Shown here piece after piece: positions 1 through 64,000 of a stretch of 64,000 nt of DNA. The stretch covers positions 1 through 64,000 of the forward strand of contig ONEK01000001.1 in the NCBI GenBank assembly GCA_900316855.1. The letters are read 5' to 3'. How positions within the stretch are numbered: position 1 is the stretch's first letter; the number at the start of each line of letters is the position of its first letter. Origin of the DNA: an uncultured Lachnospiraceae bacterium (GTDB lineage Bacteria > Bacillota > Clostridia > Lachnospirales > Lachnospiraceae). Position numbers and translations under genes: made by a program. The notes below the pieces were generated by a model. The model worked only from the letters and a program-made list of their open reading frames with translations. It had not been told where the DNA came from and did no database searches.

Positions 1-27
1 TGCTGTTAAGGAAGAATGTCTTCGAAA

Positions 28-99
28 GCCCTGATAGCTCAATGGTAGAGCACGCGGCTGTTAACCGCGGTGTTGCAGGTTCGAGCCCTGCTTGGGGCG
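28..99 (+). tRNA. tRNA-Asn (anticodon GTT)
   Basis: The acceptor strands GCCCTGA (28-34) and TTGGGGC (92-98) pair. The anticodon stem CGCGG/CCGCG (53-57, 65-69) encloses the loop CTGTTAA with GTT at 60-62. The T arm carries GTTCGAGCC. A T run follows directly and may end the transcript. No CCA is encoded. This is the first of three tRNA genes on the same strand. Confidence 0.95.
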
Positions 100-152
100 T
101 TTTTTCATCCGAAGCTTGAGATCACGGGCTTCGTTTGGTAAGATATAGCATA

Positions 153-220
153 TGGCTCCGTGGTCAAAGGTTAAGACATCCCGATGCCCGAGCGGAGCGA
201 GGGCTATTTTCACGGCGGCC
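153..220 (+). pseudogene. scrambled tRNA-Glu fragment ending in a palindrome
   Basis: Bases 153-180 repeat the first part of the intact tRNA-Glu downstream (249-276), from the acceptor strand through the D arm, with one base missing in the D loop. An unrelated stretch of about 17 bases follows. Then 198-216 is a perfect palindrome, TTTCACGGC-G-GCCGTGAAA. Its left arm copies the tRNA-Glu anticodon 3' side and its right arm, running to 220, is the inverted copy of GCCCTTTCACGG. No complete cloverleaf can form, so this is a rearranged duplicate and not a gene. It may be the scar of an integration event or of hairpin-mediated replication slippage. Confidence 0.65.
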
Positions 221-248
221 GTGAAAGGGCTCTATAAGAAACATATAT

Positions 249-320
249 GGCTCCGTGGTCAAGAGGTTAAGACATCGCCCTTTCACGGCGGTAACATGGG
301 TTCAATTCCCGTCGGAGTCA
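249..320 (+). tRNA. tRNA-Glu (anticodon TTC)
   Basis: The acceptor strands GGCTCCG (249-255) and CGGAGTC (313-319) pair, with A320 as discriminator. The anticodon stem CGCC/GGCG holds the loop CTTTCAC with anticodon TTC. The T arm GGGTTCAATTCCC is standard. No CCA is encoded. A broken partial copy lies just upstream. Confidence 0.95.
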
Positions 321-335
321 CTCGCAATTTCATAT

Positions 336-406
336 GGTGTCGTAGCCAAGTGGTAAGGCGTGGGTCTGCAAAACCCTGATCACCAGTTCAAATCTGGTCG
401 ACACCT
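336..406 (+). tRNA. tRNA-Cys (anticodon GCA)
   Basis: The acceptor strands GGTGTCG (336-342) and CGACACC (399-405) pair, with T406 as discriminator. The anticodon loop CTGCAAA carries GCA. The T arm CCAGTTCAAATCTGG is canonical. It lies 15 bases after tRNA-Glu and is probably co-transcribed, with a hairpin terminator right behind it. Confidence 0.95.
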
Positions 407-411
407 CTGGC

Positions 412-443
412 AGGGGGTTTCCTTTTGGAAATCCCTTTTTTTA
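412..443 (+). terminator. Rho-independent terminator of the tRNA cluster
   Basis: The stem AGGGGGTTTCC / GGAAATCCCT has a TTTT loop and is followed by seven or more T. It closes the Asn-Glu-Cys tRNA unit. Confidence 0.8.
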
Positions 444-537
444 ATATTTCCTGTGCGGAGCATGCGGGGATATGCTAGTATAAAGGAAATAAGCGGGACA
501 TGACACAGATTATTTGTGAGGACGGGAGCAGAACAGC

Positions 538-720
538 ATGAGAGATCCAAAGGGCGAGCTGGTATCTACAATCGGCAAATTCACTATCTATGAGCACCTG
601 GAGGCTTTTGATGTATATAAAGGCGAGGAGCTGCTGAAGTCCGGGTTCCGATACCGGAGCGAGGCCGAGAATTACTGCGCGGATGTCAGCGCGCGGGAGC
701 TTCGTAACATGATGCTGTAA
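538..720 (+). CDS. small hypothetical protein (60 aa)
   Basis: A 60-residue protein I do not recognise. It is charged, has no membrane segment or signal peptide, and has one Cys near the C-terminus. A phase of about 30 residues (IGKFTIYEHLEAFDVY, then a Lys/Glu-rich turn and FRYRSEAE) suggests one compact alpha/beta fold. A purine-rich GGACGGGAG site lies about 11 bases upstream of the ATG. The gene stands alone between the tRNA terminator and its own hairpin terminator, which supports a real single-gene unit. Function is unknown. Confidence 0.6.
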   Translation: MRDPKGELVSTIGKFTIYEHLEAFDVYKGEELLKSGFRYRSEAENYCADVSARELRNMML

Positions 721-769
721 TATGCTGTCAATCTGGATCGGATTCAGGTGATTTGACATGTTTTTTTTA

Positions 770-799
770 AAGGGCTGCCGGACACGGCAGCTCTTTTTT
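770..799 (+). terminator. Rho-independent terminator after the 60-aa gene
   Basis: The stem AGGGCTGCCG / CGGCAGCTCT contains one G-T pair, has a four-base loop, and is followed by six T. It lies about 50 bases behind the stop codon of the small gene. Confidence 0.85.
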
Positions 800-864
800 A
801 GCACAGAAATGAACGAACGGCATGGACTATTTTGTCGTCTTTTCGGAAACTCCCGTTTTCCGCT

Positions 865-899
865 TTTAACAAAGTTCCTGACTTTTTATAATGAAAGTC
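865..899 (+). promoter_or_regulatory. probable araA promoter with an inverted repeat over the -10 box
   Basis: TATAAT at 887-892 is preceded, 16 bases upstream, by TTTAAC at 865-870. The inverted repeat GACTTT (880-885) / AAAGTC (894-899) encloses the -10 box, where a bound repressor would block transcription. The sequence does not resemble the Bacillus AraR site, so the regulator is unknown. The 5' leader to araA is about 120 bases; I see no clear structure in it. Confidence 0.45.
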
Positions 900-1015
900 A
901 TCAGGAGGGACCTGTGGCAGCCGCAGTGTATAAGCGTTTTCGGAGGTGAATACTTCTGCGGAGGAAACAGGCTTCAGTCAATTGTTTCGAAGCAAGGAAA
1001 AGGAGAGCATGTAAC

Positions 1016-2446
1016 ATGGAAAAACTGTACTTTATTGTGGGCAGCCAGGATCTGTACGGCGAGGAATGCCTGAAACAGGTAGCTGCCGACGCCGCTGCCA
1101 TGACGGAATTCCTGAACGGGAAGCTGAGCGACACGATCCGGATCGAGCTGCTTCCGACGGTTGAGACATCGGACATCTGCTTCCAGGATATGAAGAAAGT
1201 CATGGATGACGATGAGTGCGTCGGTGTAATGACCTGGATGCACACGTTTTCGCCTGCCAAGATGTGGATCAAGGGCCTTCAGATTCTGCGCAAGCCGCTG
1301 CTGCACCTGCACACCCAGGCCAACGAGAAGCTTCCGTATGCAGCCATCGATATGGACTTCATGAATCTGAACCAGTCTGCGCACGGCGACCGGGAATACG
1401 GCTATATCCTCGCTCGTCTCGGGATTGCACATGAGGTTGCTGCCGGCTATTACCAGCATGAGGACGTCATCGCGAAGATCCGTCAGTTCGCGCAGGTAGC
1501 AAAAGCAATTCACTTCTCGCACAATACGCTCGTTGCAACATTCGGCAACAACATGCGTGACGTTGCCGTGACGGACGGCAACCGCCTTGAAGCGGAAATT
1601 CAGTACGGCTGGCAGATCAAGTACTGGGGCATCGGCGAGATCGCAAAGCTGGCGGAAGAAGCCTCGGAAGCCGAGGTTGACGCCAAAATGGACGAATATA
1701 CCTCGAAATACACCATGGCAACGGACAATGTGGATTCCGTGCGGCTTCAGGCAAGATACGAAGTGGCGTTCGACAAATTTATCGCACAGAATCACGTGAC
1801 CGCGTTCACGGACAATTTCCAGGACCTGTTCGGACTGCGTCAGCTGCCCGGTATCGCCGCACAGAACCTGATGGCGAAGGGCATCGGCTTCGGACCCGAG
1901 GGAGATTACAAGATCAGCGCCTTCTCAGCAGTTCTGATGAAGATGGCGGAAGGCAGGCAGGGCGCGACGGGCTTCATTGAGGACTACACCTACGACCTGA
2001 CACCCGGGCAGGAGCTGGAGCTTGCGTCCCACATGCTGGAGGTTCCCGCGTCGTTTGCCGTGAACAAGCCGGAAATCCAGGTGCATCCCCTGGGGATCGG
2101 CGGCAAGGAGGATCCTGCACGACTCGTATTTGACGGTGTAACGGGTGACGCCATCCAGGTGACACTCGTTGACATGGGAGACCATTTCCGCATTGTCTGC
2201 GCGGATATTGAGCTCGTGAAGCAGCCTGAGACCATGCCAAAGCTCCCTGTTGCGAGGATCATGTTCCGCCACAAGCCTGATTTCGCGATCGGAACTGCAG
2301 CATGGTGCTACGCTGGCGGCGCGCATCACTCCGTCGTTTCGACAGCTCTGACACGCAGGGATATCGCTCTGTTCGCAAAGCTGACCGGCACCGAGCTCAT
2401 CACCATCGGAGATGACACAACCGAGGCGGATCTCGACCGCATCTGA
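1016..2446 (+). CDS. araA: L-arabinose isomerase
   Basis: Converts L-arabinose to L-ribulose, the first step of cytoplasmic arabinose use. It needs Mn2+. The protein is 476 aa, close to the usual 480-500. The catalytic residues of the family are visible: Glu295 in GFGPEGDYK, Glu322 in GFIEDYTY, His339 in ASHMLE and the His437/438 pair in AGGAHHS. An AAGGAAAAGGAG site precedes the ATG. No araB, araD or transporter gene is adjacent, so the rest of the pathway must lie elsewhere. Regulation probably acts at the upstream promoter, which has an inverted repeat over its -10 box. A hairpin follows the gene. Confidence 0.95.
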   Translation: MEKLYFIVGSQDLYGEECLKQVAADAAAMTEFLNGKLSDTIRIELLPTVETSDICFQDMKKVMDDDECVGVMTWMHTFSPAKMWIKGLQILRKPLLHLHTQANEKLPYAAIDMDFMNLNQSAHGDREYGYILARLGIAHEVAAGYYQHEDVIAKIRQFAQVAKAIHFSHNTLVATFGNNMRDVAVTDGNRLEAEIQYGWQIKYWGIGEIAKLAEEASEAEVDAKMDEYTSKYTMATDNVDSVRLQARYEVAFDKFIAQNHVTAFTDNFQDLFGLRQLPGIAAQNLMAKGIGFGPEGDYKISAFSAVLMKMAEGRQGATGFIEDYTYDLTPGQELELASHMLEVPASFAVNKPEIQVHPLGIGGKEDPARLVFDGVTGDAIQVTLVDMGDHFRIVCADIELVKQPETMPKLPVARIMFRHKPDFAIGTAAWCYAGGAHHSVVSTALTRRDIALFAKLTGTELITIGDDTTEADLDRI

Positions 2447-2546
2447 CCCGCTGCTGAATTTCATTGCACTCCCTGTGCGGGGCTTACTATTGGAACATAC
2501 ACTTTCCGGACAGAGGAGAAGGAACTTACAGAACAGAAAAACGCAG

Positions 2547-2573
2547 TCGCCGTGCCGTAAGGCACGGCGATTT
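2547..2573 (+). terminator. hairpin after araA
   Basis: A perfect 10-bp stem TCGCCGTGCC / GGCACGGCGA with a GTAA loop is followed by TTTGT. The stem is strong but the T run is short, so termination may be partial. Confidence 0.6.
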
Positions 2574-2675
2574 GTGCTATCATGATCTGCGTCAGCCTGA
2601 AATGCGCAAAGGCCATTACGCAGATATTTGCCCGGGACGGGCTGAATCTGACAGACGTTGTGAAAGGACAGGAAT

Positions 2676-3614
2676 TTGAAAACAAAGGTATATATTGACG
2701 GACAGAGCGGCACGACTGGACTGCAGATCTACGACAGAATCGGCAGCCGCGCAGATGTGGAGCTGCTGAGAATTGACGAGGACAAGCGGCATGACGCTAA
2801 GGAGCGCAGGAAGTTCCTGAACGCGGCGGATATCGTGTTCCTGTGCCTTCCGGACGATGGCGCGCGGGAGGCAGTCGCCATGATTGACAACCCGGACGTC
2901 CGTGTCATCGATGCGTCTACGGCGCACCGCACGGCGGAGGGCTGGGTTTACGGCTTCCCGGAGCTCTCGCCGGGGCAGAGGAAGGCGATTGCAGCTGCAA
3001 AGCGTGTTGCGAATCCCGGCTGCCACGCAACCGGGCTGATTTCCACGACGGCGCCGCTCGTGCGTATGGGGATCCTGCCCGCCGATTACCCGGTGACCTG
3101 CACCTCCCTTACGGGATATTCCGGCGGCGGCAGGAAGATGATTGCCGCGTATGAAGCGCCGGACAGGCCGGACGAGCTGTCCGCGCCGGGACTCTACGGG
3201 CTGACACTGCGCCACAAGCACCTGCCGGAGATGCAGAAGATGACAGGCCTTACTTACCCGCCTGTTTTTGTGCCGGTTGTGGATGATTATTACAGGGGAA
3301 TGGCATCGACGATCCTGCTGCAGAACCGCCTGCTGAACGGGAAGCCCGGTGCGGAAGACATTGCAGAGCGCCTGTCGGATTATTACCGCGGCGAGCATTT
3401 CGTGAACGTCGTCCCGTTCGGGACGAACCCGGGCACGATTTATGCCGGTCAGAATGCCGGAACAAACCGGCTGGACATCATCGTCTGCGGCAATGAGGAC
3501 CAGACCGCGGTCACGGCGCTTTTTGACAACCTCGGGAAGGGCGCGTCGGGAGCCGCGGTGCAGAATATGAATATCATGCTGGGACTGGATGAGACGGCCG
3601 GCCTTGAGGATTAA
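2676..3614 (+). CDS. argC: N-acetyl-gamma-glutamyl-phosphate reductase, type 2
   Basis: Catalyses the NADPH-dependent reduction of N-acetylglutamyl phosphate in arginine synthesis. At 312 aa it matches the short (type 2) ArgC form. An SGTTGLQIYDRI nucleotide-binding loop lies at residues 10-22, and the catalytic Cys is residue 116 in NPGCHATG. The start is TTG with AAAGGACAGG just upstream; no in-frame ATG fits better. No other arg gene is in the window, which is unusual because argC normally heads argCJBD. Its stop codon overlaps that of the convergent small gene by four bases. Confidence 0.92.
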   Translation: MKTKVYIDGQSGTTGLQIYDRIGSRADVELLRIDEDKRHDAKERRKFLNAADIVFLCLPDDGAREAVAMIDNPDVRVIDASTAHRTAEGWVYGFPELSPGQRKAIAAAKRVANPGCHATGLISTTAPLVRMGILPADYPVTCTSLTGYSGGGRKMIAAYEAPDRPDELSAPGLYGLTLRHKHLPEMQKMTGLTYPPVFVPVVDDYYRGMASTILLQNRLLNGKPGAEDIAERLSDYYRGEHFVNVVPFGTNPGTIYAGQNAGTNRLDIIVCGNEDQTAVTALFDNLGKGASGAAVQNMNIMLGLDETAGLED

Positions 3615-3805
3615 GCCTTCTCCTTCCCGCTCTGATCCCCGGAGATCGCTTCTTCGATTTCATCCATCTCCTTTTCCAGCTGTGCCTTTTCCAGGGCGCG
3701 CTGGCGGAGAATCTCATCCTCGGGATCATGGACGACTGTGGGAGTATGATAGCCCACATCCGGAAGCCTGGATACGTTGATTTTGATCGTTGCTTTACCG
3801 CTCAT
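3611..3805 (-). CDS. small hypothetical protein (64 aa)
   Basis: A 64-residue soluble protein that I do not recognise. The first 30 residues look beta-rich. The rest is a charged helix (about residues 30-55) with heptad-like spacing and could form a coiled coil. The ATG at 3805 has an excellent GAGGAGGA site eight bases upstream, which is why I prefer it to an upstream ATG that would add 12 residues. It is convergent with argC, with overlapping stop codons. Function is unknown. Confidence 0.6.
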   Translation of the reverse strand: MSGKATIKINVSRLPDVGYHTPTVVHDPEDEILRQRALEKAQLEKEMDEIEEAISGDQSGKEKA

Positions 3806-3894
3806 GACAGTCCTCCTCGATAACGGGCTCCTGCCCCTCAAAGGATTATCGTCATACTGTTTAAGTACTATTATACATGGATTCCGGCAGACTG

Positions 3895-5208
3895 CTATTT
3901 CGTCCAGACTGCCCTGAGAGTGACAGAAGGAAGCTCTGTTTCGTACAGGGTTGCCTTCTGTTTTTCATTGGTCGTGATGTAGGCTGTTCCGTCAATGACG
4001 GTGACGTCCTCGGCTTCGTTGGGGATATCAAGCGTCCACGCGCCGATATAGTCGCCCTCGTGCGTGAATACGTTGATCCTCTGCTTTGTCTTCCATTCGT
4101 AGCCTTGGAACCCGGCGCTTACGGCGTAGATGAAGTTTGCGTCCGCGGCGATGCCCTGCGAGGAGAAGTGCTGCGTGTAGTACTGGTCCGCCTCGGTAAT
4201 GGACAGCGTTTTCATCTCGTCATTCAGGACGCAGAACGAATTGCGGCTGCCCTCATTGCGTCCGATCACGTAGAAGTGGTGATCCTCGTAGGCAATAGCC
4301 CATATGTTTGTCAGCAGGGGAAAATTCCATTCCTTCACCTTTTTGAAGTTATGGTCCACCTCGAGGACGCCGCCCGGATAATCCTCGAGAGAGCCGCCCT
4401 CCGCGATGTAGAAATGCCCGTTATCGGGATTGTAGCAGATGCCGTTTCCGTGGTCGAACGCAAGGTTGCGGGCGCGCTTTACGACCTTTCCGGTACTGAG
4501 GTCGTACTGGGTGAGTACGGTTTCATAGTGGGAGAGATCCCCGTCGTAGTAGCTCTCGTCATTGATGCCGGCAGCCGTGACGAGGTACTGCTTCCCGTTT
4601 TCCACGAAGACGACGGAGCCCTGTGTGCTCCGGAACGTGTATTTGCTGTTTTCGGGTTTGCCCGCGTCTACGGTGATGATTTTGCGCGAATACGTATTGC
4701 CGGAATCGAGGTTCCTGACGGTACCGAGGTTCAGGATCAGGTTACCGGACTCGTCCTTCCAGCCCTTGAGGCGGTATCCCTTTTTGTAGAACTGGTTCTG
4801 GGGCAGCTTCGTCTTCTGGTCATACAGGGCATAGATATCGTCCATTTCGCCGCTCGTTTCACCGCTGCCGTCGAAATGAATGATGTACATCTGTGGCTCC
4901 CAGAGTGCGTACAGTGTCATGGATGAGGGACTTTTTATGACGGCCTTTTCGTCGTAATCCGCACTGACTGCCTTTGCTGACGTGGCCCACCCCCGGAAGA
5001 TGTATCCGTAGCGCCGGAACTCGTTCGCGGGGAGCGTGACCTTTCCGCCGCTGATGGCAACGGACTTCATGGTTCCGGTTCCGCCATTGGCGTTAAACCG
5101 GATGGTGCCGGATGCGGCATCCGCCCTCGTACCGGTCAGAGTCAGCACGAGAAGACACAGTGCAGCAGCATACAGCATTCTGCGAAAAACAATTGAAACC
5201 TGACGCAT
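3895..5208 (-). CDS. secreted protein with InlB-type repeats and a beta-propeller-like domain
   Basis: A predicted secreted protein of 437 aa. From the ATG at 5208 (AGGAA upstream), residues 1-31 form a signal peptide ending ADA-A. Two InlB B-repeat/Listeria-Bacteroides-type modules follow at about 35-85 and 90-150, each with the FRGWA or LKGWK and LYALWE signature. The remaining 280 residues contain repeating blade-like strands ending in Tyr/Ile-Ala (for example IYAVSAGF and AYITTNEKQ) and resemble an NHL or strictosidine-type propeller. No LPXTG anchor or TM segment is visible at the C-terminus, so release or non-covalent wall attachment is likely. A role in surface binding is inference. 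ATG codons at 5226 or 5262 would only lengthen the N-terminus. Confidence 0.75.
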   Translation of the reverse strand: MRQVSIVFRRMLYAAALCLLVLTLTGTRADAASGTIRFNANGGTGTMKSVAISGGKVTLPANEFRRYGYIFRGWATSAKAVSADYDEKAVIKSPSSMTLYALWEPQMYIIHFDGSGETSGEMDDIYALYDQKTKLPQNQFYKKGYRLKGWKDESGNLILNLGTVRNLDSGNTYSRKIITVDAGKPENSKYTFRSTQGSVVFVENGKQYLVTAAGINDESYYDGDLSHYETVLTQYDLSTGKVVKRARNLAFDHGNGICYNPDNGHFYIAEGGSLEDYPGGVLEVDHNFKKVKEWNFPLLTNIWAIAYEDHHFYVIGRNEGSRNSFCVLNDEMKTLSITEADQYYTQHFSSQGIAADANFIYAVSAGFQGYEWKTKQRINVFTHEGDYIGAWTLDIPNEAEDVTVIDGTAYITTNEKQKATLYETELPSVTLRAVWTK

Positions 5209-5338
5209 TGATATTCCTGTTACCATATCCGAATTCAGACTGCGGGACGCAATAGTGCGCATACGGCTTCTTTGTGCATATTGCCGGTCTGGCAGCCCTG
5301 TCAGTCATAAGTCTATCACACAATATTGCGTTTTGCTG

Positions 5339-5344
5339 TATAAT
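5339..5344 (+). promoter_or_regulatory. candidate -10 box of the four-repeat secreted protein
   Basis: TATAAT lies 83 bases upstream of the ATG at 5427, in the AT-richer divergent gap. No convincing -35 is visible at the right distance. Confidence 0.35.
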
Positions 5345-5426
5345 AGCAGGAAGGGTACAGGGTTCGCTTATTCTGATCTTCGTATGGGTTGGAGCTTACA
5401 GGTTCCGTAATACGAAAGGAGATCAG

Positions 5427-6479
5427 ATGAAAACGACAACAAACCATGCAGGAAGCCGGATCAGCCTTGCGCTGGCCATTATGGTTGTGCTGCTGCTTCT
5501 GCCTGCGCAGCAGGTCTTCGCAGTTTCAACATCGACGTTCAATGCCATTATCACAGGCGGGTCCGGCAGTGACCTTCTGTGTCTTCAGGTCCCCGGTCAG
5601 GCCGGCACCATGAAGGTGAAGCTCGATTCGTCGACAAGCATCGGCACGAGGAACCTCCTGCCGGGTCAGAAGATTGCCATCACGGTTTACCGCGGCTCGG
5701 ATGCCTACCTGCACGCCTCGGCGGTCACCGCGGTGAAGACGGTCGAAAATGTGACTGTCAACAGGACCGATACCGCGGATGTATCGGGTACGATCGCGGA
5801 GGGAACGACGTCTGACCTCATCCTGCTGGATGTGGACAACGGGCAGATGCGGATCAAACTGGACAGTGATACGGACCTCTCCGGCGTGAACGCGCTTCTC
5901 GTCGGCAGTAAGGTGAAGATCACGTGCGGAAGAGGGTCGGACGCTTATATGCATGCCATCCGGATCACCGGGTCCGGCCGCAGCTCGTCAGCATCGTCAG
6001 CAGCCGGTGACACCGGCATTCCGGCGAACACGATCAAGGTCTCCGGAACCGTGAAAAAGGGCGGCAATGCCGGCACTCTGTATCTGGGAACGAACAGCGG
6101 AACCATGATCATCCGGCTGGATTCGGACACGGACATTTCGAGCGGCAGAATCATGACGGAGGGAACAGGTGCCAGCGCCGCGGTTTACCGCGGAAGTGAT
6201 GCGTACCTGCACGCAGCGGCCCTCTACAACGAAGATTATACACTCTCCGATGTCAGGGGAGATGCTTCCCATATTATTCCGGTTTCCGGAACCATCAACA
6301 GCAGGACAACGCCGAATACGCTTTACCTGGACACGACCGGCGGTACGATGACGATCCGCTTTGACAGCTCCTCGGATCTGTCGAAGTGCGGCGTCCTGTA
6401 CAGCGGGAGAAAGGTCAGCGTTGTCTGCGCACGCGGCGATGACGAATATCTGCATGTGCTGTCCGTGACAACGAACTGA
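5427..6479 (+). CDS. secreted protein built of four tandem repeats of about 70 residues
   Basis: 350 aa with a clear signal peptide (residues 1-32, ending VFA). The rest is four copies of one module, starting at about residues 36, 115, 200 and 280. Each reads VSGTI...LYLD...GTM.I(K/R)LDSDTDLS...G.KV.I...RGSDAYLHA. The alternating strands suggest a small beta-barrel or OB-like unit. I do not know a named family. The ATG at 5427 has AAAGGAGATCAG before it; a longer ORF reaches further upstream but would bury the signal peptide. It is divergent from the InlB-type secreted gene and followed by a lipoprotein gene, so this is a small cluster of envelope or exported proteins. Confidence 0.75.
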   Translation: MKTTTNHAGSRISLALAIMVVLLLLPAQQVFAVSTSTFNAIITGGSGSDLLCLQVPGQAGTMKVKLDSSTSIGTRNLLPGQKIAITVYRGSDAYLHASAVTAVKTVENVTVNRTDTADVSGTIAEGTTSDLILLDVDNGQMRIKLDSDTDLSGVNALLVGSKVKITCGRGSDAYMHAIRITGSGRSSSASSAAGDTGIPANTIKVSGTVKKGGNAGTLYLGTNSGTMIIRLDSDTDISSGRIMTEGTGASAAVYRGSDAYLHAAALYNEDYTLSDVRGDASHIIPVSGTINSRTTPNTLYLDTTGGTMTIRFDSSSDLSKCGVLYSGRKVSVVCARGDDEYLHVLSVTTN

Positions 6480-6555
6480 TGCAGAGACCGGAATATAACA
6501 CAGAAGTTTACAGGAAACGAAGCCTTTCATAAACAGGGCGAGGGAGGAGATTCAC

Positions 6556-7740
6556 ATGCGCATAAACAGGATTGCGGCCTGCATGATGACGGCGGTACTG
6601 GCGGCCGGACTCATTGCCGGGTGCGGGGAATCAGCGGAAAATGTGTCCACCCTTCCGAACCTGTGGTCCTCCATTCCCGACGATGCCTGGCCGGCACCGC
6701 CCGAGCAAGAGGAGCCGGAGCAGCAGGCGGAGGCTGATATTCCGGAGGGAATGTACCTGTCGGAGCTGACGAACGAGCCGATCGACGAGAGCCTGAAGGA
6801 CCAGCGCCCGGCGGCGTTTATGATCGACAATGATTCGAGGGCCCTGCCCCACTTCGGCATTCAGAACGCGGATGTCATCTATGAGCTGATGAACAGCACG
6901 GCGAACAACCGCATCACGCGGCTCATGTGCCTGTTCAAGGACTGGGAAGCCATCGAAAAGGTCGGTTCCATCCGCTCCGTACGCCCCACGAACATCATCC
7001 TCGCTTCCGAGTGGAACGCGTTCCTGTGCCATGACGGAGGGCCGTTCTATATTGACGAGTATTTTGCCAAGGGGTACATGGACCACTTCTCCGGGACGTT
7101 CTCGCGTGTCAGCAACGGCAAGTCCCTGGAGTTCACGGAGTTCTGCCTGACGGGCGATCTGGACAAGAATTTCAACAACAATCCGAGCGTATCCAGAACG
7201 TACAACAGCTATAAGCCTTCCGACGAGACGCATTTCAACTTCGTGCCCTACGGTACGGAAACAGAACTCTCCGATAAAGAGGGAGCGATTCCCTGCACGG
7301 AAATTTCATTCCCGTTTTACAATTCCAGTTCGAAGCTCGTCTACAACGAGGACACGAAAACATACGATTACTGGGAGTACGGCGCGGTGTCGGAGGACGG
7401 ACAGACCGGCGACCGCGTCACGTTCAAGAACGCGATCGTGCAGGACTGCAGCTTCCACCAGTATGATGACAACGGCTATATGATCTACAACGTCATCCAG
7501 TCCAACCAGCCCGGCTATTACCTGACGGACGGATACGCCATCCCCATCACCTGGACGAAGGAAGGGGAGAATGAGATCACCCGGTTTTACGACGTGGACA
7601 ACAACGAGATCCAGATCAATACCGGGAAGACCTATGTCACACTGATTCCTTCCGATACGTGGAGCGAGGTCTCCCTTTCCGGCGGGGATGAGGCAGAAAC
7701 TGATTCCGGCAATGCGGAGAACGCGTCCGCCGGCACCTGA
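6556..7740 (+). CDS. DUF3048 (YerB-type) lipoprotein
   Basis: A 394-aa lipoprotein. The signal sequence ends in the lipobox LIAGC, so Cys23 is probably lipidated. A Pro/Glu-rich linker follows to about residue 60. The DUF3048 domain then starts with RPAAFMIDNDSRA and contains the typical segments VGSIRSVRP and HDGG. This family is exported and found in many Firmicutes; its biochemical role is not established, although some members carry peptidoglycan-related contexts. GGGAGGAGA precedes the ATG. The next gene begins five bases after the stop, so the two are probably co-translated. Confidence 0.85.
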   Translation: MRINRIAACMMTAVLAAGLIAGCGESAENVSTLPNLWSSIPDDAWPAPPEQEEPEQQAEADIPEGMYLSELTNEPIDESLKDQRPAAFMIDNDSRALPHFGIQNADVIYELMNSTANNRITRLMCLFKDWEAIEKVGSIRSVRPTNIILASEWNAFLCHDGGPFYIDEYFAKGYMDHFSGTFSRVSNGKSLEFTEFCLTGDLDKNFNNNPSVSRTYNSYKPSDETHFNFVPYGTETELSDKEGAIPCTEISFPFYNSSSKLVYNEDTKTYDYWEYGAVSEDGQTGDRVTFKNAIVQDCSFHQYDDNGYMIYNVIQSNQPGYYLTDGYAIPITWTKEGENEITRFYDVDNNEIQINTGKTYVTLIPSDTWSEVSLSGGDEAETDSGNAENASAGT

Positions 7741-7745
7741 TTTCC

Positions 7746-9314
7746 ATGAAAAATAGAATTCTCAATATCCTGATTGATCTGTATGCGGCAGTTTTCGGCC
7801 TGCTGTCAGCACTGGTTCTTGTCGTTTCCATGCTGACGACCGTTGTTTTCCGCAGGAACGAGCAGAATGACCTGTTCGATTTCGTGCCGGAAAACCTGCC
7901 GCTGCTTTTATGCCTCTGCGCCGCTGCTGCTGCCGTTCTGTTTTGCCTGCAGAGGAAGGCGTTCTTTGCAGGAAGCAGACACGGCGGCAGGTTTCACATC
8001 GGAGCGTCCGGCAGAATTCTCCTCGTCTTTGCCGCTGCCTGCAGCCTCTTCTTCATCCTGTCCATGCGCCCCGTTCCGACGAATGACGCGAGCCAGCTCG
8101 ATGACATTATCAATGATTTCATGCATGGGGAATACGGCGCGCTGGAGCCGGGCGGCTACCTTGCCTCGTACCCGTTCCAGATCGGTTATGTCTGCATCGG
8201 ACAGCTCCTGTATCTTTCGTTTGGTCCTTCGAACTTCCTGGTCTATCAGTTTCTGAACGTGCTGTCCATTCTCGGAACGCTGTACTGCCTGTACCGCATT
8301 GCGGAGGAGATTTTCGGGAGCGAAGCGGCGGAGGTCATTGGGGTTCTGGGCCTTGGCGCTTTTGTTCTGTATATTTACGCCACATTCATTTACAACGATA
8401 TCTGGTCGCTGTTTCCGCAGACGCTGGCCCTGTACCTGCAGATCCGCTACCTGAAGACCGGAAAGGTCCGGACTGAAATCGGGGCCGGAGCCGCGATCAG
8501 CATCGCGTGCTTCATCAAGACGAACTGCATCATCGCCCTCATCGCCATGGTCCTGACACTGGGCATCCGGGCAATCCGCGCACTGCCCTCCGGGAAGGAG
8601 GCGGTACGCCACCTGCTCCTCGCCCTCTGCATGATCATCCTTACGTCTGCACTGTCCGCGCTGGTGAAGGCAGGCTATACCCGGGCGGCGGGACTGGAAC
8701 GGTTCCCGGAAGGGGTTCCGGCAGCCGGGTATCTTGCCATGGGAATGCAGGAGATGGAGGGAAAATACGGCTGGTATGACGGCTACAACGTCTCCGTCCT
8801 GCATGAGAATGGAAATGATACACAGGCGGCGTCAGAGGCTGCATGCCGTAACATGGAGGAACAGATGGGACATTTCCGGGACAGCGGCAGGTACTTCGTG
8901 AAGTTCTACCTCATGAAATTCCTGTCCCAGTGGGCCGATCCGACCCAGATGTCGCTGCGTGAGCTCGAGGAGAGCGTCCGGCACACGACGTTTCCGAAAA
9001 CAGTGTCGGAATTTATGATTTTCGGCGCGGGGTTTCCGGTCCTGTCATGGATCATGAATGTCTGGCATACACTGATGTATCTCGGAGTCGTCCTGTACAT
9101 GGTCACCTGGCTGCTGCGCAGAATCCGCCATGAGCCTGTGAGCGACGCGGAGGCCATGCTGGTCATGTTCATTCTGGGCGGCATGCTGTTCCACCAGATC
9201 TGGGAGGCAGCCGGCAGGTACAGCCTGCGCTATTACGTCACGATGCTGCCTCTTGCCGCCTATGGGTACGAGCGCCTGATGACCACGAAGTTGCCGAAGG
9301 GCGTCAGGTCATAA
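7746..9314 (+). CDS. polytopic membrane protein, GT-C glycosyltransferase type
   Basis: 522 aa with about ten or more hydrophobic helices. The first extracytoplasmic loop holds NDASQLDD at about residues 111-118, an acidic motif of the kind GT-C transferases use at this place, followed by YGALEPGGYLASYPFQIGY, also typical of ArnT/PMT-like enzymes. A transferase using a polyprenyl-phosphate-linked sugar at the outer membrane face is the likely role; acceptor and sugar are unknown. It starts five bases after the DUF3048 gene with no strong ribosome site of its own, suggesting coupling. Its 3' end overlaps the end of the convergent gene by 55 bases. Confidence 0.75.
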   Translation: MKNRILNILIDLYAAVFGLLSALVLVVSMLTTVVFRRNEQNDLFDFVPENLPLLLCLCAAAAAVLFCLQRKAFFAGSRHGGRFHIGASGRILLVFAAACSLFFILSMRPVPTNDASQLDDIINDFMHGEYGALEPGGYLASYPFQIGYVCIGQLLYLSFGPSNFLVYQFLNVLSILGTLYCLYRIAEEIFGSEAAEVIGVLGLGAFVLYIYATFIYNDIWSLFPQTLALYLQIRYLKTGKVRTEIGAGAAISIACFIKTNCIIALIAMVLTLGIRAIRALPSGKEAVRHLLLALCMIILTSALSALVKAGYTRAAGLERFPEGVPAAGYLAMGMQEMEGKYGWYDGYNVSVLHENGNDTQAASEAACRNMEEQMGHFRDSGRYFVKFYLMKFLSQWADPTQMSLRELEESVRHTTFPKTVSEFMIFGAGFPVLSWIMNVWHTLMYLGVVLYMVTWLLRRIRHEPVSDAEAMLVMFILGGMLFHQIWEAAGRYSLRYYVTMLPLAAYGYERLMTTKLPKGVRS

Positions 9315-11068
9315 GAGGGGGCTTCACGCCCGCTGCCTTCCGGCATGCTCTCCGTGAAATCGACGGCTTCCTGCGCCGTCACAACAAACACGTCCCGCGC
9401 GTATTTCTCATCCGCGCAATGACTCACCTCCTGCTCCGGCAGGCCGAAAACGAAATGCCCGAAGCGGTCCGCAACACGGAATTCCGCCTCCGGATCCTTA
9501 TAGTGGACCGTAGCCAGGAATTCCTTCGGATTCGTGCGGGTATAATAGAGCGTCAGCATGAACGGTGACGCCACGTTGGAATAGGTAGACCACACGGTGC
9601 CGCCCGTATCCGCAGCAATCCGGTCGGCGAGCACCATGGCGTCCCCGTAGCCCGGCATGAAATTGTACGAGGCATAGTCATTGTATCTGCCGCCGTAGTA
9701 ATCCTTCGCGAACGAGCCAAAGCCCGCTGTCAGCAGAAGGAGCGGAACAAGGACCGCGGCACGGGAGAGCATCCTGCGCGTGCCGGCAACCCCGTCCGCA
9801 AGCCCCTTAAGTCCCGTCACATGATAGAAAACAAGCGGCAGGAACAGGAAAACCTCGCGGTTGATATCCTGCTCGATGAGAAGGGCGAAAATCATGCTGC
9901 AGACCAGCAGTGTGAAAAACACAGCATTGCCTGCGTCCTCCGGATCCCACGCATCCCGTTTTGTCCGGGACCGGACCAGACGCACCGCTCCCAGCGCGAT
10001 CCCGTAGAATGTAACGGGGAACGTAAACTGATACAGTGTTGCGTACCCGGGCATCATGTTCCAGGAAACCTCGTCGGCGTGCCCGACAGTGAGCGTCAGC
10101 ATAAGGCCCCTCAGGTTTTGCAGAAGGACCGCGCCGGGGTGGCTTCCGAACGAGATGAATACGGAGCCGAAATGACTGGATGTGAATTTCGGGAACGAGA
10201 AATACGGCGTCACAATCTCGGGAACGCCGAGGAAATTCACGGCGTAAAACAGGGCAAGCAAAGACGCGACGGCAAGGAATGCCAGGATGCCGGGAAGCAG
10301 CTGCCGGACTGTCATCCTGTGACAGGCAAGAAGCAGCAGGCAGACCAGCACGAGGTGGAGCGGGATCACGATGTTCGCGGAGCCGTAGGTATAAAGGCAC
10401 AGACTGTAAAGCCCCGCCGCGAGGCAGTAAGTGCGGGTCTCCTGCGACAAGACAGCGGCGGTCATGACAGACGCTGCGAGCAGCTCGAAAAACGGCGCGA
10501 TATTGCTGTCAAGGCTGAAGCGGGACAGCATGATGTGCCAGGGCATTACTGTCAGCACGAAAAGCCCTGTGAGCGCGGTTTTCCTGCCATAGAGGCGCAG
10601 CAGGACGAGGAAGAACAGAAGGAGTGTCAATGTGCCGAAAAACGCCGTAACAAAGCGGATGGAGAACACCCTGGTGCCGAAAAGCTTCGTCGTCAGGACG
10701 TTGCAGTAGATCATGAGCGGTGATCCGCCGCCGGAGCCCCACGTGATGGGATAAACCGGCCAGGGATAGCCGTTCCGGTCGATGCCGAAGTTCGAAAGGC
10801 AGTACGCCTCATACCCGATGGAGGCTTCATCCTGCTGCAGACCATCGGGGAGTCCGGGGAGGTCCCAAAACCGCAGAAAAACCCCGAGTGCAAGAACCGC
10901 GAGTACAAGCACGGCGTACAGAATGTCATCCCGGCGTGTACGGATCTCAATCGCATGGGAAACTGACAACCCCTGTCTGCGGCGGCGAAGGGCTGCCGCG
11001 AGACAGACAAGGACGAGAGCCGCGTTGACGACGGCAGCGAGGATATTGAAATAATCGATGATACGCAT
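9260..11068 (-). CDS. GT39/GT83-like membrane glycosyltransferase
   Basis: 602 aa with about twelve membrane helices and a C-terminal soluble part of about 130 residues. Around residues 78-85 it carries QQDEASIGYEAY, the acidic motif of the ArnT/PMT family, in which the Asp-Glu pair lies in the first outer loop. It is predicted to move a sugar from a lipid carrier to an outer acceptor. The ATG at 11068 has CAGGAG six bases upstream; an ORF extension of 55 residues reads through non-coding sequence. It lies 49 bases behind another GT-C gene, so the two probably form an operon. The coding ends of this gene and 7746-9314 overlap by 55 bases. Confidence 0.8.
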   Translation of the reverse strand: MRIIDYFNILAAVVNAALVLVCLAAALRRRRQGLSVSHAIEIRTRRDDILYAVLVLAVLALGVFLRFWDLPGLPDGLQQDEASIGYEAYCLSNFGIDRNGYPWPVYPITWGSGGGSPLMIYCNVLTTKLFGTRVFSIRFVTAFFGTLTLLLFFLVLLRLYGRKTALTGLFVLTVMPWHIMLSRFSLDSNIAPFFELLAASVMTAAVLSQETRTYCLAAGLYSLCLYTYGSANIVIPLHLVLVCLLLLACHRMTVRQLLPGILAFLAVASLLALFYAVNFLGVPEIVTPYFSFPKFTSSHFGSVFISFGSHPGAVLLQNLRGLMLTLTVGHADEVSWNMMPGYATLYQFTFPVTFYGIALGAVRLVRSRTKRDAWDPEDAGNAVFFTLLVCSMIFALLIEQDINREVFLFLPLVFYHVTGLKGLADGVAGTRRMLSRAAVLVPLLLLTAGFGSFAKDYYGGRYNDYASYNFMPGYGDAMVLADRIAADTGGTVWSTYSNVASPFMLTLYYTRTNPKEFLATVHYKDPEAEFRVADRFGHFVFGLPEQEVSHCADEKYARDVFVVTAQEAVDFTESMPEGSGREAPSYDLTPFGNFVVIRRSYP

Positions 11069-11117
11069 GGATTTCTCCTGAAATTTTGCGGGACGGTCTT
11101 TCCGGAAGCCCTGCGCC

Positions 11118-12698
11118 TTACCGGATCCGCCGGAACAGATAGTAGTCGTGCTCCGTTTCGCCCATAACCTGGTGAAACGAATCCAGCAGCGTGTAGTGAT
11201 CGCCGGTGCAGTCCGGATAGGTATCCCTCGCAACGAGGAATTCCGTCTTCCCCTCCGCTATATACTGCTCCTGCTCCTTATAAGCGCGCTGGCCCGGCAG
11301 TGTCTGTGTCTGGAACCAGTAGCAGGTCGGATAGATGTCCGCAGCCGTATAGAGGCCGCAGTCCAGGCAGTAGTAATTAAGGAGCGTAGGATTACTGCTC
11401 CCGTTTTCCCGGATATCCTGCGCAAAGTGGGTCAGAAACACATCATCCTTACTGTAATGCAGATAATAGGTGTTGCCAGACAGCAGCAGGACGAGACAAA
11501 GCGACGCTGCAAGGCTTGCCGCACAGCACACGGCTGCCGGGGTACGGTGGAAAGACAATCCGCTGCCGGCAGCGGCGGGATGAGAGTCAGAGCAATCAGC
11601 AGGGTGATTATTGCCGGAGGCTGCAGGAGCGAAGCGGTGCACACACCACTGTGCGGCAAGCCCGGCGGGAACCATGCCGGGGACCGCGAAGGCTGTGAAC
11701 GGCAGCGAGTAGTAAGGCAGATGCGTGCCGCCTGCGTAAATTCCCGCAAACGTCAGCACGAACAGCAGCGGCAGCGTGATCCGGGACAGGAGCCCTGCCT
11801 GCGGCCGCAGCAGGAAGTACACAAAGCCTGCCGCGATGAGGGCGAAATACTGGAAATTGTCGAAGAAGAGCCAGTACAGGATTTTTGCCATGGAGTAGAG
11901 CCTTCCGCCCTCGGCGGGTGCTCCCTGGCCGCCCAGGTTCGAGTAAACGAAGACGTTCTCGTAAACATAGGCGTAGTACCAGTCATACAGCGCGTGATGC
12001 ACGCAAAAGTAAAGGAACCACGGCACGGCAGGCAGCACCATCCCGAGGAGGAATACGCCGCAGGACTGCAGGAAGCGGCGGAACCCGCCGGACGTCACCA
12101 GCACGATCACCATGAAACCGAAGAAGAACCCCAGGAGCGTAAACTTCACGCACGCTGCAAACCCGCACAGGAGTCCCGCAGTGAGAACGGTCCGGAACGC
12201 AAAAGGCCTGCCGGGCTTCTCCCTGATCTGCCGCAGGATCAGATACAGCACCCACAGGATGGACGGGAGGCAGATTTCCTCCGCACAGCCGCCCCAGTAG
12301 AACGAAAACGAGGAAAATGACAGGGCGAACACGACCGGCGCCGCGATGAGAGCGGTTTCCTCCTTCAGGTACAGCCGCAGAATGCGGACGGCAAAGAACA
12401 GGTCCAGCATGCCCAGCAGCACTTCCATGACGAAAACGCCGCGGAACGTCGTCCGCGAGACAAGCGAGCACAGTCCGTACAGGAAGTACAGGTAAGGCCC
12501 CTTCTGGTCAAAGATGTCGCGGTAGATGACGATGCCGTGGAACATGGATTTCCCCATGGTGAAATAACTGTTGGAATCATCCCAGTTATTCATGGGGTAC
12601 AGGAACGAGGAACGTGTGCATACACACAGCAGCACGAAGGAAATCAGGAAATAATACAGCAGGATCCAGCCGCGGGATTTCTGCAGGTTCAGCTTCAT
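11118..12698 (-). CDS. GT-C type membrane glycosyltransferase
   Basis: 526 aa, very hydrophobic, with about ten membrane helices. After the first helix comes NNWDDSNSYF with the Asp pair that GT-C enzymes use, then YRDIFDQKGPYLYF, which is typical of this group. I start it at 12698 because GGAGAG lies nine bases upstream; another ATG at 12716 has no ribosome site. It is the first gene of a two-gene unit with the GT39/83-like gene. The substrate is unknown, but the neighbouring glycosyltransferases and flippase suggest surface polysaccharide or glycoprotein synthesis. Confidence 0.75.
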   Translation of the reverse strand: MKLNLQKSRGWILLYYFLISFVLLCVCTRSSFLYPMNNWDDSNSYFTMGKSMFHGIVIYRDIFDQKGPYLYFLYGLCSLVSRTTFRGVFVMEVLLGMLDLFFAVRILRLYLKEETALIAAPVVFALSFSSFSFYWGGCAEEICLPSILWVLYLILRQIREKPGRPFAFRTVLTAGLLCGFAACVKFTLLGFFFGFMVIVLVTSGGFRRFLQSCGVFLLGMVLPAVPWFLYFCVHHALYDWYYAYVYENVFVYSNLGGQGAPAEGGRLYSMAKILYWLFFDNFQYFALIAAGFVYFLLRPQAGLLSRITLPLLFVLTFAGIYAGGTHLPYYSLPFTAFAVPGMVPAGLAAQWCVHRFAPAASGNNHPADCSDSHPAAAGSGLSFHRTPAAVCCAASLAASLCLVLLLSGNTYYLHYSKDDVFLTHFAQDIRENGSSNPTLLNYYCLDCGLYTAADIYPTCYWFQTQTLPGQRAYKEQEQYIAEGKTEFLVARDTYPDCTGDHYTLLDSFHQVMGETEHDYYLFRRIR

Positions 12699-12809
12699 GG
12701 AATCAGGACTCTCCATTCGATCATGTCAGTTAAAGGGCCGGAAGAGCAGGTCTTCCGTTCCCAGTTTAGCCCACGGAATTTGCCTTGTCTATGCAAAAGA
12801 AAACCACCG

Positions 12810-12818
12810 TGGTAAAAT
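12810..12818 (+). promoter_or_regulatory. extended -10 promoter of the FAD oxidoreductase gene
   Basis: TGGTAAAAT has the TGn extension and a good -10 hexamer. It sits 75 bases before the ATG at 12893, in the divergent gap. No good -35 is seen, which is acceptable for extended -10 promoters. Confidence 0.45.
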
Positions 12819-12892
12819 CAACTAATGCTGTTTGAAAGAGGTAACAACAGCGTGCGGGCACTGTGTTCCGCGTATGAAAGGAACGATTTCGC

Positions 12893-14476
12893 ATGAAAAA
12901 GGCTTTGATTATCGGCGCCGGCCCGGCCGGCCTGACCGCTGCCTATGAGCTGCTGGACAGATCCGGGGACTACGAGGTTACAGTCTTCGAGGAGAGCGAC
13001 AAGTTCGGCGGTATTGCCAGAACCGTGGAGTATAAGGGAAACCGTATGGATATGGGCGGGCACCGTTTCTTCACGAAGGTCCCCGAGGTCAATGCGTGGT
13101 GGGATAAGATGATGCCACGCCAGGGCGCGCCCGCCGCGGACGATATTGCCCTTGGCCGGAACGTTACGCTCAATCCCGGCGGTCCCGATCCCGAGCAGCA
13201 GGACCGCGTCATGCTGCGCAGGAACCGGGTTTCCCGGATTTTCTTTGACCGTAAATTTTATGACTATCCGATCAGCCTGAAGGCACAGACCTTCCGCAAC
13301 ATGGGCTTTGCCAACACCATGAAGGTCGGCTTCTCCTACCTTGCCGCCATGGTTCACAAGAGGCCGGAAAACTCACTCGAGGATTTCTATATCAACCGGT
13401 TCGGCCGCAAGCTGTATTCCATGTTCTTCGAATATTACACGGAAAACCTCTGGGGCAGGCATCCCTCCGAGATCGATCCGTCCTGGGGCGCCCAGCGCGT
13501 CAAGGGTGTGTCCATCTTTGCGGTGCTGAAGAACGCGATCGAGAAGCAGCTCGGCAGGAAAAACCGCAAGGTCGAGACTTCCCTCATCGAGGAGTTCTCC
13601 TATCCGAAGCTGGGTCCGGGTGAGCTGTGGGATGTCACGGCGGACCGGGTCCGCGAGAAGGGTGGAACGATCCTGACGAACGCGAGGGTAACCGGAATCC
13701 GCCGGGGCGCGGACGGCGCCATCGTCGGCGTCACGTATGAGACACCCGGGGGGACGAAGCAGATGGACGGTGACGTCGTCATCTCGTCCATGCCGATCCG
13801 GGACCTTGTAGCCGGCATGAATGACGTGCCTGCGGAGCCCGCACGCATTGCGGCGGGTCTTCCCTACCGCGATTACATGACGGTCGGCGTCCTCATCGAT
13901 CACCTGAACCTGAAGAACGAGACCCCGATGAAGACGGTCGGCAACATCGTTCCGGACAACTGGGTCTACGTACAGGACCGCACGGTAAAGATGGGCCGGT
14001 TCCAGATTTACAACAACTGGTCGCCGTACCTTGTGAAGGACCTGGAGCACACCATCTGGATGGGACTGGAGTATTTCTGCAACGAGGGAGACACCCTCTG
14101 GAGCATGACGGATGACGAGTTTGCAGAGCTCGGCATCTCCGAGATGATCAAACTGAACCTCATCGATTCGCGCAAGAATGTCCTGGACTACCATGTGGAG
14201 CGCGTGAAGAAGGCGTATCCCGCCTATTTCGATACCTACGAGGAGATGGATACGCTGCGCGAGTGGCTCAATACCATCCCGAACCTGTTCTGCGTCGGAC
14301 GAAACGGCCAGCACCGGTACAACAACATCGATCATTCCATGTGCACGTCGTTCGAGGCCGTGAAGGACATCCTGTCCGGCACAGCGGACCGCTCCAATGT
14401 ATGGAACGTCAACACGGAGCAGGAGTATCACGAGGAAGAAAAGACCGGAGACGGGAATACGGCGGAAGTTGACTGA
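12893..14476 (+). CDS. FAD-dependent amine-oxidase/UDP-galactopyranose-mutase-like oxidoreductase
   Basis: 527 aa. The N-terminus has a perfect dinucleotide-binding loop, [16 protein letters not shown], followed by the acidic end of strand 2 (FEES) and by MGGHRFF, as in protoporphyrinogen oxidase, phytoene desaturase and UDP-galactopyranose mutase relatives. WGRHPSEID and WGAQRVKG in the middle are typical of a subgroup often found in polysaccharide loci. The C-terminal [15 protein letters not shown] segment probably closes the FAD site. The substrate is unknown; a nucleotide sugar or a lipid-linked sugar fits the context. AAAGGA stands 11 bases before the ATG. The radical SAM gene follows after 42 bases, so the two may act together. 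Confidence 0.8.
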
Positions 14477-14518
14477 TTCTGCCGCCCGGCTGCGGCATTG
14501 ACGATAAGGGAGTCATCC

Positions 14519-15520
14519 ATGCCGATTACGATAAACAGTTTTCTGGGGAGATTCGGCTACAAGGCGAGACAGTGGTTTCCGAATCTCGCCGCCAACGCGT
14601 ACCTGAAGCTTCAGTTCAAGACAAGACGCAGGGCGCAGGACGCCTACTGCAGATGGTTTCTGGACCAGCCGGAGGCACCGATGCCCCAGGTTGTGAACAT
14701 TGAGACGATCAACCGGTGTAATTCGACGTGCGAGTTCTGCACGGCGAATGTAAACGCGGAGAAGCGCCCCTTATGCAAAATCGACGACGGACTGTACCGC
14801 AGTATTATCGACCAGCTCGCGGACTGGGGCTATGAGGGACACCTTACGCTCTACGGTAACAACGAGCCGCTCCTCGATACGAAGATCGTGGAACGCCATA
14901 AGTACGCGAGGGAAAAGCTTCCGAAGGCGTTCATCTTCATGTCAACGAACGGTCTCATCCTCACCGTGGACAAGGTGAAGGAGATCGCACCCTACATCAA
15001 CCAGCTCATCATCAACAACTATGCGCTGGAATACAGGCTGCACGACAATATTCAGGAGCTGTACGACTACGTGAAGGCACATCCGGACGAATTCCGGGAC
15101 CTGGATATCCAGATCCAGATGCGCTACCTGAAGGAGGTGCTCACGAACCGCGCCGGCTCGGCGCCGAACAAGCAGGATACTCTGAAGGATGCCGTGACGG
15201 AGCCCTGCCTCCTGCCCTTTACCGATGTGTGGATTACGCCGAACGGTAAGGTCGGCCTGTGCTGCTGCGACAACCTTGAGGTCACCGACATGGGAGACCT
15301 CACGAAGACGCCGCTGAAGGAGATCTGGAACGGGGAAAAGCTCCATGATGCCCGTGTGAAGATTGCGGGCGGCCGGCAGAATTACCCGTTCTGCAGGAAA
15401 TGTGATTTTATCGACGCGGGCTTCCGCATGCAGGTCGCGAAGAAGATCCTCGCGGGCGACATCGAGGGTGCCAATCATACCGGCGGCGAGGAGAAGAACT
15501 CCCGTCAGTCACGGGAGTGA
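14519..15520 (+). CDS. radical SAM / SPASM domain protein
   Basis: 333 aa. The radical SAM cluster motif CNSTCEFC supplies Cys67, Cys71 and Cys74 for a 4Fe-4S centre that cleaves S-adenosylmethionine. LTLYGNNEPLLD matches the usual GGEP region. Near the end a SPASM-like set of Cys (CLLPF, GLCCCDN, CRKCDF) should bind one or more extra clusters. Such proteins modify peptides or sugars. No precursor peptide is seen nearby; its position in the glycan locus, 42 bases after the FAD oxidoreductase, makes a sugar substrate plausible, but this is inference. The ATG at 14519 has AAGGGAG upstream; a TTG 21 bases earlier is less likely. Confidence 0.85.
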   Translation: MPITINSFLGRFGYKARQWFPNLAANAYLKLQFKTRRRAQDAYCRWFLDQPEAPMPQVVNIETINRCNSTCEFCTANVNAEKRPLCKIDDGLYRSIIDQLADWGYEGHLTLYGNNEPLLDTKIVERHKYAREKLPKAFIFMSTNGLILTVDKVKEIAPYINQLIINNYALEYRLHDNIQELYDYVKAHPDEFRDLDIQIQMRYLKEVLTNRAGSAPNKQDTLKDAVTEPCLLPFTDVWITPNGKVGLCCCDNLEVTDMGDLTKTPLKEIWNGEKLHDARVKIAGGRQNYPFCRKCDFIDAGFRMQVAKKILAGDIEGANHTGGEEKNSRQSRE

Positions 15521-15543
15521 GCCGGTTCCGGGCTGCGGAAGGA

Positions 15544-16515
15544 TCACCCGTTTTGCCGGGACTGCGGTGAGGAGCGGAATTTCCGCTGCACGTGGTGCAC
15601 AGCCCTGCGGACGAACCGCCCTGCCGTGATGTCGAGTTTGTGGGTGAAATGGACCCACGGCGTGACGGGAGGAAGGACGAGGTAGCGGTACTCATCCAGG
15701 TGGTTCCGCAGATATTCCGGATACGTCCCGTCAATTTCGACACGCGTGAAGCCGGAATCTCTTCCGAAGATGTCCTGCCCGAGGATGACGTGGTCCATGG
15801 TCTCCCGGAGGATCTCGCTGTCGTTGTATTCCTGGTGCGCGGCAGCCTTCACCTTCGCCCCGATGCGGCTCAGGACGTCAGTTTCATGATCGCCGCCCAT
15901 GTAGCCGAAATGCCAGCCGCCGTCCGCGACGCGGACGGAGCGCGGATCCGTGACCGGAACGAGGTCGCGAAGACGCACGATCCCCTCTTCGGGAATGCTG
16001 CGCAGGCTGCAGGCCTTCGTGCCGAGCCATTTGCGCTGCCCTGCGGGAATATCCGGGAACTCCCCGGTGATGGACAGGAGCTTTCCCGCAGTCTCCAGGT
16101 TATTCAGGAAGACATAATAATTGTTCTGCGCGAGGTGGTAGACCTTCTCAGGATCAAAGCTGTCCAGGATCTTCGTCAGAGCCTCCGGGTTCGGAATCTC
16201 GTCGCAGTCCCCGAACAGGATGATGTCGGTGTCCGCGGCATCCTTCAGGCCCTGAATGAGGTGATTCTTCTGGAAGTAGTCGCGCTCATGCGTGATCCTG
16301 AAATCCCGGTCCTCATCCACCACGATGTAATCGATTTTCGGGAGGAATTCCCGGAACTGTTCTTTATTCTTCTCAAAACACAGCTCCTTCGGCTCTCCGG
16401 AGAACGTCGTCGTCGCTTCCTCGATGACAAAGCGGTCAACGTAAGGGTCCAGGATGTGGAGCCTCAGCTTCAGAATATCCACTTCATTGAAAAAGGGAAT
16501 GCAGTCGTAGATCAT
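15544..16515 (-). CDS. GT17-family glycosyltransferase
   Basis: 323 aa, soluble. The N-terminus MIYDCIPFFNEVDIL and the following VIEEATTTFSGEPK are the signature of glycosyltransferase family 17 (N-acetylglucosaminyltransferase III-like). FGDCDEIPN holds the metal-binding DxD-type motif at about residues 106-110. It should use a nucleotide sugar in the cytoplasm. GGAAGGAC lies about 12 bases before the ATG at 16515; upstream sequence in frame belongs to the preceding gene. It is last in a minus-strand unit of four genes (flippase, GT11, DUF5672, GT17). Confidence 0.85.
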   Translation of the reverse strand: MIYDCIPFFNEVDILKLRLHILDPYVDRFVIEEATTTFSGEPKELCFEKNKEQFREFLPKIDYIVVDEDRDFRITHERDYFQKNHLIQGLKDAADTDIILFGDCDEIPNPEALTKILDSFDPEKVYHLAQNNYYVFLNNLETAGKLLSITGEFPDIPAGQRKWLGTKACSLRSIPEEGIVRLRDLVPVTDPRSVRVADGGWHFGYMGGDHETDVLSRIGAKVKAAAHQEYNDSEILRETMDHVILGQDIFGRDSGFTRVEIDGTYPEYLRNHLDEYRYLVLPPVTPWVHFTHKLDITAGRFVRRAVHHVQRKFRSSPQSRQNG

Positions 16516-16535
16516 AAATGCCGGTCCTTCCGGGC

Positions 16536-17285
16536 TTACCTCCCATGCCTGCGCCAGAACAGCAGCGGACGAATAAGCGACTTCAGGCGCTTTGCGGGAC
16601 TCAGGAAGCGGGGGTAATCCGCATTCTCCCCGCGCCACTTGTGAAACGCAAAAGGCGTAACGCCCTGATTTTCCGCAATCGGGTGCTCGCGGCCGAACCG
16701 GACCGCGGTCTCAAGCGGAGCCCATTTCAGCCCTGCCTCCTCCATCTTATTCTTTTCATAACAGCACAGGTAGATGTCCTCATTGTAGAAGCCGTCGTAG
16801 ACCGGAACCCACGGAAGGTGATGCTCCGCGGGGTACCTGAGGAGCTGCATCGAGCGGATGCTGACACTGTTGCCGACGCGGGAGAGATTCCCTTTGCTGT
16901 CGCGGTACAGGTAGTCGTTGTCCGGCAGGGGCCAGGGCGCGCCGATGTAGTCGTACTGCAGGAATTCATCGTCCCACTTTTCCGGGTGGATGACAAAGCC
17001 GTCCGCATGCACGATGAGGACATAGTCCGTGCGGATGTGGTCCTTCAGCTCGTAGACCATCTTGTAGTTGAACTTGTCAATGGAGTCCAGCTTGTCCGTG
17101 CGGGACCAGCGGATGCTGCGCGGCAGGAACCAGGGCTTCCGGTCCGTGATGAGGACGGCGTCGCCGAAATCGATGCCCCGCATGCTGTAGCGCATGGCGC
17201 GCACGGTCTCATACAGGTTGACGCTCGTCATGGCGGCCAGCGTCACGTCCGGTAGCTGCAGTTTTCCGTTTCTGTATTCTGCCAT
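16536..17285 (-). CDS. DUF5672 glycosyltransferase-like protein
   Basis: 249 aa, soluble. It shows the DUF5672 pattern: LAAMTSVNLYETVRAM at the N-terminus, YVLIVHADGFVIHPEKW (an HADG motif where GT-A enzymes have DxD), YIGAPWP, VGNSVSIRS and YNEDIYLC. Members sit in polysaccharide clusters and are thought to be glycosyltransferases of the GT-A fold, though activity is not well proven. It lies 20 bases upstream of the GT17 gene and 74 bases behind the GT11-like gene. The ribosome site (AGGCGAAAAG) is only moderate. Confidence 0.8.
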   Translation of the reverse strand: MAEYRNGKLQLPDVTLAAMTSVNLYETVRAMRYSMRGIDFGDAVLITDRKPWFLPRSIRWSRTDKLDSIDKFNYKMVYELKDHIRTDYVLIVHADGFVIHPEKWDDEFLQYDYIGAPWPLPDNDYLYRDSKGNLSRVGNSVSIRSMQLLRYPAEHHLPWVPVYDGFYNEDIYLCCYEKNKMEEAGLKWAPLETAVRFGREHPIAENQGVTPFAFHKWRGENADYPRFLSPAKRLKSLIRPLLFWRRHGR

Positions 17286-17359
17286 AGTACTTTTCGCCTG
17301 AATGACATCCGGGTTAACAGTATCGATTGGAACAGGATGGCATCATCGGTCATTCGGAC

Positions 17360-18430
17360 TCACAGATCCCGCGCGAAGCCGTCTGCAGGCGTCCAGGTGT
17401 GCAGCAGGCCGGTGCGGCGCTCGAGAGAACGCCAGATTTTCCTCGCGTAAAACCGGGCGTAAATGGCCTTCCGCTCGATGACCTGGCCGCAGTGCCGGAC
17501 AGGCCCCGGCTTTTTCCCGATCCTCTGGTAGAACGAGGCGTGGGTCCTTTTATATTCCGCGAGCTCCCGGCGGCATTCCTCTGCCGTGAACAGGCGCCCC
17601 TTCCTGTCCTGGTAGTGCATGAAGCTGTAGATGTTCTGCTCCGAGCTCCAGTAGCCGTTCGATACGTTGTGGCGCGCCCAGTATTTCGGCGCGATGATGT
17701 ACTGACAGGTTTCGGACGTCAGCGCAGCCAGCACCGCAAACGAGGAGTTCGACAGGATCAGGTAGCGGGCGTTCCTGAGCGTGACGTAGTCTTTGCCCAT
17801 ATCGAAGTGGTGAATCTCGTATTCCGGCAGGACCTTGCGGGCGGCCTCCTCATCCTCGGTCACGACCATGAAGTGCATGTCGGGACGGAGCTTCTTCATA
17901 TTGGCGATGGCGTTCGTCCAGTATGTCCGGTCGAGGTACAGCTGGGGATTGTTCGTATACTCCCCTCCCCGCATGTTGATGATGCACAGGTTGTCCTTCG
18001 TGTATTCGTGCGAATCATATTCCGGCCTGACATGGAGCCATTGACGGATTTCGTCGCGACAGGGGAGGAAATAGCTCTCATCCTGCATGTTGCCGTAGAT
18101 CAGGGTGTTGTCCGGGATGTGGTACAGCTTCTCGTCCGGACCGGAGATGTAGCAGCCGTGCGTCATGTCGTGGCGGGAGGAACCGGTATAGACCCGCTCG
18201 TCCTTCTCGTGGTATTCGTTCATGGACGCCTTTTCCTCCGGGGTGATGTCATGCCCCAGATCGATATCCATGAAGTACATTCCCTTGTGGGAGTGGGGGT
18301 TGTTCGCAAACTGCTGCCGGTTGGCGCAGCCGAATTCATAGCCGTTCGCCTTCGCGAGGGCACGGGCCGTGATGTAACAGAAAAGATGATTGCCGAGGCC
18401 ATAGCCCCGGATGAATTCCATACCGATCAT
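17360..18430 (-). CDS. GT11-like glycosyltransferase
   Basis: 356 aa, soluble. The first motif, RGYGLGNHLFCYITARALA, matches the GGLGNQxFQY element of family 11 (alpha-1,2-fucosyltransferases). INMRGGEY stands where the family has HxRRGDY, and SNSSFAVLAAL stands at the SNSSFSWW position. The His and one Arg of the canonical donor motif are replaced, so the donor may not be GDP-fucose. The start codon overlaps the stop of the ABC flippase gene (ATGA), and GAGGAAG precedes it, which indicates translational coupling. Confidence 0.78.
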   Translation of the reverse strand: MIGMEFIRGYGLGNHLFCYITARALAKANGYEFGCANRQQFANNPHSHKGMYFMDIDLGHDITPEEKASMNEYHEKDERVYTGSSRHDMTHGCYISGPDEKLYHIPDNTLIYGNMQDESYFLPCRDEIRQWLHVRPEYDSHEYTKDNLCIINMRGGEYTNNPQLYLDRTYWTNAIANMKKLRPDMHFMVVTEDEEAARKVLPEYEIHHFDMGKDYVTLRNARYLILSNSSFAVLAALTSETCQYIIAPKYWARHNVSNGYWSSEQNIYSFMHYQDRKGRLFTAEECRRELAEYKRTHASFYQRIGKKPGPVRHCGQVIERKAIYARFYARKIWRSLERRTGLLHTWTPADGFARDL

Positions 18431-20325
18431 TGTGCTTCCTCGTGCAGGATCCGGCTGTGATCAAGCCGCGTTTCAGTGATCTTCTCACCCTCGACCTTAT
18501 AGATGATATCGCAGTTCTCGATGGTGTTGAGGCGGTGGGCAATGATGACCATCGTCTTGCGGCCGTGGAAGGAATTGATGGCATCCATGAGCGCCTTTTC
18601 GGTCTCGTTGTCGAGCGCGGACGTCGCTTCGTCGAACACCAGGATCTCCGGATTGTGATACAGCGCACGCGCGATGCCGATCCTCTGGCGCTGACCGCCG
18701 GAGAGGCGGACGCCCCGGTCGCCGATCCTGGTGTCGAGCCCTTCGGGCAGCGAGCGGACGAACTCATCGAGCTGGGCTTCCTTTAAGACCTCCCAGATCC
18801 GCTTTTCGCTGATCTTGTCCGCGTCAATGCCGAACGCGACGTTTTCGCGGATGGATTCGTCCACCATATAGATGCTCTGCGGGATGTAGCCGATCTGCGC
18901 AAGCCACGAATCGTAGTTCGAGAAGATGTTGTGCCCGTCGCAGAGGATCTCGCCCTCATTGGCATGCAGGAGTCCCAGCAGGATATCGACGAGCGTCGAC
19001 TTGCCGGCGCCGGACGGCCCCATGATGCCGACGGATTTCCCCTTCGGGACGACCATGCCGGTATCCGTCAGGATGTTGCGGTCGCCGTCGGGGTAGCGGA
19101 ACGTGACGTGACGGAGCTCGATCCGGTCCTCCAGGGAGAGGGCGGGTCCTGAGATCTGTGCCTTTCTTGCCTGCAGCTCCCGGTCGGAGCGGACGCTGTC
19201 CGAGAGATTGTCGTAGAGATAGTTGAGCGAGGGCTCCTGATAGGCGACCTGCGTCATGTAGGTGTTGATGCGGTTGACACTGGGCATGATCCGGACCGCC
19301 GCGACTGCGAAGGCCATGAACTGCGGAATGAGCTTCGTCACATTGCCGCCCGTCAGCATGAAGATCAGCACGTAGCCGAGCACCGCTACCATGAACACGG
19401 TCTCGATCATGAGACGCGGCAGGTTGTTGAGCACGGCGTAATCCGTCGCGACATCCGCGCCGATGCGGCCGCTTTCATAATAGTTGCGGACGAAAAACTC
19501 CTGACGGTTTAACACCTTCACGTCCTTCAGGCCGTAGATGGCCTGAAGACGCCACTTCGCGATGCGGGACTGAATGTTCTGGTTGCGGGCGCCGACGCTG
19601 TTGAGGCGCGGCTTCAGGAATTTGTTGTTGATCCAGGTCATGAACAGCAGGATCGCGAGGATGAACGCGGTCATCTGCCAGTTGATGGTGAGCAGTACGG
19701 CACCGAGGAAGATGGTGACCACGACCTCCGTCGCCATCTGCAGCAGCGCAAGGATCAGCTGGAACGCCTGCGGGATGTCCGAATCCGTGATGCGGAATAC
19801 CGTCGGGATATCCGCTCCGAGATACTCCTCATACGGCCGGTTCAGGAACTCCTGCAGCACGCGGCTGATCATCCGGTTCCTCGCATGGGCGATGAAGTGA
19901 TTCTGCTTCTTCGTAAGAAACAGGAGATAGAGATTCTTCACAATGAAAATGACGATGAGTGCCGCCAGCAGCACCATGGTGAGGCGGACGGGATCGTGCA
20001 GTCCCATCTTAGTGAGAATGGCGCCAAGGGGCGGATGGCGGTCGATGGAATGCATCATGTCCTGCGGCTCCATGATGATGTTGCCGATCGGGACGAGCAT
20101 GGAGACACCGAGTGTCTCGAAAAGGCCCCCGATCAGGATCATGATCCCGAGGAGGATGACCTGGCGCTTCTGTCTGCTGTCAAGGATAAAACTGACCTTT
20201 TTCAGCAGGGGGATCCTTGCGGTTTCCTCCCGGGCGGTCTGCTGTGACGTGATGGTACTCAAGCTGCATCCGGCTCCTTTGACAATTACTGGGTGACGCC
20301 GCGGCATGTCCCTGCAAAATGACAT
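18427..20325 (-). CDS. ABC transporter, lipid-linked oligosaccharide flippase type (PglK-like)
   Basis: An ABC half-transporter of up to 632 aa with six membrane helices at about residues 55-370 and an ATPase domain after about 405. The ATPase has Walker A GPSGAGKS, Q-loop PQS, signature LSGGQRQR, Walker B ILVFDEATSALD and switch His in IIAHR. The membrane part resembles PglK-type flippases more than drug or lipid A exporters. Together with the glycosyltransferases behind it, export of a lipid-linked glycan is the best guess. The start is uncertain: ATG at 20325 has GAGG five bases upstream, while TTG at 20262 has AAAGGAG farther off and removes a non-conserved-looking N-terminus. Confidence 0.85.
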   Translation of the reverse strand: MSFCRDMPRRHPVIVKGAGCSLSTITSQQTAREETARIPLLKKVSFILDSRQKRQVILLGIMILIGGLFETLGVSMLVPIGNIIMEPQDMMHSIDRHPPLGAILTKMGLHDPVRLTMVLLAALIVIFIVKNLYLLFLTKKQNHFIAHARNRMISRVLQEFLNRPYEEYLGADIPTVFRITDSDIPQAFQLILALLQMATEVVVTIFLGAVLLTINWQMTAFILAILLFMTWINNKFLKPRLNSVGARNQNIQSRIAKWRLQAIYGLKDVKVLNRQEFFVRNYYESGRIGADVATDYAVLNNLPRLMIETVFMVAVLGYVLIFMLTGGNVTKLIPQFMAFAVAAVRIMPSVNRINTYMTQVAYQEPSLNYLYDNLSDSVRSDRELQARKAQISGPALSLEDRIELRHVTFRYPDGDRNILTDTGMVVPKGKSVGIMGPSGAGKSTLVDILLGLLHANEGEILCDGHNIFSNYDSWLAQIGYIPQSIYMVDESIRENVAFGIDADKISEKRIWEVLKEAQLDEFVRSLPEGLDTRIGDRGVRLSGGQRQRIGIARALYHNPEILVFDEATSALDNETEKALMDAINSFHGRKTMVIIAHRLNTIENCDIIYKVEGEKITETRLDHSRILHEEAQ

Positions 20326-20341
20326 TTTGACCTCGGCGGAA

Positions 20342-20367
20342 TTTCATGCGATACTTTCATGCGATAC
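20342..20367. repeat. tandem duplication of 13 bases
   Basis: TTTCATGCGATAC occurs twice in direct tandem in the divergent gap between the flippase and D,D-carboxypeptidase genes. It might be a protein-binding site pair or a replication slip; the sequence does not decide. Confidence 0.6.
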
Positions 20368-20434
20368 TCAGGGCTTTCGCCCGCTGAGCGAAATACATCG
20401 AAGCATTATACCATGAACCCGACGGGGTGTCATA

Positions 20435-21670
20435 ATGTCCGGAAGAAACCACTCGTACAATTCCATAGACGAAATGACCGACGAGGAATATGAGGCCTAT
20501 CTCCGGAGGAAGAGGCGGCAGCAGGCAAAACGCCGGAAGCTTATGAAGGAGCGGAAAAGGAAACAGGCGATGCGCAAATTCGGCATCCTGAGCCTCATCG
20601 CGGCTGCGCTTGTCGTATCGCTCCTGTTTCTGTCCCACACCCTGCGGAAGTCCCGCAGCGCTGATGCGGCGAAGGCTAAGGAGGACAATACCTCCGGCTG
20701 GAACCGCATCTCCAATACCGGTCTGACCGGTGAGGACGCTTCAGAGGTCATCACGGCAGGCGAAGCGGCATCGTCCGTGAGCACGGCAGATGCAGCTGTG
20801 ACAGAGAACCTGAATTCCAACACGTCCTTTGCCGAGACGGACGCGACGCAGCAGATTCCCGAGATCGAGGATCCGAATGCGCAGGGGCTGACCGGGACCG
20901 ACTACGTGGACTCTGATTACGCCATCCTCGCGGATGCGGATACCGGTGAAATCCTTGCGGAGAAAAACGCCTACGCCCGCATGGTTCCCGCCTCCATGAC
21001 GAAGGTGCTGACGCTGCTCGTTGCGGCTGAGGACATCCCGGAGGAGCGTCTGGACGAAATGGTGACCGTGCCGCAGGAGGTGACGGACGAGGCGTTCCGC
21101 GAGGGCTCCACAAACGTGGGGTATCTCGCCGGGGAGCAGACGACGATCCGTGACCTGTTTTACGGGGCGGCGCTCCATTCCGGCGGGGACGCGACGCTCG
21201 AGCTCGCTTACGTCGCGGCGGGATCCGTGGACGCGTTCGTGCAGGAGATGAATGACAGACTCGGGGAGCTGGGTCTTTCGGAGACCGCGCACTTCACGAA
21301 TCCGGTCGGCATGTACAGCGCAGACCATTACTGCACGGTTTACGACATGGCGGTTATCATGAACGAAGCCATGAAAAATGATTTCCTGCGGACCGTGATG
21401 GCGACGCACACCTATACCGTCACGCCGACCGCAGAGCATCCGGAGGGCATCGAAATATCGAACTGGTTCCTCCGCAAGATCGAGGACAAGGACTGCCACG
21501 GCAGGGTTGTTGCCGCCAAGACCGGCTACGTCGATGAATCCGGCAACTGCGCCGTCAGCTTCCAACAGTCGGATTCCGGCGGCAGCTATATCTGCGTGAC
21601 AGGAAAGGCGGCCAGCAACTGGCGCTGCATCTACGACCATGTTGCGCTGTATGACGAGTTTACAAGGTAG
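20435..21670 (+). CDS. D-alanyl-D-alanine carboxypeptidase (PBP5/6, peptidase S11 family)
   Basis: 411 aa. A strongly basic cytoplasmic tail (residues 23-48) leads to one membrane helix (about 49-68), so this enzyme is N-terminally anchored, unlike the usual PBP5 with a C-terminal amphipathic anchor. After a linker to about 150 come the S11 motifs: SMTK with nucleophile Ser187 and Lys190, SGG at 249-251 in place of the usual SxN, and KTG at 362-364. It trims the terminal D-Ala of peptidoglycan stem peptides outside the cell. The replacement of Asn in the second motif is worth noting. A sulfatase-fold gene follows after 40 bases. Confidence 0.88.
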   Translation: MSGRNHSYNSIDEMTDEEYEAYLRRKRRQQAKRRKLMKERKRKQAMRKFGILSLIAAALVVSLLFLSHTLRKSRSADAAKAKEDNTSGWNRISNTGLTGEDASEVITAGEAASSVSTADAAVTENLNSNTSFAETDATQQIPEIEDPNAQGLTGTDYVDSDYAILADADTGEILAEKNAYARMVPASMTKVLTLLVAAEDIPEERLDEMVTVPQEVTDEAFREGSTNVGYLAGEQTTIRDLFYGAALHSGGDATLELAYVAAGSVDAFVQEMNDRLGELGLSETAHFTNPVGMYSADHYCTVYDMAVIMNEAMKNDFLRTVMATHTYTVTPTAEHPEGIEISNWFLRKIEDKDCHGRVVAAKTGYVDESGNCAVSFQQSDSGGSYICVTGKAASNWRCIYDHVALYDEFTR

Positions 21671-21710
21671 TGTTACAGGAAATAACAGGATCAGGTTCAA
21701 TCAGTAAGTC

Positions 21711-24296
21711 ATGAAATGGTTTCACAGCAGCCTGCGCAGTCTGGAGGGGAGGATCGCGGCAGGGACAATTGCAGCTTTGCTTCTCATAGGAATACTCCGC
21801 GTCGTCTGGCTCGATGTGCACTATCCGCAGGTCGATGTTCCCCTCGAGACGGTCCTGGGCGGGGAGGATGAGAATCTTACAAGCCTTTCGCGCGAAGGTG
21901 ACAAGCTCATTGCGGACACGAACCGGCCGCAGATCCTGTTTGCGCTGGACGAGCCGGTGCGCATCCGGGAGATTCAGTTCGACATCGGCAGCATCAGCCG
22001 CATGAACTGCCGCTGGTACATCGACCTCACTGACAGCTGGCAGCAGGGCGACACGATCATGAAGGAGGGCCGGAACTACGTCACATTTGAGGACTCCGGC
22101 ACCGATACGCGCCTCATTCAGATGACTCCGGTCACGCTGCGCGGCGTTTCGTTCGAGCTGCAGTCGTTCACGATCAACCCCCACTCCCATTTCCTGTTCG
22201 TCACGTTCCGGGCGGTTCTGCTCCTTGCGGCGGTGTTCGTCCTGCTGGAATTCATCCTGTTCACCATGATGAGGCGCTTCTTCGAAAACGGGGAGAAGCA
22301 TTTCGGCATTGTATTTGTGCTCCTCACCGGGCTGCAGATTTTTCTGGATCTGTTCTTCGTCATCCTGTACTACACGGCGGAGTGGGAGGGCTACGAGATC
22401 GCCTATTACTTCCTGATGGTGTTTGCGGAGAGCGGGTTTGTGCTGCTGACGCAGATCCCCGACGCGCACAAGAGGGAGCTGCCCGCGCTCCGGATCATAC
22501 TGCTGACCCTGTTCGTGTTCGGTCTCGTCGAGACCGGCTACGGGGATACGTTTCAGCTGGGCAAGGGCATTGCCGTCTTCGGGAACCTCCTGATCTACGC
22601 TTTCCCCTACTGTGTGTTCTGGTCAGCCTGCGGCAATCACCTGCGCCGGTTTACCTACACACTGCCGACGGCGCTGTGGCTGTTCATCGGCATGGTGAAC
22701 CACTACTACTTCGAATTCCGTTCGCAGGCGCTGGAGTTTGCGGACATTTCGATGGCGCGCACCGCGGCCAATGTCATGGGGCAGTACCACCTCGACGTGA
22801 CGCAGCAGGTGCTGTACGTCTATGTGGGCTCGGCACTCCTTTTTGCCGCGGCATCGACGGAGAGCATCCGCGCATTCCGGAGGAAATCGTTAAAGAGCCG
22901 GATCCCGGCACTTATTCCGGCTGTGTTCACACTCTTCTGGGTCCCGCTGGAGAAACCGTACGTCTCGCTGTGGAATACGAATACGGCAACAAAATACAAC
23001 GGCTACGCGCTGAGCTTCTTCTCGTATATGGAGAAGGCGCTGGAAAAGCCAACGCCCGCGGGCTATTCCGCGAAGGAGACCGAGGAGCTGCTGTCCCGCT
23101 ATGTGACGGCAGGCTCAGGGGATGCGGGAGGGAGCGGCACACCCGCGGCAGCAGAGGGCGCGGGCAGCACCGGCATCCCTGAAGCCCAAAGCGGCGGCGC
23201 TGTGAACGTCATCGTCCTCATGGACGAAGCCTTCGCTGATCTGCCCGCGACATACGGATTCGAGACGGACGTCGACGAGCTGCCGTTCATCCATTCGCTC
23301 TCTGGCAGCAACGTGCGCAAGGGCTGGATGCTGTCGTCTGTGTTCGGCGGCACGACGGCCAACACGGAATACGAATTCCTGACGGGAAATTCCACGGCAT
23401 TTCTCAATGCCGAGAGCGTGCCCTACACCCAGTACCTGAACTCGGAGCAGGAATCACTTGCCTGGCTTCTGAAGGAGCGCGGCTTCTATGCTCAGGCGTT
23501 TCACCCCTACTACGAGTCCGGCTACAAGCGCTATCAGGTCTATCCGCTCCTAGGCTTTGATGATTTCCATTCCCTCGAGGACGGGCTGAAGTACAGCGAA
23601 AAGCTGCGCTCCTACGTGAGCGACGCGGCTGATTTCAGCGATGTCATTGACATTTATGAGAATAAGGCTCCGGGGCAGAAGCTGTTCCTGTTCAACGTGA
23701 CGATGCAGAATCACGGCTCGTACAACACGGATACGCCGGCGGTGGATGTCACGGTGCGTCCGTCGAACCCGGAGTATCAGCTGCCGCAGCTGCTGGAATA
23801 CCTGGCGCTTGCGCACGCAACCGACGCGGCGTTCGGAGAGCTGGTTGATTATTTCGAGGACGTGGAGGAGAAGACGGTTATCCTCCTGTTCGGTGATCAT
23901 CAGCCGGGCATGCTGGACTCCACGTATGAGGTCTTTGCGCCGAAGATGTATGAGGACGGCGCGGACGTAGCGGAGCGGGAGAAGAAGTATACCGTTCCCT
24001 ATGTGCTGTGGGCCAACTACGATCTTAAGAGCGATCCGGCAGACGTCATCAGTCCGGGATTTCTGCGCTCCTACCTTCTTGAAAACGCCGGCATCGAGGG
24101 GAGCGCCTATGACCGGTACCTTCAGGAAGTCAGAAAGAGCGTGCCGGCCGTCAACATTCTCGGCTTTGCGGATGAAGACGGGGTCCTGCATGACATCACG
24201 GAGCTCGGCGGGAACGAAACGCTGGTGGACTACCGCAAGGCCGCATATTACAATCTGTTTGATCACAGTCACGTGAAGAAGGAATTTTTCAACTGA
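21711..24296 (+). CDS. LTA synthase/phosphoglycerol transferase-like sulfatase-fold membrane protein
   Basis: 861 aa. One N-terminal helix (about 15-32) is followed by an outer domain of about 120 residues, then a block of membrane helices (about 160-420) and a C-terminal catalytic domain. In that domain NVIVLMDEAFADL starts the alkaline-phosphatase superfamily fold, GGTTANTEYEFLTGNS carries the presumed nucleophile Thr549, LFGDHQPG supplies metal ligands, and NHGSY is also typical. It should transfer a phosphoglycerol-type group from a lipid to an envelope polymer. The long outer domain between the first helix and the other helices differs from classic LtaS (about 640 aa). It lies in an envelope cluster after the D,D-carboxypeptidase gene. 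Confidence 0.82.
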   Translation: MKWFHSSLRSLEGRIAAGTIAALLLIGILRVVWLDVHYPQVDVPLETVLGGEDENLTSLSREGDKLIADTNRPQILFALDEPVRIREIQFDIGSISRMNCRWYIDLTDSWQQGDTIMKEGRNYVTFEDSGTDTRLIQMTPVTLRGVSFELQSFTINPHSHFLFVTFRAVLLLAAVFVLLEFILFTMMRRFFENGEKHFGIVFVLLTGLQIFLDLFFVILYYTAEWEGYEIAYYFLMVFAESGFVLLTQIPDAHKRELPALRIILLTLFVFGLVETGYGDTFQLGKGIAVFGNLLIYAFPYCVFWSACGNHLRRFTYTLPTALWLFIGMVNHYYFEFRSQALEFADISMARTAANVMGQYHLDVTQQVLYVYVGSALLFAAASTESIRAFRRKSLKSRIPALIPAVFTLFWVPLEKPYVSLWNTNTATKYNGYALSFFSYMEKALEKPTPAGYSAKETEELLSRYVTAGSGDAGGSGTPAAAEGAGSTGIPEAQSGGAVNVIVLMDEAFADLPATYGFETDVDELPFIHSLSGSNVRKGWMLSSVFGGTTANTEYEFLTGNSTAFLNAESVPYTQYLNSEQESLAWLLKERGFYAQAFHPYYESGYKRYQVYPLLGFDDFHSLEDGLKYSEKLRSYVSDAADFSDVIDIYENKAPGQKLFLFNVTMQNHGSYNTDTPAVDVTVRPSNPEYQLPQLLEYLALAHATDAAFGELVDYFEDVEEKTVILLFGDHQPGMLDSTYEVFAPKMYEDGADVAEREKKYTVPYVLWANYDLKSDPADVISPGFLRSYLLENAGIEGSAYDRYLQEVRKSVPAVNILGFADEDGVLHDITELGGNETLVDYRKAAYYNLFDHSHVKKEFFN

Positions 24297-24318
24297 CGGA
24301 CAGGAGGAAGGATCTGCT

Positions 24319-24798
24319 ATGGAGAAAATTGCAAGCTTTACCGTAAACCATCTGAAGCTGGAGCCGGGCATCTACGTCTCCCGCAAGGATCATTTCGGGA
24401 GCGTTACGCTCACGACGTTTGACCTCAGGATGACGGCACCGAACCGTGAACCGGTCATGAACACCGCCGAGCTGCACACGATCGAGCACCTCGGGGCAAC
24501 GTTCCTGCGTAATGACCCCGACTGGAAGGAGCATGTTGTCTACTTCGGACCGATGGGCTGCCGCACGGGCTGCTACATGGTGCTGGAGGGCGACCTGGAT
24601 TCGGGGGACGTCGTGGATCTCGTCACGAGGATGTTCGAGTTCATCCGCGACTTCGAGGGAGCGATCCCGGGTGCCGCGGCAAGGGACTGCGGCAACTACC
24701 TTGACCAGAACCTCGGCATGGCGAAGTGGCTTGCAAAGCGCTACCTGGACAATACGCTCTACGGCATCACACAGCAGCACCTCGTCTATCCGGAGTAA
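24319..24798 (+). CDS. luxS: S-ribosylhomocysteine lyase (autoinducer-2 synthase)
   Basis: Cleaves S-ribosylhomocysteine to homocysteine and DPD, the precursor of autoinducer-2, in the activated methyl cycle. 159 aa, full length. The metal site is visible as HTIEH (His53, His57, with Glu56) and Cys124 in RDCGNYL. Catalytic Cys81 is in FGPMGCRTG. A strong GGAGGAAGGA site precedes the ATG. It lies 22 bases after the sulfatase-fold gene and five bases before the next gene. No pfs gene is adjacent. Confidence 0.97.
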   Translation: MEKIASFTVNHLKLEPGIYVSRKDHFGSVTLTTFDLRMTAPNREPVMNTAELHTIEHLGATFLRNDPDWKEHVVYFGPMGCRTGCYMVLEGDLDSGDVVDLVTRMFEFIRDFEGAIPGAAARDCGNYLDQNLGMAKWLAKRYLDNTLYGITQQHLVYPE

Positions 24799-24803
24799 GT
24801 CTC

Positions 24804-25520
24804 ATGGCGGCGGAAAAGGTCTGCATTTACCATATCGCGGAGATCTACCTGTACGAATACTACCATCAGCCGGAGTCCTATGAGATTCCGGAGGAGGATG
24901 CCGTGGCGCCGCTCCTTGCGGCGGCAGGGGAGCAGGAGAAGAAGGGCGGCCTGCCCGCGGCGATGCAGGATTATGAGAAGGCACTGAAATGGAATCCCGT
25001 TTCGACGGAGATTTATTTCCGGCTGATCGACTGCTGTTACCGGCTGAATAACCTCGAGCTGCTGCATACATACACGCTCGAAGTGTACCCCTACCTTGCG
25101 ACGCGGGCGGAGCTTGCGCAGTACTACCGGTACCTGGGCTATTACCATCTCGAGAAGATGCACCCGGCTCTTGCCATGGCTCTCTACCGCTACAGCACGT
25201 ACTTCGAGCCCGGCGACAGCGCGGAGCATGAAATCCGGTATCTCGAGGCTGCCATGGAGCACAGCGAGCCGAAGCGCACGCCCCAGGAGCTGCAGAATAT
25301 CCTGACGAAGGCAGGCATCCCTGTCCGCGCGAATGCCGTGACGCTGGCACTCCTTGTGAAAGCCGGGGAGGAAGCGGAGCAGCGCTCGGACAAGGCCCTG
25401 AAGGACGGAAACGACGACGCGGAGCAGAACTGGCGGCAGCAGGCTGTCGACTGCTATCAGATGGTGTACGACCTGACGCAGGACGAGGAGATCGAGAACC
25501 GCCTGCGCACATTGCTATAA
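24804..25520 (+). CDS. TPR-like helical repeat protein
   Basis: 238 aa, soluble, almost all helical. Residues about 35-160 form TPR-like helix pairs (for instance PAAMQDYEKALKWNP and MHPALAMALYRYSTYFEPGD). The C-terminal third is acidic, with a last helical repeat near VDCYQMVYDLTQ. It probably binds a protein partner; no catalytic motif is visible. The ATG at 24804 has GGAG nine bases before it, inside the end of luxS, so it is likely translated together with luxS. A hairpin follows. Confidence 0.75.
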   Translation: MAAEKVCIYHIAEIYLYEYYHQPESYEIPEEDAVAPLLAAAGEQEKKGGLPAAMQDYEKALKWNPVSTEIYFRLIDCCYRLNNLELLHTYTLEVYPYLATRAELAQYYRYLGYYHLEKMHPALAMALYRYSTYFEPGDSAEHEIRYLEAAMEHSEPKRTPQELQNILTKAGIPVRANAVTLALLVKAGEEAEQRSDKALKDGNDDAEQNWRQQAVDCYQMVYDLTQDEEIENRLRTLL

Positions 25521-25568
25521 CCTGCCTTGCAGGTATATTTTCCAATCACTTTCGACATAGTGTTGAAC

Positions 25569-25602
25569 ATACCCCCCGCCGCAGTCTGTGCGGCGGGGGG
25601 TA
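25569..25602. terminator. long GC-rich hairpin between convergent genes
   Basis: A nearly perfect 15-bp stem (ATACCCCCCGCCGCA and its complement) with a three-base loop stands between the TPR-like gene and the convergent glycosidase gene. T runs are weak on both sides, but the position suggests a bidirectional terminator. Confidence 0.7.
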
Positions 25603-25645
25603 TTTCGGCAATTTACTGAACAGAGTGAACGCAGGGCGGGAATAA

Positions 25646-27400
25646 TCATTCCTTGCGCAGAAGGACGCAGGCGTAGCCGGGCAGGCTTCCGTCGAAGGTC
25701 TGGCCGGACAGCAGCTCATGGCAGCCGATGTATTCCCGGGCGGTGCTGTCCTCCCCTGTCACATGGAACAGCAGGATTTCACCGGAGCGGAGATGATATT
25801 CCAGCGTTCCCCGGCGGTCATCGGGCAGGATGGCGCTGTACTCGCCGGCCGGAATGCAGTTCAGCACATGGCGGAAATACGTGAGCCGCTGATACCAGGC
25901 GTACAGCTCATGGTCCTGCCTTGCTGGATCCCACAGCATGCCCCGCCGGTTGTCGGGGTCCTCCCCGCCGGTCATACCGACCTCATCCCCGTAATACAGG
26001 AACGGTGTTCCCGGCAGCAGCATCTGCATCGCTGCCGCGAGGCGGAGCTTGCGCCTGTCCTCGCCGGCGCGGCACAGAAACCGGCTCGTATCGTGACTGT
26101 CGATCAGATTCCACAGAACCGGCAGCACGGCACTGTGATACTGCCCCTCGAGGAAACCCTGGCGCGCGAGGAATTCTGACGGGCGGATTTCGCCGTAGCA
26201 GATGAGCGACGCGATATTCTTGAAGAACGCGTAGTTCATAACGGAGTCCCACTCATCTCCCTGCAGGAATTCCGGTGCGAAATGCCAGATCTCCCCGACA
26301 AGGAGCGCGTCGGGGCTAACCTCCTTCATGGCCCTGCGGAACTTCTTCCAGAACGCGTGGCTAATCTCATCCCCGACGTCCAGCCTCCAGCCGTCGATGT
26401 GAAACTCCCGGAGGTAATATGTCCCGACGTCTATGACATACTGCGCCGTCTCAGGATTCTCGAGATTCAGCTTCGGCATGTAGCCCTGGTAGGCAAAGCT
26501 CTGGTACGACGGCTTGCTGTCATGGCCTCCGGCATACAGGGGCAGCCGGTCGATATGATACCAGTCCCAATAGGCAGACTCCCTGCCATTCTTACGGATA
26601 TCCTTAAAGGCGAAAAATTCCGGCGACGTGTGGTTGAACACACCGTCCAGCATGACGCGCAGCCCCAGGGAGTGCGCGGAGTCAATGAGGCGGTGCAGGT
26701 CGTCTGCCGTACCGAGCGATGGATCGACCCCGTAGTAGTCGATTGTGTCATATTTATGGGAGGAATCCGAGCGGAAGATCGGCGTCAGGTACACGACGTC
26801 AACTCCCAGATCCTTTAAGTGGGGCAGGTTTGCCGTGATGCCGGCCAGGTCTCCGTGAAGATCTGCGTCCGGCCCGATCGGGGCCTGATACCATTTCTCC
26901 TCCGGGATCTGCCGGGAGGAAGCAAACCTTGTCGGGAAGATCTGATAGACGACGGCACTCTTCGCCCAGTCCGGGATCCGGAAGCACTGATTCCTGCGCG
27001 AGATGAGAGGGCAGTCGAACATCGCTTCCACGTCGCCCGGCTCCCCGGGGAAGAAGCGGTCGTCGCCGTACCAGATCCTCGCGCCTGCCTCATCGACGAG
27101 CTCGAAGAAGTAACGCAGGCACAGGACATCCGGATGCGTGACCATGCCCGAATCTGCCGGAGCCTCCGGGATTTCCAGGTCCGCGCGGAAGTAGTCGTGG
27201 CCGAAATCGGACGTGTACTTCTGCATCCCGACACAGCTGCGCGTATCCCGCCTCTCCGGCGGGATATACTTGTCACGCGTGTGCAGGTAGACGGCAGCGA
27301 TGTCGCCCCTTCCCGTCTGCAGGCGGACCCGGAGCCTTCCGTTTTCCAGGAAAAAGCAGTCCTTCTGGCTTGCGCTGTGCAGTATTGCGGCGTAGTTCAT
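25646..27400 (-). CDS. GH13 alpha-glycosidase (neopullulanase/cyclomaltodextrinase type)
   Basis: 584 aa, cytoplasmic (no signal peptide). An N-terminal beta domain (about 1-130, CBM34-like) precedes the TIM barrel, as in the GH13_20 group. GH13 catalytic residues are all present: nucleophile Asp341 in GWRLDV, acid/base Glu370 in VGEIWH and Asp437 in DSHDTS. DGVFNHTS marks conserved region I. It should hydrolyse maltooligosaccharides, cyclodextrins or pullulan fragments taken up by the cell. AAGGGG precedes the ATG. Its promoter carries a LacI-type operator, so induction by maltodextrin or catabolite control is likely. Confidence 0.93.
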   Translation of the reverse strand: MNYAAILHSASQKDCFFLENGRLRVRLQTGRGDIAAVYLHTRDKYIPPERRDTRSCVGMQKYTSDFGHDYFRADLEIPEAPADSGMVTHPDVLCLRYFFELVDEAGARIWYGDDRFFPGEPGDVEAMFDCPLISRRNQCFRIPDWAKSAVVYQIFPTRFASSRQIPEEKWYQAPIGPDADLHGDLAGITANLPHLKDLGVDVVYLTPIFRSDSSHKYDTIDYYGVDPSLGTADDLHRLIDSAHSLGLRVMLDGVFNHTSPEFFAFKDIRKNGRESAYWDWYHIDRLPLYAGGHDSKPSYQSFAYQGYMPKLNLENPETAQYVIDVGTYYLREFHIDGWRLDVGDEISHAFWKKFRRAMKEVSPDALLVGEIWHFAPEFLQGDEWDSVMNYAFFKNIASLICYGEIRPSEFLARQGFLEGQYHSAVLPVLWNLIDSHDTSRFLCRAGEDRRKLRLAAAMQMLLPGTPFLYYGDEVGMTGGEDPDNRRGMLWDPARQDHELYAWYQRLTYFRHVLNCIPAGEYSAILPDDRRGTLEYHLRSGEILLFHVTGEDSTAREYIGCHELLSGQTFDGSLPGYACVLLRKE

Positions 27401-27435
27401 GGTTTATTCCCCTTCTTAAGATTTCCTGCGGTTTC

Positions 27436-27485
27436 GGAAACGTTTCCATTTCCCACCATTTTATAACATTTGATTAAGGTGTCAA
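27436..27485 (-). promoter_or_regulatory. glycosidase promoter with LacI/CcpA-type operator
   Basis: On the minus strand TTGACA (27480-27485) and TAAAAT (27458-27463) are separated by 16 bases. The perfect palindrome GGAAACGTTTCC at 27436-27447 lies just downstream of the -10 box, over the expected transcription start. It has the central CG and A/T arms of LacI-family sites such as MalR or CcpA. Binding here would repress the GH13 gene. Confidence 0.75.
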
Positions 27486-27807
27486 AAGTGATTGCGGAGT
27501 GTTGATGCGGGGCGTGAGTTCTGACACTGTAATCAACATTTTCCGAAAACGAAAAATCCGACAAAACGCCGACAGCTATCTTTTACGGGAAGGAAATGGT
27601 TTGGGACAAACTATGGAATCTGTCCAAAAAACAGGCAGATTCTCCGTCATAAATAATAAAAAATGTATAAAAATCCGATGAAATCTTCGTGAACCCTGTA
27701 CATTTTACTAACGGGAGAAGGGACTTAGAATAGAGTTACGCGGGTGGGATTCGTCTGCAGAAATAACGCCCGTGAATATAAAGATTTTATCTTTTGGGGG
27801 TAACTTA
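27486..27807. other. AT-rich divergent gap upstream of cstA
   Basis: About 320 bases without a convincing gene. TAGAAT at 27726-27731 with TTTTAC 17 bases upstream could be the cstA promoter. A 60-codon reading frame at 27499-27681 has no ribosome site or recognisable features and is probably chance. Composition is clearly AT-richer than the flanking genes. I see no riboswitch. Confidence 0.5.
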
Positions 27808-29286
27808 ATGGTTAGTTTTATCATCTGTTTACTGATACTGATCTGCGGTTATTTCACCTACGGCAAGTTTGTTGACAACGTTTTCGGACCGGATGATCGC
27901 GATACACCCGCTGTAACGATCAACGATGGCGTCGATTACGTTGTTATGCCGCAGTGGAAGCTGTTCCTCGTCGAGCTGCTGAACATCGCAGGTCTCGGCC
28001 CTATCTTCGGTGCCCTTCAGGGCGCTCTCTGGGGACCGGTTGTATATCTGTGGATCACGTTCGGTACTGTTTTCTCCGGTGCCGTACATGATTACTTCGC
28101 AGGTATGCTGTCCGAGCGTTACAACGGCGACTCCATTTCGGAGGTTACCGGCGATCTGCTCGGCCACACCATGAAGAATGTCATGAGAGTCTTCTCCGTC
28201 ATCCTGCTCATCATGGTCGGCACGGTATTCGCAGTTGGTCCTGCGGGCCTTCTCGTACAGCTGATCAGCAACAAGGGCGGTACCGGAGTTGTCGCTACGA
28301 CGACATTCTGGCTGGCCATCATCCTGTGCTACTACTTCATTGCAACCTTCATTTCCATCGACAAGATCATCGGCAAGATCTACCCGGTATTCGGTTTCTG
28401 CCTGATCGCCATGGCAATCGGCGTTGCAATCGGCCTTCCTCTTCACGGCTATCAGATGCCCGAGCTGTTCACACACTTCTACAACATGCATCCCGCGGGA
28501 ACCCCGATCTGGTCGTTCATGTTCATCACCGTCGCGTGCGGCGCTACGTCCGGATTCCATTCCACACAGGCTCCCCTGATGGCACGCTGCATGAAGAGCG
28601 AGAGACAGGGACACTTCGTATTCTACGGCGCCATGGTTGCCGAGGGTATCATCGCCCTCATCTGGGCAGCAGCAGGCTGCTCGCTGTACGAGGTTACCGG
28701 CGGTCTCAACACCGGACTGCAGGAGGCTCTCAAGGCCGGCCAGTCCGCAGCCATCTATGATGTCTGCATCAAGACCATGGGTCCTGTCGGCGTTATCCTC
28801 GCCATGCTCGGCGTTATCGCCTGCCCGATCTCTTCCGGTGATACCGCGTTCCGTTCCGCAAGACTGACCGTCGCCGACTGGGCGAAGATCGATCAGGGCG
28901 ACTGGAAGAACAGATTAAAGCTCTGCGTCCCCGTTCTCGGTGTCGGTGCCTTCCTTGGCTTCGGCAATACGCTCGGCTTCCTGTCCTATGCCGTCATCTG
29001 GAGATATTTCTCCTGGACGAACCAGACTCTGGCTATGATCGTTCTCTGGTCCGGCGCTATGTATCTGGCGAAGGAAAAGAGAAACTACTGGATCTGCGCT
29101 GTACCTGCAATGTTCATGACCGGTGTGTCCATGACATACTTCTTCATGGCTCCCGAGTGCCTGGGTCTCATCCCTGCACTGAAGAACAACACAGCAGTTG
29201 CTTACCCGGCAGGTATCATCTTCATCATCCTGTTCTTCTGCCTGTTTGAGAAAGCTCGCAGGAAAATGGTAGCAGCCAGCAGCTGA
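27808..29286 (+). CDS. cstA: carbon starvation protein CstA family (pyruvate/peptide transporter)
   Basis: 492 aa with about 13-14 membrane helices. The N-terminus contains FGPDDRDTPAVTINDGVDYV, matching the CstA signature, and GAVHDYFAGMLS follows in the third helix region. Family members import peptides or pyruvate. This is the short form, as in many Clostridia, compared with about 700 aa in E. coli. I start at 27808 because TTGGGGGT stands nine bases upstream; an ATG 36 bases earlier has no such site. Codon use looks stronger (more C/T-ending favoured codons) than in neighbouring genes, suggesting high expression. A clear terminator follows. Confidence 0.9.
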   Translation: MVSFIICLLILICGYFTYGKFVDNVFGPDDRDTPAVTINDGVDYVVMPQWKLFLVELLNIAGLGPIFGALQGALWGPVVYLWITFGTVFSGAVHDYFAGMLSERYNGDSISEVTGDLLGHTMKNVMRVFSVILLIMVGTVFAVGPAGLLVQLISNKGGTGVVATTTFWLAIILCYYFIATFISIDKIIGKIYPVFGFCLIAMAIGVAIGLPLHGYQMPELFTHFYNMHPAGTPIWSFMFITVACGATSGFHSTQAPLMARCMKSERQGHFVFYGAMVAEGIIALIWAAAGCSLYEVTGGLNTGLQEALKAGQSAAIYDVCIKTMGPVGVILAMLGVIACPISSGDTAFRSARLTVADWAKIDQGDWKNRLKLCVPVLGVGAFLGFGNTLGFLSYAVIWRYFSWTNQTLAMIVLWSGAMYLAKEKRNYWICAVPAMFMTGVSMTYFFMAPECLGLIPALKNNTAVAYPAGIIFIILFFCLFEKARRKMVAASS

Positions 29287-29329
29287 TTAAGGCACAGCCT
29301 TAACAGAATTCTTTATCCGTTTTAATCAA

Positions 29330-29370
29330 GGGCGGGCCATACACTGCAGACGGTATGGCACCGCCCTTTT
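29330..29370 (+). terminator. Rho-independent terminator of cstA
   Basis: The stem GGGCGG-GCCATAC / GTATGGC-A-CCGCCC has one bulged base and is followed by TTTT. It stands about 45 bases after the cstA stop. Confidence 0.85.
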
Positions 29371-29498
29371 CATGTGCCGCGCGACTTTGGCGCCGGAATC
29401 GGCTATAATGGAGCGGGCATTCACGGACACTGCGCGAGGGCTGCTGTGCGGTTATTAAGGCGGATGCAGCGGAATGACAATAAAGGAAGTATGAAACT

Positions 29499-30509
29499 AT
29501 GCTATTTGCACCAAAACCCATCGGTAACCTGGTCCTTGCCCCGGAAACGCTGGAGCAGGACCGTAAGAAATGTCAGAAGATCGGCCCCTGCGGCATCGGG
29601 AAGGAAGCCATCTATCTCAACAGCTTCTTCATCGACCGCACCTATTACGTGACGTACACGGACGTGCGGCGGTGCTTCAAGCGCGTCGCGATGAGCAAGG
29701 GCGGATTTTCCGGCAAGGGAATTTTCGGGACGCTCCCGTACCTCGTTGTGGAGTTATCGAACGGGCAGGAGAGGCAGTGCAACTTCAAGGCAGAGGAGGA
29801 TGTGGACCGGTTCCTCGAGACACTCTCGAGCGAACATCCGGACATCCCGACGCATTCGAAGCAGGCAGAGCAGCGCCTGAAGGAAGCGAAGGCCCGGGAG
29901 GAAGCAGGCTACGTGAAGAACCTCTCCGCCGAGGCTAAGGCAGCCATCGAAGACCTGGAGCACGCAAAGAAGTATCTTGAGGACCGCCCCGGAATCGCGA
30001 AGGGACTGAACCTTACGGCGAGGAACAAGAGGATCCGCGACGGCATCCGCAGCTCGAACCTGACGCTGGCACTGGTGATTTTCCTTGCATCGATTGCGGC
30101 GACAGTGTTCGGCGCAGTGGAGGTCTCGCTGGGAAATGCCGCCTGGGCTCTGTATTTTATCCTGTTCGGTGTGGCGGGCATCTTCTTCTCGCTCTCGTCC
30201 GGCATCCTGCCGACGCCGCGGAACAACCGGAAGACCGCAGAGGCCGACTGGGAGGACGCGAGGCAGAAGGCGGCGGACTATATTGCGGAGTACCCGGACT
30301 TCCCGGTGCCCCCGCAGTACGCGCATCCTGTCGTGCTGGAGCGGATGATCCGGCTCATCCGGCAGGGAAGGGCCGGGAATGCGTCTGAGGCGCTCAGCGT
30401 CCTGAAGGATGACCTGCGCGCCATGGACCATACGAAGAAGGTTTCGCAGGAGGAGCATGACGAGATCGTTGAGATCAAGCCTTTGTTTCTCGTGATGGAT
30501 TATCAATAA
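29499..30509 (+). CDS. hypothetical membrane protein with two helices, first gene of the AAA/VWA module
   Basis: 336 aa. Residues 1-115 look like a globular alpha/beta domain with a Cys at 25 and one at 31. Residues 120-185 are charged helix, possibly coiled coil. Two membrane helices lie at about 188-208 and 212-232. The C-terminal 100 residues are soluble and contain IRLIRQGRAGNASEAL. I do not recognise the family. AAAGGA lies 12 bases before the ATG. The MoxR-like gene follows after 24 bases. It may be a membrane partner or client of the AAA/VWA pair. Confidence 0.65.
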   Translation: MLFAPKPIGNLVLAPETLEQDRKKCQKIGPCGIGKEAIYLNSFFIDRTYYVTYTDVRRCFKRVAMSKGGFSGKGIFGTLPYLVVELSNGQERQCNFKAEEDVDRFLETLSSEHPDIPTHSKQAEQRLKEAKAREEAGYVKNLSAEAKAAIEDLEHAKKYLEDRPGIAKGLNLTARNKRIRDGIRSSNLTLALVIFLASIAATVFGAVEVSLGNAAWALYFILFGVAGIFFSLSSGILPTPRNNRKTAEADWEDARQKAADYIAEYPDFPVPPQYAHPVVLERMIRLIRQGRAGNASEALSVLKDDLRAMDHTKKVSQEEHDEIVEIKPLFLVMDYQ

Positions 30510-30533
30510 ATGCTGTAGGAAGGTGAGAACATC

Positions 30534-31454
30534 ATGCAGGATATTCTGGAATTTCTGCAAAAGGAAGGTGTGGAGCAGGAGCTGCTGGACGGGATTGTGC
30601 AGTTCCGCAGGGAGGGCGCTCCCGAGGGGGAGCTGAAGAACCGCGTTCCCGTGCCGGACGTGTATTACCTCGGGACGGCCGTCTGGGAGAAGGCGATCGC
30701 CGCGATCCTGTGCGGCAAGAATCTGCTGCTCGCAGGACCGAAGGCAACGGGCAAGAACATCCTCGCGGAGAGCCTTGCGAACGCGTTCTGCCGCCCCTCA
30801 TGGAATGTGTCGTTCCACATCGGAGCAGACGCCGCATACCTCGTCGGGACCGATACGTTCGACGGGCAGAGGGTGGTGTTCCGCCCGGGTCCTGTGACAC
30901 TGTGTGCGGAAAACGGGGGCTTTGGCATTCTGGATGAGATCAACATGGCAAGGAACGAGGCCATGGCCGTGCTGCACTCCGCGCTGGATTTCCGCCGCGA
31001 GCTGGATGTACCGGGCTATCACCTTGTACAGATGAAGCCGCAGACGCGGTTTCTCGCGACCATGAATTACGGCTACGCGGGAACGAGGGAGCTGAACGAA
31101 GCCCTGGCATCCCGCTTCGTGGTGCTGGATATGCCGCTCATCGGGCAGGAGAGCCTCGAGAGACTCATCCGCGAGCGCTTCCCGGATCTGAAGGACGAGG
31201 CGGGGTTCCAGTTCGTCAGCCTGTTCTATGAGCTGGACAAAAAGGCCCGCTCCGCCGAGGTATCGGAGAAGGCGACGGACCTCAGGGGGCTCCTCGATGC
31301 CATTGACCTCATGCACCGCGGCATCACGGCAGGAGATGCCCTGGCCATGTGCATCAGCGGCAAGACGTTTGATCCATACGAAAAGGGACTCATCCAGGAC
31401 GTCATGGACGCCAGAATTGATCCCGCACTCAAGGGAAGCGATCTGTTCACGTGA
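30534..31454 (+). CDS. MoxR/CbbQ-like AAA+ ATPase with altered Walker A
   Basis: 306 aa. The AAA_5/MoxR pattern is clear: P-loop at 68-75, Walker B GILDEIN at about 131-137, sensor region FLATMNYGYAG and arginine-finger region LNEALASRFVVLDMP. The P-loop reads GPKATGKN, so the Ser/Thr that normally follows Lys is Asn; this would weaken Mg2+ binding. Such ATPases pair with VWA proteins and remodel or load cofactors into target complexes. Start and stop are coupled: its TGA overlaps the GTG start of the VWA gene by four bases (GTGA). Confidence 0.85.
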   Translation: MQDILEFLQKEGVEQELLDGIVQFRREGAPEGELKNRVPVPDVYYLGTAVWEKAIAAILCGKNLLLAGPKATGKNILAESLANAFCRPSWNVSFHIGADAAYLVGTDTFDGQRVVFRPGPVTLCAENGGFGILDEINMARNEAMAVLHSALDFRRELDVPGYHLVQMKPQTRFLATMNYGYAGTRELNEALASRFVVLDMPLIGQESLERLIRERFPDLKDEAGFQFVSLFYELDKKARSAEVSEKATDLRGLLDAIDLMHRGITAGDALAMCISGKTFDPYEKGLIQDVMDARIDPALKGSDLFT

Positions 31455-33193
31455 TCAGGAAGCATTACACCGGCATGCAGCGCCGGGCAGAAAATATGAT
31501 ATGGAATGCGGCGGGGCGGTATGACTTCGACCCGCCGTTTATGGCGTTTACGGAGAAGGGAAAGCCGGATCCTTATTTCAATCTGGTCATCGGTTTTGCG
31601 GCGAAATGGCTGGATCTCGACCGGATCTGCTCGTTCTTTGCTTCCTACGCGGGCAGCCGCAGGGCGGAGGAGTTCGATGAACTCATGTGGCTCGGAATCG
31701 AGAACTGCGTCTACGAGAAGGAAGTCATTGAGCGGCCGATCCTCGCGCGCCTTCGCAGGGACAGGGCACAGCAGTTTTATAAGAACCGGCAGACGCTGTC
31801 CCGTCAGCAGATGATGCTGCAGTCCATGACGGTCTATGACCAGCAGCAGGCGAGGTGGTCGAAGGTCCTGGGGCAGAAGGGCGATCCCTTAAGCCCCGCG
31901 AAGCGCAGCCTCGCAAAAGCGCTGGAGATCCCGGGGAGCGTCACGACGGACGAGCTGATCGGGCGGCTCACCGGCATTCTGCAGCAGTACTTCCGCTACA
32001 CACCGGGAAGCGGCGGGGACGGGGAGAAGCACACACCTGTCACCGGAAAGGCGGCGCAGCTCCTGCGCAGGGTCCTGCGCCGCGAGGACCGGGTGCAGGA
32101 CACCCTGCTCATGCGGACCGGAACCGGCATCGGCGATGCGGACGGCGCGGCGCAGCTCGCGCACAGCTTCGAAACGGGCAAGAGTGCACAGCAGCTGCAG
32201 CAGGACGAGGCCTATATCCGCAAAGCGTTCGGCAGCTGCACGCTCTCGGAGCAGCAGCTGCGTGTCCTCGAGAACAGCCTTTGCACCGGTGCCCACGCGG
32301 AGTGCCGGCTGTGGGTGACGGACAGCCGCGGACAGCGAACCGGCGAGGACCGGGAGATTGACAAGGTCCTCGACGATGCCGGGAAGCAGGCGGGCAGGAA
32401 CCGCCGCTATCTCGAAAAGAGGGCCATGCTGATCCAGTCAGGCATCAAACGGCTGTCCGCACGGCTCGACGAGGTTCTGACGTCGTACGAGCGTGCCCTG
32501 CCGGAGGAGGCGAAGGCCGGCCGGCTTGAGCCGGAGAAGGCGTGGCGCCTGCCTGCCCTGCGCGATCCGGAGGTCTTTACGCACGCCGGGGAGGAGACGG
32601 AGCGCTCGATCACGGTCGATCTGCTCCTCGATGCCTCCGCGTCGAGGCTCAATTATCAGGAGGAGCTGGCCTCCCAGGCCTATTCCATTGCCAGGAGCCT
32701 CCAGGCGTGCGGCGTGCCGGTGCAGGTGCTGTGTTTCCGCTCGCTCCGGGGCTATACGGTGCTGCAGATCCTGAAGAATCGGAATGAGCGCGACTGCAGC
32801 CGGATCCTTGACTACTTCGCGGGCGGGTGGAACCGCGACGGACTCGGCATCCGCCTTGCGGGGAGCCTTGCGGCGCCGAAGACAGATGCCGCGCGGAGGA
32901 TTCTTTTCGTCCTCACGGACGCATCCCCCAATGACTCCACGAGGATTCCGTCGGGAGACGGGCTCCTTTCGAAGGAATATCAGGGCAAGGCCGCGGTGCT
33001 CGATACGAAGCAGGCGGTCGATGACCTCCGGGAGCAGGGCATCGAGCCCGCAGCCATTTTCCTGGGCCCCACGCTGTACCTCGAGAACCTGCACACGATT
33101 TATCAGGGCCGGTGCGTGCGCATCCACAGGATCGAGCAGCTCGAGGAAGCGGTGAGCAGCCTGCTGGACCAGACGCTGCGGCAGAGCCGGTGA
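31451..33193 (+). CDS. VWA-domain partner protein of the MoxR-like ATPase (CbbO/NorD/CobT-like)
   Basis: 580 aa, soluble. The N-terminal 380 residues are charged and helical. The C-terminal VWA domain starts at about 385 with TVDLLLDASASR, a proper DxSxS metal-site motif, and FVLTDASPND supplies a later MIDAS Asp; the middle MIDAS Thr position is not obvious. The start is GTG overlapping the AAA gene stop. Architecture and pairing match the MoxR-VWA systems that insert metals or activate enzymes. No obvious client enzyme is adjacent; the ATP synthase operon begins 450 bases downstream, which may be coincidence. Confidence 0.8.
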   Translation: MIRKHYTGMQRRAENMIWNAAGRYDFDPPFMAFTEKGKPDPYFNLVIGFAAKWLDLDRICSFFASYAGSRRAEEFDELMWLGIENCVYEKEVIERPILARLRRDRAQQFYKNRQTLSRQQMMLQSMTVYDQQQARWSKVLGQKGDPLSPAKRSLAKALEIPGSVTTDELIGRLTGILQQYFRYTPGSGGDGEKHTPVTGKAAQLLRRVLRREDRVQDTLLMRTGTGIGDADGAAQLAHSFETGKSAQQLQQDEAYIRKAFGSCTLSEQQLRVLENSLCTGAHAECRLWVTDSRGQRTGEDREIDKVLDDAGKQAGRNRRYLEKRAMLIQSGIKRLSARLDEVLTSYERALPEEAKAGRLEPEKAWRLPALRDPEVFTHAGEETERSITVDLLLDASASRLNYQEELASQAYSIARSLQACGVPVQVLCFRSLRGYTVLQILKNRNERDCSRILDYFAGGWNRDGLGIRLAGSLAAPKTDAARRILFVLTDASPNDSTRIPSGDGLLSKEYQGKAAVLDTKQAVDDLREQGIEPAAIFLGPTLYLENLHTIYQGRCVRIHRIEQLEEAVSSLLDQTLRQSR

Positions 33194-33217
33194 GGAGCCT
33201 TGAAAGGAATAAGAAAT

Positions 33218-33544
33218 ATGTTCGGATTCGGGAAAAAGAAACAGACAGACGGCGGCAGGAAGGAAGCCGCCAGGGCCACCGTATACTGCACGCATGACAG
33301 GCTCGAGCGCGACCTGTTCGCGAAAAAGCTGCACAATGCCGGCATCTGGTGTGAGACAAGGGATGCCGAACAGGCGCGGCAGACCGCAAGCTTTGGCAGC
33401 AATTTCATCGATATCCAGAAGTTTGCGGGCGATAAGAACGCCGACACAAACCTCTACAGCATCGATGTCCACACAGAGGACGCGGACCGCGCGAAAGAGG
33501 TCTGCGGCCCCCGCTGCCGCGTGATCAGGACCTCGCTTATTTGA
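33218..33544 (+). CDS. small soluble protein, possibly DUF2007-like
   Basis: 108 aa. After a basic start (MFGFGKKK) comes a ferredoxin-like beta-alpha-beta pattern: ATVYCTHDRLERDLFAKKLHNAGI, then two strands and DVHTEDADRAKEV. This layout resembles the DUF2007 'putative signal transducing protein' family, but the match is by eye only. The ATG at 33218 has AAAGGA nine bases upstream; a TTG 18 bases earlier is also possible. It is the last gene of the membrane/AAA/VWA unit, 25 bases after the VWA stop. Confidence 0.6.
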   Translation: MFGFGKKKQTDGGRKEAARATVYCTHDRLERDLFAKKLHNAGIWCETRDAEQARQTASFGSNFIDIQKFAGDKNADTNLYSIDVHTEDADRAKEVCGPRCRVIRTSLI

Positions 33545-33555
33545 TCGCGCAGGAG

Positions 33556-33561
33556 TATAAT
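33556..33561 (+). promoter_or_regulatory. possible -10 box of the atp operon
   Basis: TATAAT lies 91 bases before the atpB start. No convincing -35 is seen. The hairpin CCTGC-TTC-GCAGG at 33617-33629 sits just before the ribosome site. Confidence 0.3.
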
Positions 33562-33646
33562 GCTCTCGTTTGGTGAGCCCTGCGGAAGGCCGCCTTTACC
33601 TGATCTGCCGATGTGATCCTGCTTCGCAGGCACAGGAGGAAACACT

Positions 33647-34333
33647 ATGAAGAAAATGGCAGCGAAGCTGCTGGAGGAGCTCAATGTCGATACCGCGTTC
33701 ACGATTCCGGTTTTCGGCGGAATCGAAATCGCGGAATCCGTCGTCATCACGTGGGTCGTGATGGCGGTGATGGTGCTGCTGGCCCTGTGGCTGACGCACG
33801 GCATGAAGGTCCATAACCCGTCGAGGAAACAGGTCGCGGCGGAATCCATCGTCCGGTGGCTCGAGAGCTTCGTCGGCGGCATGCTGGGAGAGAACGCGCA
33901 GGAATATGTTCCCTGGATGGCGACAATCCTTGTGTTCATCGGCATTGCCAATATCTCCGGTGTGTTCGGTGTCAAGCCCCCGACGAAGGACATGAACGTG
34001 ACGATCGCACTCGCACTGACGAGCATCGTCCTCATCGAGGCAGCCGGCATCCGCAGGAAGAAGGTCGGTGGGTGGCTGAAGAGCTTTGCCGAGCCGATTG
34101 CCATCGTGACGCCCATCAACATCCTGGAGATCGCGATCCGTCCGCTGTCGCTGTGCATGCGTCTGTTCGGCAACGTCCTCGGCGCCTTTGTCATCATGGA
34201 GCTCATCAAGCTCGTCATCCCGGTCGGCGTTCCGGCGATCTTCAGTCTGTATTTCGACTTTTTCGACGGCCTGATCCAGGCCTATGTCTTTGTATTCCTG
34301 ACATCGCTGTTTGTTGCAGAAGCTGTGGAGTAG
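33647..34333 (+). CDS. atpB: ATP synthase F0 subunit a
   Basis: 228 aa with five to six membrane helices. It forms the ion half-channels next to the c-ring. The essential Arg lies in the helix ILEIAIRPLSLCMRLFGNVLG, which matches the conserved subunit a segment. AGGAGGAAACACT precedes the ATG. No atpI lies in front. It opens the operon a-c-b-(delta)alpha-gamma-beta-epsilon. Confidence 0.93.
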   Translation: MKKMAAKLLEELNVDTAFTIPVFGGIEIAESVVITWVVMAVMVLLALWLTHGMKVHNPSRKQVAAESIVRWLESFVGGMLGENAQEYVPWMATILVFIGIANISGVFGVKPPTKDMNVTIALALTSIVLIEAAGIRRKKVGGWLKSFAEPIAIVTPINILEIAIRPLSLCMRLFGNVLGAFVIMELIKLVIPVGVPAIFSLYFDFFDGLIQAYVFVFLTSLFVAEAVE

Positions 34334-34359
34334 GTTACGGAAGATTTCCGATGTTTGCA

Positions 34360-34436
34360 GAATTGCGGAAGCAGCAGAGCTGCGAAGCAATTCGTATGTC
34401 ATTTTGCCTTGAAATATACTTTTGACACCTTAATCA
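34360..34436 (+). repeat. dispersed hairpin-plus-promoter repeat, copy 1
   Basis: The hairpin GAATTGC-GGAA-GCAGC-AGA-GCTGC-GAA-GCAATTC lies at 34360-34393. Bases 34378-34403 recur exactly at 49607-49632, upstream of mscL. TTGACA follows 19 bases after the shared block (34422-34427) inside a 19-base stretch (34418-34436) that occurs again, inverted, in the GH13 promoter at 27471-27489. A good -10 box for this TTGACA is not evident. It separates atpB from atpE and may give c-subunit its own promoter or an RNA processing site. Confidence 0.7.
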
Positions 34437-34506
34437 CAATATAGTTGGTAAACAATAAATCGCAAGGAGATCAGGTTCCGCCTTTGCGGAACGAAAGGAG
34501 AATCAC

Positions 34507-34728
34507 ATGAGTTTAACAGCAATTGGTGCAGCAATCGCAGCCCTGTCCTGCATTGGCGCAGGCCTTGGCATCGGAAACGCTACGGCGCATGCCGTGGACG
34601 CCATCGCAAGGCAGCCCGAGGCGGACAGCAAGATCATGAGGAACCTGCTGCTGGGTTCCGCCCTCGCCGAGGCTACGGCTATCTACGGCTTCGTTCTGGG
34701 CATCCTGATCATCTTCTTCCTCGGCTGA
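34507..34728 (+). CDS. atpE: ATP synthase F0 subunit c
   Basis: 73 aa, two membrane helices joined by the conserved polar loop ARQPEA. The ion-binding carboxylate is Glu55 in SALAEATAIYG. The Na+-type rings of Ilyobacter have Gln in helix 1 and Ser after the Glu; here the aligned residues are Ile22 and Ala56, so H+ coupling is more likely. This is inference from alignment by eye. GAAAGGAG precedes the ATG. A 173-base gap with a hairpin repeat lies before it, which may allow the higher expression this subunit needs. Confidence 0.95.
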   Translation: MSLTAIGAAIAALSCIGAGLGIGNATAHAVDAIARQPEADSKIMRNLLLGSALAEATAIYGFVLGILIIFFLG

Positions 34729-34764
34729 TCCGGGCAACAATGACATAAACGAAGAGGGTACGAC

Positions 34765-35238
34765 ATGCTGCGTATTGATTACAACATCATTTTCACGATT
34801 ATCAACCTGCTGGTCCTGTACTGGCTGATGAAGAAATTCCTGTTCAAGCGGGTACACAACATCCTGGACCAGAGGCAGGCGGAGATCGGGAAGTCGTTCG
34901 AGGACGCGAAGAAGGCTTCGGACGATGCCAATGCCCTGAAGAGTCAGTATGAGGAGTCCATGAAGACGATTCAGGCGGAGCACGACAGGAGCATTGACGA
35001 CGCGAAGAGCAGGGCGAACGCGGAGTATGAGCGCATCATCTCCGATGCCAACCGCAGGTCCTCCGAAATCATCAGCGCCGCGAAAAAGCGCGCGGATGCC
35101 GCTGCGGCCGAGGAAGAGCGCAGGGCTGAGGACGATATCGCGTCCATGGTGAAGGAGGCGGCGGGCCGCATTGCGGCCAGCGAGAGCGATTCCAGCCTGT
35201 ACAATGATTTCCTGAAGGAAGTTGAGGGACAGGAGTGA
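34765..35238 (+). CDS. atpF: ATP synthase F0 subunit b
   Basis: 157 aa. One N-terminal membrane helix (about residues 6-23) is followed by a long charged helix typical of the peripheral stalk (about 30-145). It holds F1 against rotation, normally through delta. No delta gene follows: the alpha gene begins 34 bases after the stop, and its first 90 residues supply a delta C-terminal domain, the part that binds b. Confidence 0.92.
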   Translation: MLRIDYNIIFTIINLLVLYWLMKKFLFKRVHNILDQRQAEIGKSFEDAKKASDDANALKSQYEESMKTIQAEHDRSIDDAKSRANAEYERIISDANRRSSEIISAAKKRADAAAAEEERRAEDDIASMVKEAAGRIAASESDSSLYNDFLKEVEGQE

Positions 35239-35272
35239 GAGGTCTGCAGGGACAGGCATTTGTGAGGTAACT

Positions 35273-37099
35273 ATGGCGGAAGAATGGAAGAAAGCCGCTT
35301 CCCCGGATGGTCTGCATGCAGTTCTTCGCTGCGTGAGTGCGCCTTCGAAGGAGCAGGAGGAGAAATTCGTTTCGTTTCTCCGGAAACATTACGGGACGGA
35401 CAAGGTAGAGCTGACGATCCGCAGGGATCCTTCCATCGGGGGAGGCTTCATCCTGGAGATCGGCTCCGAGCAATATGACTGGAGCCGGCGCGGTATTGCG
35501 CGTCAGTTCGAGCGCCGCATCGACGAAGCGAGGGCGAAGGCACGTGCGGATTCCCCGGACAGGGTCATTCCCATGCTGCGCGACGCCGTGGACCATTTCC
35601 ACGTGCTGGCACAGAGCGAGGAGGTCGGCGAGGTTGTCACGGCCGGAGACGGCATCGTGACGATAGATGGCCTGGAACACGTGCAGTACGGTGAGATTGT
35701 CCTGTTTGAAAACGGCGTCAAGGGAATGGTGCAGAACATCGGAGACGACGGCGTCGGCGCCATCCTGTTTGATGAGGAGGGCACGATCGGCGAGGGAAGC
35801 CGCGTCATCGGGACCGGAAAGAGGGCCGGTATTCCGGTCAGCGAGGAATACCTCGGCCGTGTCGTCAACGCGCTCGGCGCGCCGATTGACGGCGGCGATC
35901 CCATCACGGCGGACGAGTACCGTGCTATCGAGCAGAAGGCGCCCGGCATCGTGGAACGAAAGAGTGTATCGGTGCCTCTTGCGACCGGCATCCTGTCCAT
36001 TGATTCCATGTTCCCGATCGGCCGCGGCCAGCGTGAGCTTATCATCGGCGACCGCCAGACGGGCAAGACCAGTATCGCCATGGACACGATCCTGAACCAG
36101 AAGGGGAAGGACTGCATCTGCGTCTACGTCGCAATCGGCCAGAAGGCATCGACGATCGCATCGCTCGTGAACACCCTGCGTCAGAACGGCGCCATGGACT
36201 ACACAATTGTCGTGTCGTCCACCGCGTCCGACCCGGCGCCGCTCCAGTATATTGCACCGTACGCGGCAACGTCTCTCGCGGAATATTTCATGCACAGGGG
36301 ACAGGACGTTCTCATTGTCTACGATGACCTCAGCAAGCACGCCGTCGCGTACCGCACGATTTCGCTGCTCCTGGGCAGGAGCCCGGGACGTGAGGCTTAT
36401 CCCGGCGACGTGTTCTACCTGCACTCGAGGCTCCTCGAGCGCTCGTCCCGCCTGTCCGATGAGCTGGGAGGCGGCTCCATCACGGCGCTGCCCATCATCG
36501 AGACGCAGGACGGCGATGTGTCGGCCTACATCCCGACGAACGTCATTTCCATCACGGACGGGCAGATCTTCCTGGAGAGCGATCTCTTCTTCGAGGGGCA
36601 GCGTCCCGCGGTCAACGTCGGACTGTCCGTATCCCGTGTCGGCGGTGCGGCACAGACGAAGGCGATGAAGACTGCTGCGGGATCGCTCCGTATCGACCTT
36701 GCGCAGTACCGCGAGATGGAGGTGTTCACACAGTTCAGCTCCGATCTCGATGATACGACGCGGAGCCAGCTGAAGCAGGGACAGATCCTCATGGAGCTGC
36801 TGAAGCAGCCGCTCGGACACCCGATGTCGCTCTCCGATGAGGTCATCACACTGACGGCCGCGCAGGGGAAGAAGCTCCTGGACCTTCCGGTGGAGCAGGT
36901 GAAGGACTTCCAGGCTGGCCTTCTGCAGTATATAGCCGGGAAGAATCCGGATCTTACTTCGGAGATCGAGAAGTCCGGCATCCTCGATGCAGGACAGAAG
37001 CAGAAGATCCTCGACCTTACGGACGAATACAAGGCGCAGCGGTCCGCGGACGCGGCAGGCGAATATGGCACAGACAAGGGAAATACGGGAGAGAATTGA
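35273..37099 (+). CDS. atpA: ATP synthase F1 subunit alpha with an N-terminal delta C-terminal domain
   Basis: 608 aa against about 505 for normal alpha. From about residue 100 it is ordinary alpha: Walker A GDRQTGKT at 259-266 (about 90 residues later than in E. coli) and arginine-finger segment SVSRVGGAAQ. Residues 1-90 match the C-terminal domain of subunit delta/OSCP: SKEQEEKFVSFL, then VELTIRRDPS, GGGFILEIGSEQYDWSRRG and ARQFERRI line up with the E. coli delta segments SEQQLAKI, VKLNCKIDKS, AGVIIRAGDMVIDGSVRG and RLERL. The N-terminal delta domain, which normally grips the alpha N-termini, is absent and no delta gene exists here. The start at 35273 has GAGGT upstream. The gamma gene overlaps its end. 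Confidence 0.92.
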   Translation: MAEEWKKAASPDGLHAVLRCVSAPSKEQEEKFVSFLRKHYGTDKVELTIRRDPSIGGGFILEIGSEQYDWSRRGIARQFERRIDEARAKARADSPDRVIPMLRDAVDHFHVLAQSEEVGEVVTAGDGIVTIDGLEHVQYGEIVLFENGVKGMVQNIGDDGVGAILFDEEGTIGEGSRVIGTGKRAGIPVSEEYLGRVVNALGAPIDGGDPITADEYRAIEQKAPGIVERKSVSVPLATGILSIDSMFPIGRGQRELIIGDRQTGKTSIAMDTILNQKGKDCICVYVAIGQKASTIASLVNTLRQNGAMDYTIVVSSTASDPAPLQYIAPYAATSLAEYFMHRGQDVLIVYDDLSKHAVAYRTISLLLGRSPGREAYPGDVFYLHSRLLERSSRLSDELGGGSITALPIIETQDGDVSAYIPTNVISITDGQIFLESDLFFEGQRPAVNVGLSVSRVGGAAQTKAMKTAAGSLRIDLAQYREMEVFTQFSSDLDDTTRSQLKQGQILMELLKQPLGHPMSLSDEVITLTAAQGKKLLDLPVEQVKDFQAGLLQYIAGKNPDLTSEIEKSGILDAGQKQKILDLTDEYKAQRSADAAGEYGTDKGNTGEN

Positions 37100-38027
37100 C
37101 AGCATACAGAGCACTCTGAAAATCACGAATGCCATGTATCTGATCTCCTCCACGAAACTCAATAACGCACGGGCAGCTCTGCAGCGGACGGAGCCGTATT
37201 TCTTCGCCCTGCAGGCGATGTTCGCCCGCGTGCTGCGGCACCTGCCGGAGGACTTCCATCACCCGTATCTCGACACAAGGGCGGAGCACGTCAACCCGCG
37301 CCGCGCCATCATCTGTGTCACGGCGGACAAGGGACTTGCGGGCGCCTACAACCACAACGTCATCAAGACAGCCATGGACCAGCTCCGTCCGGATACGAAC
37401 GACATGCTGTTCACCGTGGGTGAGGTCGGCCGGCAGTATTTCCTGCGGCACGGGGTCAACGTCGATGAGTCGTTCCATTACACGGCACAGAAGCCAACGC
37501 TCTCCAGGGCGCGACAGATCACGTCCCGCATGCTGGAGCTGTTTGCGGACGAGGAGATCGACGAGGTGTTCCTCGTCTTCACGGCGATGAAAAACTCCAT
37601 GGAGTCCGAGGTCCGGATGATCCAGCTGCTGCCGCTCATTCATCTCGATCAGAACGCGTTCGCCCAGCGGAGCGTTGCCGCGGCACAGGAGAACTTCCAC
37701 ATGGAGCCGTCTCCGGCACAGCTTCTCGACAACATCGTGCCGGACTTCGTGAACGGCTACGTCTATTCCGCGCTCGTGGAATCGTATGCCGCGGAGCACT
37801 CCGCCCGCATGCAGGCCATGGATGCCGCCAACAAGAACGGCAGGGAGCTCGTGCAGGAGCTGCAGATCCATTACAACCGGGAGCGTCAGGCACAGATCAC
37901 ACAGGAGATCACGGAGATCGCAGCCGGCGCACGGGCAAGACGGCAGCAGCTCGAGCGGGCGAAGAAGCGGCGCGAGAAGGCCGCGCATGAGTCCGGCGGC
38001 AGCAATCCGGACAGGAATCCGGCTTAA
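37065..38027 (+). CDS. atpG: ATP synthase F1 subunit gamma
   Basis: 320 aa, a little longer than the usual 285-295. It forms the central rotor shaft: the N-terminal helix REIRERIDSIQSTLKITNAM and the C-terminal helix ending in ITQEITEIAAGA are the conserved coiled coil, and ICVTADKGLAGAYN is the Rossmann-like middle. Extra charged residues form the C-terminal tail. The ATG at 37065 lies 35 bases inside the alpha gene with a weak AGGCG site, so translation is probably coupled. The overlap with alpha is unusual. Confidence 0.92.
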   Translation: MAQTREIRERIDSIQSTLKITNAMYLISSTKLNNARAALQRTEPYFFALQAMFARVLRHLPEDFHHPYLDTRAEHVNPRRAIICVTADKGLAGAYNHNVIKTAMDQLRPDTNDMLFTVGEVGRQYFLRHGVNVDESFHYTAQKPTLSRARQITSRMLELFADEEIDEVFLVFTAMKNSMESEVRMIQLLPLIHLDQNAFAQRSVAAAQENFHMEPSPAQLLDNIVPDFVNGYVYSALVESYAAEHSARMQAMDAANKNGRELVQELQIHYNRERQAQITQEITEIAAGARARRQQLERAKKRREKAAHESGGSNPDRNPA

Positions 38028-39957
<1,930 letters not shown>

Positions 39958-39959
<2 letters not shown>

Positions 39960-39988
39960 AAAATACCGGCAGCGATGCCGGTATTTTT
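39958..39988 (+). terminator. Rho-independent terminator of the atp operon
   Basis: The stem AAAAATACCGGC / GCCGGTATTTTT with a six-base loop starts at the atpC stop codon. A and T tracts on both sides mean it could work in both directions. Confidence 0.9.
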
Positions 39989-40071
39989 GCGTGAATGCCA
40001 GTATGAGACAGGACCAGCGCCAGAGATCGGATCCATTGCGCTGCCCGGATTTTAGCTGACTAAAAACTTCC

Positions 40072-40491
40072 TCAGGGCTCGACGGAGCGGCTTAAGGGCT
40101 CGTGGCCTGCGTGATCGCAGGCTATGGTGAGCGACGCGTAGGAGCCGTCCGTCTTCACCGTGCACGTGATCTTCCCTCCTGCCGGGCAGACCTTGCCGGC
40201 GTAGGTGGGCTTGGCGGGAATCTCCTTACAGGCTTCCTCAAGCGATGCGTACTCCCCTGCCGCGTAGGCATACAGGATCTCCGAGCGCATGGCATCCCGG
40301 TTGCTGTAGCACACCGCCGCCCGCGCACCCTCGATATACCGCGTGATCATCGGCGCAATGCTACCCGTCAGCGTCACCAGGATGGAAATTGCGATGATCA
40401 GCTCGACGAGGGAGAAACCCTTCTGAGCGGGTTGAGATATTGCAGGCTGTTTGCAAGATTTGGAAGGATCGGGTTTCATATCAGCCATCAT
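40072..40491 (-). CDS. pseudopilin-like protein (type IV pilin signal)
   Basis: Up to 139 aa. QKGFSLVELIIAISIL at about residues 23-38 is a type III prepilin cleavage site and start of the pilin helix (cleavage after Gly24, Phe+1, Glu+5). The C-terminal 70 residues hold four Cys that could form disulfides. No strong ribosome site precedes any of the three possible ATG codons (40491, 40488, 40479), so the start is uncertain. It lies 150 bases behind a second pilin-like gene, with a hairpin terminator between them. Confidence 0.75.
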   Translation of the reverse strand: MMADMKPDPSKSCKQPAISQPAQKGFSLVELIIAISILVTLTGSIAPMITRYIEGARAAVCYSNRDAMRSEILYAYAAGEYASLEEACKEIPAKPTYAGKVCPAGGKITCTVKTDGSYASLTIACDHAGHEPLSRSVEP

Positions 40492-40576
40492 TTTGGTTTG
40501 GACAGAAATGTACTCTGAAGGGTGCAGCTTGCCTGTCGTGTAAGTCGTGTTTTACTGAAAATAACAAAGCTAAGAC

Positions 40577-40606
40577 AAAAGCGGGACATTTTACTGCCCC
40601 GCTTTT
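40577..40606 (-). terminator. Rho-independent terminator between the two pilin genes
   Basis: The stem AAAAGCGGG / CCCGCTTTT pairs across a 12-base loop, with a T tract on the minus strand. It sits 35 bases after the stop of the first pilin gene and should limit transcription of the second. Confidence 0.75.
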
Positions 40607-40640
40607 ATCTTTCAAGTTCTCTTCACAATAGAAAATATTG

Positions 40641-41123
40641 TTACTTTGTATCGGCAGGAACCTGAAAGAGTCTGCCATCGCTCGACTTAACAATGTCGTT
40701 ACCATCGGCAACCCATACCTTTACAGCATTGTCCTTGACATTTACTTGTAATTTGATTGACTTGCCTTTGCACGCTTTTGATACCAGAGACAGCTTCTGA
40801 CTTCCAAGCGTCAAAGCCATCTGACCTTCCAACGTTTTCGTAGTTGCATCTTCTTTATCTGCAGTCAGTGTTTCAGGAAGCGTCGCACCATAGTTATATT
40901 TATCGGCAATAGTTAAATTCTCTTCCGTTAATGCAATTTGCGCTGCCTCATAAACGGTATCGAGGGTCTGCATGTCCTTAGCTTCCCTGGACTTCTCGAC
41001 ATACCGAAGGATGTTCGGTGCCAGAAGGCCGGTCAGGATTACGAGGATGGCACTGGCGATAATCAGCTCGATGAGTGAGAAGCCCTTGTCGTTCTTTTTC
41101 TTACGTGTCATGATTGCTTTCAT
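40641..41123 (-). CDS. type IV pilin-like protein
   Basis: 160 aa. A basic leader (MTRKKKNDKG) ends in KGFSLIELIIASAIL, the prepilin cleavage site with Glu at +5. Helix alpha-1 continues with NILRYVEKSREAKDMQTLD. The C-terminal 90 residues form the globular part, ending in a possible beta hairpin (KVWVADGNDIVKSSDGRLF). GGGAGGAACTGG precedes the ATG at 41123; a longer frame has no site. The gene is clearly AT-richer than its neighbours. No pilB, pilC or prepilin peptidase lies in the window. Confidence 0.85.
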   Translation of the reverse strand: MKAIMTRKKKNDKGFSLIELIIASAILVILTGLLAPNILRYVEKSREAKDMQTLDTVYEAAQIALTEENLTIADKYNYGATLPETLTADKEDATTKTLEGQMALTLGSQKLSLVSKACKGKSIKLQVNVKDNAVKVWVADGNDIVKSSDGRLFQVPADTK

Positions 41124-41233
41124 TCCAGTTCCTCCCATTATGGTTTTGGTTTCGGCGCCCACAGCCGTTTCCCTTGTGAACTCCCATTTATTTCCAATCG
41201 GTTTCCTGTGCCGATTGTGTTGCAAGTAATCAT

Positions 41234-41262
41234 ATTATAGCAGGAAATCTGCCGGCTACAAA
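41234..41262 (-). promoter_or_regulatory. pilin promoter
   Basis: On the minus strand TTTGTA (41257-41262) and TATAAT (41234-41239) are 17 bases apart. The resulting leader is about 105 bases. It contains several GGAAAC/GGGAAAC segments; I could not fit it to the c-di-GMP-I riboswitch consensus. Confidence 0.55.
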
Positions 41263-41283
41263 AATAATTATGATAAAAGTTTC

Positions 41284-41309
41284 GCTGTGATTTTGTGCAA
41301 AATCACAGC
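41284..41309. promoter_or_regulatory. 26-bp palindrome between the pilin and S51/EAL promoters
   Basis: GCTGTGATTTTG and CAAAATCACAGC are perfect 12-base arms around TG. It lies 21 bases upstream of the pilin -35 and five bases upstream of the presumed -35 of the S51/EAL gene. A dimeric regulator could control both. The half sites TGTGA/TCACA are 12 bases apart, too far for a CRP-type site (six bases). Confidence 0.7.
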
Positions 41310-41314
41310 ATTCT

Positions 41315-41343
41315 GTGACGGGCACAAATTTTCCTGCTAGAAT
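41315..41343 (+). promoter_or_regulatory. candidate promoter of the S51/GGDEF/EAL gene
   Basis: GTGACG (41315-41320) and TAGAAT (41338-41343) are 17 bases apart, and TGC before the -10 gives an extended -10. The start codon is 75 bases downstream. Confidence 0.5.
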
Positions 41344-41417
41344 GATTATCGGCAGCGGATTTCATCCGATAAGGCCGTTGGAGGAATTTTGCCCGCGGGG
41401 GCGGGCTGTTCGGGGTT

Positions 41418-43823
41418 ATGATTGTTTTTCTTACCAGTGATTTTACGGAACAGGATGGTGCGCAGGCACTTGACAGGGAACCATCCCGGGAGCCCCTCAT
41501 CGAGTCGAACGGGTTCGGTGAGCAGCTGCGCAGGGTGTGGCCGCAGGACCGGGGAGCGAATGTATTATTTGTTGCGAGCAACCCGGACGACTGGGAGCTG
41601 GAGGAGACGGACGCCGCGAAGGTGCGCGCTGCCTTTGCCGCTGCGGGGCTGTCTGTCGCGAGGATGCGCTATCTCGACCACCGCTTCGGAGAGGATATTG
41701 CAGACGGTGCGCGCAAGCTCGTATCCGAGGCGGATGTGGTCTTCCTTGCGGGAGGGCACGGACCGACGGAAAACCGGTTCCTTCTTGAGTGCCGGCTGCG
41801 GGAGTGTCTGCGGGACTTTGACGGGATCGTGATCGGCCTGTCCGCGGGCTCTGTCAACGCGGCAGACATCGCCTATACGCTGCCGGAGCTTCCGGAGGAG
41901 GTGTCAGATCCGGACTATAACCGCTTCCGGGAAGGCCTCGGGCTTACAAGGCTCCAGATCATCCCGCACCGGCAGTATCTAAGGGACAGGAAGATCGCAG
42001 GACAGGACTTCGTAAACGATATCCTGCTGCCGGACAGCCAGGGCAGATGTTTTTCCTTCATCGACGACGGCAGCTATTACCGCATTGAAAACGGTGTCAC
42101 GGAATTTTACGGAAGCGGGGACTGTATTGCCGACGGGAGGATCACACCCCTGAAGCCGGGGCTTGTGTCGCCGGAGACAGCAAGGAGCAGCCACAAGCTG
42201 TGGGATGCCCTTATGAGCGAGGGGTACGGATGCGTTGCGCTCGTGTCGTCAGACCACGGGGAAATCCGCTTCCTGCATCTGGAGGAGAGCTTCCGCAGGG
42301 AGGGCATGACGGACGCGATCCATTCGTTCCCGGATCTCATCCGCTTCATCACGGACCGGTTTGTCGTGGAGGAGGAGAAGCAGACCGTCATCGACGAGCT
42401 GCAGATTTCGAAGATCCGGAAGGAGTATCAGGAGCGCGGAAGCTTCGTCCGGACCACGCACATTGAGACGCCGCACGGCAGATCGGCATTCCAGTACACG
42501 GTTCACGCGATGGATGCGCAGTGCAGCCGGTGGATTGTCACGTTCCGGGAGATCACGAGCGTCCTGGACCACGACTGGATGACGGATGAATATTCGCGGA
42601 CCGGCTTTATCCGCGCGGCGCAGCAGCTGCTGCAGAAAGGCACAGCGGATGAGGAACTCGCGCTCGTCTACTGCAACGTGAAGGGGTTCCGCGCCGTAAA
42701 TGATCTATTTGGCGAGCAGGACGGCGATATCATGATCTTCCGGGAAAGGGATCTTCTCCGGGAGGTGCTGCATCCGCTGCTCCTTGGAAGGAGCGAAGCC
42801 GATCACTATCTGCTCCTTGTCAAGGAAAGCGAGCTCACGCCGCAGAACCTGGAGCGCCTCATGGACCGGTCATATGAGAAGGGGAGCCGCAGACTTCTGT
42901 TTACCGTCCGCTGCGGCATCTACCCGATCCGGACGAAATCGGCGTCGATTGTCAGCATGATCGACCAGGCGAAGATGACGGAGAAGTCCATCCCGGACAA
43001 TTCCGGGCAGAACTACGCCATTTACGACCGGAAGTCGCGCGACCGCTACGTGCAGTCGAGGGTCCTGCTGTCCGATTACAGGATGGGGATCAAAGAGAAG
43101 CAGTTCCTTATCTACTACCAGCCGGTTGTCTCCATGAAGAGCGGGAAGCTTGCGAGTGCGGAGGCGCTCATCCGCTGGCAGCACCCGTCGCTTGGCTTCC
43201 TCTCGCCCGGGGTGTTCATTCCGGTACTGGAGAACGCGGGCCAGATCTCCACCATCGACCGGTACATGATCGACGGCGTGCAGGAGTTCATGCAGGGCAG
43301 GACAGCCCTCGGGAAGCGGATCCTCCCCGCCGCGGTCAATCTCTCACGGCTGGATTTCTATGATCCGGGACTGTTAAGGCATATCGAGGAGAGTGTCGCG
43401 GAGGGATTCCTTACGCCGGAGAACCTGAAGCTGGAGGTCACGGAATCCGCGTACGCGGATCTCGAGAAGGCCGCGTCAGACTTCCTGCACAGCATGCAGG
43501 AACACGGCATACCCATCCTCCTTGATGATTACGGGAGCGGCATGTCATCGCTGTCCGCCATGGAGCAGTTCCCGTTCGATATCGTGAAGCTGGACATGGG
43601 GGTCGTCCGCAGGATCGGCACCGGGAAGCGCTCGGAGGCCCTGCTCCTTGGCACAATCGGCCTCGTCCATGCCATGGGCGGCAACATCGTCGCGGAGGGT
43701 GTCGAGACGAAGGAGCAGTGGGACTTCCTGAAGGATGCCGGCTGCGACATGGTGCAGGGCTATTATAAATACAAGCCCATGCCGGAGGAGGAGTTTGCGA
43801 AGCTGCTGGATGACGGGATGTGA
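41418..43823 (+). CDS. peptidase S51-degenerate GGDEF-EAL fusion protein
   Basis: 801 aa, soluble. Residues 1-250 are a peptidase S51 (dipeptidase E/cyanophycinase) domain: VVFLAGGHGPTENRF, nucleophile-elbow GLSAGSVNA with Ser142, and IIPHRQY with His184. Residues 340-380 look PAS-like. Residues 390-540 are a GGDEF fold whose signature is lost (FGEQDGDIM). Residues 545-801 are an EAL domain with all usual catalytic residues: Glu581 (EALIRW), Asn640, Glu672, Asp702-Asp703 (LDDYGSG), Lys723, Glu759 and Gln779. It is thus predicted to hydrolyse c-di-GMP under control of, or together with, a Ser peptidase-like sensor. The ribosome site is weak. A terminator follows. Confidence 0.85.
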   Translation: MIVFLTSDFTEQDGAQALDREPSREPLIESNGFGEQLRRVWPQDRGANVLFVASNPDDWELEETDAAKVRAAFAAAGLSVARMRYLDHRFGEDIADGARKLVSEADVVFLAGGHGPTENRFLLECRLRECLRDFDGIVIGLSAGSVNAADIAYTLPELPEEVSDPDYNRFREGLGLTRLQIIPHRQYLRDRKIAGQDFVNDILLPDSQGRCFSFIDDGSYYRIENGVTEFYGSGDCIADGRITPLKPGLVSPETARSSHKLWDALMSEGYGCVALVSSDHGEIRFLHLEESFRREGMTDAIHSFPDLIRFITDRFVVEEEKQTVIDELQISKIRKEYQERGSFVRTTHIETPHGRSAFQYTVHAMDAQCSRWIVTFREITSVLDHDWMTDEYSRTGFIRAAQQLLQKGTADEELALVYCNVKGFRAVNDLFGEQDGDIMIFRERDLLREVLHPLLLGRSEADHYLLLVKESELTPQNLERLMDRSYEKGSRRLLFTVRCGIYPIRTKSASIVSMIDQAKMTEKSIPDNSGQNYAIYDRKSRDRYVQSRVLLSDYRMGIKEKQFLIYYQPVVSMKSGKLASAEALIRWQHPSLGFLSPGVFIPVLENAGQISTIDRYMIDGVQEFMQGRTALGKRILPAAVNLSRLDFYDPGLLRHIEESVAEGFLTPENLKLEVTESAYADLEKAASDFLHSMQEHGIPILLDDYGSGMSSLSAMEQFPFDIVKLDMGVVRRIGTGKRSEALLLGTIGLVHAMGGNIVAEGVETKEQWDFLKDAGCDMVQGYYKYKPMPEEEFAKLLDDGM

Positions 43824-43858
43824 CATGACCGGTCTGGCACAGAATGCGTGGATAATCA

Positions 43859-43886
43859 AAGGCCGGGGAGTTCACTCCCCGGCCTT
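43859..43886. terminator. hairpin between convergent genes
   Basis: The perfect 13-bp stem AAGGCCGGGGAGT / ACTCCCCGGCCTT with a TC loop lies between the S51/EAL gene and the convergent GH3 gene. Confidence 0.75.
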
Positions 43887-43914
43887 CGTTATGGATTCAG
43901 AACCTGTGTGATGT

Positions 43915-46323
43915 TCAGTCCATTTTCAGGATAAGCTCCAGTATTCTTCCGGCGGACTGCTCCAGCAGTGCGCGGTTGACGCAGCCCTTGTGCAGTGCCT
44001 CGAGGAGGCGTGCGGGGAAGCCGCAGCCCATCTTGACGTCGCCGCCTGCCTTCACCTCCTTATACTGCTCGCCGAGGTTCCACCAGTCCGTTGTAACGAC
44101 GCCGTCGAAGCCCCATTCCTCGCGCAGGATTCCCGTGAGGAGCCCTTTCGACTCGGAGGCGCGCACACCATTGATGAGGTTGTAGCTCGACATGACGGAC
44201 CACGGGTGCGCTTCCTTCACGATGATCTCGAACTGCTTCAGGTAGATCTCGCGGATGGCGCGCTCGGAGCAGCGGGAGTCGGAGCAGCGGCGGTTCGTTT
44301 CCTTGTTGTTGAGGGCGAAGTGCTTCACACACGCGGCGACATGTTCCGACTGGATGCCCTTTACCATTCCGGCAGCCTGACGGCCTGCGAGGAGCGGATC
44401 TTCGGAGTAGTACTCGAAGTTCCGCCCGCACAGGGGGCTGCGGTGGATGTTGACGGCGGGTGTCAGCCAGACGCCGATATTGTTCTCCTTCACCTCGGCA
44501 GCTCCCGCACGGCCGACGGCATAGGTGACGTCCGGGTCCCACGTGCAGGCAAGGAGTGTCGCGCAGGGGAATGCTGTCGTGTGGACGCCGACCTCCGGCC
44601 TGAGCCTCAGGCCCGCAGGGCCGTCGGCGGTCATGATATTGGGGATGCCGAAGTCCGCGTTGCCTCCCCAGCCGAATGTATTGGCCGAGCCGGTGTTGGG
44701 CTGGCCGGACACAAGCCAGCACAGATCCTCATCGGACAGGCGGGAGAGGAACTCCTCCATCGACGCCTTGCCGTTGTAAACGTCAATGAGCATCGGATGA
44801 TCGGGTTTCTCCTGCCAGGTGTGTCCTTCGCGGTAGCGGACCTCCGGTGACATGCCGTCGCGGTGCGGCAGGGGAGGGAGCAGAGTCTCGCCGGGGTCAT
44901 GCGGCTCCGACTGCGGGAGATTCTCGAATGTTCCGTCTGCGCGCAGGCGGAACTGCAGCTGCGTTGGTGCGAGCTTGCGTGTCAGCCGCTGTGTGATGAC
45001 ATTGTCATCGAGGTGGTAAATGTAGTCCACGGGAGAGGCATCCTCCACGCTCGTTCCGAGGAAGAACGTGTAATCACCCTTCTCCAGCACCCAGGACGAG
45101 TTCTGGATGCGCGCAAGGTCGTCGTAGGAAGCCATGTCCCGGATTGCGATGGAGAGTGCCAGAGTCTGTGTCTCGCCCGGCTGCAGGAGGCGCGTTTTCC
45201 GATAGGCGCCGAGCGAACGCGCGGGCTTTCCGAGAAGTCCCTGCGGTGCCGCGTAGTAGACCTGCACGACCTCCTTCCCGGCATACTCTCCGGTGTTCGT
45301 CACATGAACTGCGAACACGATCCGGTCACCGTCCTGCCGTGCCCTGATATGGGTCAGGCTGAACGTGGTGTAGGACAGGCCGAAGCCGAACGGGTAGTTA
45401 ACCTTCTCCTTCGCACCGGGTATGGTCTCGAAATACCTATAACCGACGTAAATGTCCTCCGTGTAGTCCACGAATTCCGTGGACTGGTGGAAGCCCTCGG
45501 ACGAGGGATAATCCTCGAGCCGCTTTGCGAACGTGTCCGCAAGCCTGCCCGAAGGGGTTCCGTGTCCCATGAGGAGCTCTGCTTCCGCCGTTCCGCCCTC
45601 CATGCCGCCCTGCCAGGCGAGGAGGACCGCAGGGATCTGTGCGTTATTCCGGAACCATTCCGTGTCTACCATGCCGCCGACATTCAGGACAACGATGGTC
45701 CGCGCAAATGCTGCCGTCACCTGGTCCACCATGACCTGCTCCGCTTTGGAGAGGTAGAAGTCGCTGCTCTCGAACAGTTCATTCTGCGCGGCAACACATT
45801 CCTTGTCGTCGTCTTCACCCGGCTCCGGCGAGCCATAGGAGGATTTCCGGTCCCAGGCTTCCCCGGAGAATCGGGAGATGGAGATGACGGCAATGTCCGA
45901 GACGCTGGCTGCCTTCTTCACGAGCTCCTCCGGAAGCTCCGGCTCCGCGATGAGGCCTGGCCTGCCGCCCTTTGCGTACTGGTGCGTCACATAGCTGCGG
46001 TAGAAATCCACCGTGTCCGGAAAGACGGTTACCTCGTCACCAAGCGACGCGAAGCCGTCCGCGAGATTGTGCACGAACGAGACGGTGACATCGCCGGAAC
46101 CGCCGCCTCCCTTTACATAGTCAATGGTTCCCTTGCCGAACAGTGCGATGCGGCTGCCCTGCGGAAGGGGAAGGACATGACCCTCGTTTTTCAGCAGGAC
46201 CATACCCTCCTTCGCTGCGTTCTTCGAAATCTCGATGTGCTGCTTCGACTCCGTCACCCGGCTCCCGCCGCTGCCAAGCGGCAGATTGGGAGTGTAGAGG
46301 GCGCGTGCCCACTTCTTAGCCAT
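43915..46323 (-). CDS. GH3 beta-glucosidase with swapped domain order
   Basis: 802 aa, no signal peptide, so cytoplasmic. The usual C-terminal GH3 domain comes first (KEGMVLLKNEGHVLPLP, then GGGGSGDV), followed by a fibronectin-like domain (YPFGFGLSYTTF, then VTNTGEYAGKEV). The TIM-barrel domain is last: PNIMTADGPAGLRL, TPAVNIHRSPLCGRNFEY, CVKHFALNNKE and the nucleophile Asp746 in VVTTDWW. This permuted layout is known in some clostridial and rumen beta-glucosidases. It should release terminal beta-linked glucose or similar sugars from imported oligosaccharides. AGGAAAGGAG precedes the ATG at 46323. Confidence 0.92.
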   Translation of the reverse strand: MAKKWARALYTPNLPLGSGGSRVTESKQHIEISKNAAKEGMVLLKNEGHVLPLPQGSRIALFGKGTIDYVKGGGGSGDVTVSFVHNLADGFASLGDEVTVFPDTVDFYRSYVTHQYAKGGRPGLIAEPELPEELVKKAASVSDIAVISISRFSGEAWDRKSSYGSPEPGEDDDKECVAAQNELFESSDFYLSKAEQVMVDQVTAAFARTIVVLNVGGMVDTEWFRNNAQIPAVLLAWQGGMEGGTAEAELLMGHGTPSGRLADTFAKRLEDYPSSEGFHQSTEFVDYTEDIYVGYRYFETIPGAKEKVNYPFGFGLSYTTFSLTHIRARQDGDRIVFAVHVTNTGEYAGKEVVQVYYAAPQGLLGKPARSLGAYRKTRLLQPGETQTLALSIAIRDMASYDDLARIQNSSWVLEKGDYTFFLGTSVEDASPVDYIYHLDDNVITQRLTRKLAPTQLQFRLRADGTFENLPQSEPHDPGETLLPPLPHRDGMSPEVRYREGHTWQEKPDHPMLIDVYNGKASMEEFLSRLSDEDLCWLVSGQPNTGSANTFGWGGNADFGIPNIMTADGPAGLRLRPEVGVHTTAFPCATLLACTWDPDVTYAVGRAGAAEVKENNIGVWLTPAVNIHRSPLCGRNFEYYSEDPLLAGRQAAGMVKGIQSEHVAACVKHFALNNKETNRRCSDSRCSERAIREIYLKQFEIIVKEAHPWSVMSSYNLINGVRASESKGLLTGILREEWGFDGVVTTDWWNLGEQYKEVKAGGDVKMGCGFPARLLEALHKGCVNRALLEQSAGRILELILKMD

Positions 46324-46554
46324 AACTGCTCCTTTCCTTTTTACCCTTCTGTAACTCCTGAGTGTGTACCTGAAATACCATGAACCCCGATCGTGTAAGC
46401 CTGCAATGTGCTGACCGGGAAACCTTGTGCTGCACAGCAGCACGAAAGCTTATTCGTGAGCAGGCTGCCGGCGAAATGCTTCCGGAAGCCGGCGCCCGGA
46501 CGTTCTCATTGTAGCATAGGGACATCGCGGGGAAGCCACGGATCCGGAAATATC

Positions 46555-46580
46555 GCGGTGCCGATTTGGCAGAGCACCGC
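46555..46580. repeat. inverted repeat behind the YwaF-type gene
   Basis: GCGGTGC and GCACCGC pair across a 12-base loop, 18 bases after the minus-strand stop. No T run follows, so a terminator function is uncertain. Confidence 0.4.
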
Positions 46581-46597
46581 AGGTCACGCGGTGCCGG

Positions 46598-47440
46598 TCA
46601 GAGCAGGCTCCGGGAGGACAGGCGCCGGTACAGGGCGCGGCAAAGCTCGATCACAAGGTAAATGATGAGGATGACGGCTGCGACAAGGAGCGCATAGCCC
46701 GCTCTCCAGGCGCTGCCCATCCGCTCCTGCAGCCACTCGAGGGGCGTTCCGGGGACGGGACGGCTGACGAACAGGTAATTGCAGCCGGTTTTCACATCGA
46801 ACAGCCATGTCGGCGGCACTTCGATGAGGAGGTACACGAACGGGTACCAGATGTGCCGGATTGTCGGGTGCACCCTCCCGGATGCAAGGAGCAGCATCGG
46901 ATAGACAGCGAGAACCGTGTGCCACACGAAGCTGTGAATGGACAGGAAATTCCACAGCGGATAGGCGGACCAGTCGGGAAACAGCAGCGCGCAGAATGAG
47001 CCGGGCATCAGGAGGACGACGCCGATTTCACCGAGCGCCTCCCGGAAGCGTGACTGGCCGATAGTCCGGACGATATGACTGCGCGGCGCGGAAAGGTCAG
47101 CACTCGTTGTGACGATGCGGTCCGTTTCCGGCAGGAAGGCGTGCAGGAGGTAGACGAAGATGGAGAAGCTGCACAGGTGAAGCGGCAGGTAGGCAATGCT
47201 CATCCTGTGGATGGACAGGAGAAAGAGGTCCCGCACGAGATTTCCTGCAAGGAGTAAGACGGCGAGGAGCCGCAGTGTCAGTGCCTGGCTGTGCTGCGAC
47301 AGACGTACGAACCACAGACACAGGAGTGCCATCGCAAGGCAGCAGACTGTCAGCGCGGCAAAGTGCTGTGCTGTGAACAGGCCAAAGCCAATCCCCGCGG
47401 GAAGATCAGATCCCTCCAGCCAGAAATATAGCATGGACAT
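46598..47440 (-). CDS. YwaF/TIGR02206-type integral membrane protein
   Basis: 280 aa with about seven membrane helices. The segments YLPLHLCSFSIF and SIHSFVWHTVLAVYPM match the TIGR02206 (YwaF) family, whose function is unknown. The ATG at 47440 has GGAGG eight bases upstream; a TTG two codons earlier is too close to that site. It stands alone between the GH3 and murD genes. Confidence 0.8.
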   Translation of the reverse strand: MSMLYFWLEGSDLPAGIGFGLFTAQHFAALTVCCLAMALLCLWFVRLSQHSQALTLRLLAVLLLAGNLVRDLFLLSIHRMSIAYLPLHLCSFSIFVYLLHAFLPETDRIVTTSADLSAPRSHIVRTIGQSRFREALGEIGVVLLMPGSFCALLFPDWSAYPLWNFLSIHSFVWHTVLAVYPMLLLASGRVHPTIRHIWYPFVYLLIEVPPTWLFDVKTGCNYLFVSRPVPGTPLEWLQERMGSAWRAGYALLVAAVILIIYLVIELCRALYRRLSSRSLL

Positions 47441-47620
47441 CTTCAACGCCTCCGTCCCGGCCGGACTTACGGCCGCAGTTCCACTATATCACAGTCTGAT
47501 GTGACGATTTTCCTGTAAAGGATGCCATTTCACGGTCATTCAGATCTCCGATGCGGATTCATCTTCTACGGCTGCACCGGAGCTTCGCCTAAAATTTCAC
47601 AACGCGAACGCCGCTTAGTG

Positions 47621-47626
47621 TATAAT
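47621..47626 (+). promoter_or_regulatory. murD -10 box
   Basis: A consensus TATAAT, with TTCACA 19 bases upstream as a loose -35. It lies 60 bases before the murD start. Confidence 0.5.
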
Positions 47627-47629
47627 GAA

Positions 47630-47660
47630 GTGTCCTGCCGTTATGACAGGGCACTTTTTA
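47630..47660 (+). terminator. hairpin with T run in the murD leader (possible attenuator)
   Basis: GTGTCCTG (47630-47637) pairs with CAGGGCAC (47647-47654) and five T follow. It starts only a few bases after the -10 box and ends 27 bases before the ATG. It would stop or stall RNA polymerase before murD, unless it is the terminator of an unseen upstream transcript. Confidence 0.55.
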
Positions 47661-47686
47661 CGTATAAGGAACAGAGAGAGCTGCGG

Positions 47687-48892
47687 ATGGATAAGACAAT
47701 ACGGAAATTCAGGGGTAAGAACATCCTCATCTGGGGGTACGGAAGGGAAGGAAAGTCAACGGAGCGCCTGCTGAAGGAGCACTGTGAACCCGCCCTGGTG
47801 GACATCTATGAGGGTCCGAGGGAAGGCGTGCACGATGACCGGTATGATTATGTGTTCGTCAGCCCCGGCATTCCCTTTGAGGAGGACGCGCCGCGGTTTG
47901 ACAATCCGAAATTCACGTCCCAGACGGAGGTCTTCATGGAGGAGTATGGCCCGCAGACCGTCGGGATCACGGGGACGAAGGGGAAATCCACGACGAGCGC
48001 CCTGCTGTATACCGTGCTGTCCGCCTGCTCCGGACGCGGGACGTTCCTTATGGGAAACATCGGCCTGCCGTGCTTTGACTATCTCGCTGATATGACGGAG
48101 GATTCCATCGCGGTCTTCGAGCTGTCGTGCCATCAGTGCCAGCGCCTGCAGGCGGATCCGCACATCGCGGTCTTCCTGGATCTGTACGGGGATCACCTCG
48201 ACCGCTATCACACCATGGAGCACTACTTCGACGCGAAGGCAGGGATCACGAAGCATCAGGGAGAGGACGATGTGCTCTACGCGGGGGACAATGTTCCGGG
48301 GCTGCAGACGAAGGCAGGGCAGGTCCGGATTGCCCGCTCTGACGTGGGCTCGTATGAGCTGAAGCTCCCCGGAGGCCACAACCAGTTTGATGCGGAGTTT
48401 GTGTACCGGATCGCGGCGGAGCAGTTCGGCTGTAAGGACGCGGACATCCGCTCCGCACTGAAAACCTTCGGCGGCCTTCCCCACAGGCTGCAGCTCATAG
48501 GAACGGTCGACGGCGTCGATTACTATGACGACTCCATCTCCACGATTCCGCAGGCGACGATCACAGCCGTGAACAGCGTGCGGAATACAGCGACCGTCCT
48601 CGTCGGAGGGAAGGACCGCGGCATTGATTATTCCGTGCTGTGTGATTTCATCCGGGAGCACCCGGACATCCGGTTCATCCTTGCCTATGCTTCGGGCGAG
48701 CGGATTTACAGGGAAGTGAAGGACCTGCCGAACGTCTGCCTTGTCGCGGACCTGAAGGAGCAGGTCGGGATGGCGAAGAAGGTCACGCCGCGGGGCAGGG
48801 CGGTTGTAATGTCCAACGCCGCCGCCTCATACGGATATTTCAGGAACTTCGAGGAGCGCGGTGACGTGTTCCGGCAGCTGGTCGGTGTCTGA
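47687..48892 (+). CDS. murD: UDP-N-acetylmuramoyl-L-alanine--D-glutamate ligase
   Basis: Adds D-Glu to UDP-MurNAc-L-Ala in peptidoglycan synthesis, using ATP. 401 aa, shorter than the usual 440-450. The N-terminal dinucleotide-like domain has WGYGREGKST at 16-25. The ATP loop GTKGKST is at 96-102. The conserved DDSISTIPQAT and VLVGGKDRG segments of MurD are present. GAGAGAG precedes the ATG; a longer frame extends upstream over the promoter and hairpin and is not real. It is outside any visible dcw cluster, so it might be a second MurD or a relocated one. Confidence 0.88.
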   Translation: MDKTIRKFRGKNILIWGYGREGKSTERLLKEHCEPALVDIYEGPREGVHDDRYDYVFVSPGIPFEEDAPRFDNPKFTSQTEVFMEEYGPQTVGITGTKGKSTTSALLYTVLSACSGRGTFLMGNIGLPCFDYLADMTEDSIAVFELSCHQCQRLQADPHIAVFLDLYGDHLDRYHTMEHYFDAKAGITKHQGEDDVLYAGDNVPGLQTKAGQVRIARSDVGSYELKLPGGHNQFDAEFVYRIAAEQFGCKDADIRSALKTFGGLPHRLQLIGTVDGVDYYDDSISTIPQATITAVNSVRNTATVLVGGKDRGIDYSVLCDFIREHPDIRFILAYASGERIYREVKDLPNVCLVADLKEQVGMAKKVTPRGRAVVMSNAAASYGYFRNFEERGDVFRQLVGV

Positions 48893-48982
48893 CGAAGAGA
48901 AAGGGCTGCGTGTCAGGACATACCGGAAATCTGCAGAATCATCAGACAGCGGCAGACGAACGGGCATAAGCAGGAAAACAGT

Positions 48983-49561
48983 ATGGATACCTTATTCTAT
49001 GTGAACAGTGTGATGCTGGGAGTCGGCCTTGCGATGGACGCGTTCTGCGTCTCGACGGCGAACGGCCTGAACGACCCGCACATGAGCAGGCAAAGGGTCC
49101 TTATGATCGCGGGAACGTTCGCGTTCTTCCAGTTCCTGATGCCGATGATCGGGTGGCTTGCCGTACATACGGTCGTTACGTATTTTACGGCGTTCCAGAA
49201 ATTCATTCCCTGGATTGCGCTCGTCCTTCTCGTCTACATCGGGGGCAAGATGCTGATCGAGGGCGCAAAGGGAAGCGTGGAGGAAGCGGAGCAGAAGAAG
49301 CTGAAGGGTTCGGACCTGCTCCTGCAGGGGATCGCGACGTCGATCGACGCGCTGTCGGTCGGCTTCACCATCGCGTCCTACAGCGGCACAGCCGCGTTCG
49401 TCTGCTCACTGATCATCGCCGCGGTGACGCTCGGGATCTGCATCGCGGGTGTCTGCATCGGGCAGCGGTTCGGAACCATCCTCGCGGGAAAGGCCTCGAT
49501 CCTGGGCGGCGTCATTCTCATCTGCATCGGGGTGGAAATCTTCGCGCACGGAGTCGGATGA
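48983..49561 (+). CDS. mntP: MntP-type manganese efflux protein
   Basis: 192 aa with six membrane helices in two related halves. GLAMDAFCVS in helix 1 and SIDALSVGF in helix 4 carry the conserved Asp residues of the MntP (DUF204) family, which exports Mn2+. CAGGAAA lies before the ATG. No yybP-ykoY riboswitch can be recognised in the 90-base gap upstream, although that element often controls mntP in other bacteria. Confidence 0.88.
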   Translation: MDTLFYVNSVMLGVGLAMDAFCVSTANGLNDPHMSRQRVLMIAGTFAFFQFLMPMIGWLAVHTVVTYFTAFQKFIPWIALVLLVYIGGKMLIEGAKGSVEEAEQKKLKGSDLLLQGIATSIDALSVGFTIASYSGTAAFVCSLIIAAVTLGICIAGVCIGQRFGTILAGKASILGGVILICIGVEIFAHGVG

Positions 49562-49568
49562 GGCAGTA

Positions 49569-49655
49569 GAATGACATAAGGGTCAAAAGTACCAAATCGG
49601 CAGCGAAGCTGCGAAGCAATTCGTATGTCATTCCAGCCCAGTGGATATTTTTACA
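49569..49655 (+). repeat. dispersed hairpin-plus-promoter repeat, copy 2
   Basis: GAATGACATA (49569-49578) and TATGTCATTC (49624-49633) form a 10-base terminal inverted repeat around a 65-base unit. Inside, GCAGC-GAA-GCTGC makes a small hairpin (49600-49612). Bases 49607-49632 are identical to 34378-34403 upstream of atpE. TTTACACCC starts 18 bases after the shared block, compared with TTGACACC 19 bases after it in copy 1. The mscL ATG is 58 bases beyond. Confidence 0.75.
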
Positions 49656-49712
49656 CCCAAATCGTAGAATAGGAACACTAAGGTCTGCCGATGGAGGCAG
49701 CAGGAGGTCAGG

Positions 49713-50123
49713 ATGAAGAAATTTTTCGAAGAGTTCAAGACATTTATTTCCCAGGGTAACGTACTGGATATGGCAGTCGGTGTCATCATCGGCGGTGCAT
49801 TCAAGGGGATCGTGGATTCCCTCGTGAATGATATCCTGAGCCCGCTCATCGGCATTGCGGGCGGCGCGAACCTGAGCAATCTGTCCGTCAATATCGGCGG
49901 TGCGACGCTGACCTACGGAAATTTCATTTCGTCCGTCATCAACTTCGTGCTCATGGCCCTCATTATTTTCCTGATTGTGAAGACGGTGAACGGCGCGCGT
50001 AAGAAGCTGACGCCGAAGAAGCCGGAGGAGGCACCGAAGACAAAGATGTGCCCGTACTGCCGTTCCGAGATCGACATCAACGCAACGCGCTGCCCGCACT
50101 GCACTTCAGAGCTGGACAAGTGA
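49713..50123 (+). CDS. mscL: large-conductance mechanosensitive channel with C-terminal zinc ribbon
   Basis: 136 aa. Residues 1-95 are MscL: the FKTFISQGNVLDMAVGVIIG first helix, loop, and second helix NFVLMALIIFLIVK. It opens under membrane tension to release solutes. The C-terminal part, instead of only the usual helical bundle, ends in CPYCRSEIDINATRCPHC, a zinc-ribbon with two Cys-x2-Cys knuckles. AGGAGGT precedes the ATG. A dispersed hairpin repeat lies just upstream. Confidence 0.93.
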   Translation: MKKFFEEFKTFISQGNVLDMAVGVIIGGAFKGIVDSLVNDILSPLIGIAGGANLSNLSVNIGGATLTYGNFISSVINFVLMALIIFLIVKTVNGARKKLTPKKPEEAPKTKMCPYCRSEIDINATRCPHCTSELDK

Positions 50124-50147
50124 TCCGGGGCTGCCTTTAAGCAGTGG

Positions 50148-51731
50148 ATGATCCGCGGCATCGGTGAGCGATCAGTGATATCGGATGAGGCAAAACAGAA
50201 TAAGGCAATCTTACAGGCGCAGCTCGAAAGCTATGCCGCGAAAGGACTGTATCCGTTCCACATGCCGGGGCACAAGCGAAGGCTCGCTCCGGCGCCGGAC
50301 CTTCCCTATACCTGGGACGTGACCGAGGTTGAGGGACTCGATGATCTGCATCACGCGGACGGAATCCTGCAGCAGGCTATGCGAAGGACTGCGCTTTTGT
50401 GCGGCGCGAGGAGGACGTGGTACCTCGTCGGCGGTTCGACGACGGGGATCCTTGCTGCCGTGCGGGCCGCGGCGCCCGGAGGGAGCGAAATCATTGCTGC
50501 CCGCAACTGCCACAAGTCGGTCTATCACGCCGTGGAGCTGGGAGACCTTGATGTGCACTGGCTGTTCCCGGAGACGGATCCGGACTGGCAGATCAACGGC
50601 AGCATCCGTCCGGAGGATGTGCAGGATGCACTGGAGCAGCATCCGCATGCCGCGGCGGTCATCGTCACCAGCCCGACGTATGAGGGCGTCCTCTCGGATA
50701 TCCGCGGCATAGCCGGTATCTGTCATGCGGCAGGGGTGCCGCTTATCGTCGACGAGGCGCACGGCGCGCATCTGGGACTTTTCCCAGGCACCGTTTTCCC
50801 GGACAGCAGTGTGCACCTTGGCGCGGACATTGTGATTCAGAGCGCGCACAAGACACTGCCGTCCCTCACACAGACAGCGCTCCTTCACTGGAACAGCGCC
50901 CTCATCCCCGAGGAGGAGATTGCGCATCAGCTGGACGTCTTTGAGACAAGCTCGCCTTCCTATCCGCTCCTGGCATCGCTCGATGGCTGCACCGGGATCC
51001 TCACATCTGACGGCAGGGAACTGTTTCAGGACTGGCAGAAGAGGCTTGCGCATTTCCACGAAGCGGCCTTGGCTCTGCGGCACGTTCACGTGCTATGCTA
51101 TGGGAAAGACAGGGCGAAGCCACATCCTGCCATCCATGCGTCTGACCCCGGAAAGCTTCTCGCCCGGGCGGACGGGATGAGAGGCAGGGAGCTTGCGGAC
51201 TGGGTGAGAGAGGACTTCCGGATCGAGACCGAGATGCACTGCGGACGGAATGTCCTGTTCATGACGAGCTGCTGTGATACGGACGAGGGTTTTGAGAGGC
51301 TTATCCGCGCGCTGCGGGAGCTGGACAGGAAGCTGTCGGTTCCCCTGCAGCATCCGTGCGGCGGGAAGCCGGTGCGGGAAGAAGAGGCGGCAGCAGCTGC
51401 CCCGGATTCCGGCAAAGCCCCGGAATCCGGGGGATACTCCGCTGCGATTGGTGCAAAGATCCCGGGCCTGAGGGAGATTACAGGAACAAAGAGGACAGGC
51501 ATCGCGTCTGCCCTCCGGAGCCCTTCTGCGGAGGTTCCGCTTGCCGAGGCCCCCGGCAGAATCAGCGCGGAGTATGTCATGGCCTATCCGCCCGGCATTC
51601 CGATCCTGGTGCCGGGGGAGGAAATCACGGAGGGCAAGGTACAGGAGCTCTTCCGTTTATCCCGGGAGGGAGCGAACCTGATCCGCTCGGGGGGCTCCGG
51701 GACAGGCCGCTGCAGGGTACTGAAATCGTAA
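50148..51731 (+). CDS. PLP-dependent Orn/Lys/Arg decarboxylase family protein
   Basis: 527 aa. The N-terminus has YPFHMPGHKR, the family signature. Cofactor binding: DEAHGAH (Asp202) and Lys235 in SAHKTLPS. The last 50 residues are the small C-terminal domain (PPGIPILVPGE, typical). It lacks the N-terminal wing domain of the large inducible decarboxylases, as in YaaO/SpeA of Bacillus. It decarboxylates arginine, lysine or ornithine; which one cannot be read off. The start is uncertain: ATG at 50148 has no clear site, GTG at 50175 has GGTGAG seven bases upstream. A variable stretch at about 400-450 is Ala/Gly/Pro-rich. The MBOAT gene follows after 35 bases. Confidence 0.85.
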   Translation: MIRGIGERSVISDEAKQNKAILQAQLESYAAKGLYPFHMPGHKRRLAPAPDLPYTWDVTEVEGLDDLHHADGILQQAMRRTALLCGARRTWYLVGGSTTGILAAVRAAAPGGSEIIAARNCHKSVYHAVELGDLDVHWLFPETDPDWQINGSIRPEDVQDALEQHPHAAAVIVTSPTYEGVLSDIRGIAGICHAAGVPLIVDEAHGAHLGLFPGTVFPDSSVHLGADIVIQSAHKTLPSLTQTALLHWNSALIPEEEIAHQLDVFETSSPSYPLLASLDGCTGILTSDGRELFQDWQKRLAHFHEAALALRHVHVLCYGKDRAKPHPAIHASDPGKLLARADGMRGRELADWVREDFRIETEMHCGRNVLFMTSCCDTDEGFERLIRALRELDRKLSVPLQHPCGGKPVREEEAAAAAPDSGKAPESGGYSAAIGAKIPGLREITGTKRTGIASALRSPSAEVPLAEAPGRISAEYVMAYPPGIPILVPGEEITEGKVQELFRLSREGANLIRSGGSGTGRCRVLKS

Positions 51732-51766
51732 CGGAATTGTGACCGTATCGTAACCACATCATCACT

Positions 51767-53209
51767 ATGGTATTTTCTTCCTACAGCTTCATATTGCTGT
51801 TCCTGCCGGTGTGCGTCGCGGGCTTTTACCTTATGAAGACAATCGGCGGGAGCGGGGCGGCGCGGCATCTGTGGGAGCTGTGGCTCCTTGCCCTGTCGGT
51901 GGTTTTCTACGCACTTTTTGGCTGGAAGAATCTGCTGGTCCTTGGCATCAGCCTTGCCTTTAACCTGTGCTTCCTGCTCCTCATGAACCGGAAGAAGGCG
52001 GCGGTGAAGCCGCTCCTTGTCACGGGGGTTCTCGGCAATATCGCGCTGCTGTCGTTTTTTAAATACGGGGGCGGCGTGTTCTTCCCGATCGGCATCAGCT
52101 TCTATACGTTTGCCCAGATTGATCTTCTCGCGGACATGGCGAGGGGGGAGGTCCGGGATTTCAGTGTCCTCGATTACCTGACGTACAGCACGTATTTCCC
52201 GAAAATTCTGCAGGGCCCCATCACCCGCTACAGCGAGGTGACGGAAGCGTTTCATGCCGTGCCTGACAAGCGCTTCGACGCGGAGGAGTTTTACCGCGCC
52301 TGCGTGCTGTTCATTCTCGCACTGGCGAAGAAGGTTCTCATCGCGGACCCTGTCGGCGCCGCGGTGGATTACGCGTACAGCGCGCCTCTTGCCCTGTCGC
52401 GGCCGGACGTGTTCATCGCGGTGCTGCTGTATCCGGTGCAGCTGTACATGGACTTTTCCTCGTGCTGCGAGATGGGAATGGCGGCATCTCAGATGATGGG
52501 CATTCCCCTGCCGGTCAATTTCGACTCCCCGTATCAGACGACAAGCATTCCGGAGTACTGGCGCAGATGGCATATGACGCTGACCAGGTTCTTCACGGAC
52601 AATATCTACATCCCGCTGGGCGGCAGCAGGAAGGGAACGGCGCGCACGTATTTCAATGTCATGATCATCTTCCTCGTCTCCGGGCTCTGGCACGGAACGG
52701 GCTGGACTTTTTTCATCTGGGGGCTGCTGCACGGCGTCTTCTCCGTCATCGTACGCGCTTTCCGGACAGCCAGGAAGCGCCGCGGCTTTGTTCCGGGACA
52801 GGAGTCCCGGGCGGTGCACCGGCTTCTCATTGCGGGCAATTACCTTGTCATCTCGGCGCTCTTTATCCTGTTCCGCTCCGCGTCGCTGCAGGACGCGGGG
52901 ACGATGGTGCATCAGATTATTTGCGGTGACGCGCAGTTTACCGCAGGCTTTGTGAAAAATTTTGGCTGGAAGGAGCTGATCTATGCCCTGAAGTTCACAC
53001 CGTGGGCCTACAGTCCCTACCGGTTTGACCTGTGCATGTGGTTTGTCGTCGTGTGCTCCATGCTCCTCATTTTTGTCTGTCCGGGGGCGGTGCGCATTGC
53101 GAGGAAGGTCCGGATTGCGCCCTTTCCGACGATCCTCCTCGGTATTCTGCTTGCCTGGAGCATCTGCTCGCTTGGCGGTGTGAAGAGCTATATTTATTTC
53201 CAGTTTTAA
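51767..53209 (+). CDS. MBOAT-family O-acyltransferase (AlgI/DltB-like)
   Basis: 480 aa with about ten to twelve membrane helices. FPKILQGPITRY, MDFSSCCEMGMAASQMMGI and YWRRWHMTLTRFF are MBOAT hallmarks, and the catalytic His lies in SGLWHGTGWTF. Such enzymes pass acyl groups across the membrane to a polymer outside the cell. The ribosome site is weak. The stop overlaps the start of the SGNH-like gene (TAATG). With the AMP ligase and carrier protein downstream, the set resembles dltBDAC. Confidence 0.88.
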   Translation: MVFSSYSFILLFLPVCVAGFYLMKTIGGSGAARHLWELWLLALSVVFYALFGWKNLLVLGISLAFNLCFLLLMNRKKAAVKPLLVTGVLGNIALLSFFKYGGGVFFPIGISFYTFAQIDLLADMARGEVRDFSVLDYLTYSTYFPKILQGPITRYSEVTEAFHAVPDKRFDAEEFYRACVLFILALAKKVLIADPVGAAVDYAYSAPLALSRPDVFIAVLLYPVQLYMDFSSCCEMGMAASQMMGIPLPVNFDSPYQTTSIPEYWRRWHMTLTRFFTDNIYIPLGGSRKGTARTYFNVMIIFLVSGLWHGTGWTFFIWGLLHGVFSVIVRAFRTARKRRGFVPGQESRAVHRLLIAGNYLVISALFILFRSASLQDAGTMVHQIICGDAQFTAGFVKNFGWKELIYALKFTPWAYSPYRFDLCMWFVVVCSMLLIFVCPGAVRIARKVRIAPFPTILLGILLAWSICSLGGVKSYIYFQF

Positions 53210-54381
53210 TGTCCGGTACCGCAGAAATGATGAAGAAGGATAACCGCACAACTTCATATGAAGGTCCTCATAAGGCGGGTGACAGTCAGGGGACGGATGC
53301 TGCCGGCAGGAGGAAGGGCCGGACGTTTGCCCCGGGCAGGATGCTGGCCCTGCTGGCGGCGGCTGCGGGTATCCCGCTGCTGGTCTGTGCAGCGCTTGTT
53401 GTGTGGATTGATCCGTTTTTCCACTATCACAGGCCGCTCTCCTGGTTTCCCTATCAGGTTGACCACCAGCTGTCGCAGAATCCGGGTATGGCGCGTCACA
53501 TGGACTACGACAGCATCATCACGGGCTCGTCCATGACCGTCAATTTTGATACGGATGATTTCAGGGACCTCCTGGGCCTCAACGCGCTGAAGCTCTCGTA
53601 CGACGGTGCAACGCCGAAGGATATCTCCAATATCCTTTCCATCGTCTATGATGAGGACAATCCGGAACGGCAGCGGTCGGACGTCCGGCAGGCGTTTATC
53701 GCCATCGACATTCTGTCCTATACCGCGGATCCGGATGAGACGAAATACCCGATTCCGGAATATCTGTACAACCGGAATCCGTTCGATGACGTGAACTACC
53801 TGTTCAATAAGGACGTACTGCTCGACTATATCGTGGCGCCCGCTGCGGGGCATAAGGACCGGACGGACCTCTCGTTCGTCTACGGTATGACGTGGCTGAC
53901 ACCGGATCTTTTGGGCGAGGATTACGTGAAGGCACATTACAGCCCTGCACCGAAGTCCGCGGAACGCGTTCCGGACGACCTTTTCCTTGAGGGGACGGAC
54001 CGGAACCTTAAGACGAATATCCTGCCCTATATCAAGGCACACCCGGAGACGGAGTTTACGTTCTTCTTTCCGCCGGTATCCATCCTGTTCTGGAATGATT
54101 TCGTGAATGAGAACTCACTGGACGCGAGGCTCCTGCAGTGCGAGGATATAGGTGAGACACTGCTGTCCTGCCCGAACGTGAGGGTGTTCTTTTTCATGGA
54201 CGAGAAGGACGTCGTCGAGGACCTGGACTATTACACGGATACGGTACATTTCACGCCGGAGATCAGCACCCGGATGGTGCAGTGCTTCCGGAGCGGACAG
54301 GACGAGGTTTCTGCCGGCGGGATGAAGCGGGTCCTGCAGCATATGCGGGAGCTGGTCATGAACTATCTGTTTGATTCGTGA
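53209..54381 (+). CDS. membrane-anchored SGNH-like protein (DltD/AlgJ-type partner)
   Basis: 390 aa. A basic N-terminus and one membrane helix (about residues 45-66) put the rest outside. GSSMTVNF at about 105-112 looks like the nucleophile motif of DltD/AlgX-type SGNH proteins and YTDTVHFTPE at about 345 supplies the Asp-x-x-His pair. It may accept the acyl group from the MBOAT protein and deliver it to the polymer. The start at 53209 shares one base with the MBOAT stop; a later ATG pair (53227 region) is also possible. The family assignment is by motif and context only. Confidence 0.7.
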   Translation: MSGTAEMMKKDNRTTSYEGPHKAGDSQGTDAAGRRKGRTFAPGRMLALLAAAAGIPLLVCAALVVWIDPFFHYHRPLSWFPYQVDHQLSQNPGMARHMDYDSIITGSSMTVNFDTDDFRDLLGLNALKLSYDGATPKDISNILSIVYDEDNPERQRSDVRQAFIAIDILSYTADPDETKYPIPEYLYNRNPFDDVNYLFNKDVLLDYIVAPAAGHKDRTDLSFVYGMTWLTPDLLGEDYVKAHYSPAPKSAERVPDDLFLEGTDRNLKTNILPYIKAHPETEFTFFFPPVSILFWNDFVNENSLDARLLQCEDIGETLLSCPNVRVFFFMDEKDVVEDLDYYTDTVHFTPEISTRMVQCFRSGQDEVSAGGMKRVLQHMRELVMNYLFDS

Positions 54382-54450
54382 AGCGGGCACTTGCAGGGGC
54401 AGGCTGTCAGGCATGAGGGATTCCTGACGGCAGAAAGGGGGCAGCTCCCG

Positions 54451-55821
54451 ATGAGATTCGATAATTTCTCACAGATGATCGCTTATCACGGCGCGAAAAA
54501 CGCGCAGCGCACTGCAGTCCTATTTGCCGAGCACAACGAGGTTCGTGAGGTGCGGTGGGAGGACTTCGCCAAGGCAGTTGAGCAGAAGGTGCAGAAGCTC
54601 CGGATCATGGACAACAGCTGTGTAGGCCTTTACGCGGATCCTTCACCGGCCTGGATCCTTCACCTGTTTGCGGCGGCGATTGCCGGGAAGCGGGTCGTAC
54701 TGCTGGATCCGGCGCTTCCTCCCGAGGCGGTCGAACCGCTCATGGCGGATACGGGCGTTGACTTCCTGTTCTGTGACCGGCCGGAGCGGCTTCAGAAGCT
54801 CCGCCCCGCTGTGCAGAGAAATCTCCTCGCTTATAAGGAACGGGGAGGGAAGAAGCAGGACGTGGAATGCGCAGGGGAGCTGCTGTTCTATACATCCGGG
54901 ACAACCCGGCAGGGGAAGGCGGTTGTCCTGTCACAGAAGGCACTCTGCAGCAGCTGCTGGAACGGACAGCAGCTCCTGCCTGCGACGAGGCAGGATGTGG
55001 TGCTGTCGCTGCTGCCGCTGAACCATGTCTTCGGCTTCGTCTGCTGTATGCTGTGGCCTCTTTCCCAGGGGGCTGCGGTCGCGATCGGGCGCGGAGCCCG
55101 GTATTACGGGGAGGATCTGATGCTGTTCCGGCCCAGTGTCCTTCCGGTCGTGCCAACATTGCTGAAATATCTGCTGCAGGTTGGCCGCATCAATGAAAAC
55201 CTGCGCGCAATCCTGGTCGGTGCAGGACCGGCACAGGCGGAAATACTGGAAGCCGCGGCGAGGAAGGGCATCGAGGTGCGTTTTGGCTACGGCCTGACGG
55301 AAACAGCCTCCGGTCTTGCCATGTCCGCAAGGGGGGAGGATCCGTTCCTTATGACTCCGTGCCCGGAGGTGCAGCTGCGCGTCGATGAGGAGGGTCAGCT
55401 GTACGTCAGGACAACCTGCATGATGGACGGCTACTATCACCTGCCAGGGGATACCGGCAGGGTCCTTAAGGATGGCGAGCTCGCAACCGGCGATCTCGCG
55501 GAGCAGGAGGAAGACGGCAGGATCCGCATCCTCGGACGTGTCGACGACGTCATCGTCTTTCCGAACGGGCAGAAGGTGTTCTGCCCGGATCTGGAGAAGA
55601 CGCTCGCAAGGAAAATCGGGACGCAGGTTGCCCTTACCGTGCGGGAGGGGCAGCTCACGCTCGTCGCGGTAGGGGATCACAGGATGCTGCAGGAAGCACA
55701 GGACGCGGTGGATGAGGAAAACCGGCACCGTACGCGCGAGCAGCAGATCATAAGGGTTGAGATGCGCGACGAGCCCTTCCCAAGGACGGCGAACGGGAAG
55801 CTGCGAAGGTTTATGATCTGA
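54451..55821 (+). CDS. AMP-forming acyl ligase (DltA-like acyl activation enzyme)
   Basis: 456 aa. Adenylate-forming motifs: YTSGTTRQGKAV (A3), FGYGLTETASGL (A5), DGELATGDLAE (A7), LGRVDDVI (A8) and the C-terminal Lys in ANGKLRRF (A10). It should activate a carboxylic acid with ATP and load it onto the carrier protein encoded next. At about 456 aa it is short, like stand-alone DltA or acyl-ACP ligases. AAAGGGGG stands nine bases before the ATG at 54451; an upstream TTG frame is not supported. Whether it uses D-Ala or a fatty acid cannot be read, but the neighbouring acyl-ACP thioesterase favours a fatty acid. Confidence 0.85.
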   Translation: MRFDNFSQMIAYHGAKNAQRTAVLFAEHNEVREVRWEDFAKAVEQKVQKLRIMDNSCVGLYADPSPAWILHLFAAAIAGKRVVLLDPALPPEAVEPLMADTGVDFLFCDRPERLQKLRPAVQRNLLAYKERGGKKQDVECAGELLFYTSGTTRQGKAVVLSQKALCSSCWNGQQLLPATRQDVVLSLLPLNHVFGFVCCMLWPLSQGAAVAIGRGARYYGEDLMLFRPSVLPVVPTLLKYLLQVGRINENLRAILVGAGPAQAEILEAAARKGIEVRFGYGLTETASGLAMSARGEDPFLMTPCPEVQLRVDEEGQLYVRTTCMMDGYYHLPGDTGRVLKDGELATGDLAEQEEDGRIRILGRVDDVIVFPNGQKVFCPDLEKTLARKIGTQVALTVREGQLTLVAVGDHRMLQEAQDAVDEENRHRTREQQIIRVEMRDEPFPRTANGKLRRFMI

Positions 55822-55904
55822 CTGGAGGTCTTTCCCTGCGCAGAAAGGAACGGAGCAGACCGTGCCTTCAGGAAGCCGATGCGTCCGGCAGAAACGGGGG
55901 AGTT

Positions 55905-56162
55905 ATGAATGATGCGAAGCAGGAAATCCAGGAGAAGCTGACACAGATTCTGACAGAATGCCTGCCGGATCTCGATGCGGACCGGATTCGTCCGGAGTCT
56001 GTCATCAGCCGGGACCTCGGCGTGGATTCCATGAATTTCATCCTGATCATCTGCAGGACGGAGTCCGTGTTCGGCATCCGTATCCCGGAGGATAGCTGGC
56101 AGCAGATCCGGACGGTGCAGGATGCGGTGGACAAAATCGCGGAGCTCCTGCCCGGCAAGTGA
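55905..56162 (+). CDS. acyl carrier protein
   Basis: 85 aa, acidic, four helices. The phosphopantetheine site is Ser42 in LGVDSMNF. It differs from fatty-acid-synthase ACPs (DSL): DSM and the context suggest a dedicated carrier, similar in role to DltC. ACGGGGGAG precedes the ATG. It lies between the AMP ligase and thioesterase genes. Confidence 0.9.
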   Translation: MNDAKQEIQEKLTQILTECLPDLDADRIRPESVISRDLGVDSMNFILIICRTESVFGIRIPEDSWQQIRTVQDAVDKIAELLPGK

Positions 56163-56199
56163 CCGTCCGGAATCATCCGGGATATCCTATCAGTTTTTT

Positions 56200-56943
56200 A
56201 TGGAAACCGAAATCGCTGACAATCTGATTTATCGCAGGGAGCTGTCCCTGACGGCACTGGATGTGGACCGGTATCAGAGGCTTCGCATGAGCGCGCTGTT
56301 CCGGTACCTGCAGCGAAGCGCCGTCATTCATACGACAGAGCTCGGCTGCGGGAAGGACCGGACACTGGAGCGCGGCCTCCTGTGGGTTGTTGCCCGTGTC
56401 CGCATCGAGGTGAACCGGCTCCCGGGGTATGAGGATACGGTGGAGCTGGAATCGCGCCCCGGGGATATGATGCACATTATTTTCCCGAGGCACGTCACGC
56501 TGAAATCCCCGGAGGGGGAGGAATACCTGCGTGCCACGAGTCTGTGGATGCTGGCCGATGCGAAGACGCGCAGGATGGTGTTCCCTGCCCGGTACGGCAT
56601 TGAGATTCCGGGATGCAGGGATGACGCCGCAATCCGGGACCTGCCGGAAATCCGTGAAATCCACCCGCAGAGGGAGATGATCCGGACCGTCCGGTATTCG
56701 GACATCGATATCAACGGCCATGTCAACAATACGCACTATCCGGACTGGCTGGACGACCTGTTCGACGAGGAGTTCCACCGGACGCACTTCTGGAAGAGCC
56801 TGCAGATCAACTACATGAATGAAATACAGGCGGGGAGTGAAGTGCACCTTGGCGTGGAGCAGGCAGGAAACAAGGTTCTGGTTGAGGGAAGGACGGATTC
56901 GCAGGTGCGCTTGCGCATGAGCGCGGAGGCGGCGCCAGTGTGA
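56200..56943 (+). CDS. acyl-ACP thioesterase (FatA/FatB family)
   Basis: 247 aa, a double hot-dog fold. The first repeat starts RRELSLTALDVDRYQRLRMSALF. The second contains VRYSDIDINGHVNNTHYPDW, with the Asn, His and Asp/Glu positions used in catalysis. It releases free fatty acid from acyl-ACP made by fatty-acid synthesis. The start at 56200 lacks a strong site but fits the family. In this operon it could feed the AMP ligase, which would put the acyl group on the dedicated carrier. Confidence 0.88.
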   Translation: METEIADNLIYRRELSLTALDVDRYQRLRMSALFRYLQRSAVIHTTELGCGKDRTLERGLLWVVARVRIEVNRLPGYEDTVELESRPGDMMHIIFPRHVTLKSPEGEEYLRATSLWMLADAKTRRMVFPARYGIEIPGCRDDAAIRDLPEIREIHPQREMIRTVRYSDIDINGHVNNTHYPDWLDDLFDEEFHRTHFWKSLQINYMNEIQAGSEVHLGVEQAGNKVLVEGRTDSQVRLRMSAEAAPV

Positions 56944-57043
56944 ACGGTCTGTCGGCGCGGAATCGTTCGAAACGGGGCGGCTGCGGCATCCGGACTGTGA
57001 TCCTGCGGGGGTAACCTGAAATCTGATTTAACAGGGAGAGACG

Positions 57044-57733
57044 ATGAGCGACAGAGCATTTGAAATACTGGAGACGAAGGAGCGCATCCTTGCGGACAAT
57101 GATGCGGTAGCACAGACGGTGCGCAGCAGGATGCGTGAGGAAGGGACGTTTTTCATCAATCTGATGTCGTCCCCGGGAGCAGGCAAGACAACGACACTCG
57201 TCCGCACCATTGCCGCCCTGAAGGACCGCTACCGGATCGGTGTGCTGGAAGCGGACGTCGACAGCGACGTCGATGCCAGGACCGTCACGGAAGCCGGCGC
57301 GCGGGCAATCCAGCTGCATACCGGCGGCAGCTGCCATATGGACGCCGATATGACGCTGCGCGGGCTGGACGCCTTCGACACGAAGGACCTTGACATCCTG
57401 TTCCTCGAGAACGTCGGGAACCTTGTCTGCCCGGCGGAATTCGATGTGGGTGCTGACGCGCGCGTCATGATACTGTCCGTTCCGGAGGGAGATGACAAAC
57501 CGCTGAAGTACCCGCTGATGTTCCGTGTGAGCGACTGCCTCCTGATCAACAAGACCGACGTGGAGCCGGTTTTTTCTTTCAGTGAGGAGGCATGTCTTCA
57601 GAGGGCGAGGAAGCTGAATCCGGACATTGCCTTTTTCCCGCTGTCCGCGAAGACGGGGGACGGGTTCGGCGCCTGGATCCGGTGGCTGACGCAGCGCGTG
57701 GAGGCAAAAAGGGAAACCTCTGCTGCGGGATAA
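57044..57733 (+). CDS. hypB: HypB-type GTPase, copy 1
   Basis: 229 aa. The P-loop SSPGAGKTT is at 42-50, G-motifs EADVDSDVD and NKTD follow, and GGSCHMDADM has the Cys-His nickel site of the HypB G domain. HypB delivers nickel to NiFe hydrogenase in a GTP-dependent way. The N-terminal Cys-rich or His-rich extension of some HypB proteins is missing. GGGAGAG precedes the ATG. A second hypB lies 15 bases downstream, and no hypA, hypC-F or hydrogenase genes are in the window. Confidence 0.9.
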   Translation: MSDRAFEILETKERILADNDAVAQTVRSRMREEGTFFINLMSSPGAGKTTTLVRTIAALKDRYRIGVLEADVDSDVDARTVTEAGARAIQLHTGGSCHMDADMTLRGLDAFDTKDLDILFLENVGNLVCPAEFDVGADARVMILSVPEGDDKPLKYPLMFRVSDCLLINKTDVEPVFSFSEEACLQRARKLNPDIAFFPLSAKTGDGFGAWIRWLTQRVEAKRETSAAG

Positions 57734-57748
57734 AGAGGAGAACGATCC

Positions 57749-58432
57749 GTGAAAGTCATTGAATTGAAGGAGTCCGTGACCGCGTCCAATGAGGCGGACG
57801 CGGAACGGCTCAGGGCAAAAATGAAACAGGAGGGCGTCCTCCTTGTGAACGTGATGTCGTCGCCGGGATCCGGCAAGACGACACTCCTGTCCGCGCTGAT
57901 CCGCGACAGCAGGGAAACCAAGCTGAAGATCGGCGTGCTGGAAGCGGATATCGCGTCCGATGTCGACGCCGCCGCCGTGGAGAAGCTGGGTGCGAGATCC
58001 ATCCAGGCACACACGGACGGCATGTGTCATATGGATGCCGGCATGACCGCGCGGGCGCTGGAGGAGATGGGTACGAAGGACCTCGACGTCATCTTCCTCG
58101 AAAACGTGGGAAACCTCATCTGTCCCGCGGAGTTTGATACGGGCTCAGGTCTCAATCTCATGATCCTGTCCGTCCCGGAGGGAGATGACAAGCCGCTGAA
58201 GTATCCGCTGATGTTCGAGACAAGCGATGCGCTCGTCATCACGAAGACGGATGCGATGCCGTATTTCGACTTTGATGCAAAAAGATGCGCGGAACGGGTG
58301 CGGAAGCTGAATCCGGACATCCGGATTTTTCCGGTGTCCGCCGTGACAGGCGATGGCATGCCGGAGCTGGAACACTGGCTTGCGGCAAAGATTTCCGACT
58401 GGCAAACAGGAGCATCTCCGGCGAAGAGGTAA
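57749..58432 (+). CDS. hypB: HypB-type GTPase, copy 2
   Basis: 227 aa, roughly half identical to copy 1. The P-loop SSPGSGKTT, LEADIASDVD and TKTD are in place, and DGMCHMDAGM keeps the Cys-His nickel site. The start is GTG with AGAGGAG upstream; no in-frame ATG is near. Both copies look intact, with all nucleotide motifs, so each could be active, perhaps as a heterodimer, since HypB dimerises over its nickel site. Confidence 0.9.
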   Translation: MKVIELKESVTASNEADAERLRAKMKQEGVLLVNVMSSPGSGKTTLLSALIRDSRETKLKIGVLEADIASDVDAAAVEKLGARSIQAHTDGMCHMDAGMTARALEEMGTKDLDVIFLENVGNLICPAEFDTGSGLNLMILSVPEGDDKPLKYPLMFETSDALVITKTDAMPYFDFDAKRCAERVRKLNPDIRIFPVSAVTGDGMPELEHWLAAKISDWQTGASPAKR

Positions 58433-58479
58433 ACCGTAAACCGAAAAGGGACCTGTCTGCAGAAGTGCCGGACAGGACT

Positions 58480-59583
58480 TCAGGAGCCGGGTTCAGATTG
58501 ATCTCCGACAGATGCCTGTACCTCTTCCAGATAGGCTTCCGCGACCTTCGTGCGGTCGAATTCGCGCTCCATTTTCGCGCGGCCCCTCCGGCCCATGGCG
58601 GCGCGCTCCGAAACAGTCAGGGACAGGAACCTTTTCAGCGCTTCCGTGAGAGATGACGCGGACTGTGCTTCAAACGTAAAGCCTGTCACACCGCTGTCGA
58701 CGATCTCCCGGCAGCCGCTGATGCCGGACGCAAGTACCGGCCTTGCGCAGGCGGAAGCCTCCATGAGGACATTGGACATACCCTCGTGATATGTCGGCAT
58801 GACGACCGCGGAGCAGTCCCGGTACAGCTCGCGCATATCGGGGTGAAAGCCCAGCTGGGTGATCACACCTTCCTTCTCCTTCTCATCCAGGACCTGCTGC
58901 CAGTCCTCGTCGCAGTATCCCGCAAGGGTGAAGCGGACCTTGTCACTGTGCAGCGCTTCCGCCGCCTCCAGCAGCTCCCGGATGCCCTTCTCGCGCATGA
59001 CGCGGCCGACGTACATGAAGTTCACCTCGTCGTGACAGGGATACTCCATCGGCTGCCAGGTCGTAAGGTCCACACCGCTTCCGGATACGAGACGCGTCTT
59101 TCCGGACACGAGGCGCTCCCTCTGAAACAGCGCAAGATTCTCCGCATTCTGGAAGAAGACACACGAAGCCTTCTTTAATCCCCTCCGATACAGAAATTCC
59201 ACAAGGCGCAGCAGCATTCCCTGCTTCTCAAAGGCGGACCCGAGGCCTGTCACGGTCGCGATATACGGGATGCCAAGGCGGGTGCAGACAAATCCTCCGT
59301 AGACGTTCGGCTTGATGGTGTAGGTCAGGACGAGGTCCGGCTTCCAGGACCGGAGGAGCCTCCGGTAATCCCGCAGGAGCTTTATGTCCTCGCGCGGATT
59401 GACGCCGCGGCGGTTGATGGGAGTGTGAAACACCTTCACACCCTCGTTCTCCAGAAGGCTGGTTTTTACGGTATCAGGAAGACTTGCCGCCACCTCGTAG
59501 TGCTGCAGCAGCCGCAGGAGAAACGCGTTGCGGAAATCATAGAGTCCGCCCGAGGAATTTGCGAGGATGAGAATCCGTTTCAA
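58480..59583 (-). CDS. GT4-family glycosyltransferase (CapM-like)
   Basis: 367 aa, GT-B fold. The N-terminal domain has IKPNVYGGFVCTRLGIPYIATVTGLG. The C-terminal domain holds VGRVMREKGIREL, PTYHEGMSNVLMEA and SGCREIVDSGVTGF, the donor-site EX7E region. It should add a sugar to a lipid-linked acceptor in the cytoplasm. The start is TTG and overlaps the ATP-grasp stop (TTGA) with GAGGAG before it. Last gene of a three-gene minus-strand unit. Confidence 0.88.
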   Translation of the reverse strand: MKRILILANSSGGLYDFRNAFLLRLLQHYEVAASLPDTVKTSLLENEGVKVFHTPINRRGVNPREDIKLLRDYRRLLRSWKPDLVLTYTIKPNVYGGFVCTRLGIPYIATVTGLGSAFEKQGMLLRLVEFLYRRGLKKASCVFFQNAENLALFQRERLVSGKTRLVSGSGVDLTTWQPMEYPCHDEVNFMYVGRVMREKGIRELLEAAEALHSDKVRFTLAGYCDEDWQQVLDEKEKEGVITQLGFHPDMRELYRDCSAVVMPTYHEGMSNVLMEASACARPVLASGISGCREIVDSGVTGFTFEAQSASSLTEALKRFLSLTVSERAAMGRRGRAKMEREFDRTKVAEAYLEEVQASVGDQSEPGS

Positions 59584-60596
59584 TGGACCAGCTCCTCCTT
59601 CTTCCGAATCGCCGTTTCGTTGTATTTCATCATATAGATGCCCGTCTCGTAGGAGCCGATCGCGGGAGTGCCTGCCCTGCCCTCGAGGTTTTCAATGACA
59701 CGGGCGGGGAAGTTGACGCCGCAGGCATAGGCGTGCGGATAGCCGCCGCCGAATCGCGGATTGATCTCGGACAGGTACCAGGTGCCTTCCGGATTGTTGA
59801 TCCGGTCGTCTTCGGTCTTCTCCTCGTCATGGAAGAGGTCCATGTCGATCATTCCGGCAAAGCCGAGGCTCTCCGCGAATGCCGCGATCTGGCCAAGCAG
59901 CTCCTGGTCCTTCACGGAGACTGCCTTGTCCGTTTCCCCGGCACGCATCTTGATCTTCTTTTTGAGGAAGATGTCGGTCACCTTATGGGACAGGAGATCC
60001 ACATATACGTCACATCCGTATTCCTGGCCGCGCATCAGCTCCTGGATCATGAGGTCGGGCTCGTCCGCCTTCAGCGCGCGGAGCATCTGCCCGTCTCTGA
60101 CCTCTGTGATATGGATGGAGGCGCTGCCGCCCTGCGGCTTGACAAAGACCGGGAATGAAACAGCTCCCGCATTCATGTCCTGCAGGAATGCATCGGGATC
60201 CATCCAGCACTTCTGCGTGGGAATGCCCATGGACAGCAGGCGCTGGTACATCTGGTATTTGTTCAGTGTGAGCTCGCACAGCTCGTACGAGGACACGACG
60301 GGCGTTACCCCGATTGCTGTGAAACGGTCGCGGTTCTTGGCAATGAGCGAGAGCTCGGGATCGATGAGCGAGAAGAGGCCGGTGATATGCTCCTTTCGGC
60401 AGATGTCCAGAATGCGGTCCAGGTAGTCAGGCGCATCAATGCGCGGGACGATATAGGCAGCGTCCGCGTCATACAGCGCCGGTGCGACGCTGGATGCGTC
60501 CGTTGCGACAACCCTCCCCCTGCCTGCAAGTTCCTTCTTAAATGCGCGGACGACGAGATCCCTCGTGCCGGCGGATAAAATCAGTATATTTGTCAT
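59580..60596 (-). CDS. ATP-grasp protein (carbamoyl-phosphate-synthase-large-chain-like)
   Basis: 338 aa. An N-terminal pre-ATP-grasp domain (residues 1-105) is followed by the ATP-grasp fold: VFVKPQGGSASI with the ATP-binding Lys, IQELMRGQEYGCDVY, and the metal-ligand segment LSEINPRFGGGYPHA. It joins a carboxylate to an amine or thiol at ATP cost. In glycan operons such enzymes often add amino acids or modify a sugar; the substrate is not readable here. Its stop overlaps the TTG start of the GT4 gene. Confidence 0.82.
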   Translation of the reverse strand: MTNILILSAGTRDLVVRAFKKELAGRGRVVATDASSVAPALYDADAAYIVPRIDAPDYLDRILDICRKEHITGLFSLIDPELSLIAKNRDRFTAIGVTPVVSSYELCELTLNKYQMYQRLLSMGIPTQKCWMDPDAFLQDMNAGAVSFPVFVKPQGGSASIHITEVRDGQMLRALKADEPDLMIQELMRGQEYGCDVYVDLLSHKVTDIFLKKKIKMRAGETDKAVSVKDQELLGQIAAFAESLGFAGMIDMDLFHDEEKTEDDRINNPEGTWYLSEINPRFGGGYPHAYACGVNFPARVIENLEGRAGTPAIGSYETGIYMMKYNETAIRKKEELVH

Positions 60597-60699
60597 GAAT
60601 ACACCTCATCAGCTGATGATGTAAAGACCACTCCACTCCTGCCGATGACTGCACGGATCCGGAACGGTTACAGCGTTTCAACTTTATTCTTTTTACTTT

Positions 60700-61365
60700 T
60701 CACAGATACGGTTCGATTTTCCGGATGGGCTTCATGCCCTGCTGCTTCCGGTAGAGATCGAAATCAATGGTTGTCTGCTCCGTGCCGGAGAGGACGTCCG
60801 AGTGATGGACGACCTTGCCGACCGTAGCCTTCACAATGCGCCAGTCCATAGAAAAGCTGACGTTCCGGACGTATTCCAGGTCATAGCGGAAGCGCTGCTC
60901 CCAGCCGATGGTATTGCGCCCATTGACCTGCGCAAGCCCCGTGAGGCCGGGGCGGATGTCGTGACGGTGCATCTCCTCCTCCGTGTAATAGGGGAGATAT
61001 TTGACGAGGAGCGGGCGCGGGCCGACGATGCTCATGTCTCCGCGCAGAATGTTGAGAAACTCCGGCAGTTCATCGAGGCTGGTGCTGCGCAGGATCCGCC
61101 CGAAGTGCGTAAGCCTCTCCTCATCCGGCAGCAGATTTCCCTGCGCGTCCTTTGCGTCCGTCATGGAGCGGAACTTCAGCAGGCGGAAGACCTTTCCGTT
61201 CCTGCCGGGGCGGTCCTGATGAAAGAAAACGGGACTCCCCAGCTTCACACGTACCAGAATCATCAATACGACAAAAACCGGGCTGATGAGAATCAGCCCG
61301 ACAAGGGACAGGGTAAAATCCAGAATGCGTTTCCCGACATTGCGGTAAAATTTATGATCGCTCAT
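60700..61365 (-). CDS. initiating sugar-phosphate transferase (PglC/WcaJ-type)
   Basis: 221 aa. One N-terminal hydrophobic segment (about 15-40, probably a re-entrant helix) is followed by the catalytic core with KFRSM, STSLDELPEFLNIL, MSIVGPRP and RPGLTGLAQ. It transfers a sugar-1-phosphate to undecaprenyl phosphate, the first step of a lipid-linked glycan. It leads the operon with the ATP-grasp and GT4 genes, 103 bases upstream of them. A polymerase and flippase are not adjacent; the ABC flippase at 18.4 kb may or may not serve it. Confidence 0.9.
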   Translation of the reverse strand: MSDHKFYRNVGKRILDFTLSLVGLILISPVFVVLMILVRVKLGSPVFFHQDRPGRNGKVFRLLKFRSMTDAKDAQGNLLPDEERLTHFGRILRSTSLDELPEFLNILRGDMSIVGPRPLLVKYLPYYTEEEMHRHDIRPGLTGLAQVNGRNTIGWEQRFRYDLEYVRNVSFSMDWRIVKATVGKVVHHSDVLSGTEQTTIDFDLYRKQQGMKPIRKIEPYL

Positions 61366-61528
61366 AGCCTATACTTTACCATATCCCAAGGGCATAATGT
61401 GTTATCATCATTAAGTATGCTTCCGCGAGGCGGGCTTCGCCGGCGCAGGGTTACGGACATTTCATGAAACGGAGCTGCCGGGGCAGTGTACCGCAGATCA
61501 CGATCCGCAGGAGACAACGGGGTAAGGT

Positions 61529-62503
61529 ATGGAGTTATATCAGGATATTTCGAAGAACAACGAGATCCAGACAGTCGTTCAGCAGATTCTGGCAGATTAT
61601 AAGAAGGGCCGGGAGATCGACAAGATGGATGTGTTCCACCAGCCGGACCAGGACAAGATTGAGGACATCATCCGGAAGATGTTCCGTATCCTGTTCCCGG
61701 GGTATTACAGGGACCGCGCCTATAAGGGCTTCAACGAGGACAACCGCCTGTCGGTGGTGATTGAGGACGTCATGTACAACCTGCAGAAGCAGATTGCCAT
61801 CGTCCTGCGTTACAACAAAAAGTATGAGAAGGCAGGCGATGAGGTTATCACATCCATCGCCGGCTGCATCACGAACACATTTGCCCGCAGGATTCCCACG
61901 ATTCGCGAATATGTGGAAACAGACCTGGAGGCAACGTTCGAGGGCGATCCGGCGGCTTCCTCCATGGATGAGATCATCCTGTGCTATCCCGGCCTGTACG
62001 CTACCGTATTGAACCGGATTGCGCATGAGCTGTTCCTCCTCGAGGTTCCGCTTATCCCCCGCATCATCACCGAGTACGCGCACAATAAGACCGGCATTGA
62101 TATTCACCCCGGCGCAACGATCGGGAAATATTTCATGATCGACCATGGCACCGGCGTCGTCGTGGGCTCCACGACCATCATCGGCGAGCATGTCAAGGTG
62201 TACCAGGGCGTGACACTCGGCGCACTGTCCACCCGTCTCGGACAGCAGCTGCACGGCAAGAAGCGCCATCCCACGATCGAGGATTACGTCACCATCTATT
62301 CCGGTGCTTCCATCCTGGGAGGCGAGACGGTTATCGGGCGCAATTCCGTCATCGGCTCCAATGCGTTCATCACAAGGTCCGTTGCGGAGAACTCACGCGT
62401 CTCCATCAAGAACCAGGAGATGCACATCAAGCACTCCGACGGCGAGGATACCTTCGAGGAAAAGCCCATGGAAGAGGACCAGACGTGGTTCTACATCATC
62501 TGA
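61529..62503 (+). CDS. cysE: serine O-acetyltransferase
   Basis: Makes O-acetylserine for cysteine synthesis. 324 aa, longer than the 270 of E. coli, with extra helical sequence at the N-terminus, as in EpsC-like forms. The C-terminal left-handed beta helix has hexapeptide repeats and the motifs IDIHPGATIG, FMIDHGTGVVVG and VTLGAL, with active-site His and Asp. GGGGTAAGGT precedes the ATG. No cysK is adjacent. Cys supply next to a Cys-rich peptide gene is notable but may be chance. Confidence 0.92.
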   Translation: MELYQDISKNNEIQTVVQQILADYKKGREIDKMDVFHQPDQDKIEDIIRKMFRILFPGYYRDRAYKGFNEDNRLSVVIEDVMYNLQKQIAIVLRYNKKYEKAGDEVITSIAGCITNTFARRIPTIREYVETDLEATFEGDPAASSMDEIILCYPGLYATVLNRIAHELFLLEVPLIPRIITEYAHNKTGIDIHPGATIGKYFMIDHGTGVVVGSTTIIGEHVKVYQGVTLGALSTRLGQQLHGKKRHPTIEDYVTIYSGASILGGETVIGRNSVIGSNAFITRSVAENSRVSIKNQEMHIKHSDGEDTFEEKPMEEDQTWFYII

Positions 62504-62515
62504 GATATTGCGAGA

Positions 62516-62544
62516 TTGAAAATCATCCGGTTCCCTGTTATGAT
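62516..62544 (+). promoter_or_regulatory. promoter of the SCIFF peptide gene
   Basis: TTGAAA (62516-62521) and TATGAT (62539-62544) are exactly 17 bases apart, the best-formed promoter in the window. It lies 64 bases before the ATG of the precursor peptide. Confidence 0.75.
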
Positions 62545-62607
62545 AGGCAGTAATCAGCGATCCGGCTGGTTTTGAGTGAGTAAATACAGATTCGGAGGAC
62601 AAATCTT

Positions 62608-62754
62608 ATGAAGCACATTATGACCTTAAATACACGTGACATGGCAAAGAGCGCTGAGAACGGCGGCTGCGGCGAGTGCCAGACTTCCTGCCAGAGCGCC
62701 TGCAAGACGAGCTGCGGCATCGCAAACCAGAACTGCGAGAACGAGAACAGATAA
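62608..62754 (+). CDS. SCIFF ranthipeptide precursor (six Cys in forty-five residues)
   Basis: 48 aa. The leader MKHIMTLNTRDMAKSAENGG is followed by Cys at 21, 24, 28, 32, 36 and 43, the pattern of the SCIFF family. The peptide is modified by the radical SAM enzyme next to it, which in known cases forms thioether links from Cys to nearby residues. GGAGGA precedes the ATG. This gene is too short to stand out by length, but is certain by sequence. It is 85 bases upstream of the maturase. Confidence 0.95.
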   Translation: MKHIMTLNTRDMAKSAENGGCGECQTSCQSACKTSCGIANQNCENENR

Positions 62755-62783
62755 CTGCCGGTTCGTGCGAACGGATTTCAAGT

Positions 62784-62824
62784 CTGCCGGAACACCTGTA
62801 AAGCGGGTGGTCCGGCAGCTTTCT
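62784..62824 (+). terminator. hairpin between the SCIFF peptide and maturase genes
   Basis: CTGCCGGA (62784-62791) pairs with TCCGGCAG (62811-62818), extended inside by CACC/GGTG with one mismatch; CTTTCT follows. A leaky terminator here would give more precursor than enzyme, as is usual for RiPP operons. Confidence 0.6.
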
Positions 62825-62839
62825 GTCTAAGGAATTTTT

Positions 62840-64000
62840 ATGATTCATCAGTACAAATTGAACGGATACAACATTGTCCTGGACACCTATTCCGCATCGG
62901 TCCATGTGACGGACGATGCCAGCTATGACGCGATTGCGATGCTGGATCAGGGGATGGACCGGACAGCGATCGGCGACAGGCTGAAGCAGCACTATGCCGG
63001 GGACGGCTTGACAGACGCGGACGTCGCGGATATCTTCGCGGATATTGACGCGCTGATTGCCGATCAGAAGCTGTTCACGGAGGACGTTTTCAAGGATAAA
63101 GCCTTCGACCTCAAGAACCGCTCGAATGTTGTGAAGGCGCTGTGCCTTCTGGTGGCTCACACCTGCAACCTGAACTGCTCGTATTGCTTCGCTTCACAGG
63201 GGAGGTTTGACAACAAGACGGGATTGATGAGCTTCGAGACCGGAAAGCGCGCCCTGGACTTCCTCGTTGAGAATTCGGGCTTTCGCAGGAACCTGGAGGT
63301 AGACTTCTTCGGCGGTGAGCCGCTTGTCAATTTCGACGTGTGCAGACAGCTCGTAGCTTACGCGCGGTCCATCGAGAAGGAGAAAAAGAAGAACTTCCGC
63401 TTCACGCTGACCACAAACGGTGTCAACGTAAACGACGAGGTCATCGAGTGGGCGAATAAGGAATGCTACAACGTGGTTCTGTCCCTGGACGGACGCAAAG
63501 ATGTCAACGACCGTTTCCGCGTGGACAAGGCAGGAAACGGCTCCTATGACCGGATCGTGCCGAACTTTCAGAAGTTCGTGAAGGCAAGGGGCGGTAAGGG
63601 CTATTATATGCGCGGTACCTTCACGCACTTCAACACGGACTTTACGAAGGATATCTTCCACATGGCGGATGACCTTGGCTTCTCCCAGCTGTCCATGGAG
63701 CCGGTTGTGGCGGATCCCTCCTCCCCGGGCGCGCTGACGAGGGAGGATCTGCCGGAGGTTTTCCGGCAGTACGAGATCCTGGCGAAGGACATGATCCGGC
63801 GTGAAAAGGAAGGAAAGCCGATCACGTTCTACCACTATATGATCAATCTGGAGGGCGGGCCGTGTATTTACAAGAGGATCTCGGGCTGCGGCTCCGGGAC
63901 GGAATACATGGCGGTGACGGCAACGGGAGACCTGTACCCCTGCCATCAGTTCGTCGGGGATGAGAATTACCGACTGGGCAATATCTGGGACGGTGTGACC
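62840..64000 (+). CDS. scfB: SCIFF radical SAM maturase, truncated by the window end
   Basis: 387 codons are visible; the reading frame continues past the window. The N-terminal 90 residues resemble a RiPP recognition domain. The radical SAM cluster motif CNLNCSYC supplies Cys109, Cys113 and Cys116, and FFGGEPLVNF is the glycine-rich SAM motif. The SPASM region begins at GCGSGTEYMAVTATGDLYPCH, so more cluster Cys are expected beyond the edge. It forms thioether bridges in the SCIFF peptide. AAGGAA lies six bases before the ATG. Confidence 0.93.
   Translation, partial: MIHQYKLNGYNIVLDTYSASVHVTDDASYDAIAMLDQGMDRTAIGDRLKQHYAGDGLTDADVADIFADIDALIADQKLFTEDVFKDKAFDLKNRSNVVKALCLLVAHTCNLNCSYCFASQGRFDNKTGLMSFETGKRALDFLVENSGFRRNLEVDFFGGEPLVNFDVCRQLVAYARSIEKEKKKNFRFTLTTNGVNVNDEVIEWANKECYNVVLSLDGRKDVNDRFRVDKAGNGSYDRIVPNFQKFVKARGGKGYYMRGTFTHFNTDFTKDIFHMADDLGFSQLSMEPVVADPSSPGALTREDLPEVFRQYEILAKDMIRREKEGKPITFYHYMINLEGGPCIYKRISGCGSGTEYMAVTATGDLYPCHQFVGDENYRLGNIWDGVT

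Follow-up and report, generated by a model that had tools for sequence, protein, structure and literature searches.

A dipeptidase E-like S51 domain as a candidate input module of a PAS-GGDEF-EAL c-di-GMP phosphodiesterase in Lachnospiraceae

The locus

The window, that is, the whole 64,000-nucleotide stretch of Lachnospiraceae DNA analysed here, holds a gene whose single uninterrupted frame encodes a protein of 801 residues with an S51 domain, a PAS fold, a degenerate GGDEF domain and an EAL domain (Table 1). The full-length AlphaFold model comprises four folded units at a mean pLDDT of 86.6; its pTM of 0.48 makes the placement of the domains relative to each other unreliable, and the linker of residues 252-258 is poorly predicted. 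The four-part layout in one frame, as read in the first-pass annotation, is borne out by Pfam, by the models and by the homologues.

Upstream and divergently oriented lie two small genes for prepilin-like proteins. Type IV pili are frequent c-di-GMP targets; the prepilin-like gene neighbourhood is not conserved at homologous loci. Two further genes follow on the opposite strand. One encodes a glycoside hydrolase of family 3 with a swapped domain order, the GH3_C and Fn3-like domains standing ahead of the GH3 catalytic domain; the other encodes a membrane protein with a Pfam TMEM164 match, a family that takes its name from an animal protein.

Table 1. Features of the phosphodiesterase gene, its neighbours and S51-containing proteins at other loci (positions in the window, or in the locus named)
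Feature	Position	Strand	Basis
S51-PAS-GGDEF (degenerate)-EAL protein, 801 aa	41418..43823	+	Open frame, ATG to TGA; architecture recurs at 33 other loci
S51 (dipeptidase E-like) domain, residues 1-250	41418..42167	+	Pfam 21 bits, relatives 33-45; model; PDB
Ser142, predicted nucleophile, GLSAGS elbow	41841..41843	+	Aligned with PepE Ser120
His184, predicted triad histidine, IIPH	41967..41969	+	Aligned with PepE His157
Asp217, predicted third triad residue, DDGSYY	42066..42068	+	Aligned with PepE Glu192
PAS-fold domain, residues 259-380	42192..42557	+	Model secondary structure; PDB match to PAS-GGDEF-EAL fragments
Degenerate GGDEF domain, residues 384-518	42567..42971	+	Pfam 37.2 bits; first metal Asp = Asn420
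Former GGDEF motif EADHY, residues 460-464	42795..42809	+	Family consensus ESDHF
EAL phosphodiesterase domain, residues 554-787	43077..43778	+	Pfam 206.5 bits; all catalytic positions present
Prepilin-like gene	40072..40491	-	Pfam N_methyl
Prepilin-like gene	40641..41225	-	Pfam N_methyl
Glycoside hydrolase family 3	43915..46443	-
Membrane protein	46598..47446	-	Pfam TMEM164, 125 bits
S51 fused to PfkB sugar kinase, L053	499..2190	-
S51 fused to RsmH/MraW methyltransferase, L074	427..2196	-
Remote S51-like + methyltransferase-like, L092	1447..2997
Remote S51-like + methyltransferase-like, L093	1360..2868
Remote S51-like + methyltransferase-like, L094	354..1778
Remote S51-like + methyltransferase-like, L095	256..1680
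Remote S51-like + methyltransferase-like, L096	185..1633
Remote S51-like + phosphotransferase-like + GNAT-like, L097	1295..3454		By eye, sequence only
Free-standing S51, Lactococcus plasmid, L167	4944..5639
Free-standing S51, Lactococcus plasmid, L168	4914..5663

An S51 fold at the N-terminus

In the window protein the Pfam S51 profile (PF03575) covers residues 63-199 with 21.0 bits, just under the cut-off of 23.9 bits; since this score alone is doubtful, the assignment was tested via relatives and structure. The S51 domains of relatives lie above the cut-off (38.0 bits in L010, 45.4 in the free-standing L057, 39.7 in L074 and 33.1 in L065), and an AlphaFold model of residues 1-251, made with 30 homologues, reaches a mean pLDDT of 93.4. 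All 19 PDB matches of this model at E<=0.001 are S51 proteins, among them Salmonella PepE (6a4r), Xenopus dipeptidase E, cyanophycinase (3en0, 7uqw) and the PepE homologues of Deinococcus and Listeria. The earlier claim of an N-terminal S51 domain, just short of the cut-off in a Pfam search of the window protein itself, is confirmed by the relatives and by the model.

The catalytic triad of E. coli PepE consists of Ser120, His157 and Glu192 (PMC9239234). A profile alignment to this protein (b4021) places the three residues on Ser142, His184 and Asp217 of the window protein; the positions first proposed for the serine elbow and the histidine were correct, and Asp217, the third triad residue, had been overlooked. 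An Asp in third position is also found in MccG and in Streptomyces Orf2 (PMC9239234, PMC11078827). As modelled and aligned, the N-terminal domain has the S51 fold, and its triad is complete and conserved.

The PAS, GGDEF and EAL domains

No match to the Pfam PAS profile was found in the window protein. In the full-length model, however, residues 259-380 form strands and helices in PAS succession. Among PDB structures this model is closest to a fragment of PA0861/RbdA that comprises PAS, GGDEF and EAL (5xgb, E 4e-31), with DosP second.

The GGDEF signature has been lost, as first noted: R-x-GGDEF reads R-S-E-A-D-H-Y in the window protein and R-L-E-S-D-H-F in the family consensus, with D462 kept in 31/31 and His463 in 28/31 fused proteins; in every fused protein Asn420 takes the place of the first metal-binding Asp. 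Both changes make cyclase activity very unlikely. The EAL domain retains all its catalytic residues, again in agreement with the first reading; the nine positions E582, N641, E673, E676, D703, D704, K724, E760 and Q780 show no variation across 31 fused proteins, and they are spaced as in active EAL enzymes, RocR for example. With the EAL residues invariant and the GGDEF catalytic positions consistently altered, the predicted output is c-di-GMP hydrolysis.

Catalytic state of the S51 domain and its possible ligands

The histidine and the aspartate of the triad are present in 34/34 fused S51 domains and the serine in 30/34, while the free-standing S51 domains keep Ser in 26/26, His in 26/26 and Asp in 25/26; the triad is complete in 30 of the 34 fused and 25 of the 26 free-standing domains. 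All four fused proteins with a replaced Ser142 are from Butyrivibrio, with Gly in L006, L012 and L028 and Asn in L011, and the serine has been lost in at least three separate events if their positions in the tree are right. Apart from the serine, the GGH, N147, E161, His and Asp positions are still in place in these four domains. Across the fused proteins, whose S51 domains share a mean identity of about 50%, the pocket positions G112, G113, H114, N147, P156, E157, E161, H184 and D217 are nearly or fully invariant. Faster decay of the S51 domain after the loss of Ser142 was considered and rejected, since the S51 distances are close to normal when set against those of GGDEF-EAL (1.35-1.61 vs 1.20-1.57); some branches of Ser-less sequences looked long on the S51 tree.

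A pocket that is kept, usually with and sometimes without its nucleophile, speaks for ligand sensing, with catalysis as a rule still in place. Judged from these sequences, the S51 domain is probably a ligand-binding, still hydrolytic input domain, and the four Ser-less copies, with their pockets and normal divergence, may be what is expected if ligand binding can suffice. It is important to point out that the serine is kept in most fused proteins and that pure sensing would not require this, which counts against our preferred explanation. Alternatively, the S51 domain could hydrolyse its substrate and the PAS domain could sense the product, an amino acid or a trimmed peptide, such that peptide turnover sets the phosphodiesterase activity. 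The prevalence of complete triads would fit such a relay, as would the C-terminal strands of the S51 domain, which are present and align with the PepE tail, and its constant place immediately ahead of the PAS domain. The four Ser-less copies persist, however, and conservation within the fused proteins is lowest in the PAS domain (38% mean identity), which relatives that lack S51 also keep and which therefore probably has a role of its own; sensing of the product seems to us unlikely, if far from negligible.

The nature of the ligand had first been sought among Asp-containing dipeptides or cyanophycin-like material. In PepE, Asn89 and Arg171 have roles in reading the substrate Asp. The PepE residues Asn89 and Asp135 correspond to His114 and Glu157 in the window protein, both conserved in the subfamily, and the Arg171 region falls into an alignment gap; cyanophycin synthetase above the TIGR02068 cut-off was found in none of 15 genomes (the window's own and 14 with the fusion); and one whole clade of S51, clade II, is without peptidase activity (PMC9239234). 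On these three grounds neither Asp-X nor cyanophycin is indicated, and the proposed substrate is unsupported. A conserved gene neighbourhood was found neither for the fused nor for the free-standing S51 genes, and hence offers no pointer to the ligand.

Distribution and evolution of the fusion

Forty-seven loci came from a scan of 84,980 species genomes, and others from a second search. S51, PAS, GGDEF and EAL domains stand in one frame in 34 proteins, the window's included, chiefly from Butyrivibrio and other Lachnospiraceae. The search for the same architecture in other Clostridia, proposed in the first-pass annotation, accordingly finds it at 33 other loci (Lachnospiraceae/Clostridia contigs, mostly Butyrivibrio), in proteins that are about 40-46% identical to that of the window, whose start methionine aligns with homologue starts in 32/34. 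The PAS-GGDEF-EAL part occurs alone at 14 loci, one of them shortened by a contig end. Within the family 41/299 genomes matched, four with the fusion of about 800 residues (the window's included) and about 30 with a free-standing S51 protein of about 250 residues; the 36 sampled genomes of the same genus held no fusion and in some cases a free-standing S51, and samples at the level of class and phylum yielded matches that were free-standing or remote, but no further fusion.

Mobile elements were considered as a source and rejected: the plasmid matches are free-standing S51 proteins in Lactococcus, and among the phage matches listed, coverage is of the PAS/GGDEF-EAL part only. The Lactococcus relatives reside on 44 plasmids and are annotated as 'peptidase E' or 'Type 1 glutamine amidotransferase-like'.

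The S51 tree comprises 91 domains. One of its branches (one change; support 70, not starred) has all 34 fused domains on one side, beside 41 free-standing ones. This grouping of the fused domains apart from the free-standing ones makes one origin likely, and the fusion is apparently a single lineage kept over deep divergence at low identity. In the PAS-GGDEF-EAL tree, which has some long branches, the S51-less proteins lie among the fused ones with five changes, of which at least four are forced by starred branches. The nesting of these sisters suggests repeated loss of S51, a domain that behaves as an exchangeable input. Read most simply, the trees show a single fusion event and several later losses, on the understanding that a count of changes does not by itself establish direction. 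One S51-less protein, L027, is the starred sister of the fused L001, and its N-terminal stretch RFLGRSEIMEDGK is colinear with the last strands of the S51 profile (efkGeGeiiedgk; 3.3 bits, as good in 2/2000 shuffles), a likely but weakly supported remnant of the S51 C-terminus.

Alternatively, the S51 domain could be a passenger, an independent housekeeping hydrolase or a dimerisation scaffold that happens to be linked to the phosphodiesterase without signalling to it. In the family, unfused S51 proteins of the subfamily outnumber fused ones, the phosphodiesterase also exists without S51, and the same type of domain is joined to unrelated enzymes in Lachnospiraceae, once to a PfkB-like sugar kinase and once to an RsmH/MraW methyltransferase; several Lachnospiraceae, Butyrivibrio among them, have a remoter S51-like domain (Ser elbow GVSAGxMN) joined to a SAM-methyltransferase-like one. 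A mere tether is nevertheless rather improbable, given the apparent maintenance of the fusion as one lineage and the finding that 0/13 genomes with an S51-less phosphodiesterase have an S51 protein of the same subfamily, so that there is no simple need for the hydrolase activity in trans. Split-gene partners of the Rosetta stone type are rejected on the same count, with no adjacency seen, and both halves therefore do not simply work as separate proteins. The remoter S51-like domain was also seen, by eye, in one 720-residue frame (L097), followed by phosphotransferase-like and GNAT-like parts.

An assembly or sequencing error that joined two genes, which the weak Pfam S51 score of the window protein alone and the lack of the fusion in the sampled genomes of the same genus might suggest, has next to no probability, because the frame is uninterrupted at 33 independent loci in independent assemblies, Butyrivibrio isolate genomes among them; the frameshift between two genes that the first-pass annotation had envisaged is refuted by these homologues.

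Proposed mechanism and significance

We propose that the S51 domain is the input module of a cytoplasmic PAS-GGDEF-EAL c-di-GMP phosphodiesterase and that a ligand signal would travel via the PAS to the EAL domain, a reading to which we give a probability of roughly 0.55. The initial idea of S51 as a predicted input to c-di-GMP breakdown is consistent with all the evidence. A small acyl or amide ligand, such as a short peptide or a peptide-like amide and probably not a simple Asp-X, would bind in the S51 pocket and would probably be cut there. The change in the S51 domain would pass via the PAS domain and the invariant junction LDHDWMTDEY to the GGDEF-EAL pair, and the EAL domain would shift between autoinhibited and dimeric active states as reported for RbdA, in a direction that we infer. 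In RbdA the PAS and GGDEF domains keep the EAL domain autoinhibited, and release leads to EAL dimerisation and activity (PMC11372557). Less c-di-GMP would favour leaving the attached state. That an active S51 hydrolase serves as the phosphodiesterase sensor, with c-di-GMP breakdown directly gated when a specific small peptide-like metabolite is bound or cleaved, is a tentative proposition that we hold at somewhat under even odds.

The window's own genome has 14 EAL matches, and the S51 protein is therefore one input of a rich c-di-GMP network. A c-di-GMP-I riboswitch was found neither in the window nor in the genome, where the control likewise gave no match, so that absence from the genome does not follow. 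If the proposal holds true, c-di-GMP enzymes would gain a new class of input, a peptidase domain that resembles an enzyme and has a conserved triad, and peptide metabolism would be linked to the switch between attached and free-living states in Lachnospiraceae such as Butyrivibrio, which are abundant in rumen and gut. Natural variants with an intact S51 domain, with a Ser-less one and without any (L027 and L030, for example) occur in one phosphodiesterase family, and the coupling is therefore directly testable.

Comparison with known systems

PAS, GAF, CACHE, globin, receiver and other domains are the known inputs of c-di-GMP enzymes. The searched literature gave no paper on a combination of S51 and EAL, which public domain databases may list without comment, and peptidase or S51 domains are absent from the main text of a review of c-di-GMP sensory domains (PMC8846402). 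The earlier statement that no S51-EAL signalling protein has been described is compatible with these searches and with that main text. Overall, a known output module is apparently combined with an input domain not described for PAS-GGDEF-EAL phosphodiesterases.

The free-standing S51 proteins of Lachnospiraceae and of Lactococcus plasmids belong to the same subfamily as the window domain and share about 36-45% identity with it, but comprise about 245 residues and are unfused. PepE, of S51 clade I, has the same fold (6a4r, E 4.5e-11) and the same triad positions; the window domain differs from it in its fusion, in the Asp as third triad residue and in the replacement of the two substrate-site residues, at a structural-alignment identity of 17-18%. 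MccG and B. subtilis PepE (clade V) resemble it in their Ser-His-Asp triad, but are free-standing and act on aspartyl-nucleotides or Asp-pNA (PMC9239234). Cyanophycinase CphB (3en0, 7uqw) has the same fold (E 6.6e-9) at 13% identity.

On the output side, DosP of E. coli (PDB 9cmf etc.) shares the N-terminal cytoplasmic sensor, the PAS and GGDEF-EAL domains and the phosphodiesterase output, but senses O2 with a haem-PAS and is without an S51 domain. RbdA of Pseudomonas aeruginosa (PA0861; 5xgb; PMC11372557) has the same PAS-GGDEF-EAL order, with PAS and GGDEF domains that restrain an active EAL domain. It is, however, located in the membrane and has a periplasmic domain, and GTP stimulates its phosphodiesterase by way of an intact GGDEF domain, whereas the window protein combines a soluble S51 input with a GGDEF domain devoid of catalytic residues.

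Follow-up and report, generated by a model that had tools for sequence, protein, structure and literature searches.

A probable fatty-acid loading-and-release trio adjoining a probably separate surface-polymer O-acyltransferase in an uncultured Lachnospiraceae bacterium

Gene content of the locus

The window, the whole 64,000-nucleotide stretch of contig ONEK01000001.1 that was analysed, carries five genes in a row on one strand, overlapping or closely spaced, at the positions that a sequence-only reading had given. The roles it had assigned to them (MBOAT, SGNH-like protein, AMP ligase, carrier and thioesterase) are borne out by domain models and motifs (Table 1). The MBOAT and SGNH-like genes overlap, and the spacing is 69 bp from the SGNH-like gene to the ligase, 83 bp from the ligase to the ACP and 37 bp from the ACP to the thioesterase. 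The SGNH-like reading frame opens at 53032, with its likely start at the ATG that overlaps the MBOAT stop; for the ligase, the listed ATG lies downstream of a GGGGG run and is likelier than TTG 54391. Ligase, ACP and thioesterase have intact motifs, and GC content is uniform at the locus, favouring neither an insertion nor its absence. The gene groups labelled A and B in Table 1 lie close together and in the same direction in the window, an arrangement that counts against reading them as two modules.

Table 1 Features of the locus, with window coordinates and the evidence for each assignment
Feature	Module	Position	Strand	Evidence
Orn/Lys/Arg-decarboxylase-like PLP enzyme	flank	50148..51731	+	PF01276, E 3e-48
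MBOAT O-acyltransferase	A	51767..53209	+	PF03062, E 1e-31; DltB structures 8jem/6bug, E 2e-30
SGNH-like membrane-anchored protein	A	53209..54381	+	conserved Ser, Asp, His; start from TAATG
AMP-forming acyl ligase	B	54451..55821	+	PF00501, E 2e-44; MenE/acyl-CoA ligase models; motifs
Dedicated ACP	B	55905..56162	+	PF00550; conserved Ser in VDSMNF
FatA/B-type acyl-ACP thioesterase	B	about 56200..56943	+	PF01643 and PF20791 above cut-off; DINGHVNN
HypB-type GTPase 1		57044..57733	+	TIGR00073 over cut-off; synteny
HypB-type GTPase 2		57749..58432	+	TIGR00073 over cut-off; synteny with L200, L221

The earlier view of the ligase as acyl type and not D-alanine type held up, as MenE and acyl-CoA ligases were its best models and the amino-acid adenylation model, whose cut-off is 317 bits, gave it only 97. 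A D-alanine-type ligase, named beforehand among the grounds for dropping the sequence-only reading, was thus not found. His192 of the ligase was invariant in 11 of 11 sequences. The structure model (pLDDT 92) has the ANL fold, and its fold matches were acyl, aryl and amino-acid ligases, including a DltA, all within about 3 Z units, so that the substrate is not settled by the fold. By inspection, and relying on what we take to be the A4 motif, the amino-binding Asp appears replaced in the ligase (LPLNHVFG vs APFDFDVS); this comparison does not come from the MAFFT alignment, which has a gap at A4 between the ligase and the amino-acid A-domain of a separate locus in the same genome (G000:C29). 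For the ACP, FAS-type ACP models led, though below cut-off, and no DltC model was among the matches.

Neighbours of the ligase, ACP and thioesterase

Among the best 80 of at least 525 confirmed ligase relatives, an ACP was adjacent in 72 and a thioesterase in 72, and an SGNH gene was near the ligase in none. A homologue of polyunsaturated fatty acid isomerase (PAI), an enzyme that moves double bonds within such acids, was near the ligase in at least 67 of these 80 loci, mostly in divergent orientation and assigned to the 2b9w family (E 2e-143), with a CrtI-like gene in at least 52 and an Fe-S reductase in at least 49; these three counts are lower bounds because many of the loci end at contig ends, and several of the 80 (e.g. 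L162, L166, L167, L168 and L233) apparently duplicate genus-genome records. Within the genus, 21 other genomes carry the ligase, accompanied by an ACP in 17, a thioesterase in 16 and a PAI on the same contig in 16, and in none of the 21 is an MBOAT or SGNH gene beside it. Genus-wide, the ligase was present in 17/17 genomes with a close PAI, compared with 5/45 of the remaining genomes.

The genes flanking the five were also compared among the ligase loci. The order MscL, PLP decarboxylase, ligase was found in L136, L137, L167 and L168, the first two of which are from close relatives; in the window, the MBOAT-SGNH pair sits between the decarboxylase and the ligase, which are direct neighbours in L136 and L137. 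On the other side, a HypB-type gene follows the thioesterase in L200, L221 and L229, as in the window, and the complete order ligase, ACP, thioesterase, HypB, HypB recurs in L200 and L221. Synteny supports the decarboxylase and the HypB pair better than it does the MBOAT-SGNH pair.

At the window locus there are no PAI, CrtI-like or Fe-S reductase genes. In the window genome, PAI gave no match at E 1e-5 in a search run without a positive control alongside (a similar PAI query gave matches in 20 of 62 genus genomes), the CrtI-like search gave a single match of 56 residues, and the search for IsrA-type domains gave partial matches only, in frames of 478 and 518 aa. With no PAI detected and only the short CrtI-like match, the trio, though intact, would have to act without the redox arm, which also weighs against a two-module reading.

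Trees were quick FastTree runs, built only from ligase ORFs of more than 380 aa and thioesterase ORFs of more than 200 aa. In them the closest company of the window ligase is a group of ligases lacking an adjacent ACP, thioesterase or PAI, and these tree neighbours count against a two-module reading of the locus.

The lack of an adjacent PAI in the window's ligase clade (L134-L137), together with the failure to detect one in the window genome, fits an explanation in which the trio is an acyl-ACP synthetase and thioesterase for fatty-acid salvage or buffering with no double-bond role, it lies near PAI because free fatty acids induce both, and the MBOAT-SGNH pair has no link to either. We judge this to be decidedly improbable, given the tight and repeated divergent layout with PAI, CrtI-like and Fe-S reductase genes in the best 80 loci and the genus-wide co-occurrence of ligase and close PAI.

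The MBOAT-SGNH pair and the question of a Dlt system

The MBOAT has His269 and the conserved His309, the latter within WHG, and carries at its C-terminus, fused to the same protein, the shuttle motif YIYFQF, in which the first residue is Tyr and not Phe. In the available portion of PMC12148441, a fused C-terminal shuttle is described for acyl-CoA-using MBOATs without a carrier, and in Dlt the shuttle Tyr is carried by a separate microprotein, DltX. Among solved structures, DltB alone is clearly related to the window MBOAT. The DltB model scored 140.5 bits on it against a cut-off of 375. In the HMMER alignment of the two proteins, a gap spans most of HC, the DltC-docking helix (DltB contact residues for DltC taken from the accessible part of PMC11035591).

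For the SGNH-like protein there was no Pfam or NCBIfam match, comparison with solved structures by single sequence and then by profile matched nothing meaningful, and an AlphaFold model from the single sequence had a pLDDT of only 41. All 21 sequences in the alignment nevertheless share its Ser102, Asp338 and His341 (GSS and DxxH), with residue numbers and alignment counted from 53227 and not from the likely start.

The DltD family (PF04914) had no match in the window genome, while Bacillus subtilis and Lactococcus lactis controls were positive, and the DltA model matched only the C29 protein, below cut-off. A true dltABCD elsewhere in the genome, which had been proposed as a check, was accordingly not found as a classical operon. 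A Dlt system loading D-alanine or another amino acid would explain why the order of roles is that of DltB, D, A and C and why DltB is the one solved protein clearly related to the MBOAT, yet it is extremely unlikely: the ligase falls well under the amino-acid adenylation cut-off and has the invariant His192, the ACP is FAS-type, and locus C29 already provides an amino-acid A-domain, a carrier, an MBOAT and an SGNH protein. A D-alanine operon was rejected on the acyl-type ligase, the fused shuttle and the lack of PF04914 and of a DltC-docking helix.

Loci with an MBOAT-SGNH pair were also collected, 34 in all, comprising 31 from 29 genomes (drawn from the 47 others in which SGNH gave a match) and 3 from the window's own genome. 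Within 13-14 kb of the pair, no ligase, ACP or thioesterase gene was present in any of the 34, and LicD and IspD-like genes accompanied the pair in 8. All five genes together were thus found in 0/21 other genus genomes, 0/80 best ligase relatives and 0/34 MBOAT-SGNH loci. The thioesterase is conserved with the ligase and ACP but not with the MBOAT-SGNH pair, so that its expected conservation in the cluster was confirmed for one half only. The proposal of a single Dlt-like system was not supported, as the halves are apart in every other locus examined, the MBOAT combines a fused Tyr shuttle with no counterpart of the DltC-docking helix, and the trio usually stands next to a fatty-acid isomerase/reductase set.

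The core motif of the window MBOAT is YMDFSSCCEM, compared with YFDFS[GA]Y[CS]D in 23/23 orthologues. Tyr253 of DltB, part of an aromatic pocket near the active His in the portion of PMC11035591 available, corresponds to Cys233 in the window MBOAT when the register is set by eye on the HMMER alignment, and this replacement would enlarge the pocket. The altered motif could mean a new acyl donor, and it could also be drift. It is one point for a change of partner, a recast version of the mechanism proposed from sequence alone, in which the trio, having lost its isomerase/reductase arm, would feed fatty acyl-ACP to the MBOAT, from which the acyl group would go to the Tyr peptide, the SGNH protein and a surface polymer. 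The adjacency of the modules on one strand and the intact trio in a genome with no PAI detected are consistent with such a change, but it would be confined to a single genome among all the ligase and MBOAT-SGNH loci compared, and the missing docking helix and a shuttle fused as in acyl-CoA users argue against it; we consider it unlikely. The YMDFSSCCEM pattern of the MBOAT is the one residue pattern through which the fatty-acylation idea stays alive.

Proposed roles and comparison with known systems

We think it probable, with some reservation, that the locus is a fatty-acid loading-and-release trio adjoining an independent surface-polymer O-acyltransferase. Gene content, motifs, synteny and the lack of a detectable isomerase gene were observed, whereas we infer the substrates, the acyl donor, the history of the locus and the functional independence of the modules. 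Module A would O-acylate a surface polymer in the manner of PatA/PatB. The MBOAT would accept a small acyl group, which is probably acetyl supplied by CoA, and hold it on the Tyr of the YIYFQF peptide at its C-terminus; the SGNH protein would then transfer the group to a polymer outside, either a polysaccharide or one resembling teichoic acid. In module B, the ligase would charge the ACP with a free fatty acid for later release, probably in the service of fatty-acid isomerisation or hydrogenation, given that its neighbours in rumen and gut Clostridia are a PAI homologue, a flavoenzyme of the CrtI-like type and an Fe-S flavin reductase.

A broader suggestion, which we put forward tentatively, is that Clostridia of the gut and rumen keep unsaturated fatty acids attached to a dedicated carrier protein while processing them. 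By such a route, the ligase would load the ACP with a polyunsaturated fatty acid taken up in free form, double bonds would be moved or reduced by the PAI homologue together with the CrtI-like and Fe-S enzymes, and the thioesterase would free the product; the window would then represent a lineage in which the loading-and-release half outlasted the redox half and sits beside a surface-polymer acyltransferase. The conserved ligase-ACP-thioesterase set next to PAI makes this carrier-bound route open to direct test. In the open-licence literature we found no description of a trio-PAI module or of the gene surroundings of PAI homologues in Clostridia, which is weak evidence. In the rumen, formation of trans-10 isomers from linoleic acid has been linked to low milk fat (PMC10019597, in excerpt), and gut bacterial fatty-acid isomers affect host immunity (PMC11271093, in excerpt).

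Comparison of loci separates a tempting "new Dlt" from the reading that the evidence backs. With Dlt (DltABCD and DltX), the window shares a cluster of MBOAT, SGNH-like protein, AMP ligase and carrier, and differs in its acyl-type ligase, FAS-type ACP and extra thioesterase, in having neither a DltD family match nor a DltC-docking helix, and in a shuttle that is fused to the MBOAT, unlike the separate DltX of PMC12148441 as far as the available text describes it. PatA/PatB and other MBOAT-SGNH envelope acyltransferases, as covered in that same portion, are alike in the MBOAT plus SGNH gene, the conserved His and an FxYxxF-like peptide that forms part of the MBOAT at its C-terminus; the window differs in a core motif that departs from its orthologues and in the adjoining trio. 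Loci with PAI (PDB 2b9w) in Clostridia from rumen and gut have the orthologous trio, some with HypB genes after it, and differ from the window locus in having genes for PAI, a CrtI-like protein and an Fe-S reductase, which apart from the short CrtI-like match were not detected in the window genome either. In the isoprene reductase operon of Acetobacterium wieringae, HypB-type genes stand beside a large FAD/Fe-S C=C oxidoreductase (available portion of PMC10134865), and similar domain content, the sole basis of this comparison, is found near PAI in L221 and L160.

Gene neighbourhoods of the ligase, ACP and thioesterase

The five genes that the sequence-only reading placed in a row on one strand lie at those positions, none with an internal stop, and catalytic motifs are kept in the window ligase, ACP and thioesterase. 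We read them as probably two independent modules, an MBOAT-SGNH pair and a ligase-ACP-thioesterase trio. Contig C13 of the window genome encodes another thioesterase (28% identity to that of the window), and a search of 60 relatives with the window thioesterase gave clearly closer copies (35-41% identity) in eight genus members, adjoining an ACP in all eight; a ligase is also adjacent in short loci in six, and longer stretches reveal the ligase in the remaining two.

The ligase is present in 22 of 62 genus genomes, and all 22 loci, the window among them, were inspected. Among the other 21, ACP adjoins the ligase in 17, thioesterase accompanies it in 16 (one locus ends at a contig edge), and a polyunsaturated fatty acid isomerase (PAI) homologue, whose representative matches PDB 2b9w (E 2e-143), lies divergent on the same contig in 16, usually followed by genes for a CrtI-like flavoenzyme and for an Fe-S reductase resembling PaaE; MBOAT or SGNH is adjacent to the ligase in none. 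The ligase occurs in 17/17 genus genomes with a close PAI, compared with 5/45 of the remainder, and four genomes (G439, G036, G441, G436) have it without adjacent ACP, thioesterase or PAI. Several genus members carry, between ligase and ACP, a protein without a Pfam match and with a lipoprotein-like N-terminus (Table). A second kind of PAI homologue, about 50-55% identical, adjoins a large Fe-S/FAD protein at loci L158, L159 and L160, where the trio is absent.

In a ligase-profile scan of named genomes, the best 80 of 525 relatives, mostly from rumen and gut Clostridia, were counted as loci. Near the ligase in these 80 were ACP (72), thioesterase (72), PAI (at least 67), CrtI-like protein (at least 52), Fe-S reductase (at least 49), PLP decarboxylase (2), MBOAT (2, both on the opposite strand) and SGNH (0); HypB occurred in nine, seven within 6 kb. 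The median ligase-to-ACP gap was -4 bp, compared with 83 bp in the window, indicating that these genes are usually coupled. Our search of open-licence papers found no description of the trio beside PAI. PAI genes are reported from rumen assemblies of Lachnospiraceae and Oscillospiraceae, one correlating with trans-10, cis-12 C18:2 (PMC10019597); the available text of that paper gave no gene neighbourhood for them.

Table. Coordinates of features in the window and in compared loci
Feature	Location	Strand	Remark
MBOAT	window 51767-53209	+	
SGNH-like protein	window 53209-54381	+	
Ligase	window 54451-55821	+	
ACP	window 55905-56162	+	
Thioesterase	window 56200-56943	+	
Two tandem HypB-type GTPases	window 57044-58432	+	after thioesterase
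Glycosyltransferase, PylC-like ATP-grasp protein, bacterial sugar transferase	window 58480-61365	-	probable edge of polysaccharide locus
TMEM164-family membrane protein	window 46598-47446	-	PF14808, E 4e-36
~430 aa protein between ligase and ACP	L038:1619-2902; L039:10052-11335; L142:5542-6825		
Large Fer4/Fer4_20/Pyr_redox_2 proteins adjoining PAI	L221:2212-5148; L160:8694-11507; L032:1-2069		937-978 aa where complete
LysA-like PLP enzyme, carrier, amino-acid A-domain, then convergent SGNH-like protein and MBOAT, then choloylglycine (bile salt) hydrolase	L042 (G000:C29:52000-67864) 4414-14552		

The MBOAT-SGNH pair

A family search with the window SGNH-like protein gave no match; in an alignment of 21 sequences its Ser, Asp and His do not vary. 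The MBOAT and SGNH genes overlap at TAATG, which suggests translation as a pair. With the SGNH protein as query, matches were found in 48 of 392 genomes of the order, its own counted, and 34 loci were compared (31 from 29 of the 47 other genomes, plus three paralogous own-genome loci). An MBOAT gene is near SGNH in all 34, mostly adjacent, and none of them gave a ligase, ACP or thioesterase hit (E 1e-3) in the 13-14 kb taken per locus. LicD-like and IspD-like cytidylyltransferase genes accompany eight pairs, companions that point to a role in surface polymers. Five pairs occur in the 2.7 Mb window genome, on contigs C36 (the window and 91987-92982), C26, C24 and C29, a number suggesting that surface polymers are acylated in several distinct ways.

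At its C-terminus the window MBOAT carries YIYFQF, a type of motif shared by the C-termini of its 23 closest orthologues. The available text of PMC12148441 describes fused-motif MBOATs as lacking a carrier protein and DltX and as evidently acyl-CoA users, shown for PatA. DltC is described as docking onto DltB helix HC via M302, V305, I306 and M309 (PMC11035591, available text); the HMMER alignment places a gap across most of this helix in the window MBOAT.

Synteny and a possible exchange of partners

Locus L136 reads MscL-PLP decarboxylase-ligase, L137 MurD-MscL-PLP decarboxylase-ligase, and L200 and L221 ligase-ACP-thioesterase-HypB-HypB, while the window reads MurD-MntP-MscL-decarboxylase-[MBOAT-SGNH]-ligase-ACP-thioesterase-HypB-HypB. 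These orders leave MBOAT-SGNH as the window piece without synteny support, and from them we infer that the pair was probably inserted between decarboxylase and ligase; GC content carries no mark of such an insert at the locus. In quick trees, the window thioesterase stands beside the clade of L138, L139, L177-L179, L190, L225 and L233 (support 0.81). The ligase of the window clusters with those of L134-L137, which lack the trio (0.91), close to this clade (0.99).

The closeness and shared direction of the two modules count against their independence and favour a rival reading, in which the trio, having lost its redox arm, feeds fatty acyl-ACP to the window MBOAT. In the window genome PAI was not detected (E 1e-5), CrtI-like protein had no long match, and the 978 aa Fe-S/FAD protein found near some PAI genes had partial matches only, yet the trio is intact. 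The core motif YFDFS[GA]Y[CS]D occurs in 23/23 MBOAT orthologues, and the window MBOAT alone differs (YMDFSSCCEM). By-eye register with the HMMER alignment sets its Cys233 opposite DltB Tyr253, described as part of an aromatic pocket near the active His (PMC11035591, available text), a change that would enlarge the pocket and suit a larger acyl group. Because of the adjacency, the trio without a detected redox arm and the motif and pocket change, we retain this supply route as an unlikely alternative to independent modules.

Comparison with known systems

The HypB gene overlaps that of the thioesterase in L200 and L221. HypA/HypB are linked to an FAD/Fe-S isoprene reductase in the available text of PMC10134865, and by analogy the HypB pair may be linked to nickel-dependent reduction of C=C bonds, the kind of reaction proposed for that enzyme. 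The large PAI-adjacent proteins resemble the isoprene reductase, as described there, in domain content, the sole level compared.

The five genes had been likened to a Dlt system, a likeness that fails on each defining part: the ligase and carrier are not of Dlt type, the SGNH partner falls outside the DltD family, the MBOAT is without most of the DltC-docking helix, and the shuttle motif is fused to the MBOAT. Together these make a Dlt system at this locus very unlikely. Contig C29 of the same genome groups an amino-acid A-domain and a carrier with an MBOAT and an SGNH-like protein that are both encoded on the opposite strand (L042); the A-domain matches the DltA model below cut-off and the MBOAT ends in FLYANF. 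L042 is thus a better candidate for a Dlt-like locus than the window.
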